DNA from: a virus
Length of the DNA: 31,489 nt
IMG/VR virus record: IMGVR_UViG_3300042484_002329
Span: 1-31,489 of that record
Direction: 5' to 3' (one strand)
The notes under the pieces were generated by a model that searched no databases, was not told the DNA's origin, and saw only the letters and a list, made by a program, of their open reading frames with translations. Positions 1-31,489 of the stretch are shown here, in pieces. Positions within the stretch are counted from its first letter, which is position 1; each line of letters starts with the position of its first letter. A program made the position numbers and the translations under genes.

Positions 1-653
1 ATGTAAGGGTACAATATACAAGAGTAAATAATGGATATAGTATTTTATCACCGGGAGGTTTACGAGTTTATCAGGGATTAAAAAATTATGCAAGTTTTAC
101 AACACCATCAGGATCTACCGGCGATGCTAGTAACTTTATGTTGGTTAAGGGTAAATCGGAAATAAACGGTTCATTAACTGTAACTTCTGGTTTTAGTGCA
201 GCAAGTAAACAGTTCAAAATTCAACATCCAATTGATGATAATAAATGGTTATATCATACATCCATAGAATCACCTCGTGCCGATTTGATATATAGGGGTG
301 TAATTAGGCTTACAAATGGCAGTGGTTCGGTTTCAATTGATTCGGCATCAACTATGATGAACGGAACATATATTGCCCTAACCAAAAATCAACAATTATT
401 TTTACAAAATGAAAGTGGGTTCGACAGAGTAATTGGTACGGTTATAGATGGGGTAGTTTCAATTGCATCAGAAAATCCGCTATCAACTGATACTATAAAT
501 TGGATGGTAATTGCCGAAAGAAATGATGTTGAAATTTTACAGAGTCCATTATATAATAGTGATGGTAATTATAAACCAGAGCGATATAAAAGAGAGTATG
601 TCGACCAATTATATAGTGCACATATAAATGGTTCTAACGATTCTGTAAATTAA
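1..653 (+). CDS. Tail-fibre-like virion protein, C-terminal part (5' end outside window)
   Basis: The frame is open from base 3 to the TAA at 651-653, so the gene begins upstream of the window; a Met at 138 is internal. The visible 216 residues are rich in Ser, Thr, Gly and Asn and look beta-structured. They contain a stretch (KQFKIQHPIDDNKWLYHTSI, followed by ESP, then IYRG and a Gly/Ser-rich strand) that I recognise as a domain recurring near the C-terminus of phage tail-fibre and related virion proteins (K-x-F-x-I-x-HP, L-x-H-x-x-x-ESP, Y-x-G). It is the last virion gene before the glycan island, which makes it a plausible adhesin and a possible substrate for the glycosyltransferases that follow. 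The fibre assignment is moderately sure; the exact tail position is unknown. Confidence 0.6.
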   Translation, partial: VRVQYTRVNNGYSILSPGGLRVYQGLKNYASFTTPSGSTGDASNFMLVKGKSEINGSLTVTSGFSAASKQFKIQHPIDDNKWLYHTSIESPRADLIYRGVIRLTNGSGSVSIDSASTMMNGTYIALTKNQQLFLQNESGFDRVIGTVIDGVVSIASENPLSTDTINWMVIAERNDVEILQSPLYNSDGNYKPERYKREYVDQLYSAHINGSNDSVN

Positions 654-673
654 TTTAAGTAAATATTATATCA

Positions 674-687
674 ATATATTTATATAC
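674..687 (+). promoter_or_regulatory. Putative phage promoter element
   Basis: ATATATTTATATAC lies in the 42-base gap between the fibre gene and the gene at 696 and ends 8 bases before the ATG. The same element recurs before several other genes of the window. If it is a -10 type element the transcript would have almost no leader. Confidence 0.5.
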
Positions 688-695
688 ATTAAGAT

Positions 696-1733
696 ATGGG
701 TTACAAAATACTAGTTACAACCGGTGCGGGAAATACGATAATAGGTGGTTCTGATATATGGACAAACTATTTTTTAGAATCAGTATGGCCAACACTTCCC
801 AATAAAAAAGAATGGAAATTATTAATTGATTCAAAAAGACCACCATCCTTTGAAGCAAAATATTTACCAAAGGGGTTGCAGTATCATTTTCATTATGATG
901 ACCCCACTAAAACCAAGGAATGGTTAGAACAATGCGAAGTTATTCACGTTTTACATCCACACTATCATAAAAGAGACCATATCTGGCATTACGAAGATAA
1001 GTTCGGTACAGTATTTGTTCATGCTTATGCTAGGGAAATGGTTGAAGTAGTTGAACGTATTCCTGAATTAAGTAGGTTACAAACATCTACCGCAATTGAT
1101 GTTGATTTTTATGATGATTACCTTGCTACATTTAATAGAAGGGTCTGGGTTGGTAATAACACAACACAAATGGTTGATAATCATCCAAACTATACCTACA
1201 ATATTCCAAATTTTTATGAATTTAAAAACAATATTGAATTAACCACTCATATAAAAAATGGTAAAATTGGATTTGCATCAAGAATCGAATCGCGAAAGTG
1301 TATTCACTGGCTTAATGAGTATGAAGGTTATGCTCTGACTAATCAGTTTGATTTATATAATTTGAGAGATAGTTCAACATATAGTTTAAAAAAAATTGAA
1401 ATATATCAATGGGACCAACAAATACATCATTTCTTTTTTTTAAAAAACTGGGGAATCTTTCATGGTGCATATTTTAAAGAACCGTTTGGATATTCTATAT
1501 TTAATGCCGTAGATTATGGAAAATTGCCAATAATAAATAAAGATTGGGCACCAGATGTTGATTACAAATATAGGGTTGCAACCAAAAATGAGTTTGATGA
1601 ATGTGTCAAACAAATTCAGATAGATTCACACGAAGAACTCTTGGAAAATTGGTTAAATCTTAAAGAATATATGCAAAAATTTGATAATAAAACCGTATGG
1701 ATTGATAAAGTACGTAGTGCAATTTTATCATAA
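696..1733 (+). CDS. GT-B fold glycosyltransferase (GT4-like)
   Basis: A 345-aa cytoplasmic protein with no signal peptide or membrane segment. The C-terminal half carries the donor-binding signature of GT4-type glycosyltransferases: EPFGYSIFNAVDYGKLPII at about residues 262-280, corresponding to the usual E-P-F-G-x-x-x-x-E-A-x-x-x-G-x-P. The second Glu of the classical pair is Asn here (N270), which is unusual. IGFASRIESRKC (about 191-202) matches the strand that begins the nucleotide-sugar-binding Rossmann domain. It is the first gene of the glycan island and has its own promoter-like element just upstream. Family membership is fairly sure; donor and acceptor cannot be told from sequence. 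Confidence 0.72.
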   Translation: MGYKILVTTGAGNTIIGGSDIWTNYFLESVWPTLPNKKEWKLLIDSKRPPSFEAKYLPKGLQYHFHYDDPTKTKEWLEQCEVIHVLHPHYHKRDHIWHYEDKFGTVFVHAYAREMVEVVERIPELSRLQTSTAIDVDFYDDYLATFNRRVWVGNNTTQMVDNHPNYTYNIPNFYEFKNNIELTTHIKNGKIGFASRIESRKCIHWLNEYEGYALTNQFDLYNLRDSSTYSLKKIEIYQWDQQIHHFFFLKNWGIFHGAYFKEPFGYSIFNAVDYGKLPIINKDWAPDVDYKYRVATKNEFDECVKQIQIDSHEELLENWLNLKEYMQKFDNKTVWIDKVRSAILS

Positions 1734-1920
1734 ATCCAAATAATTTATTTTCACTTTTTTTTGATTTTTTTATCGTTTGGTATATTTTTATATATTTATA
1801 TATAATAAAGGGGGTAGGGGGGTTAGCTACTTAGCTACATAACTACTTCACTATTACTTATACTATCTATATTTACTTATATAACTTATAAGCTAACAAC
1901 TACAATCGTAATATCCTATT
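1734..1920 (+). promoter_or_regulatory. Intergenic leader with promoter-like element, G-runs and short repeats
   Basis: This is the longest gene-free gap of the window (187 bases). It opens with T-rich runs at 1755-1762 and 1765-1771, then the element TATATTTATATATAATAAAG (1791-1810). Next come two G-runs (1810-1814 and 1817-1822) and a perfect tandem 8-mer TTAGCTAC (1823-1830, 1831-1838), followed by degenerate C/T/A-rich copies up to the gene start. GTTAGCT (1822-1828) could pair with AGCTAAC (1891-1897). The leader would be over 110 bases, far longer than at the other elements. I see no ORF or known riboswitch in it. Confidence 0.45.
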
Positions 1921-2703
1921 ATGAGTATATTCAACACTAATTTAATTAAAGATTATTTCACCAATAATCACTCTATAAAGCTAGATGTCAATGGTAAAGA
2001 ATTTTTAGACCGTACACCAATAAAATATCGTTGGTCGCATGGGGCAACGGATTTACATTTGGGCGATGGGTTATTGATTTATTCAACTATTCAATATATG
2101 CGGGCAAAGTGTTGTGTTTGTTTGGGAAGTGGTGGCGGGTTTGTTCCGAGAATAATGTCACAAGCCCGAATGGATTTATATGACCAACAAATATTCAGTG
2201 GTAATAAATCAATAGAGTGGGGTGATATTGGTACAACTATATTAGTAGATGCTGATAATGGTGTTGGAGGCCATACTGATTGGACTGATGCTGACTCATT
2301 TTTTAATAAAAATTTTCCTTGCAGATATATCCTTGATACTACCGAAAATGCGTTCTACAACTATTTCGTAAAAGAAGATATTAAAATTGATTACTTACAT
2401 ATTGATGCAGGACATACCTATGAAGATGTAAAACTTGATTTTGAGTTATATTCAACTCTATTATCACCGTATGGGATAATATCAATACACGATACCGATG
2501 CATCATTTGAAAAAGATTTAATCATAACCGATGATGTCAAAAGTACGGACAACCATCAAGAATTTGCATCAGGTCCATCAAAGTTTATAAGTGAATTAAA
2601 GAAAAATACAGAATGGGAGATTTTTAACTTCTTTAACAATGGAATATTGAGAACTAAACCTGCATCAACGGGTTTAACATTCGTTCAGAGATGCAAAAAT
2701 TAA
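1921..2703 (+). CDS. Class I SAM-dependent methyltransferase (Methyltransf_24-like)
   Basis: A 260-aa protein with the order of motifs of the small-molecule/glycan methyltransferases of the Methyltransf_24 type: a glycine-rich SAM-binding loop VCLGSGGGFVPRIM (66-79), the acidic strand IDYLHIDAGHTYEDV (156-170), and SPYGIISIHDTD (182-193), whose H-D-T after the beta-strand is typical of the family. It is the first gene after the long leader at 1734-1920, and its end overlaps the next glycosyltransferase by 13 bases, so the two are probably co-translated. A likely role is O-methylation of a sugar in the glycan made by this island; this is an inference from context, since the substrate is not visible. 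Confidence 0.75.
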   Translation: MSIFNTNLIKDYFTNNHSIKLDVNGKEFLDRTPIKYRWSHGATDLHLGDGLLIYSTIQYMRAKCCVCLGSGGGFVPRIMSQARMDLYDQQIFSGNKSIEWGDIGTTILVDADNGVGGHTDWTDADSFFNKNFPCRYILDTTENAFYNYFVKEDIKIDYLHIDAGHTYEDVKLDFELYSTLLSPYGIISIHDTDASFEKDLIITDDVKSTDNHQEFASGPSKFISELKKNTEWEIFNFFNNGILRTKPASTGLTFVQRCKN

Positions 2704-3551
2704 GATTAGTAACTGTTACTGGTAGTAGAACGAACACCTTAAAACATATGCTAAATCATTATAAGGATATAGTAGATGAAATGTATGTGGTTGTATATGA
2801 ATGGGAAAGTAATACAACATATGAAAGTGTATTAGAGATTGTATCGCAATTCCCAACTGCAGTTATACTAAAAAGAGTAACAAAAGAAAAATTTAATTGG
2901 GAATTCGTAACCCAATTATATAATGAAACAAAATTACTACACCCAAACGATTGGTGGATAGTTGCAGATGATGATGAATTTCACATATACCCCAAACCAA
3001 TTAAAGAAATAATTGGCGAATGTGAAAAAAATGATTGGAATTTTATTACTGGCGGATTTATTGATAGGATAGGAGAAAATGGAGAGTTTCTACCCATAAA
3101 CAATAATACCAATATTTGGAAACAGTTCCCACTTGCAGGATTTTTTAGATTTCCAATGAGTGGGGCTTGTCCAAATAAAGTTTGTGTAATGAAAGGTTCG
3201 GTTAAATTAACTTCAGGTCAACATTATGTAGATTTTGGAAGTGGAGCAACAAGTTGGGGAATATCACACCTAAATCGCTATCCAATTGGCAGAGGTGAGG
3301 GGTTGATACAAGTACATCATTTTAAGTGGGATGAAACGGCAATTCAACGAATACTCGATGTTGCAAATATTGGAATGAATTATGCATATTCAACCGAATA
3401 CCAAAAAATGTATGATGCAATTAAATCCAATAATTTTAAAATTGATATAACTAATTCTGAATATGTAATCCAACAAATGTCAGATGAAATCCCAAATTTT
3501 AATGAGTATTCTAACTGGCTTCGATTGAGTAAAAAAATCGTAAGAATTTAA
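2691..3551 (+). CDS. GT-A fold glycosyltransferase (GT2/GT92-like)
   Basis: A 286-aa protein. It starts with a short beta-strand and SRTNTLKHMLNHYKD (about 12-26), the usual opening of the Glyco_tranf_2_4/GT92-like enzymes that act on an aligned acceptor. WWIVADDDEFH (88-98) supplies the D-x-D metal/nucleotide-sugar site, and VHHFKWD (208-214) matches the conserved His/Trp motif near the end of the catalytic core. The start overlaps the upstream methyltransferase by 13 bases. The gene is followed by a promoter-like element, so it probably ends a two-gene unit with the methyltransferase. Fold class is fairly sure; specificity is unknown. Confidence 0.7.
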   Translation: MQKLRLVTVTGSRTNTLKHMLNHYKDIVDEMYVVVYEWESNTTYESVLEIVSQFPTAVILKRVTKEKFNWEFVTQLYNETKLLHPNDWWIVADDDEFHIYPKPIKEIIGECEKNDWNFITGGFIDRIGENGEFLPINNNTNIWKQFPLAGFFRFPMSGACPNKVCVMKGSVKLTSGQHYVDFGSGATSWGISHLNRYPIGRGEGLIQVHHFKWDETAIQRILDVANIGMNYAYSTEYQKMYDAIKSNNFKIDITNSEYVIQQMSDEIPNFNEYSNWLRLSKKIVRI

Positions 3552-3572
3552 AAATAATATATTTATATATAC
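3545..3572 (+). promoter_or_regulatory. Putative phage promoter element, copy of a perfect 28-bp repeat
   Basis: Contains AATATATTTATATATAC (3556-3572) ending 17 bases before the ATG at 3590. Bases 3545-3572 are identical to 16276-16303, which lies before another gene of the island. The repeat starts inside the last codons of the upstream gene. Confidence 0.55.
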
Positions 3573-3589
3573 TAATAAACAACATAGTT

Positions 3590-3811
3590 ATGGCAACTGA
3601 AAAAACTAAAACTACCCAAACTGATACCGATAAAGCCGCCCAACTTATTGAAGAACGAAAATTAAAAGCATTAGAAAAAATTGCTAATTCGTTAGATGCA
3701 TTAACTTTATGGTTTGAAGAAATTGATAAAGATGTATGGGGTCCAAGAATTGAACATTATTTACATGAATGGTATAAAATAACTATCGAACCGAAAAAAC
3801 CCAAAGAATAG
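3590..3811 (+). CDS. Small conserved-looking phage protein, 73 aa
   Basis: A short, charged, probably soluble protein. The N-terminal third is Lys/Thr-rich and likely disordered. Residues about 18-40 (a charged stretch ending in KIANSLDALTLWFEEIDKD) look helical and amphipathic, followed by a Trp/Tyr/His-rich tail. I do not recognise a named family. It follows the 28-bp promoter-like repeat and ends 3 bases before the first GT7-LamG gene, so it is the first cistron of the unit containing both GT7 enzymes. It may be an accessory subunit, but nothing in the sequence proves this. The good start context (TTATGG, shared with other genes here) and tight spacing support a real gene. Confidence 0.7.
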   Translation: MATEKTKTTQTDTDKAAQLIEERKLKALEKIANSLDALTLWFEEIDKDVWGPRIEHYLHEWYKITIEPKKPKE

Positions 3812-3814
3812 TAT

Positions 3815-5248
3815 ATGGCTTTAGAAAAAGTTGGTATAATTATTCCGTATCGAAACCGATATGAGCATCTTAAACAATTTACAAACCATATTATTGAATA
3901 TCTTAATGATAGAGATATTAACTATAAAATAATAATTGTAGAACAAGATGATGCTAAATTATTTAATCGTGGAATGCTTCTTAATATAGGATATACCTAT
4001 GCAAAGAAATATAGATGCGATTATTTAGTTTTTCATGATATTGATATGCTACCAATTGAAGTTGATTATTCATATTCAGAATACCCCATACATCTAGCAA
4101 CCGATATAGTGCCAGATAAAGGAGAATTACAGCGAGAAATATTCGAACAATATTTCGGCGGAGTAACAATGTTTCCAATTTCTGATTTTGAAAAAATAAA
4201 TGGGTATTCCAATAAATATTGGGGATGGGGCTTCGAAGATGATGATTTGTTTTACAGATGTAAGATAAATGATATTGTGGCGGAAACCAAAAAAATTCGT
4301 AATGTAACTAAAAACACAAAAATACTAAAATTTAATGGTATAGATTCACACATAACATCAAAAAATACCATAGATTTACGAAGAGATTTTAGCATAACAA
4401 TATCTTTTAAACCCGATGATATTAAATTAAATCACAAAAATACATCAGATGAATTCACTATATTTAGTATTCCTGGTTATGATTTTGCAATATCATATAC
4501 ATCATTTAATCGTTACACTTTTTGTACCTTTAATTCAGAACTAAAGCCTATATATTTAAATACTGAAATTAAACCAAATTATAGAACAAATATTACACTT
4601 GTACATGATTATATTAAATCTACGATAAAAATGTATCAAGATGGGGTATTATTAGGTGAAACCGAAGTTATTGGAAAATTTTATAAGCAATATCGTAATG
4701 AGGAAAAATTATATATTGGGGTGGGAAATCCAAATAGAGAAATAATACCAAATTGGTTTAAAGGTTCATTTGAATATTTCGCACATTATGATACTAAATT
4801 ATCAAGCGAGGCAATTATTGAAATAATCAACAACACCGGTAATTTATTAAATAAAAATTTTGGAAAATACACATATGCAGATAATTTAAAAACATATTAT
4901 GAAAGTACATTTATTAGAGATTACAAATTAATTGATTTATCACCAAACAATAATATGGGACATATTATAAATTGTGAAATAGCAGAAGAAGATTTAGTAA
5001 CTGAAACTGATATGAAAATACCTCATAGAAGATATTCAACATTCAAATCAATAAAACATGATAATAATGGGTTTGTAAATAATCGATGGAAAGATGACAA
5101 TACACGCTGGAATCAACTTAGATTTGTAAATGAAGTTTGCGAAAATTCAGAATTAACAAAAACCGATGGAATATCTGATTTACAATTTGTGGTTCATCGA
5201 AAGGAAAAATTAGATAGAAATATGGAAATGATAACAGTCGGTATATAA
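3815..5248 (+). CDS. Beta-1,4-galactosyltransferase-like (GT7) enzyme with an inserted LamG domain
   Basis: The 477-aa protein reads as an animal-type beta4GalT catalytic domain in two pieces. N-terminal piece (1-150): PYRNRYEHL (11-19), FNRG (50-53), FHDIDMLP (73-80, the D-x-D metal site), YFGGV (113-117) and WGWGFEDDD (136-144, acceptor and catalytic region). C-terminal piece (about 402-477): IPHRR, SIKH with H415 at the metal-ligand position, DG (451-452) and a final TVGI like the family's ITVDI end. Between them, about 167-392, sits a LamG/ConA-like sandwich (LKFNGIDSHI, a DGVLLG strand, LYIGVGNPN, FKGSFEYF). The Met three residues before the metal-binding His of animal enzymes is Ser here. 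No signal peptide or membrane anchor. The last base overlaps the next paralogue. Family call is strong; sugar specificity is open. Confidence 0.85.
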   Translation: MALEKVGIIIPYRNRYEHLKQFTNHIIEYLNDRDINYKIIIVEQDDAKLFNRGMLLNIGYTYAKKYRCDYLVFHDIDMLPIEVDYSYSEYPIHLATDIVPDKGELQREIFEQYFGGVTMFPISDFEKINGYSNKYWGWGFEDDDLFYRCKINDIVAETKKIRNVTKNTKILKFNGIDSHITSKNTIDLRRDFSITISFKPDDIKLNHKNTSDEFTIFSIPGYDFAISYTSFNRYTFCTFNSELKPIYLNTEIKPNYRTNITLVHDYIKSTIKMYQDGVLLGETEVIGKFYKQYRNEEKLYIGVGNPNREIIPNWFKGSFEYFAHYDTKLSSEAIIEIINNTGNLLNKNFGKYTYADNLKTYYESTFIRDYKLIDLSPNNNMGHIINCEIAEEDLVTETDMKIPHRRYSTFKSIKHDNNGFVNNRWKDDNTRWNQLRFVNEVCENSELTKTDGISDLQFVVHRKEKLDRNMEMITVGI

Positions 5249-6705
5249 TGAAATTAGGGGTATGTGTACCATATAGAAATAGAGAAACTCATTTAAAAGA
5301 GTTTATACCAACCGTAGGAAAATACTTAGAAAGTCAAGGTATTGAATACTGTATGTATTTCGGTCATCAAGTAGATGATAAACTATTCAATCGAGGTGCT
5401 ATGAAAAATATAGCAGCAAAACATGCATTTGAAGATGGGTGTGATTATATTGTTTGGCATGATATTGATATGATACCAGAAGAAGGGTGCGATTACTCAT
5501 TTCCAACTGAAACGCCAATTCATATAGCAACGAATATATCACAAATGGATTACAAATTAAAATATGAAGAATATTTTGGTGGAGCTGTGATATTTTCAAA
5601 AGAACAGGTAGAGAAAACTAATGGTTACTCAAACGATTATTGGGATTGGGGTATGGAGGATGATGACCTATTTTGGCGTTGTGTATTAGAAGGGTATGCT
5701 AATGATACCTATATGGATTATACTACCGAAACTCAAAACTATTTACACTTTGATGGTCATAACTCACATATTAAAATACCAAAACACAATACACTTCGTA
5801 ATTTAACATCGCGTTCACATACAATATCTGTATTAGTTAGGGCAAATCAACAAGAAGAAAAAGTACCAATTTGGTTGATTGGCGATGATGAACGCAGATT
5901 TTGTGAATATCCAATAATACGAAGACCTGGCTTTGATTATGGAATTTCATATAATAATAGTAGAGCATACACAGCCCAATTATGGGATAATGAACAAAAT
6001 CATTTGTATCAATGGATAAAACGATATGAAAATCAGTGGAGTTGGGTAACACTCACCGTAGATTCTGCTAATCAAAATATTCATTTTTATTTAAATGGTA
6101 AGGAATCGGATGCAAGACATGGTACTGGTACAACTTCACCATTACATTACCAAAACCGATTAAAAAGTTATGGATTGGATGATTGGTATATTGGAACAAC
6201 CACATCAGTTGGTAAAACCGAACCAAACCGTTGGTTTAAAGGAGATATTGCAAAAGTAATAATGTGGAATCGCAAATTAGAAAAAGAAGAAGTAGAAAAA
6301 CTACATTTAGATATTCCAAAAAATGGAATTACACTACATTATGATTTTAATGCAGAATCAGATAACCGAATTGCGACAGATTTAACAGAAAACGGTATAA
6401 ACGGTGATATAAAACGCTGTGAAATAAAAACAGAAACCATAGTAATACCATACACAATTATACCGCATAGAAGACCGGGTAAATTACGGTGTTTACCACA
6501 TCAAGACGAAGGATTGATAAAAATAAATGGAATTGATAAGTGGGCAAAGGGTGAAACCACTGCTAGAAACGAACGAAGATATGTTTTACAAATGCAACAG
6601 GGTAATTGGGATTATAAATCAGATGGTATTGCACAATTAAAATATGAATTGATTGGAATTGAACATATTAGTTCCAAAGCAAAACTCATAAATGTAAAAC
6701 TTTAA
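5248..6705 (+). CDS. Second GT7 beta-1,4-galactosyltransferase-like enzyme with inserted LamG domain
   Basis: A tandem paralogue of the preceding gene (485 aa), joined to it by a TAATG junction. GT7 motifs: PYRNRETHL (8-16), FNRG (47-50), WHDIDMIP (70-77), YFGG (109-112), WDWGMEDDD (132-140). The LamG-like insertion spans about 165-392 and is clearer here than in the first copy: FDGHNSHIKIP, HTISVLVRA, WVTLTVDSANQNIHFYLNG, WYIGTTTS, FKGDIAKVIMWNRKL and YDFN. The catalytic domain then resumes at IPHRR (406-410), with H418 in CLPH and DG (459-460). Cys replaces the Met of the animal metal-site motif. The two copies have diverged strongly, especially in the insert, which suggests different acceptors rather than a recent duplication. 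Confidence 0.86.
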   Translation: MKLGVCVPYRNRETHLKEFIPTVGKYLESQGIEYCMYFGHQVDDKLFNRGAMKNIAAKHAFEDGCDYIVWHDIDMIPEEGCDYSFPTETPIHIATNISQMDYKLKYEEYFGGAVIFSKEQVEKTNGYSNDYWDWGMEDDDLFWRCVLEGYANDTYMDYTTETQNYLHFDGHNSHIKIPKHNTLRNLTSRSHTISVLVRANQQEEKVPIWLIGDDERRFCEYPIIRRPGFDYGISYNNSRAYTAQLWDNEQNHLYQWIKRYENQWSWVTLTVDSANQNIHFYLNGKESDARHGTGTTSPLHYQNRLKSYGLDDWYIGTTTSVGKTEPNRWFKGDIAKVIMWNRKLEKEEVEKLHLDIPKNGITLHYDFNAESDNRIATDLTENGINGDIKRCEIKTETIVIPYTIIPHRRPGKLRCLPHQDEGLIKINGIDKWAKGETTARNERRYVLQMQQGNWDYKSDGIAQLKYELIGIEHISSKAKLINVKL

Positions 6706-6720
6706 TATATATACATATAC
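6705..6720 (+). promoter_or_regulatory. Weak promoter-like element
   Basis: ATATATATACATATAC overlaps the end of the upstream stop codon and ends 10 bases before the ATG at 6731. It is a degenerate form of the element TATATTTATATAC seen elsewhere (the central TTT is missing), so a promoter here is only possible. Confidence 0.3.
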
Positions 6721-6730
6721 AATAATTGTT

Positions 6731-8179
6731 ATGGCAGACGAATCAAAAAATATAATATCGGTAGAACTTAAAAAAACTTTAACTGGCGAAAATCCAATTT
6801 ACTTAGGGGTTAGAAACGAATTAAATGAAGTAGGTAAAGGTATGTGTCTTGCTAAATGGACACAGACTACATTACACCTACAATTAGGACACACCCATTC
6901 ATGTCATCACCCAAGTACACATCAAATACCGGTAAAGGAAATAGAAAGAAACCCATCTGCCCTACATAATACTCAATATAAAAAGAGAAGACGTAAGGAA
7001 ATGTTGGAGGGTGAAAGGCCATCTGAATGTGATTATTGTTGGGGAGTTGAGGATAATTCCGATAGATTTTCAGATAGAACATTTAAATCTGCAGAGAGTT
7101 GGTCATATCCATTTATGGATGAAATTAAAAACTCAAACTGGCGAGATGACTATAATCCGAAATATGTAGAAGTTGCGTTTTCAAATGCTTGTAATTTTAA
7201 GTGTTCGTATTGTTCACCGGCTTTTTCATCAAAGTGGATGGAAGAAATTGAACAATTTGGTGCATATCCAACTACTGATAAATTCAATTCGTTGGATTAT
7301 AGTATAATGGAAAACAAAGTGCCAATAAAACACTCTGATGCAAATCCATATGTAGATGCATTTTGGAAATGGTGGCCGGAATTGTATGAAGATTTACACA
7401 CATTCAGAATTACTGGAGGTGAACCACTAATGAGTAAAGATACATGGGATGTATTAGATTATATACTAAACCACCCAAACCCAAATAAAAATCTGCAACT
7501 TGCTATTAACTCAAATTTAGGAGTACCTGATAAACTGATTGATAAATTTATTGATAAGGTAAACAAAATATGTGATGAAGGGAGAGTTAAAGAATTTATT
7601 ATATTTACATCATGTGATACATGGGGAGAGCAGGCCGAATATATAAGAAATGGATTAGTATTTAATAAATTTTGGGATAATGTAAATAAAGTATTAACAA
7701 AATGTCCAACTGTAAATGTTACGTTTATGGTTACGTATAATGCGTTATCAGTACCAAATTACATTAAATTGATAGATGGTATATATGATTTAAAAAGCAC
7801 ATATGGTTCAACTGATAGATATTGGAACTCTGCAGTATTTTTAGATACATCCTATTTAAGATATCCGACACATCAGACAGTTCAAGTATTACCTTATGAT
7901 TTTGCAGATTTAGTTTTCAAACAGGCACAAAGAACCGATTTCCTGGCAGTTCCATTATTTGAAAATAAATATATTGGATATTCGGATATTGAAATTCAAA
8001 AAATTAAAAGAACATATGATTGGATGATTTCACCGATTGATGATAGAAGATTATATGAACAGAGATATAATTTTGGTAAATATTTTGAAGAACACGATGT
8101 ACGTAGAGGTACTGATTTTAAAAAAGTATTTCCAGAACTTGCAGATTTTTATGAATTTACTAAAACACTAAAATTATGA
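6731..8179 (+). CDS. Radical SAM protein with N-terminal twitch-like Cys cluster
   Basis: A 482-aa protein. NACNFKCSYCSP (152-163) is the C-x3-C-x2-C motif (C154, C158, C161) that binds the SAM-cleaving 4Fe-4S cluster, and TGGEP (228-232) is the SAM-contact motif. Before the barrel lie C39, C58, C100 and C103 in GMCLAKW, SCHHP and ECDYCW, an arrangement I associate with the twitch-domain radical SAM proteins, where extra Cys residues bind an auxiliary Fe-S cluster. Such proteins are known from phages and bacteria, but their reactions are mostly undefined. The gene starts a long unit, overlaps the LamG gene by 4 bases (ATGA) and sits among sugar enzymes, so a glycan or peptide modification is a fair guess. 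Start context is TTATGG without a Shine-Dalgarno. Confidence 0.82.
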   Translation: MADESKNIISVELKKTLTGENPIYLGVRNELNEVGKGMCLAKWTQTTLHLQLGHTHSCHHPSTHQIPVKEIERNPSALHNTQYKKRRRKEMLEGERPSECDYCWGVEDNSDRFSDRTFKSAESWSYPFMDEIKNSNWRDDYNPKYVEVAFSNACNFKCSYCSPAFSSKWMEEIEQFGAYPTTDKFNSLDYSIMENKVPIKHSDANPYVDAFWKWWPELYEDLHTFRITGGEPLMSKDTWDVLDYILNHPNPNKNLQLAINSNLGVPDKLIDKFIDKVNKICDEGRVKEFIIFTSCDTWGEQAEYIRNGLVFNKFWDNVNKVLTKCPTVNVTFMVTYNALSVPNYIKLIDGIYDLKSTYGSTDRYWNSAVFLDTSYLRYPTHQTVQVLPYDFADLVFKQAQRTDFLAVPLFENKYIGYSDIEIQKIKRTYDWMISPIDDRRLYEQRYNFGKYFEEHDVRRGTDFKKVFPELADFYEFTKTLKL

Positions 8180-8898
8180 TTATAGAGGGAAATTCGGCAT
8201 GGTATGTATCGCCATCAAATAGATACGGATTAAGTAAAGTAACTTCTAACAACATAACTAATAGTGATTTTACATTTTTATGCAGAATTAAAATTGATTG
8301 GGAAAAAATGGTAGAAAATACCTATACCCAACATAGTTCTATAATGATAAAAAGCGGTAAAAATTTGGGAATTGGAGTATCAAAGACTGGAAATAATTAT
8401 AGAGTAATTAAAGCATTAGCATGGACAACCGTACTACCAGATGATACAAATACTAAAGGTGTTCATGAAATACACATACCACTTAATAACGATACGACAC
8501 TGCCTGATATTAGTGAAGGTGATATTGATTGCGTTTTTTCATATAGTGTTATGACTAAAACTTTAAGATTAAACGTAAATGGAATTGAAAAAACGCTACA
8601 CGTTGAAAATCCATTAATAGATTATTCTGCATCTTGGCTATGGGTCGGTTGTGCAAATCCATTAGAAAATATACCATTAGAACATAGCCATTATTTTTTT
8701 GGTGAATTCAAATTAATGGGAATATATCAAAAGTACTTAACGAATGAGGAAATCCAACGTGCATTCAACAAACAACTTAATTCAGAACATAGTGTAATTG
8801 CCTATTATGACTTTGAAGAATCGACCCCCTATAAAATAATGGATGTTAGTAGTAATGGTAATCACTTAAATAAGTATGATAAAAGATGGATGGATTAG
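8176..8898 (+). CDS. Stand-alone LamG/ConA-like lectin-type domain protein
   Basis: A 240-aa protein made almost entirely of one jelly-roll domain of the Laminin_G_3 type: opening strand with DFTFLCRIKID, a middle strand TLRLNVNGIEKTL (equivalent to the usual L-Y-x-N/D-G), LWVGCANP, then FFGEFKLMGIYQKYLTNEEI and a closing VIAYYDFEE followed by DVSSNGNHL. This order parallels the inserts of the two GT7 genes upstream. No signal peptide or catalytic residues. Start overlaps the radical SAM gene by 4 bases and the end overlaps the following gene by 13 bases. It may be a virion-attached carbohydrate binder or a subunit that presents glycans to a partner enzyme; sequence alone cannot separate these. 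Confidence 0.72.
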   Translation: MIIEGNSAWYVSPSNRYGLSKVTSNNITNSDFTFLCRIKIDWEKMVENTYTQHSSIMIKSGKNLGIGVSKTGNNYRVIKALAWTTVLPDDTNTKGVHEIHIPLNNDTTLPDISEGDIDCVFSYSVMTKTLRLNVNGIEKTLHVENPLIDYSASWLWVGCANPLENIPLEHSHYFFGEFKLMGIYQKYLTNEEIQRAFNKQLNSEHSVIAYYDFEESTPYKIMDVSSNGNHLNKYDKRWMD

Positions 8899-10307
8899 AA
8901 TTGCTAAATACAAATATTAATTTTGTTTTCGAATTCAAAACGCCAAATGGATACTTACCTTTGGGATATAATAAATACTCATTACCAGTAAATATTTTTC
9001 ATAATATCGAAAATATATACACAACTGATTATACGATTATTGCAAATTCAATGAACACACCATCGGAGTATTCAGTTAGAAACGCAAGCTATCCTATAAA
9101 ATTACTTGAAAGAGGTAAACATATACATCGAGTATTATTAAAAGATTTAAATGAAAAAACTATAAATCCTAATGAAATATATGTGTTATGTTTTGAATCA
9201 TTTTCAACCGAAGTACTATTTCAATATTATGGCGATATACTAAATCGTATTGATAATATGATATCACCTAAATTACTTAATTTAGTAAAAACAAAAGAAA
9301 ATTTTAAAATAGCATTTGTTGATATATGGGAAGGTTCATATCCACATGATTATACTATATTTGATAATATAAACAATTTTTTAAATGCACATAATATAAA
9401 TCATGAAAACAAAGTATTTGTCAGTTCGTGTAATGTTTTAATTGAAAGTATGGATGGTAATAAAATAAATCCAACGGATATTCAGCGAATTAAAGCATTT
9501 ACAAACGATAATTACATATATGAGGCAGGAAATTATATATCACAATTAAGGGCAAGTAAATCAAATGAAATAGTTGAAAATGATTACGAATATTCCATAC
9601 AAGATGCAATAATATATAATCCGAAACCAAAAAAGTTTTTAATGTATAATCGAAATACATCGAGATTACATAGACCCTGGTTTGTAAAAAAATTATATGA
9701 AAATGATTTGTTAAAATCTGGTTACATTTCATTAATCCAAAATAATGAATTTGAAGAAAGATTAGATAAGGATATAACTGAAATTCAAGAATTAGATTTA
9801 ACTAAATCTGATATGCATGATTTAGTAAATTCTTACAAAAACTTTTATCCTTTAAATATAGATGAAACCGATGGCGACCGAATTGCATGGTTACATAACT
9901 ATTTAAGTAGAAGAAAGGAATATGAAGAAACTTATTTTACAATTGTAGGTGAAACAAACGCAGAAGCACAGTATCTTTTCATAACCGAAAAAACATTAAA
10001 ACCAATAATGAATTTACATCCGTTTTTTATTGTCGGTAATCCATATACTATAAAATATTTACAAAAATTAGGGTTTAAAACATTTTCAGATTTTTGGGAC
10101 GAGAGTTATGATGTAGAACCAAATTTCAAATTAAGATGTGAGATGATTGTTGTTGAGGTTAAAAAACTATGTGAAAAATCTGATACAGAATTACTAAAAT
10201 TATTAAAAAATATGGAAGATATATTACATCATAATAAAAAACTACTACACTCATTTTATACGAAAAATAAAAGAGAATCAATATTCAGAGAAAATATAAC
10301 AAAATAA
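8886..10307 (+). CDS. Putative glycosyltransferase, GT10-like C-terminus (paralogue 1 of 3)
   Basis: A 473-aa protein. The C-terminal half carries a signature shared with the genes at 12468 and 18817: KKFLMYNRNTSRLHRP (249-264), GETNAEAQYLFITEKTLKPI (355-374), HPFFIVG (378-384), and LGFKTFSDFWDESYD (395-409). The ITEK...KPI...P pattern resembles the donor-binding region of family GT10 fucosyltransferases (Y-x-T-E-K and a following Pro-rich strand), so a GT-B glycosyltransferase is likely, but I am not certain of the family. The N-terminal half (KIAFVDIWEGSYPHDY, 141-156) would be the acceptor domain. Directly overlaps the LamG gene and lies 8 bases before an epimerase gene. Confidence 0.58.
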   Translation: MDGLELLNTNINFVFEFKTPNGYLPLGYNKYSLPVNIFHNIENIYTTDYTIIANSMNTPSEYSVRNASYPIKLLERGKHIHRVLLKDLNEKTINPNEIYVLCFESFSTEVLFQYYGDILNRIDNMISPKLLNLVKTKENFKIAFVDIWEGSYPHDYTIFDNINNFLNAHNINHENKVFVSSCNVLIESMDGNKINPTDIQRIKAFTNDNYIYEAGNYISQLRASKSNEIVENDYEYSIQDAIIYNPKPKKFLMYNRNTSRLHRPWFVKKLYENDLLKSGYISLIQNNEFEERLDKDITEIQELDLTKSDMHDLVNSYKNFYPLNIDETDGDRIAWLHNYLSRRKEYEETYFTIVGETNAEAQYLFITEKTLKPIMNLHPFFIVGNPYTIKYLQKLGFKTFSDFWDESYDVEPNFKLRCEMIVVEVKKLCEKSDTELLKLLKNMEDILHHNKKLLHSFYTKNKRESIFRENITK

Positions 10308-10315
10308 TAAATAAT

Positions 10316-11287
10316 ATGAATGTATTAATCACAGGCGGTGCAGGCTATTTAGGTTCGGTATTGATTGAAGAACTTTTTAATCATGGTGGAATTAGTAAAT
10401 TAACGGTGTATGATAATTTAATGTACAATCAAACATCGTTAATTCATTACAGTTGGAGAAAAAACTTCGAATTTGTATATGGCGATGTTAGAGATGAAAA
10501 AACCTTAGCAAAATATGTAGATGAAGCAGATGTAATCATTCCACTGGCAGCAATCGTAGGATTTCCTGCATGTGATAGAGATAAAGACCTTGCAACTGCA
10601 GTAAATTATACTCATGTAAAGTTTATATGTGATAGTATAAAAAATACTGATAAAAAAATTGTGTACCCAAATACAAATAGTGGGTATGGGATAGGAGAAA
10701 ATGGTGAATGTACTGAAGAAAGTCCACTCAACCCTATTTCGCATTACGGAGTGACGAAAGTACTTGCTGAAAAGGAAGTAATAAAAGTTGGTGGAATATC
10801 AATAAGACTTGCCACCGTTTTTGGTTCATCACCCCGAATGCGAATGGATTTACTTGTTAATGAGTTTGTATATAAAGCCCTAACAGATAAGTACATTACC
10901 ATTTTTGAAAAAAAATTCATAAGAAACTACATTCATATTAGAGATGTTGCAAATGCATTTATTTATATGATTGAAAATTATGATAAATTGAAAGGCGAAG
11001 CATTTAATGTAGGACTATCAGATGCAAATTTATCAAAAGAACAATTGGTAAATAAAATAAAAGAATATGTACCTGATTTTGCTATAACATATTCGGATTA
11101 TTATGAAGACCCTGATAAACGTGACTATATAGTATCAAACGCAAAGTTGGAAAAATTAGGATGGAGACCCCATCATAGTTTAGATTCAGGTATTGTAGAA
11201 TTGATTAAAACATATAAAATTTTAATACAAGATTTATCATCAAAATATAGAAATGGATTTCCATTAGGTTATGGCACAAGGACGTAG
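10316..11287 (+). CDS. NAD-dependent sugar epimerase/dehydratase (extended SDR)
   Basis: A 323-aa extended short-chain dehydrogenase. TGGAGYLG (6-13) is the N-terminal G-x-x-G-x-x-G NAD-binding loop, YGDVRD (55-60) contacts the cofactor, NTNSGYG (119-125) supplies the catalytic Ser and SHYGVTK (142-148) the Y144-x3-K148 pair. FIRNYIHIRDVANAF and the C-terminal LGWRPHHSLDSGI are typical of nucleotide-sugar epimerases/dehydratases. It acts on an NDP-sugar in the cytoplasm. It overlaps the RmlC-like gene by 17 bases, so the two probably work in sequence, for example reduction or dehydration together with 3,5-epimerisation of a 4-keto sugar. No preceding RmlA or RmlB is seen in the window, so the substrate may come from the host. 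Confidence 0.85.
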   Translation: MNVLITGGAGYLGSVLIEELFNHGGISKLTVYDNLMYNQTSLIHYSWRKNFEFVYGDVRDEKTLAKYVDEADVIIPLAAIVGFPACDRDKDLATAVNYTHVKFICDSIKNTDKKIVYPNTNSGYGIGENGECTEESPLNPISHYGVTKVLAEKEVIKVGGISIRLATVFGSSPRMRMDLLVNEFVYKALTDKYITIFEKKFIRNYIHIRDVANAFIYMIENYDKLKGEAFNVGLSDANLSKEQLVNKIKEYVPDFAITYSDYYEDPDKRDYIVSNAKLEKLGWRPHHSLDSGIVELIKTYKILIQDLSSKYRNGFPLGYGTRT

Positions 11288-11855
11288 TATATTTTACAAA
11301 GAACGTAGTTGGAATGATTTTCACTACTATAATGGTTCGGTATTGCCGGAAGTTAAAATTGTGCAACCATCGGTTTATCATGAATATCGAGGTTCAATCT
11401 CTACAACTTATCACTCCGATTATTACGATAGATTGTTGCCGGCTGCTGAACGTAACGAAGGGTTACAATTTAAGCATGATAGATATTCAAAATCAAAATT
11501 TGGAGTATTGAGGGGGTTACATTACGATGATAAAACATGGAAACTGGTATCTTGTCTACATGGTAAAATATATTTGGTTGTATTAGATGTTAGACCTAAA
11601 CAACCAAACTATGGAAAATGGGAATCATTTATAATATCACCCGAAACTGCAACACAAGTACTAATACCACCCGGATTTGCTAACGGTCATTTCATTATGG
11701 AAGACGATTCAATTTTCCACTATAAAATGGCGTATAATGGAGAATATAATGATGAAACTAAACAAAAAACAATAGTGTTTAACGATAAACGATTTAACAT
11801 AGAATGGCCGGTTCAATCGCCCATTCTTTCAACAAGAGATAGAAATGGAAATTAA
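11271..11855 (+). CDS. dTDP-4-dehydrorhamnose 3,5-epimerase-like protein (RmlC family)
   Basis: A 194-aa cupin of the dTDP_sugar_isom family. FGVLRGLHYD (77-86) contains the catalytic-base His (H84) in the invariant R-G-L-H-Y motif. KLVSCLHGKIYLVVLDVR (91-108) and IPPGFANGHF (132-141) are the following conserved strands, close to V-x-x-G-x-(I/V)-x-D-V-x-x-D and P-x-G-x-x-H-G-F of the family. Length is near the usual 180-190 aa. The N-terminal about 30 residues are an extension. It would convert a dTDP-4-keto-6-deoxyhexose, or a similar NDP-4-keto sugar, to its 3- and/or 5-epimer. Its start overlaps the epimerase upstream and its end overlaps the next gene by 11 bases. Confidence 0.85.
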   Translation: MAQGRSIFYKERSWNDFHYYNGSVLPEVKIVQPSVYHEYRGSISTTYHSDYYDRLLPAAERNEGLQFKHDRYSKSKFGVLRGLHYDDKTWKLVSCLHGKIYLVVLDVRPKQPNYGKWESFIISPETATQVLIPPGFANGHFIMEDDSIFHYKMAYNGEYNDETKQKTIVFNDKRFNIEWPVQSPILSTRDRNGN

Positions 11856-12483
11856 AAATTTAAACTTTCATTCAGATAGATGGGATGGTAGTAATTATAC
11901 ACCCGATGAATTAATCCAATTTGAGAACGATGTTATTGCACATTGGGAAAATGGTGAAATTACCGGTCCTATACATTTATCAAACGGAAATGAAGAACCA
12001 CTTATCGAAATTTTTAAAAAAATAGCAGTAGATGATTGGGTATTTTCTACATGGAGGTCGCATTATCATGCACTATTACATGGAATTGATAAGCATTGGT
12101 TAATGAATGAGATACTGGCTGGTAGAAGTATTACGATTGTAAATAAAAAATCAAATTTCTATTCATCGGCAATTGTAACGGGTATATTACCAATTGCGTT
12201 GGGTGTGGCAAAATCAATAAAATTAAAAGGTGAAGATAAAAAGGTATGGTGTTTTATTGGGGATATGACATTTGAAACCGGTATATTTTACGAGGTTCAT
12301 AAATATGCTAGAAATCATAATTTGCCTCTATATTTTGTAGTTGAAGATAACGAAGTATCGACTAACACACCAACATCTCATACATGGGGCGGTATTCAAC
12401 GAGATATACCAGATGATGTTATGTATTACAAATATAAATCAAAATATCCACATTATGGGACAGGAAAATGGATAGTATTTTAA
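11845..12483 (+). CDS. Thiamine-diphosphate enzyme, E1-alpha-like (PP-domain) subunit
   Basis: A 212-aa protein matching the core of the alpha subunit of 2-oxoacid dehydrogenase E1 (E1_dh type). STWRSHYHALLHG (68-80) corresponds to the Y-R-D-H-x-H-x-L-x-x-G segment, SSAIVTGILPIALGVAKSIK (107-126) to the family's G-x-V-x-x-Q-x-P-x-A-x-G-x-A, and IGDMTFETG ... VVEDNEVSTNT (138-174) to the G-D-x(about 28)-N Mg/ThDP-binding motif. E1-alpha chains are normally over 320 aa; here the C-terminal third is missing because the next gene begins at 12468. The partner is the E1-beta-like gene at 18279, in a different promoter unit. No lipoyl or E3 gene is present, so this is probably a small ThDP lyase or transferase in sugar biosynthesis and not a dehydrogenase complex (inference). 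Confidence 0.72.
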   Translation: MEIKNLNFHSDRWDGSNYTPDELIQFENDVIAHWENGEITGPIHLSNGNEEPLIEIFKKIAVDDWVFSTWRSHYHALLHGIDKHWLMNEILAGRSITIVNKKSNFYSSAIVTGILPIALGVAKSIKLKGEDKKVWCFIGDMTFETGIFYEVHKYARNHNLPLYFVVEDNEVSTNTPTSHTWGGIQRDIPDDVMYYKYKSKYPHYGTGKWIVF

Positions 12484-13640
12484 ACTTTGTCTTTTTAAAG
12501 GATACGTTAGAATTTAATGGAGAAAAGAGACCAATGGCTAATGGTCCATTATTTTATTACGTAACCAATAGGGGATATTCATGTACAATATCTGGTAAAA
12601 TTCGTACTGGCTATAAAAATTTACTGTTAATAGAATCATTGGGTAATAAACTAGATGCAGTAATGGATATATCTGATGATATATATGATTATGTCCGCAA
12701 CAATGATGTAAAATTACTATTTGTAAGTGTGGCTGACCCCAGCGATATTATCACATTTCATCGCGGATATTCATACATAGCCACTAAATTACCAAACGAT
12801 AAATATTATATAGTAGATTCAAATACCTATCTATCAACTATATCCGATATCTATACATTAGATTGGTTTTTAGAAGATGGCCAATGTACTCCTACTAATT
12901 CGGTTAAAAATGTAAATGATTTAGGTTATATTAGTGAATATATTGAACTAAATGAGTTAAAGAGTTTTCGAAATAAAAAATTTCTATGTTTTAATCGAAA
13001 TGTTGATAGACACCATCGAATATCATTACTACACGAATACATGATAAACAATTATTCAGATTCATATTTTACATTTTTACTAAAAACTGAACATTATTCA
13101 ACCCCATATCTGTTAGATTCAACTCCCTATACCAAAGAAGAGTATAATAAACTAATTCCGATGGAATTGGATACTCAAAATGCCGAAAATAAGTATAGTT
13201 TTAGAGTTACTGATACTAATAAAAAAGAATTATTTTTAAATTCTTGTATAAATTTAGTAACAGAGAGTAGTTTTCATAATAATGAGTTGTTTATATCTGA
13301 AAAAATAATCAAACCTATTATAAATTATCAACCATTTATAGTATTTGCATCAGTAGGGTATTTAAAACGTCTAAAAACACATGGATTTAAGACATTTTCG
13401 GATATTTGGGATGAAAACTATGACACCATTGAGGATAGCGAACAACGATTTTTTACTTTATTAAAATTAGTTAGAGAAATTAACTCAAAAAGTATAGAAG
13501 AAGTTAATGATATATACAAAAAGTGTTTAGATATTTGTATTTTTAATAAAAATCATTTTTACTCACAAAATAAAGATACTATGTCAGATATTTTAAAAGA
13601 TATTAGTGAGAAATGGGATGAACGTGACAAATTGATATGA
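12468..13640 (+). CDS. Putative glycosyltransferase, GT10-like C-terminus (paralogue 2 of 3)
   Basis: A 390-aa member of the same family as the genes at 8886 and 18817 but with a different and shorter N-terminal domain. Shared elements: KKFLCFNRNVDRHHRIS (170-186), LVTESSFHNNELFISEKIIK (263-282), PIINYQPF (283-290) and LKTHGFKTFSDIWDENYD (302-319), followed by TIEDSEQRF. The S-E-K-x-x-K-P-I segment matches the putative donor-binding site. The start overlaps the E1-alpha-like gene by 16 bases and the end overlaps the radical SAM gene by 4 bases (ATGA). Likely a cytoplasmic glycosyltransferase with its own acceptor; the family assignment rests on motif resemblance only. Confidence 0.58.
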   Translation: MDSILNFVFLKDTLEFNGEKRPMANGPLFYYVTNRGYSCTISGKIRTGYKNLLLIESLGNKLDAVMDISDDIYDYVRNNDVKLLFVSVADPSDIITFHRGYSYIATKLPNDKYYIVDSNTYLSTISDIYTLDWFLEDGQCTPTNSVKNVNDLGYISEYIELNELKSFRNKKFLCFNRNVDRHHRISLLHEYMINNYSDSYFTFLLKTEHYSTPYLLDSTPYTKEEYNKLIPMELDTQNAENKYSFRVTDTNKKELFLNSCINLVTESSFHNNELFISEKIIKPIINYQPFIVFASVGYLKRLKTHGFKTFSDIWDENYDTIEDSEQRFFTLLKLVREINSKSIEEVNDIYKKCLDICIFNKNHFYSQNKDTMSDILKDISEKWDERDKLI

Positions 13641-14833
13641 TATATAATCCAGAATTAGATAATTTTGATAAATTTGTAGTAGAATGGGATAGTGAAACAG
13701 AATATGTCCTTTTTGGTGCAAGTAAAGAGTGTGTCCAATTCATTAGAAGTATTGATTACCTATTAGGAAGTGATAAATTAAAAATAAAATATATTGTAGA
13801 CCACGATATAAAGGATACTACCACAATAGAGAATATAAACGAAATAAGTGAATATTATCACCAATCAAAAAACTTTAAAACTCAAAGACCGGCAATAAAA
13901 TTAATACATATTGATGATTTTAATGAAGATGTTCCCGTAATAATAACGACAGATGAATATCGAGCAAAATATACTGCATATTTGAATGAAAAAAGCATAA
14001 AACATACAACATATAAAAAAATAGCAGCTATATGGCCATTGAAATATGAAAACATAGTGCATATATTTCAAACCGATATACTTGTAACCGAACGATGTAA
14101 TTTAGCTTGTTCGCATTGCAATATGTTTATACCACATTTTGAATCGCCAACCCATAGAGATGTAAATCAAATAAAATCCGATATAGATGTATATTTTACT
14201 ATCGTAGATTATGTAAGCGTATATCATTTAGTTGGAGGCGAACCATTTTTATACCCAAATATTCAGGATATAATTGAACATATACTAACAAACTATTCAA
14301 ATAAAATTGATAAATTTATAATTACAACTAATGGCACGGTTATACCAAAAGAACCAACGTTAGAGTTGTTAAAAAACAATAATATAATATTAAGTGTTAG
14401 TGATTATTCTGATAAATTAGAAAAACTAAAAAATAAAGTTATTAGAACGATTGAAACTTATAAATTTCATAATATAAAACACTACGTCAGAAATAGTATT
14501 GAGTGGTATGATTTCGGAGATTTACGTATTAAAAAAAATATGAAAACCGATGAATTAATAAATCACTTTGATAGTTGCACGGCACCATTTAGAGGATTAA
14601 ACGATGGTAAATTTTATTATTGTCATTTAAACACAAGTGCAGTTGCAACTAAAATATTTCCACTTAATGATAATGATTATATTAGTTTAGATTCCGTAAC
14701 AAAAGAAGAACTAATCAAATTTGATTTGGGATATACTACATTAGGATACGTTACATTTTGTGATAATTGTAATGGTTGTAATACGGGAATAAAAATACCA
14801 GTAAGTTATGAACATCAAGGAATACGAAAATGA
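13637..14833 (+). CDS. Radical SAM enzyme with N-terminal Rossmann-like domain and C-terminal Cys cluster
   Basis: A 398-aa protein. Residues 1-130 form a separate domain beginning with YVLFGASKECVQFIRSI (23-39), which resembles a small nucleotide-binding fold. ERCNLACSHCN (152-162) is the radical SAM C-x3-C-x2-C motif (C154, C158, C161), LVGGEPFLYPN (198-208) the SAM-binding GGEP motif and ITTNG the next conserved strand. A C-terminal SCTAPFRGL ... FYYCHLN and FCDNCNGC look like ligands of an auxiliary SPASM/twitch-type cluster. It is the second radical SAM protein of the island and not closely similar to the first. A role in sugar or peptide modification is inferred from context. It overlaps the HAD gene by 4 bases. 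Confidence 0.8.
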   Translation: MIYNPELDNFDKFVVEWDSETEYVLFGASKECVQFIRSIDYLLGSDKLKIKYIVDHDIKDTTTIENINEISEYYHQSKNFKTQRPAIKLIHIDDFNEDVPVIITTDEYRAKYTAYLNEKSIKHTTYKKIAAIWPLKYENIVHIFQTDILVTERCNLACSHCNMFIPHFESPTHRDVNQIKSDIDVYFTIVDYVSVYHLVGGEPFLYPNIQDIIEHILTNYSNKIDKFIITTNGTVIPKEPTLELLKNNNIILSVSDYSDKLEKLKNKVIRTIETYKFHNIKHYVRNSIEWYDFGDLRIKKNMKTDELINHFDSCTAPFRGLNDGKFYYCHLNTSAVATKIFPLNDNDYISLDSVTKEELIKFDLGYTTLGYVTFCDNCNGCNTGIKIPVSYEHQGIRK

Positions 14834-15267
14834 TAGTAATAGTTGATATAGATAATACGTTATGTTTGAGTGGTAAACGATTAGACTTAGCAAAGAAAGA
14901 AGACGGGAAAATTGATTGGGATATTTTACACAATCCGGAACTCATAGAACAGGATGAACCAAACTTTCCAATGATTGATTTGGCACATAGATACAAACTT
15001 GTAGAAAATATTGAAGTCATAATAATAACAGGTAGACCCGAATCTATACGAGAAGTTACTGAATTGTGGTTAAAAAAGTACCATATTGAATATGATAAAT
15101 TATATATGAGAACCGAAAAAGACCATTATATACAAGCGGATGCGTTTAAAAGAAAAATATATAAAACTCATATAAACGATAAAGTATTTTGTGCGTTTGA
15201 TGATGACCAAAGTATAATAGATATGTGGTTAAGTTTAGGAATACCTACATTCAAAGTTTATACGTAA
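14830..15267 (+). CDS. HAD-superfamily phosphatase (polynucleotide kinase 3'-phosphatase-like)
   Basis: A 145-aa minimal HAD hydrolase. VDIDNT (5-10) is motif I with the nucleophile D6 and acid D8, IITGRPES (65-72) is motif II and FDDDQSIIDMW (123-133) is motif IV with the Mg-binding acids; K107 or K109 could serve as motif III. The end, DDDQSIIDMWLSLGIPTFKV, closely parallels the C-terminal phosphatase domain of T4 polynucleotide kinase (I-D-D-x-x-x-V-x-M-W-x-x-x-G). The kinase domain is absent. In T4-like phages such domains repair RNA ends, but its position in the sugar island leaves open a sugar-phosphate phosphatase. The next gene starts at its stop codon (TAATG). Confidence 0.75.
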   Translation: MIVIVDIDNTLCLSGKRLDLAKKEDGKIDWDILHNPELIEQDEPNFPMIDLAHRYKLVENIEVIIITGRPESIREVTELWLKKYHIEYDKLYMRTEKDHYIQADAFKRKIYKTHINDKVFCAFDDDQSIIDMWLSLGIPTFKVYT

Positions 15268-16265
15268 TGAATACAATTGATACACAAATTAAAATATTAT
15301 TAAGTGGTGTAAATTGGGAAGAGCCGGAAACACATAAAGAATTGGGATACATTTACTTTGGCCCACTTATGTATAATTTTTTTATATGGTTAAAATCGGA
15401 AGTAGCATCACACGATTTGGTATTATTTAATTCAAGAGAGGGATATTTTTTTAAAGAGATATATGAATTATTTCAAAAAAAATATGAATTACCTAAAAGT
15501 ATTTACTTTAAAACATCTAGAAAATTATCATCAATGGTTTCATATAAAAGACCCAACGATATTTATGAATCATTTAAATATCATCGCTATAATGGTAGTT
15601 TATCAAATTTACTCAAAGATAGATTTGGGGTTGTAACAAATGTAGATGATAATTGTTACGTTGATAGTGTAAAACAAATACCTGATTTAACTCCATATCT
15701 TGCACAAATATTATCCAAAGCAAAAACTACAAGAGATGAATATTCAAAATACATCAATACTATAATTGGTAATTCTAAAAATGTAATAATGGTAGATAGT
15801 GGATTTCAGGGAACAACCCAAAAAAATATTGAAAAAACATATGATTTAAAATTTGCCGGAAGGTATTTAATATATAAAGAAAATCCAAAATTATTAAATG
15901 TTAAAGGATTATATGAATATGAAAATTGTAAATTAAAAAATAATTTAATTTTTTTTGAATCCGTTTTTATTGATAAAGTTGGAACGTATATTGACATCAT
16001 CAACGGCGAGTTCGTAAATGAAGATATGAGTGAAAATCAAAAATATTTTAATGGCAAAGAAGATATAATTTCGGGTATTAAAAAATTTGTGAGTGATATG
16101 TTAGAGAATACTATCAGTACAGATAAAATACCAACAGAATTATCCGATAATATTTTTAATTTAATGTGTAAACGGAATTATATAAGGAATGATGCTTTAT
16201 TTGATATATTTTTACATGACAACCGATATACACGAGAATATACAAAAAAATTAGATAGGATTTAA
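15267..16265 (+). CDS. COG5610-like protein of polysaccharide clusters
   Basis: I place the start at 15267, in the TAATG junction with the HAD gene; an upstream in-frame ATG at 15225 would overlap that gene by 43 bases and adds 14 unremarkable residues. The 332-aa protein has ELGYIYFGPLMYNFFIWL (25-42), LVLFNSREGYFFKEIY (51-66), FKTSRK (81-86) and VIMVDSGFQGTTQ (173-185). These follow the pattern G-Y-x-x-x-G-P-x-x-x-x-F-x-x-W-L, F-x-x-R-(E/D)-G-Y, S-R-(R/K) and V-D-x-G-x-x-G-T that I know from COG5610-type proteins encoded in capsule and O-antigen clusters. That group is annotated as predicted HAD hydrolases, but its biochemistry is unsettled. Last gene of its unit; a promoter-like repeat follows. 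Confidence 0.6.
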   Translation: MNTIDTQIKILLSGVNWEEPETHKELGYIYFGPLMYNFFIWLKSEVASHDLVLFNSREGYFFKEIYELFQKKYELPKSIYFKTSRKLSSMVSYKRPNDIYESFKYHRYNGSLSNLLKDRFGVVTNVDDNCYVDSVKQIPDLTPYLAQILSKAKTTRDEYSKYINTIIGNSKNVIMVDSGFQGTTQKNIEKTYDLKFAGRYLIYKENPKLLNVKGLYEYENCKLKNNLIFFESVFIDKVGTYIDIINGEFVNEDMSENQKYFNGKEDIISGIKKFVSDMLENTISTDKIPTELSDNIFNLMCKRNYIRNDALFDIFLHDNRYTREYTKKLDRI

Positions 16266-16275
16266 ATAATCAGTA

Positions 16276-16303
16276 AATTTAAAAATAATATATTTATATA
16301 TAC
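16276..16303 (+). promoter_or_regulatory. Putative phage promoter element, copy of a perfect 28-bp repeat
   Basis: Identical to bases 3545-3572. It contains AATATATTTATATATAC (16287-16303) and ends 13 bases before the ATG at 16317, in a 51-base intergenic gap. Confidence 0.55.
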
Positions 16304-16316
16304 AGATAAAAACACA

Positions 16317-17282
16317 ATGAAAAACAAAAAGGTTTTAATAACAGGTGCCAATGGTTTAGTTGGTAACTATATGGTTCAAAAATGTATAGATAGAGGTGCG
16401 TTTGTAACCGCAGTCGATATAAACATTCCACAAAATCAAATTGAAAAATTTAAAGATGAAAATTATCAATTCATTAATGCAGATTTACGCGAATTCAAAA
16501 ATTGTAAAAAAGTAGTTGAGGGACAGGATATTATATTTCATATAGCAGGAGTAAAGGGTTCACCAAAACGAGCAGCAGAACAACCGGCGGATTACTTCGT
16601 TCCAATGTTACAATTTAATACAAATATGATGGAAGCTTCTCGTTTAGAAGGAGTTGAGTGGTATGTGTATACATCTACCGTTGGAGTATATCAACCGGCA
16701 GAAGTATTTTATGAAGATGATGTGTGGAAAACATTCCCATCAGAAAAAGATAAATACGCAGGTTGGGCAAAACGTTTAGGAGAATTACAAGCAGAAGTAT
16801 ATTCAGTATCGTATGATTGGAATAAAGTATCCATAGTTAGACCTGCAAACATCTACGGTAGACATGATAATTTCGGTCCAGAATCAACTGTCATAGCATC
16901 CCTAATCAAACGATTATTTGGCGAAAAAGAACATCCATTAGTATGTTGGGGAGATGGTTCACCGATTAGAGATTTTATTTACGCGGGAGATATAGCAGAT
17001 GGTATAATTCAAGCATATGAGGGAAAAATTACACAACCTATAAATTTAGGAAGTGGTACTGGTGTTACTATAAAAGAACTTGCAGAAACTCTTGTTGAAA
17101 TATACGAAGAAATGTATGGTAAAAGGGTTGAAATAAACTGGGACCCAACTAAACCAAACGGAGATGAAAAGCGATTGATGAGTACTGAAAGGGCAGAATC
17201 ATATGGTATTAAACAAAAAGTATCATTAAAAGCCGGATTGAGGGAAACTATTGATTATTACTTAAACGAATATAAAAAATAA
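16317..17282 (+). CDS. GDP-L-fucose synthase-like NAD-dependent epimerase/reductase
   Basis: A 321-aa extended SDR. ITGANGLVG (8-16) binds NAD(P) and YTSTVGVY (118-125) gives the catalytic Ser/Thr region. The C-terminal half strongly recalls GDP-fucose synthase: RPANIYGRHDNFGPESTVI (175-193), VCWGDGSPIRDFIYAGDIAD (209-228), INLGSGTGVTI (242-252) and WDPTKPNGDEKRLMS (275-289, the D-x-x-K-P-x-G-x-x-x-K substrate-binding element). The catalytic Tyr-Lys pair is irregular: KYAGWAK has Y147 five, not four, residues before K152. Likely makes a 6-deoxy sugar nucleotide; no GDP-mannose 4,6-dehydratase is in the window. First gene of a unit of five with a promoter-like repeat upstream. Confidence 0.75.
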   Translation: MKNKKVLITGANGLVGNYMVQKCIDRGAFVTAVDINIPQNQIEKFKDENYQFINADLREFKNCKKVVEGQDIIFHIAGVKGSPKRAAEQPADYFVPMLQFNTNMMEASRLEGVEWYVYTSTVGVYQPAEVFYEDDVWKTFPSEKDKYAGWAKRLGELQAEVYSVSYDWNKVSIVRPANIYGRHDNFGPESTVIASLIKRLFGEKEHPLVCWGDGSPIRDFIYAGDIADGIIQAYEGKITQPINLGSGTGVTIKELAETLVEIYEEMYGKRVEINWDPTKPNGDEKRLMSTERAESYGIKQKVSLKAGLRETIDYYLNEYKK

Positions 17283-17286
17283 AATT

Positions 17287-18279
17287 ATGAAAAAAACAGA
17301 TAAAATATTAGTTACGGGTGCGAGTGGATTTATTGGTTCGCGATTACTTAAAAGTCTATGGGAAGCCGGTTATACAAATTTAAGGGCAACCTCACATAGT
17401 AGAAAATTGAGAAAAGATTTTGAAGGGATCGAGAATGTTGAATTTATACAAGGAAATTTAAGAAATTCGGATTTTTGTAAAACCGTATCAAGAGAAATTG
17501 ATGTGATATTTCATTGTGCAGCAAATACATCAAATGCTTTAGATACAAAGTTTAATCCTCTATTACACGTAACTCCAAATATCGAAATGAATGTAAATTT
17601 AATGGAACAGAGTTGGATAAACAAAGTTAGTAAATTTATTTTTATATCATCGAATACAACTTATCCAGATATGGGTGATATACCATGTACGGAAGATATG
17701 GAAATACAAACTCCAAATATTGTACCAGTATATAAAGCAGTTGGTTGGATGAAACGGTATTGTGAAACTCTTTGTGATTTCTTTTCAAATCAAATTCATG
17801 ACCCAATGCAATGTATAGTTATTAGACCATCAAATGCATTTGGTCCAAATGATAAATTCGATTATGAAAAGTGTCATGTTACTCCAGCGAATATTCGTAA
17901 AGTTGCTGACAATTTAAATCCAATACCAGTATGGGGTGATGGAACTGAAGTTAGAGATGTGATTCACGTAGATGATATGGTTAGTGGATTTATTTGTGTA
18001 GCAGAGAACGTGCATAAATATGATATATATAATGTATCGTATGGAGAAGGTTATACTGTAAATGAAGTTTTAGATGTAATTAAAGATATTGAAAACAACA
18101 ATAATCCAATTGAGTATGTAAATAATAAAGCCCCTATGATACCGGTTAGATTACTCGACAACACTAAATTAAAAGCATTGGGTTGGAAACCTAAATACGA
18201 TTTACATAGTGGTTTAAGTGATGCACTAAGATGGTACAAGGAAAATAAAACCCAATTTAATCCAAAGTCAAAACCATAA
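17287..18279 (+). CDS. NAD-dependent sugar epimerase, GDP-fucose synthase-like SDR
   Basis: A 330-aa extended SDR following the previous one after 4 bases. VTGASGFIG (9-17) is the NAD-binding loop, FIFISSNTTYP (117-127) the Ser region, and VIRPSNAFGPNDKFDYEKCH (178-197) followed by VWGDGTEVRDVIHVDDM (215-231) matches the GDP-fucose synthase/epimerase type. The Tyr-x3-Lys motif is not intact: in VYKAVGWMKRY the lysine of the G-W-x-K-R block (K156) is preceded four residues earlier by Val, and the nearest Tyr (Y149) is seven away. It may use another residue, or act as a partner of the first SDR. The C-terminus overlaps the E1-beta-like gene by one base (TAATG). Confidence 0.75.
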   Translation: MKKTDKILVTGASGFIGSRLLKSLWEAGYTNLRATSHSRKLRKDFEGIENVEFIQGNLRNSDFCKTVSREIDVIFHCAANTSNALDTKFNPLLHVTPNIEMNVNLMEQSWINKVSKFIFISSNTTYPDMGDIPCTEDMEIQTPNIVPVYKAVGWMKRYCETLCDFFSNQIHDPMQCIVIRPSNAFGPNDKFDYEKCHVTPANIRKVADNLNPIPVWGDGTEVRDVIHVDDMVSGFICVAENVHKYDIYNVSYGEGYTVNEVLDVIKDIENNNNPIEYVNNKAPMIPVRLLDNTKLKALGWKPKYDLHSGLSDALRWYKENKTQFNPKSKP

Positions 18280-18830
18280 TGAGTACACCAAAATATACTA
18301 CATATGTTGATGCATTGACCGCCGCTATGAAAACCATCATGAGTGATGAAAATACTATATTCATAGGTCAGCAAATTGTTTATTATGGAAACCCAATGTC
18401 AAAAACTATTGAAGGATTACCTATTGAAAAAATGATAGAAGTTCCTGTAATGGAAGAAGTCCAAATGGGAATAAGTTTAGGTTTGGCAATGAACGGTCAT
18501 AAAGTAGTTTCATTTTATCCTCGCTGGGATTTTATATTATGTGCAAGTAATCAACTGATAAATCATTTAGATAAAATCAAAAAAATGTCAAATGGTCAAT
18601 GGAATCCACATATATTAATACGTGTTGGTAAGGGTTCGGATAAACCATTAGACCCCGGCCACCAACATAAAGGAAACTATATCGAACAATTCCGCTCAAT
18701 GTCATCTGAAATACAATATTACGATTTAAAAACTTCAAAAGATATTGAATCCGCATATACTTATGCTAATACTAACGTGGGAATACATATTTTAGCAGAA
18801 TATCCGGAGTTGTACTATGAAAATAATTAG
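18279..18830 (+). CDS. Thiamine-diphosphate enzyme, E1-beta-like (Pyr-domain) subunit
   Basis: A 183-aa protein equal to the N-terminal pyrimidine-binding domain of the 2-oxoacid dehydrogenase E1 beta chain. YVDALTAAMKTIMSDENTIF (9-28) matches the family opening (A-L-x-x-A-M-x-x-x-M-x-x-D), and VPVMEEVQMGISLGLAMNG (55-73) carries the Glu (E59) that activates the thiamine ring. FYPRWDFILCASNQLINH (79-96) and a Gly/His-rich DPGHQHKGN (125-133) correspond to the F-x-x-F-x-x-x-A-x-x-Q-I-x-N and A-Q-H-S-Q regions. The C-terminal half of a normal E1-beta (about 325 aa) is absent. Partner of the E1-alpha-like gene at 11845. Overlaps the next gene by 14 bases. Confidence 0.74.
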   Translation: MSTPKYTTYVDALTAAMKTIMSDENTIFIGQQIVYYGNPMSKTIEGLPIEKMIEVPVMEEVQMGISLGLAMNGHKVVSFYPRWDFILCASNQLINHLDKIKKMSNGQWNPHILIRVGKGSDKPLDPGHQHKGNYIEQFRSMSSEIQYYDLKTSKDIESAYTYANTNVGIHILAEYPELYYENN

Positions 18831-20265
18831 GGTTTTTGATTTTTTTGGTCCAAATGGATTTATACCCAATGGAATTAATTATAATTATACCAGCGATTTA
18901 TGGGATAATGATTTCGTAATTGATGGCAATTATATAGATACTTTTGCAAAAAAGTATTTACAAATTTCAGTATATGATTGTAATTTAAACATAGGACAAT
19001 TATCTATACAAGATGTCCATATTCATGATATAAGACAAAATTTAGAAACAAATACAGTTGGTAATCCGGAAGATTTATATTATTATACTATAACTCCATT
19101 TGGAAATGTATTAGTTGCAACCGGTCAGGATTTTACATATCATCAAAATAAACACGTATTTGATTTTATATCAGAACGGGCAAAACTATATCTCAAATCA
19201 AAAAATTTTTATTTAATATTTGATTATAGCAGTGAGGGTGATATTAAGCCAGAAATTTATTACAACATACATCAGGCATGTGAACGTAATGAAATATGTC
19301 CATCAAAGGTCATAATAATAACGGCTGCTACAAATACAACCCAATTATATGAGGATTACTATGTTAAGGAAATTAACCCACCAAAAAAATTAATAACAAC
19401 TTCGTATGTCTGGCCATTATATGCAAAGGGTAAAGAAACTGAAAATTTGGTAAGGGGTGATACTAATTTATCGTTTAATGGTGTTACTAATAAAAATTCA
19501 TTAACAAAGGTAAGAGAATTTCCTACTCTAAAAAATAGAGAAAAAAAATGTTTAATGTTAAATCGCAGATTACGTCCTCATCGTTTGATTATTTTATCAC
19601 TATTACATTATGATAAACTTTTAGATGATATATCCGCATCGTTTGATATGGATTTAATTTATACCGCAGATGCCGGATTGGATTTAGTATCGGGTGGTGG
19701 GTATAATAACGAACCCTATTTAAAAGATGTGGCCACTCGTGCTAAAATGAGTACTGGTTATCATGGATTAAATAAACTTAAAAAGAAAACGGTTGATTAT
19801 GATGATATAAATTCAGTATGGGGATTTGCGTTTGAGAGTAAAGAAATTTATGAAAAAACTTATTTTAGTATAGTTGCGGAAACCTTATTTTATGAAGTGG
19901 GAAATTATATATCAGAAAAAACATTTAAACCAATTGCTCACCTACATCCATTTGTTATAGTTGGTCGACCTCATACTTTAAAAAAATTACAACAATTGGG
20001 ATTTAAAACATTTTCAGATTTTTGGGATGAAAGTTATGACACAATTGAGGACAACAGTGATAGAATGGTTGCAGTATATTCAGTCATAAAAAAACTAATC
20101 CAATTGAACAATTCAGGGTGGGATACTATAATGGAAAAACTATTTTATGTATTAGAATATAATAGAAATCATTTAATGAAATTTACTGATACTAATATAT
20201 CAAATACTTATATGAAAAATTTAACTAAAATTGTAAACAATAATGCAGATATTGATTTAATATGA
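18817..20265 (+). CDS. Putative glycosyltransferase, GT10-like C-terminus (paralogue 3 of 3)
   Basis: A 482-aa member of the family found at 8886 and 12468. Shared blocks: KKCLMLNRRLRPHRLII (243-259), YFSIVAETLFYEVGNYISEK (349-368) continuing as TFKPIAHLHPFVIVG, and LGFKTFSDFWDESYDTIED (394-412). The last block is nearly identical to paralogue 1, while the N-terminal half is not visibly related, consistent with swapped acceptor domains on a constant donor domain. Start overlaps the E1-beta-like gene by 14 bases; end forms an ATGA junction with the 42-aa gene. It is the last sugar-related gene of the island. Confidence 0.58.
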   Translation: MKIIRVFDFFGPNGFIPNGINYNYTSDLWDNDFVIDGNYIDTFAKKYLQISVYDCNLNIGQLSIQDVHIHDIRQNLETNTVGNPEDLYYYTITPFGNVLVATGQDFTYHQNKHVFDFISERAKLYLKSKNFYLIFDYSSEGDIKPEIYYNIHQACERNEICPSKVIIITAATNTTQLYEDYYVKEINPPKKLITTSYVWPLYAKGKETENLVRGDTNLSFNGVTNKNSLTKVREFPTLKNREKKCLMLNRRLRPHRLIILSLLHYDKLLDDISASFDMDLIYTADAGLDLVSGGGYNNEPYLKDVATRAKMSTGYHGLNKLKKKTVDYDDINSVWGFAFESKEIYEKTYFSIVAETLFYEVGNYISEKTFKPIAHLHPFVIVGRPHTLKKLQQLGFKTFSDFWDESYDTIEDNSDRMVAVYSVIKKLIQLNNSGWDTIMEKLFYVLEYNRNHLMKFTDTNISNTYMKNLTKIVNNNADIDLI

Positions 20266-20390
20266 ATATAATAACCCAAATAATTGAGTTTTTTAAGAAA
20301 AAACAAAATAAAAAGAAACAAGCAGAATTATATAAAAAGAAGTTAGAGGAACTTCGAAAAAGAGACCCGTTTGTCTATAAAAATCACTAA
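20262..20390 (+). CDS. Small basic protein, 42 aa
   Basis: An ORF starting in the ATGA junction with the preceding gene and ending in TAA at 20388-20390. The product has a hydrophobic N-terminal helix turn (MNIITQIIEFF), a very Lys-rich helical middle and the end RKRDPFVYKNH. I have a weak recollection of short phage proteins ending in a similar D-P-F-x-Y sequence, but I cannot name a family. The tight coupling, a full open frame and the strongly biased composition argue for a real gene; function unknown. Without it the space to the next promoter-like element would be otherwise empty. Confidence 0.55.
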   Translation: MNIITQIIEFFKKKQNKKKQAELYKKKLEELRKRDPFVYKNH

Positions 20391-20404
20391 ATATTAACTA
20401 ATTC

Positions 20405-20416
20405 ATATTTATATAC
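20405..20416 (+). promoter_or_regulatory. Putative phage promoter element
   Basis: ATATTTATATAC in the 33-base gap after the 42-aa gene, ending 7 bases before the ATG at 20424 and 16 bases before a second in-frame ATG at 20433. The second ATG would fit the usual spacing better. Confidence 0.5.
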
Positions 20417-20423
20417 TAACAGT

Positions 20424-21236
20424 ATGCGAAAAATGAATGAATTAAGTAAATATCTCACAGAACAAATATTATTAGAAGAAACTACTGAATTAACCAATTT
20501 TGTAGTTGTTTATTCCGGTCGCTTTCAACCATTTCACAAAGGTCATTATGCTACTTATCAAAATCTTGTAAAAAAGTTTGGCAGGGATAGGGTGTATATT
20601 GGTACATCAAATAAAACCGATAATCAAAAATCCCCATTTAATTTCAAAGAGAAAAAAATAATTATGACAAAGATGTTTGGTATTCCATCAAACAAAATAG
20701 TTGAAATTAAAAATCCATACGCACCAATAGAAATTCTTAAAAAATACGATGAAAATACCACTGGATATATAACCGTTGTAGGTGAAAAAGATGCAAGTAG
20801 ATTGGGTGGTAAGTATTTTGAAAAATATACAGGTAAAATAGAACAAGGATATAAGGATAAAGGATATGTTTATATATCACCTGCACAATCAAACGCAGTA
20901 TCTGGTACAGATGTGAGAAATTGGTTAAGTAGAGGTGATGAGACCGAATTAAAGGCCGGATTTTTAAAAGCATATCCAAAGTTTGATGAAAAGATATTTA
21001 AGTTGATTACATTAAAACTTTCTAAACTAAATGAAAACATGCCGGGAGGAGTTGGTATTGGGTTATCATTTCCAAATGGTACAATTAACGGTGCACCAAA
21101 ACCCGAAGATGTTAAAAAGATGCGTAAGAAGTTGGATGCTGAGGATGATGATTTAACGGAAGAAATAAAATTAGATGTGAATATCGGCGATACGGTGTTG
21201 ATGGGTAAATTCAAAAATAAAAAAAACAGTTGTTAA
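20424..21236 (+). CDS. Cytidylyl/adenylyltransferase-like nucleotidyltransferase; 5' part of a probably frameshifted gene
   Basis: The 270-aa frame holds a HIGH-type nucleotidyltransferase domain (CTP_transf_like, as in NMN adenylyltransferases): YSGRFQPFHKGH (30-41) with H38-x-G-H41, and SGTDVR (160-165), the S-x-T-x-x-R phosphate-binding motif. The N-terminus LSKYLTEQILLEE has two Leu-x-Glu sites like T4 head-protein propeptides. The C-terminus stops at GDTVLMGKFKNKK plus three out-of-place residues just after an A8 run (21219-21226). With one A fewer the frame continues as TVVKSIGKDEHG into the ORF at 21262. So this is probably the N-terminal 267 residues of a 1288-residue protein. A start at 20433 (MNELSKYL) is also possible. 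Confidence 0.75.
   Translation: MRKMNELSKYLTEQILLEETTELTNFVVVYSGRFQPFHKGHYATYQNLVKKFGRDRVYIGTSNKTDNQKSPFNFKEKKIIMTKMFGIPSNKIVEIKNPYAPIEILKKYDENTTGYITVVGEKDASRLGGKYFEKYTGKIEQGYKDKGYVYISPAQSNAVSGTDVRNWLSRGDETELKAGFLKAYPKFDEKIFKLITLKLSKLNENMPGGVGIGLSFPNGTINGAPKPEDVKKMRKKLDAEDDDLTEEIKLDVNIGDTVLMGKFKNKKNSC
21219..21226 (+). other. A8 homopolymer at an apparent frameshift
   Basis: Eight consecutive A's at the point where the frame of the nucleotidyltransferase ends and the frame of the next ORF takes over. Skipping one A (a +1 shift) joins GKFKNKK to TVVKSIGKDEHGMPTING, a continuous sequence that looks like a single conserved block. Without the shift translation ends 10 bases after the run. Confidence 0.7.
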
Positions 21237-21261
21237 ATCTATTGGTAAAGATGAACACGGA

Positions 21262-24200
21262 ATGCCAACTATTAATGGTAAAAAAGTAGCAACGTTTAGA
21301 ATTCTACCAAAAGTAAATATTTTTAAAGAAACAAATTTAGCTGAAGAAATTGCTAATGAATATTCACACTTATTAGATTTATATGAAGCATCATCAGAGG
21401 ACGAGAAATACGTACATCTTGGTTATGGTAAATATAAAGAAAAAGGCAAAGAAAAAGACCAAAATGCACCAACATTTGAAAAAGATGATAGTGGAAAATA
21501 TACGCAAATAAAATCAAATAATAATACTACACCGGCCAAGCCAAAAGGTGCAGAAATAAAAGGTGCGGAAATGTTTAAGCATGACCCAAATGTTAAACAA
21601 CCAACAGCCCAACCAAAAAAAGATTGGACAGTTGGTAAAGACGGTTGGGAAATTATAGATGATGACCGTGCAAAAGTAAAGAAAATAAGAAAATATACAG
21701 ATGAAGAACTACAAGGTGAAACTGGAGAGTATTTCAATAATAAAACAACTAAAAAAGTAGCACCAAACGCATTTAAAGATGAATCTGAAATGATTCAAAA
21801 AATGAAAGATGCTAAACCAGTTTTCTTATCATCTGAAGAAATGCAAAATATGGGTAACACCGATGTAGGTGATATTCTTTCTGCAAGTGAAGATGGTGGT
21901 AAAGATGCAATGATAAAGTTGGGTAGAGAAAGGGCATCTAAATATGGTAAAGATTGGGATAGATTAGAGAAAGGTATTGCAAAAGGAAATGCAGTTCCAC
22001 CGCCGATTGCATTAAGAGATGCTAATGGTAAATTACATTTAGTTGCGGGAAACACTCGTTTAATGTCTTTTACTGCAAGTGGTAAAAAACTACCTGTAAA
22101 AGTTATTGATTATGATGGTGAGTTTAATTACGATGATAAAAAAGATTCACAATCAAATGAACCGAAACGTTCTATAACAAAAAATATAGAAAGAAAAATT
22201 AGTGGCTGGGCAGAAAAAGAAAAAGAATTTTTTAAAAAAGGACAAGACCAACCCAATTCAAAAACTCGTAGAACCATTGGTGAAGCTTTAAGAGATAAAG
22301 CAAAAGGGGCTGGAAAGGCAATTGCACATGGATTTAAACATGAAGTACATTTATTTAAAGAAGCGGCAGGGGCAGTTAAAAAATTCTCAACCGGTGAAGA
22401 ATTAAGCGATTCGGATAAAAAGGCATTAAAAGATGTTGCCATAAAGGTAGTAACAACCGCGGTTGGGGCAGCCGCGATGGGTGGTTTGGCCGGAGGGGCA
22501 ATTGCTTTTGCAAAATTAGTGGCCATTGAATTAGTACCCCACGTAGTAATCGAAACTTTGGCAGTAGGTGCCGGTAAAGCTGCAATATTTGCAGATACTA
22601 ATGAGGATGAAAGATTATTGATGGGATTTATGGAAAAAATTACCGAAGGGTTGGAATCTATGGAGATACCAGATGAGGTAATGGAAAAAATTGTAGACAA
22701 ATATAATGAAACCAAATCCGTAAATGAAATCGCAGTATATGCAGGTACATTATCAGGTGGGTTATCACAAAATAAAAAATTAAGTGATTTTGTTAAAAAG
22801 TATAACACTACTATTGATATTGTAAAAGAAAAAATAAAAGAAGGTGCACGAGTTGAGATGGAACATACTGATGATGTTAATATCGCAGTTGAAATAGCAA
22901 AAGACCATTTATGGGAAGATTTGGAATACTATACGAAGTTAGCAAGTATAGAAACTCATGAATCAAGAATACCTCAAAATTTTAACACCGCAGCAAGCGA
23001 TTATCATAGTATAGCACCTATTAAAAATCGAAAATATGATAAGGCAAATTTTCGTACAAAGGATTCCGGCCAACCTGATGTAGAAGACGAAGGTGGTCAA
23101 GAAATTGATGAAGTAGGAATTGGAACAGGACAAAGTGGTATAAGACCCGACTATCCAAAAAATGATAAATTATCTGATAGAATGAAATCCGTATCTAAAG
23201 CAAGAACCCATACGAATTCAGATGAAGAATATCAATACAACCCAGTTTATGAAATGGCTAAATCTGAATTAGATGCGGTTGAACAATATGCAGATAATCA
23301 GTTAAGTCCAGAAGATATTGAATTGGGCAAAGAAACAGACCATTTTTTCCAAAGATTAAATGACCCAAGAAATGGAAAACCAATATCCCCGGCAGAACTA
23401 ACTGGATTTTTCAAAAGATTGGCAAAGAATAAAAAGAAATTTTTAGATTTCATAAAACAATATAACGAATTTGTTGTTAAAGACACTAAATCAAATATAA
23501 ACATTGCGTTTATGAAAGCTGCTAATAAGTTGATAGCAAAAACAGTAATGAGAAAATCTGATTTTAAAACAACTAGTCCGATATTTAAAACGGAAGTAAT
23601 ATCAACGACTAAAAATGAAACATATCGTATAACTTCTAAAAATCATAAAACTGATAGTAAAATAGAACGTGATTTTATACAACATCATAAATCATCATCA
23701 TACGCACCTGATATGGGTTATGATGCAGAGTTAGATACAATAGATTTTGATGATGATAGAAAGAAACTCCCCGGTCATCAAATGGATACAAAAGATGACC
23801 AAAATAAAGGATATGAGCCTGTTAGAGAAGGACTAAAGGATTTACAAAAAGAACTTATATCACTGTATGGTAAGGCTTTTAAGATGATGCCAAAATCTCC
23901 TGCACAAATGAAAGTTAGGGCAGAGATAGATAAACTTAGAAAAGAAATTGATAAGTTAAAGACAGAATCGATAAACGAATCGGCCGTAGATATAGTAAAT
24001 ATATTCATAATGATAGCACAAATGACATTCGTTGGCGTATCGATAAAAACAGCATTAGATGATAAAGGTATAGGTCCAATTGATGCTATAAAAAAATGGT
24101 GGAATGAGATAAAAACTGATAGGGCAATAAAATCAATTTCAAATAAAATAAAAACTGACCCTGATATTATTGAATTTTTAAAATTATCTCCATCACAACA

Positions 24201-24291
24201 AAGAGGTAAGTTTAGAGCATTGGTTGCAAGTAAGTTATCAGGAGATGAATTAGCATATTTGAACAAAATTAACAAAAGTAATTTAAGTTAG
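21262..24291 (+). CDS. Large phage protein with ParB-like domain; 3' part of a probably frameshifted gene
   Basis: The 1009-aa frame is open upstream of its first ATG back to the A8 run, so this Met is unlikely to be the natural start. Regions: YVHLGYGKYKEKGKEKDQNA (50-69), a low-complexity linker, a ParB/sulfiredoxin-like module (about 184-284; VFLSSEEM, PPPIALRDANGKLHLVAGNT, LPVKVID) whose G-N-T-R is close to the G-x-x-R nucleotide-binding turn of ParB, and a Gly/Ala-rich hydrophobic stretch (393-444) that could be one or two membrane helices. A long charged part follows, with a helical C-terminus (KELISLYGKAFKMMPKSPA). I recognise similar mosaic proteins from T4-like phages but no firm function. 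A virion-internal or injected protein is one possibility. Confidence 0.65.
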   Translation: MPTINGKKVATFRILPKVNIFKETNLAEEIANEYSHLLDLYEASSEDEKYVHLGYGKYKEKGKEKDQNAPTFEKDDSGKYTQIKSNNNTTPAKPKGAEIKGAEMFKHDPNVKQPTAQPKKDWTVGKDGWEIIDDDRAKVKKIRKYTDEELQGETGEYFNNKTTKKVAPNAFKDESEMIQKMKDAKPVFLSSEEMQNMGNTDVGDILSASEDGGKDAMIKLGRERASKYGKDWDRLEKGIAKGNAVPPPIALRDANGKLHLVAGNTRLMSFTASGKKLPVKVIDYDGEFNYDDKKDSQSNEPKRSITKNIERKISGWAEKEKEFFKKGQDQPNSKTRRTIGEALRDKAKGAGKAIAHGFKHEVHLFKEAAGAVKKFSTGEELSDSDKKALKDVAIKVVTTAVGAAAMGGLAGGAIAFAKLVAIELVPHVVIETLAVGAGKAAIFADTNEDERLLMGFMEKITEGLESMEIPDEVMEKIVDKYNETKSVNEIAVYAGTLSGGLSQNKKLSDFVKKYNTTIDIVKEKIKEGARVEMEHTDDVNIAVEIAKDHLWEDLEYYTKLASIETHESRIPQNFNTAASDYHSIAPIKNRKYDKANFRTKDSGQPDVEDEGGQEIDEVGIGTGQSGIRPDYPKNDKLSDRMKSVSKARTHTNSDEEYQYNPVYEMAKSELDAVEQYADNQLSPEDIELGKETDHFFQRLNDPRNGKPISPAELTGFFKRLAKNKKKFLDFIKQYNEFVVKDTKSNINIAFMKAANKLIAKTVMRKSDFKTTSPIFKTEVISTTKNETYRITSKNHKTDSKIERDFIQHHKSSSYAPDMGYDAELDTIDFDDDRKKLPGHQMDTKDDQNKGYEPVREGLKDLQKELISLYGKAFKMMPKSPAQMKVRAEIDKLRKEIDKLKTESINESAVDIVNIFIMIAQMTFVGVSIKTALDDKGIGPIDAIKKWWNEIKTDRAIKSISNKIKTDPDIIEFLKLSPSQQRGKFRALVASKLSGDELAYLNKINKSNLS

Positions 24292-24302
24292 GGTAATACG
24301 GA

Positions 24303-25544
24303 ATGATACGATTAAGAAAAATATTAAATGAGATACTACTAAAAGAAGGTGGTGCGTATGGACACATGGCACATCCGTTTGATACCGAAATTAACCTAAC
24401 TTTTGGTCAATTAAAGGATATAGTAAACCGTGCACTTGATGGTAATTTGGAATTGAGCAGAGAAAAAACAGATGGTCAGGCCCTAGCGGTTAGTTGGGTA
24501 GATGGTAGATTAGTTGCCGCAAGAAATAAAGGCCATTTGGCAAACAGAGGTGCCAACGCATTAGATATATCTGCTGTGGCTAGTAAATTTGCTGGTAGGG
24601 GTGAGTTGGAAAAAGCGTATAATTTTGCAATGCAAGACCTGACTAAGGCCATCAAAGCCCTATCTGAAAAACAAAGAGAGAAAATATTTAAGAACGGTGC
24701 GTGTTTTGTGAATCTGGAAGTGATTTACCCAACCTCAGTCAACGTAATACCATACGGACAACCCCTTTTAGTGTTTCATGGCACAATGGAATACGATGAA
24801 AGTGGTGTGGCAATAGGAGAAGACCCGCAAGCAGGAAGAATTCTGGCTGGAATGGTTAAACAAGTGGAACAAAACGTACAGAACAACTACACTATACAAG
24901 GCCCACCTGTATTAAAACTACCAAAATCACAAGACCTTTCATCTAAAAAGGGAAAATACTTGTCTGCGATATCAAAATTACAAAAAGAATTTGGTTTAGG
25001 GGATAACGCAGGGGTAGCCGAATATCATCAAGGTTGGTGGGCATCGTTCATAGATAAAAAATCACCAACTATTTTAGATAATAACACAAAAATTGGGTTA
25101 ATTAAACGTTGGGCGTTTGGTGAAAAGGGATTTCGTATTGATTCGAAGAATATTCCAGATGAAAAAACGTTAGAATGGGCTCAAAAAATTGATAAAGAAG
25201 ACCATAAAACAATTTCAAAAGATAATTTAATGAAATTTGAAGATATATTCTTAGGGGTGGGTGCGGAAGTACTATCATTTACATCATCAGTATTAACAGT
25301 AAATCCAGATGCAGCAGTGAGGGATATGAAAAAACGATTAGACCAAACTATAAAGGATGTACAATCAAGTGGAGACCCAAAAAAGATTGAAAAATTAAAA
25401 TTAGAACTAAAACGATTAAATGCAATCGGAGGCCCATCTAAAATTGTACCGATTGAGGGAATTGTTTTTGTATATAATGGAAATACGTTGAAACTAACTG
25501 GAAGTTTTGCAAGTCTTAATCAGTTATTGGGAATATTTTATTAA
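24303..25544 (+). CDS. Nucleotidyltransferase of the DNA/RNA ligase fold
   Basis: A 413-aa protein with the ligase-superfamily motifs in order: motif I REKTDGQA (53-60, K55 as the nucleotidyl-lysine), then WVDGRLVAARNKGHL (65-79) with a motif Ia-like Arg, motif III CFVNLEVIYP (134-143), motif IV PIEGIVFVYNG (383-393) and motif V TLKLTGSF (395-402). About 240 residues separate motifs III and IV, including a coiled-coil-like charged segment, more than in a minimal T4 Rnl2-type ligase. The N-terminus IRLRKILNEILLKEGG has Leu-Asn-Glu and Leu-Lys-Glu sites as in head-targeting peptides. It follows the large protein after 11 bases. Adenylyltransferase chemistry is likely; whether it seals DNA or RNA, or modifies another substrate, is not visible. 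Confidence 0.7.
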   Translation: MIRLRKILNEILLKEGGAYGHMAHPFDTEINLTFGQLKDIVNRALDGNLELSREKTDGQALAVSWVDGRLVAARNKGHLANRGANALDISAVASKFAGRGELEKAYNFAMQDLTKAIKALSEKQREKIFKNGACFVNLEVIYPTSVNVIPYGQPLLVFHGTMEYDESGVAIGEDPQAGRILAGMVKQVEQNVQNNYTIQGPPVLKLPKSQDLSSKKGKYLSAISKLQKEFGLGDNAGVAEYHQGWWASFIDKKSPTILDNNTKIGLIKRWAFGEKGFRIDSKNIPDEKTLEWAQKIDKEDHKTISKDNLMKFEDIFLGVGAEVLSFTSSVLTVNPDAAVRDMKKRLDQTIKDVQSSGDPKKIEKLKLELKRLNAIGGPSKIVPIEGIVFVYNGNTLKLTGSFASLNQLLGIFY

Positions 25545-25599
25545 AATATTAGTTTTGGCATATGTATAGGTAGTTAAAATAAAAACCTAATATATAATA

Positions 25600-26259
25600 A
25601 TGACAAAGGAATTCCAAAAGAAATTTATGCATCCAACTCGTAGAAAGTTGGTAGATATGGTTATGACTGGTGGGGAATATGAAACAAACACAACAATTGG
25701 TTATACTCCTGCAGTTATAGAAAGAAAAGTTGGGGATGTTTGGGAAGATGAATATCACCGATATGAAAAAAAAGAAGGATATACTGTAACAACCTCAAAA
25801 AACTCTGAAGCATTTGATGAAATACGAAAATGGAAGGCTTCACAATCACAATGCAAAAACTCAAATTGCAATACTATAAAATTTACCCCTGCACATAAAA
25901 AACTTATTCAAAAAACTGGTTACTGTGCAAACTGTCTAGCAGAAATTGAAACTAACATAAAAACAAGCGATGCATGGGAGGCATATGAGGATTATAAAAT
26001 ATACACTCGTATGTTGATTGATGGAAAAGTTAGGTTAGAGGAATTACATCAGGCACTTAGCGAAATCAAACCGTATTATGAATATATGAATGAAGATGGT
26101 AGTACTGAAAAATGGGAACTGCCAAAACCAATAGATGAAATTAAAGCAGAGATGCAAGAAATGATTGATTACGGTACTGAAGAATTAAAAAAAGTTGAAG
26201 AATTCCGCAATAAATCATTTGAGATATTGAAAGAGAAGAATTGTGAACATTACGTGTAA
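25600..26259 (+). CDS. Cys-rich phage protein upstream of the terminase
   Basis: A 219-aa protein. C85-x4-C90 and C109-x2-C112 (QCKNSNC and GYCANC) form a probable zinc-ribbon. The N-terminus (FQKKFMHPTRRKLVDMV, 5-21) is basic and helical, and the C-terminal 70 residues are highly charged and coiled-coil-like. In T4 the gene before gp17 encodes the small terminase gp16, so a DNA-recognition role in packaging is suggested by position, but I see no clear small-terminase helix-turn-helix signature. It lies 12 bases before the terminase gene and is probably co-transcribed with it. A weak AT-rich element (TAATATATAATA) precedes the start directly. Confidence 0.65.
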   Translation: MTKEFQKKFMHPTRRKLVDMVMTGGEYETNTTIGYTPAVIERKVGDVWEDEYHRYEKKEGYTVTTSKNSEAFDEIRKWKASQSQCKNSNCNTIKFTPAHKKLIQKTGYCANCLAEIETNIKTSDAWEAYEDYKIYTRMLIDGKVRLEELHQALSEIKPYYEYMNEDGSTEKWELPKPIDEIKAEMQEMIDYGTEELKKVEEFRNKSFEILKEKNCEHYV

Positions 26260-26271
26260 ACGAAATTACTT

Positions 26272-27855
26272 ATGGCAACTACCTCGTTAAAAGATATAAT
26301 AAAATTAGAATACCAACGGTGTGCTAGTGACCCAATCTACTTTATGAAAAAGTATTGTATGATTCAGCATCCGGTTCGTGGTAAAATTCCATTTTATTTA
26401 TATCCGTTTCAGGAAGATACTCTTACTGAATTTAAGAAAAACCGATATAATATCGTATTAAAATCACGCCAAACAGGTATATCAACTTTAACCGCAGGAT
26501 TTTCCTTATGGAAGATGTTATTTAATCAAGATTTTAACGTATTAGTAATCGCTACTAAACAAGAAGTTGCTAAGAACCTTGTAACAAAGGTTAGAGTAAT
26601 GAATCAGTATTTGCCCAGTTGGTTAAAACAAACAACAGTTGAGGACAACAAATTATCACTTAGATATTCAAATGGTTCGCAAATCAAAGCAACATCTGCA
26701 GCAGGTGATGCAGGTCGTTCCGAAGCCCTATCACTTTTAGTATTTGATGAGGCAGCGTTCATTGATAGTATTGAGGAAATTTGGATTTCTGCACAATCTA
26801 CACTTTCAACGGGTGGTAATGCGATTATTCTTTCTACTCCTAATGGTGTGGGTAATTTTTTCCATAGAACATGGGTTGGTGCGGAAGAAGATAGAAACGG
26901 ATTTAACACAATTCGATTACATTGGACAGTACATCCAGAAAGAGACCAATCATGGAGAGATGAACAAGAAATCCTACTCGGACCAAAAGGTGCTGCACAG
27001 GAATGCGATTGTGATTTTGTTTCATCCGGAGATACGGTGATAGACCCACAACTACTTACTTTCTATAAAGAAACATTTGTACAAGAACCCATAGAAAAAA
27101 CTGGGTTTGATGGAAACCTTTGGAAATGGGAATATCCAAACTATAATCAGGCATATATGGTTGTTGCCGATGTTGCAAGAGGGGATGGTGCGGATTATTC
27201 TACTGCACAAGTAATTGATATCGCAAATTCTAGTCAAGTTGCGGAATATAAAGGTAAGTTGGATACAAAAGATTTTGGAAATTTCTTAGTATCACTTGCT
27301 ACCGATTATAATGAGGCCCTTTTAGTGATTGAAAATGCTAATATAGGATGGGCAGTAATACAACAAGTAATTGATAGAGGGTATAAAAATTTATTCTATA
27401 TGAGTAAAGATTTAAAATATGTGGATGTAGCACATCAAATGTCTAATAAATTTAGGGCAGAAGAACGTGGTATGGTTGCTGGGTTCTCCACGACCTCTAA
27501 GACACGTCCATTGATTATATCTAAGTTAGACGATTATTTAAGAGAAAAATCGTTTACAGTCCGGTCAAATCGTTTAATAGATGAATTATTCACATTTATA
27601 TGGAATGGAAATCGTGCAGAGGCAATGAGGGGATATAATGATGACTTGGTCATGGCCCTATCAATTGGATTATGGGTTAGAGATACCGCACTTCGTTTAA
27701 GACAAGAAGGAATTGATTTAACAAAACAGACATTGGGTGGAATAAACCAAAGTGTAACTGATATTGGTGGGTTCGGTGGTAATTCCACATTTGATACAAA
27801 TCCGTGGCAAATGCAGGTGGGTGGACAGAGTGAAGACCTAACATGGTTACTCTAA
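26272..27855 (+). CDS. Terminase large subunit (gp17-like)
   Basis: A 527-aa packaging motor. ATPase: KSRQTGIST (64-72) is the Walker A of gp17 type, LLVFDEAAFI (155-164) the Walker B with catalytic Glu, and IILSTPNG (185-192) the coupling motif. Nuclease: VVADVARGDGADYS (297-310) supplies the first metal acids, LLVIENANIGW the second and YNDDLVMALSIG the last, the RNase H-like set of headful terminases. Length is close to T4 gp17 (610 aa) but lacks its N-terminal extension. It acts at the portal during DNA packaging. The start is TTATGG with no Shine-Dalgarno. Position two genes before the portal fits the T4-like head module. Confidence 0.95.
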   Translation: MATTSLKDIIKLEYQRCASDPIYFMKKYCMIQHPVRGKIPFYLYPFQEDTLTEFKKNRYNIVLKSRQTGISTLTAGFSLWKMLFNQDFNVLVIATKQEVAKNLVTKVRVMNQYLPSWLKQTTVEDNKLSLRYSNGSQIKATSAAGDAGRSEALSLLVFDEAAFIDSIEEIWISAQSTLSTGGNAIILSTPNGVGNFFHRTWVGAEEDRNGFNTIRLHWTVHPERDQSWRDEQEILLGPKGAAQECDCDFVSSGDTVIDPQLLTFYKETFVQEPIEKTGFDGNLWKWEYPNYNQAYMVVADVARGDGADYSTAQVIDIANSSQVAEYKGKLDTKDFGNFLVSLATDYNEALLVIENANIGWAVIQQVIDRGYKNLFYMSKDLKYVDVAHQMSNKFRAEERGMVAGFSTTSKTRPLIISKLDDYLREKSFTVRSNRLIDELFTFIWNGNRAEAMRGYNDDLVMALSIGLWVRDTALRLRQEGIDLTKQTLGGINQSVTDIGGFGGNSTFDTNPWQMQVGGQSEDLTWLL

Positions 27856-27875
27856 TATATAAGGAATAAAAATTT

Positions 27876-27890
27876 TATATATATTTATAC
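27876..27890 (+). promoter_or_regulatory. Putative phage promoter element
   Basis: TATATATATTTATAC between the terminase and the gene at 27910, ending 19 bases before its ATG. It matches the element seen before other units. Confidence 0.5.
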
Positions 27891-27909
27891 CATATATGGG
27901 ACTAACACT

Positions 27910-28353
27910 ATGATAAAACTAACAACATTACATAAAGAAACCACCGATTTGGAAACTTTATACCAAAAAGGAGCTACTCCAATAGATACTCCATTAGATG
28001 ATATGGATTATGATGAATTAGATGTGGAAGATGAAGATGAAGAAGATTTCTTAAATTTTCTAAAAGCATATAAATTCGAACTTGCTGAAGCTGAATGTGA
28101 TTGTGTCTTTGAAGCAGAGTATCAGGGCAGGGAAGTTAAGTTGGGTAAACCAATGCAGGGAGATGTTAAAAAGTTTAAAGTCTATGTTAAAAACCCTAAG
28201 ACCGGTAAAGTTATTAAAGTAAATTTCGGCCAAAAGGGAATGAAAATCAGAAAATCAAATCCTGCTGCTAGAAAATCTTTTAGAGCACGAATGAATTGTG
28301 ATAATCCTGGCCCGAGAACAAAAGCAAACTATTGGTCTTGTAGAAAATGGTAA
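27910..28353 (+). CDS. Conserved small phage protein, DUF5872-like C-terminus
   Basis: A 147-aa protein with two halves. Residues 28-55 are almost all Asp/Glu; residues 70-147 are basic, with YQGREVKLGKPMQGDVKKFK and the block RKSFRARMNCDNPGPRTKAN followed by YWSCRKW. The last part is a pattern (F-R-A-R-x-x-C ... K-x-x-Y-W-S-C-R-x-W) I recognise from DUF5872-type proteins common in T4-like environmental phages. Two invariant-looking Cys and aromatic residues suggest a small metal-binding or nucleic-acid-binding fold. It lies between terminase and portal under its own promoter-like element, so a structural or head-assembly role is plausible but not shown. Confidence 0.7.
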   Translation: MIKLTTLHKETTDLETLYQKGATPIDTPLDDMDYDELDVEDEDEEDFLNFLKAYKFELAEAECDCVFEAEYQGREVKLGKPMQGDVKKFKVYVKNPKTGKVIKVNFGQKGMKIRKSNPAARKSFRARMNCDNPGPRTKANYWSCRKW

Positions 28354-28388
28354 ATATATAAAATAATAGATAACAAAAAACATAAATT

Positions 28389-30119
28389 ATGGTAGATACT
28401 ACATTTTTTGGTAGATTAAAAAAACTCTTTTCCGCTAAGGCAGTGGTTACTGTTGATGCAAGTGGAAAGAGAAAAGTTTTTGATGCCGATGAAAAGCAAC
28501 AAACCAACTTATCATCATTAAGAGATAGATATACGAAAATACAGAAATCTTTTTATGAACAAGCAGGTGGTGCACAATCAATGGCATACCAACAAGTACG
28601 TAGAGAAGTGTTCAGAGATTACGATGCAATGGATCAAGACCCAATCATCGCCTCTGCATTGGATATATATGCAGATGAATCAACTCTTAAAAATGAGTAT
28701 GGTGATATTTTGACTATTCGTTCTGATAATGAAAGAGTTCAAGAATTATTAGATAATTTATTCTATGATATATTAAACGTAGAATTTAATTTATGGCCAT
28801 GGGCTAGAAATATGTGTAAATACGGTGATTTCTTTTTGGGATTGGAAATTGCAGAAGGTAAAGGTATTGTAAACATCACACCATACTCACAATATAATAC
28901 AGAACGATTAGAAGGACAAGACCCGAATAATCCCAATATGGTTAAATTCAGAGTAATGGAAGACCCAATTGGTAAAGTTGAATATGATAACTTTGAAATG
29001 GCCCATTTCCGTTTATTATCTGATACTAACTGGCTACCATACGGTAAATCAATGATTGAAAATGGTAGAAGATTGTGGAAACAATTATCACTAATGGAAG
29101 ATGCGATGTTAATACATCGTATTATGAGAGCACCTGAAAAAAGAGTGTTCAAAATTGATATTGGTAATATAAATCCTACGGAAGTTGATAATTACATGCA
29201 AAGAATTATTAATAAAATGAAAAAAGTTCCTTTTGTTAATAAAGATACAGGTGATTACAACTTAAAATATAATATGCAAAATCTAACGGAAGATTTTTAT
29301 CTACCAGTAAGAGGAGGTGATAGTGGAACATCTATCGAGAACCTAGCAGGATTAGAATATGCATCGATTGAAGATATTGATTATCTAAAAGGAAAATTAT
29401 TTGCTGCCTTAAAAATACCTAAAGCATATTTGGGATATGATGAAAACGTAAATGGTAAAGCAACCCTTGCGGCAGAAGATGTTCGGTTTGCAAGAACAAT
29501 TGAGAGAATACAAAGAACCCTTGTTAGTGAATTAACTAAAATTGCAATCATTCACTTATATGGTAATGGTATAACTGATTCTGAAATGACAAATTTCGAA
29601 ATTGGTTTAGTTAATCCATCTACAATATACGAACAAGAAAAAGTAAACCTTTGGAGTGAAAAAATCCGTTTAGCAACTGATATGATGGCAACTAAAATGC
29701 TATCAAAGGATTGGATATACGAAAATATATTTAAATTATCAGAACAAGACCAGACAGTTCAACGAGGTAAAGTAGTTGAGGATATTAAAGATACATACCG
29801 TTACACTTCAATTGAAAATGATGGAAATGACCCTGCGAATCCACCACAACAAACGGATGTAGAAGAAAGTTTAGAAAATTTAAAAACTGAATTAAAAAAT
29901 AAGGGTGGTAGACCGAGAGAGGGAAATACATACGGTAAAGATAAACATCCATACGGTAGAGACCCGTTAGGTGATACCGAACGAACATCGAAAAGAAGTA
30001 GGACTTCCGAACAAAAAGCACAAAATTATATTAACGGAATTTCATCAAAACGGAAATATTTACACGAAGCCAAAGATATGTTAGACGAAACTAATATCAT
30101 CGATGACACACAAAATTAA
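28389..30119 (+). CDS. Portal protein (gp20-like)
   Basis: A 576-aa protein with the T4-type portal core: RDYDAMDQDPIIASALDIYA (76-95), LWPWARNMCKYGDFFLG (135-151), LPYGKSMIENGRRLWKQLSL (216-235) followed by EDAMLIHRIMRAPEKRVF, and LEYASIEDIDYLKGKLFAAL (322-341) continuing to KIPKAYLGY, the stem/crown-linking segment. The C-terminal 80 residues are hydrophilic and repetitive in charge (GGRPREGNTYGKDKHPYGRD) and differ from T4. It forms the dodecameric ring at the capsid vertex through which the terminase packages DNA. The start ATTATGG lacks a Shine-Dalgarno. Confidence 0.93.
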   Translation: MVDTTFFGRLKKLFSAKAVVTVDASGKRKVFDADEKQQTNLSSLRDRYTKIQKSFYEQAGGAQSMAYQQVRREVFRDYDAMDQDPIIASALDIYADESTLKNEYGDILTIRSDNERVQELLDNLFYDILNVEFNLWPWARNMCKYGDFFLGLEIAEGKGIVNITPYSQYNTERLEGQDPNNPNMVKFRVMEDPIGKVEYDNFEMAHFRLLSDTNWLPYGKSMIENGRRLWKQLSLMEDAMLIHRIMRAPEKRVFKIDIGNINPTEVDNYMQRIINKMKKVPFVNKDTGDYNLKYNMQNLTEDFYLPVRGGDSGTSIENLAGLEYASIEDIDYLKGKLFAALKIPKAYLGYDENVNGKATLAAEDVRFARTIERIQRTLVSELTKIAIIHLYGNGITDSEMTNFEIGLVNPSTIYEQEKVNLWSEKIRLATDMMATKMLSKDWIYENIFKLSEQDQTVQRGKVVEDIKDTYRYTSIENDGNDPANPPQQTDVEESLENLKTELKNKGGRPREGNTYGKDKHPYGRDPLGDTERTSKRSRTSEQKAQNYINGISSKRKYLHEAKDMLDETNIIDDTQN

Positions 30120-30136
30120 TCTAACTTATAATTTTT

Positions 30137-30149
30137 TATATTTATATAC
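30137..30149 (+). promoter_or_regulatory. Putative phage promoter element
   Basis: TATATTTATATAC in the 66-base gap after the portal gene, ending 36 bases before the ATG at 30186. This start has an AAGGA about 14 bases upstream (near 30172), one of the few Shine-Dalgarno-like sequences of the window. Confidence 0.5.
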
Positions 30150-30185
30150 AGAATTTTGAGTCTATCAAAATAAGGATTTAATAAA

Positions 30186-31058
30186 ATGAAGAAAATTAAA
30201 CATTCGAAATTTAAAAATACAGGTTTTCTATTCGAATTACTAACAAGACAAATCACGTTAGAGATACTGAATAATGCACCCGAAGAAAAAGCTAAAAAAA
30301 TAGTACAAGAATTTTTTGGTGGTAAAACAGAATTGGCAAAAGAATTGCGATTATTTAATTTACTAACAACCGAAAAGTATAACACTGAAAATAAAGCTGA
30401 AAAGTTTATTGATGCAATTATAGAAACCCGAACTAAACTTGATGAAACGAAATTATCGAGAGAAAAATATAATCTTGTAAAATCGATAAAAGAAAATTTC
30501 AATATTGAGCAATTTGTGGCATCTCCCGTTTCCAACTATAAAGTTTTGGCATCGGTTCATAAAATATTTGAAGCAAAAATTCAAGATGTAACTAATGTTA
30601 AAGATGTATTTGATGCAAAACTTACATTAGTAGAGCACGTATCAGCCACCGCAACTTCAGTTAAGAAAATTGAAGATAAGTTGATGGAAGACTATAAAAA
30701 ACAAGAAAAGGATTTACGATTACTTACCTATAAGATTTTAGTAGAAACTTTTAATAAAAAATATACAAATTTAAATAATGACCAAAAGGAATTATTAAGA
30801 GAGTTTATAAATAACGTAAACAACACTTCTAAATTTGGAGAATTTTACAATCTACAACTAAAAAAGGTTATTACTGAATTACACACATTACATTCCGAAG
30901 TTAATGATAAAATTACAAAAATAAAATTAAGAGAAACTATTAATGTATTGAAACAACAAAAAATTGGCAAAAAAATTACCGATGAACAGGTTTCTGCATT
31001 AATGCTAACTTATGAATTAATAAAGGAAATACAGAATGTCAAAAAAAGTAGATTATAA
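30186..31058 (+). CDS. Conserved phage protein in the head module, mostly helical
   Basis: A 290-aa, Lys/Glu-rich, almost wholly alpha-helical protein. The opening KKIKHSKFKNTGFLFELLTR (2-21) is a pattern I recall from T4-like marine phage proteins encoded near portal and prohead genes. The rest is long amphipathic helices with little aromatic content, as in scaffold or core proteins. In T4 the portal gene is followed by prohead core genes (67, 68) and the protease gene 21, so a prohead core role is suggested by position and composition only. It overlaps the next gene by 23 bases. Confidence 0.65.
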   Translation: MKKIKHSKFKNTGFLFELLTRQITLEILNNAPEEKAKKIVQEFFGGKTELAKELRLFNLLTTEKYNTENKAEKFIDAIIETRTKLDETKLSREKYNLVKSIKENFNIEQFVASPVSNYKVLASVHKIFEAKIQDVTNVKDVFDAKLTLVEHVSATATSVKKIEDKLMEDYKKQEKDLRLLTYKILVETFNKKYTNLNNDQKELLREFINNVNNTSKFGEFYNLQLKKVITELHTLHSEVNDKITKIKLRETINVLKQQKIGKKITDEQVSALMLTYELIKEIQNVKKSRL

Positions 31059-31489
31059 ATCATACATTGAAGAACTTATTAAAGAAGTTGAGGACGAATT
31101 AGATGAATCAACTGCAACCGGTAATGTAGATGGCTATCAAACACCATTTGCATTTTCTGGTAATAGGGCTAGAGATAAGAAAAAAGCACAATCAAATATT
31201 GATGTAACCGGTTATACCAAAGTTAAAGATATTGATGAAACAATAAACGAGGCTGAAAGAAATATTGTAAAAAAAGAAATAAATGCTATTTTTAAAAAGA
31301 ATCGTATAAAAAAAGTAGAATCATATAGTACTAGTGTAAGAGGTTTCCGTAAATATGAGGGAAGTGGGTATGAATATAATGGTGCAGGTTCGGTAAGTCT
31401 TATTAATATGAAACCAAATGTTGTTAAGGATTTAGCAAACCAAATGAAAGAAGCGGGTGTAATAGTAAAAGATGTTTATAGTAATGGCA
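31036..31489 (+). CDS. Conserved phage protein, N-terminal part (3' end outside window)
   Basis: An open frame from ATG 31036 to the window edge (151 codons, no stop). The start has AAAGGA about 8 bases upstream and lies inside the end of the previous gene. The N-terminus DYKSYIEELIKEVEDELDES is helical and contains Ile-x-Glu sites like a head-targeting propeptide. GYQTPFAFSGNRARDKKKAQ (35-54) is a block I recall from structural-region proteins of T4-like phages. The later part (SYSTSVRGFRKYEGSGY) is beta/loop-like. Function unknown; likely virion-associated from position. Confidence 0.65.
   Translation, partial: MSKKVDYKSYIEELIKEVEDELDESTATGNVDGYQTPFAFSGNRARDKKKAQSNIDVTGYTKVKDIDETINEAERNIVKKEINAIFKKNRIKKVESYSTSVRGFRKYEGSGYEYNGAGSVSLINMKPNVVKDLANQMKEAGVIVKDVYSNG

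Follow-up and report, generated by a model that had tools for sequence, protein, structure and literature searches.

The window, the whole stretch of 31,489 nucleotides analysed here (positions 1 to 31,489 of the IMG/VR virus record IMGVR_UViG_3300042484_002329), represents part of the genome of a T4-like tailed phage, with a terminase that shares 55-56% identity with its counterparts in Microcystis phage Mel-JY01 and Flavobacterium phage immuto. All the features given with window coordinates below lie on the plus strand. Two tandem open reading frames, overlapping by one base, code for P1 (P0001; 3815..5248, 477 amino acids) and P2 (P0002; 5248..6705, 485 amino acids), two GT7 enzymes with an internal LamG domain that share 31% identity overall and have no match in either Mel-JY01 or immuto. 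In both proteins Pfam places Glyco_transf_7N, Glyco_transf_7C and Laminin_G_3 (LamG_3), in that order and all above the gathering cut-offs, with E-values of 5e-23, 1.1e-17 and 1.2e-6 in P1 and of 2.6e-16, 7.5e-20 and 8.5e-13 in P2 (LamG_3 scores of 49.1 and 29.2 bits in the tandem proteins, for a cut-off of 27.6). The two GT7 models are also found in 95 of 95 representatives (E <= 0.01) and LamG_3 in 85 of them. The closest solved structures to the first 150 residues are beta-1,4-galactosyltransferases 1 and 7 (sequence search, E ~1e-24 to 1e-28). The original prediction had assigned both proteins to GT7 from a list of motifs, and the assignment and the listed motifs are real.

The tandem genes belong to a putative glycan-synthesis cluster. 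Upstream of them lie a methyltransferase gene (Pfam Methyltransf_24; 1921..2703) and a GT2-like glycosyltransferase gene (2691..3551; a weak match below cut-off, Pfam Glyco_tranf_2_4, 9.6e-5), present in 74 and 75 of 80 related loci, respectively. Downstream are the genes for a twitch-domain radical SAM protein (6731..8179; NCBIfam NF033640, 358 bits for a cut-off of 170), found in 79 of these loci, and for a stand-alone LamG-like protein (8176..8898; also weak and below cut-off, Pfam LamG_3, 0.0032), found in 36. The order methyltransferase, GT2-like, GT7-LamG, GT7-LamG and twitch radical SAM is strongly conserved across the 80 related contigs; a P1-like gene is present in 78 of them, 71 carry at least two insert-type genes and none contains a short GT7, so that no secondary loss of the insert is seen there. 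The rest of the cluster (8886..20265; open reading frames, Pfam, NCBIfam and neighbour BLAST) contains SDR epimerase/dehydratase genes, an RmlC-like epimerase, a split TPP enzyme (E1-alpha-like and Transket_pyr), a SPASM-like radical SAM protein and three mutually related transferase-like proteins with no Pfam match, the RmlC and transferase identities being assigned by reading and neighbour BLAST. The gene that ends just before the cluster weakly matches a protein of phage immuto that is putatively tail-fibre-like.

The residues expected of a working GT7 enzyme are retained throughout. The FNR arginine, HD[IV]D, the two motif tryptophans, the E-D of the xED motif and the C-terminal metal histidine are invariant in 95 of 95 representatives, as is the glycine of the C-terminal D-G, which is preceded by aspartate in 91 and by glutamate in four. 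The YFGG tyrosine corresponds to Tyr289 of beta4GalT1, where this residue favours Gal over GalNAc; it is a tyrosine in 94 representatives and a phenylalanine in one. In beta4GalT1, the R228K change of the FNR arginine shifts the donor from Gal to Glc (PMC7185993). By beta4GalT1 enzymology this tyrosine and arginine together favour UDP-Gal, and P1 and P2 would be active metal-dependent inverting GT7s, with UDP-galactose as the most likely donor.

In each protein the catalytic sequence is interrupted. The first GT7 part of P1 (3815..4282, residues ~1-156) comprises FNRG, HDID, YFGG, WGWGFEDDD and the following helix, and it is delimited by matches to beta4GalT1/7 in the PDB (residues 3-169) and by a bacterial GT7 HMM. 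It is followed by a LamG-fold insert (4283..5008, residues ~157-398, with boundaries accurate to about 8 residues; Pfam LamG_3 at residues 176-334, Foldseek matches to 4dqa and pentraxins) and by a second GT7 part (5009..5245, residues ~399-477) with IPHRR, the metal-site His415, N433, D451-G452 and the last strands, which is supported by a second piece of the bacterial GT7 HMM (residues 404-475) and by conservation. P2 has the same organization: a first GT7 part (5248..5709, residues ~1-154; beta4GalT1 by phmmer, 4.3e-27 over residues 2-151), a LamG-fold insert (5710..6447, residues ~155-400; Pfam LamG_3 at residues 169-349 and profile matches to an S-layer protein, a pentraxin and a sialidase LamG domain) and a second GT7 part (6448..6702, residues ~401-485) that contains IPHRRPGKLRCLPH, N441, D459-G460 and the last strands, with P406, the metal-site H418, N441 and G460 as invariant residues.

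That the C-terminal piece is GT7, and that LamG therefore lies inside the catalytic domain, was established with an HMM built from 40 insert-free bacterial GT7s (with 87-127 amino acids after the WGWG motif). In every one of the 208 viral proteins of the insert type, this model gives two domain matches, the N-terminal piece ending and the C-terminal piece starting at the same model position, 164 (medians, n=208), and 186 of the C-terminal pieces have an i-E below 1e-3. The continuous GT-A catalytic domain that is usual in solved GT7s, without being a defining character, is thus absent from all 208, being broken at that position by a gap with a median of 246 amino acids (range 196-321). When the last 90 residues were shuffled, a C-terminal piece was recovered in 0 of 208. 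A family profile searched against the PDB likewise matched beta4GalT1 twice, with profile positions 2-152 on chain residues 65-218 and positions 418-467 (in the second GT7 part of P2) on chain residues 235-282; this second match is weak yet collinear, and spans the C-terminal end of beta4GalT1, through which the short bacterial GT7 family aligns without a break. With the insert spliced out in silico, a single-sequence search carried the beta4GalT1 match no further than the metal histidine and hardly raised the score, so that it is the family profiles that carry the argument. The split match and the shuffled null rule out a LamG domain appended to the end of the enzyme. An assembly error or chimera is also ruled out, since the same layout is found in 208 proteins from many contigs, and an intein-like or intron-like element was rejected because the insert is a LamG domain and no Hint or intein match was obtained with Pfam in P1 or P2.

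The original prediction of a LamG/ConA-like domain followed by a return to the GT7 domain is therefore borne out, as the C-terminal part, which profiles might have placed outside GT7, is recognised by the GT7 model in every protein. Its expectation that the Pfam 7C match would be split around LamG did not hold, since that model ends near the insertion point and it is the full-length GT7 model that splits. It had also located the domain in the loop next to the acceptor site, and this location has to be revised: the profiles put the insert past the far end of the xED helix, the one that bears WGxEDDD, and before the strand that runs towards the metal-site histidine, some 11 residues ahead of that histidine. 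Since both halves are GT7, the insert type is a variant within the family and not an outsider to it.

Structure prediction agrees with this arrangement. AlphaFold2 models, computed from alignments of the window and locus sequences only, are confident across almost the whole length of both proteins (pLDDT 95.3 and pTM 0.90 for P1; pLDDT 94.1 and pTM 0.87 for P2). With Foldseek the N-terminal part retrieves beta4GalT1/7 and the insert retrieves LamG/pentraxin folds (4dqa and pentraxins), the local alignments ending at the insert. The order of helices and strands after residue ~400 fits beta4GalT1 in both models, in agreement with the sequence profiles, suggesting that these residues complete the GT-A fold, a placement that rests on sequence and on helix and strand order. 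The high pTM is consistent with a fixed packing, in which the insert would sit on the GT-A fold as a rigid second domain. Of the best 50 matches in BFVD, a collection of viral predicted structures, none is a full-length counterpart, and those that have names are LamG proteins or giant-virus GT7s of the short type.

Animal B4GALT1 and B4GALT7 (CAZy GT7) share with the phage proteins the catalytic sequence and fold (~30-38% identity over 150 residues), the DxD-type metal motif, WGxEDD, the C-terminal metal histidine and the FNR arginine, but they are membrane-anchored Golgi enzymes and have neither LamG nor any other insert between the xED helix and the metal histidine. The nearest relatives of the catalytic core, with the same order of motifs, are GT7s from bacteria (for example Azospirillum, Pelagibacteraceae and Halieaceae) and short phage GT7s from IMG/VR; two bacterial ones (L117 and L118) share 46-47% identity with the first 150 residues of P2. 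The length of the sequence after WGWG is bimodal, 80-127 residues in these short enzymes from bacteria and some phages versus 280-440 in the insert type, and no intermediate lengths occur among the collected relatives. Bacterial GT7s are common and insert-free phage GT7s are present in IMG/VR, so the view of GT7 as an animal speciality, which had made its occurrence in a phage seem unusual, does not stand. The insert shares its fold, at ~10-16% identity, with LamG_3/pentraxin-fold proteins (4dqa, pentraxins and the N-terminal domains of sialidases).

Three hypervariable regions are recognised in GT-A enzymes, namely beta3-alphaC, beta6-beta7 and the tail after beta8 (PMC7185993); by our reading, the LamG insertion site, which precedes beta8, falls outside all of them. 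Lectin domains that steer acceptor use or activity are known in the GalNAc-Ts (GT27; PMC4432651) and in GnT-IVa (GT54; PMC9296478), but these belong to other families and their lectin domain is appended at the C-terminus. In PGAP4 (GT109) an inserted module does interrupt the GT-A fold, and it has been proposed to aid acceptor presentation (PMC5785973), although in this case the module consists of two transmembrane helices with no LamG and the family is again another one. In the open-access literature searched no lectin-fold domain inserted at this GT-A site was found and, as originally supposed, no described GT7 with this layout.

Searching with P2 retrieved 174 stretches from environmental viral contigs, and a profile search of viral contigs gave at least 550 matches; 64 loci came from bacterial and archaeal genomes. 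Environmental viral contigs with this layout number well over a hundred and almost always carry it in tandem, so the proposed survey of phage metagenomes found it to be widespread. The search of 50,697 named phage genomes gave no similar protein, and no NCBIfam model matches the GT7-LamG proteins. Full-length insert types are few in bacterial assemblies. On three contigs of metagenome-assembled genomes (L112, L113 and L116) they come with the operon seen in the phages, so that a bacterial origin of all such copies was discarded, and these three are probably phage contigs. Another one, L115, adjoins ABC transporter/exporter, HlyD-like and GT2 genes and looks bacterial, and two (L114 and L119) are too short to be called phage or bacterial. 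The layout is thus mostly, not only, viral. The GT7-LamG architecture is thus a real, widespread and conserved variant of GT7, new with respect to the collections searched.

The three segments have diverged to different extents, P1 and P2 being 48% identical in the N-terminal core, 23% in the insert and 27% in the C-terminal piece. Comparisons of the window with close relatives gave dN/dS values of 0.03-0.16 for the N-terminal core, the lowest of the three segments (0.026-0.05 in P2), 0.09-0.25 for the insert and 0.06-0.30 for the C-terminal piece, all of them rough because synonymous sites are close to saturation. Purifying selection acts on the insert, which is maintained and is neither drifting nor diversifying, and positive selection or hypervariability of the inserts is not supported by dN/dS. 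The original prediction was right that the tandem inserts are strongly diverged; its suggestion that they are tuned to different sugars does not follow, because the C-terminal catalytic piece has diverged as fast and at similar dN/dS. The few residues conserved across the inserts of both paralogues (G, F, Y) look structural, and conservation across the representatives identified no ligand-binding site. The C-terminal end of the insert holds its DLSGN-type element, a placement resembling a circular permutation. Mapped on a tree of the N-terminal core, the insert label requires two changes, and constraining the insert types to a single clade gives a better likelihood (p-AU 0.765), which is compatible with a single insertion, after which duplications gave rise to at least P1-like and P2-like genes and further paralogues.

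The explanation that we prefer, and to which as a whole we give about an even chance, is that a LamG (ConA-like) domain entered active GT7s in a single ancestral event, at the turn that joins the xED helix to the metal-histidine strand. Rigid at the end of the helix, the insert would most likely serve as a second acceptor-binding surface, binding the glycan or glycoprotein under extension and holding it for transfer; P1 and P2 would work at different steps of one pathway and, with the neighbouring methyltransferase, GT2-like and radical SAM proteins, would build a phage-encoded glycan. The lectin domains of GalNAc-Ts (PMC4432651) and GnT-IVa (PMC9296478) provide precedents in which such a domain steers or regulates the transferase, and the originally proposed mechanism, a lectin domain that holds the acceptor, is plausible. 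Counted against this explanation are the position of the insert at the distal end of the xED helix and not by the acceptor lid, the structural look of the shared residues together with the lack of an identified ligand site, the protein-binding or structural roles of many LamG domains, and the Foldseek alignments that end at the insert and leave the C-terminal piece placed by sequence and secondary structure.

The main rival to acceptor recognition is that the insert is a docking or oligomerisation module that does not bind sugar, assembling P1, P2, the stand-alone LamG protein and the operon enzymes or docking them on a virion protein. Protein binding or oligomerisation is frequent among pentraxin-like and LamG folds, the stand-alone LamG-like gene follows in 36 of the 80 loci, and a LamG_3 protein of a related T4-like Flavobacterium phage is annotated as 'structural protein'; however, the few residues conserved in both paralogues reveal no obvious common interface, and we consider this role rather unlikely. 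Less probable still is a tolerated, mainly structural passenger, needed for folding and with no binding role. The site at the helix end is distant in sequence from the catalytic residues, the adjacent termini of ConA-like folds ease insertion into a surface turn and the evolutionary rate of the insert is similar to that of the C-terminal catalytic piece, all of which would suit a passenger; the lack of any secondary loss within the 80 loci and the purifying selection acting on the insert argue otherwise. T4-like phages are known for DNA glucosylation and phage transferases build DNA hypermodifications (works cited in PMC12619734), so the transferases could modify DNA or a small molecule instead of a virion or cell-surface glycan. 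Against this, nucleotide-sugar epimerases, a TPP enzyme and several transferases are typical of surface-glycan loci, and the cluster follows a putative structural or tail gene. Since GT7 is, to our knowledge, not a DNA-glycosylating family either, we regard such a target as improbable. Finally, a loss of transfer activity, leaving P1 and P2 as lectin-like or scaffolding proteins, has no direct support and is very improbable given the 95 of 95 invariance of catalytic and metal-site residues and the lowest dN/dS of the N-terminal core.

Within the acceptor-recognition reading, a bolder version seems unlikely: LamG would bind the growing glycan and P1 and P2 would alternate as a two-enzyme polymerase of a repeating phage polysaccharide, each insert reading the product of the other enzyme. 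If true, the lectin that reads the acceptor would be built into the transferase itself, midway through the catalytic domain. In the glycosyltransferases compared here lectin domains are appended to an end, and in P1 and P2 the domain is embedded in the GT-A catalytic domain. Insert-bearing and insert-free GT7s both occur naturally in phages and bacteria; this set makes the role of the domain directly testable by deletion and grafting, and it might yield soluble beta4GalT-type tools with new acceptor ranges. The system also points to a glycan made by widespread uncultured aquatic T4-like phages. The neighbouring putative structural or tail gene and the nucleotide-sugar genes favour the virion or the infected cell surface, and the target is probably one of these (for example, tail proteins); virion glycosylation is known in mycobacteriophages (cited in PMC12619734). 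In the L116 operon one gene has a PHROG match to a virion structural protein and, in Mel-JY01, a large glycosyltransferase-domain protein adjoins a structural gene upstream of the terminase.

In the LamG inserts of the GT7 enzymes, a YDF...DLSGNxN element lies downstream of the domain, whereas in ordinary LamG_3 proteins it lies upstream of the FDG strand, an order of elements like that of a circular permutation. In P2, the second enzyme of the tandem pair (5248-6705), this element spans residues 361-390 approximately, and the insert of P1, the first enzyme (3815-5248), has it in the same late position. Among the 208 viral proteins of the insert type, the motif was located after the core in 89 and before it in none. 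By eye, the stand-alone LamG gene of the window (8176-8898) has this element in the same order.

The GT7 pair is directly followed by a twitch-domain radical SAM protein (6731-8179), which is present downstream of the pair in 79 of the 80 related loci, the tightest association among its other neighbours. The window also encodes three mutually related proteins (8886-10307, 12468-13640 and 18817-20265) that share a motif of the type SEKTxKPIxxxxPFxxxxxxxxLxxLxxxGFKTFSDxWDExYD, which by eye recalls GT10 fucosyltransferases. No convincing match to these three proteins was found in Pfam, and those searched against NCBIfam and PHROG gave none. The two halves of a TPP enzyme, one pyruvate dehydrogenase E1-alpha-like (11845-12483) and the other carrying the transketolase pyrimidine-binding part (18279-18830), are encoded by separate genes about 6 kb apart in the same cluster as the GT7 pair, perhaps for making an unusual sugar.

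GT7 proteins, insert type or short, are practically absent from the 50,697 records of the INPHARED phage collection, but hundreds of environmental viral contigs carry them: cultured and uncultured phages differ by a gap in GT7 content. In L115, a bacterial-looking contig, the GT7-LamG gene is immediately adjoined downstream by a GT2, and then come two ABC transporters with a weak HlyD-like protein between them (6516-15682); this neighbourhood is a hint that some secreted product is glycosylated. Another insert-type relative (568 aa; contig L221, 1239-2942) extends more than 400 residues beyond the WGWG motif and seems to carry the RxxGxYKS segment twice, as a partial duplication of the return segment would produce.
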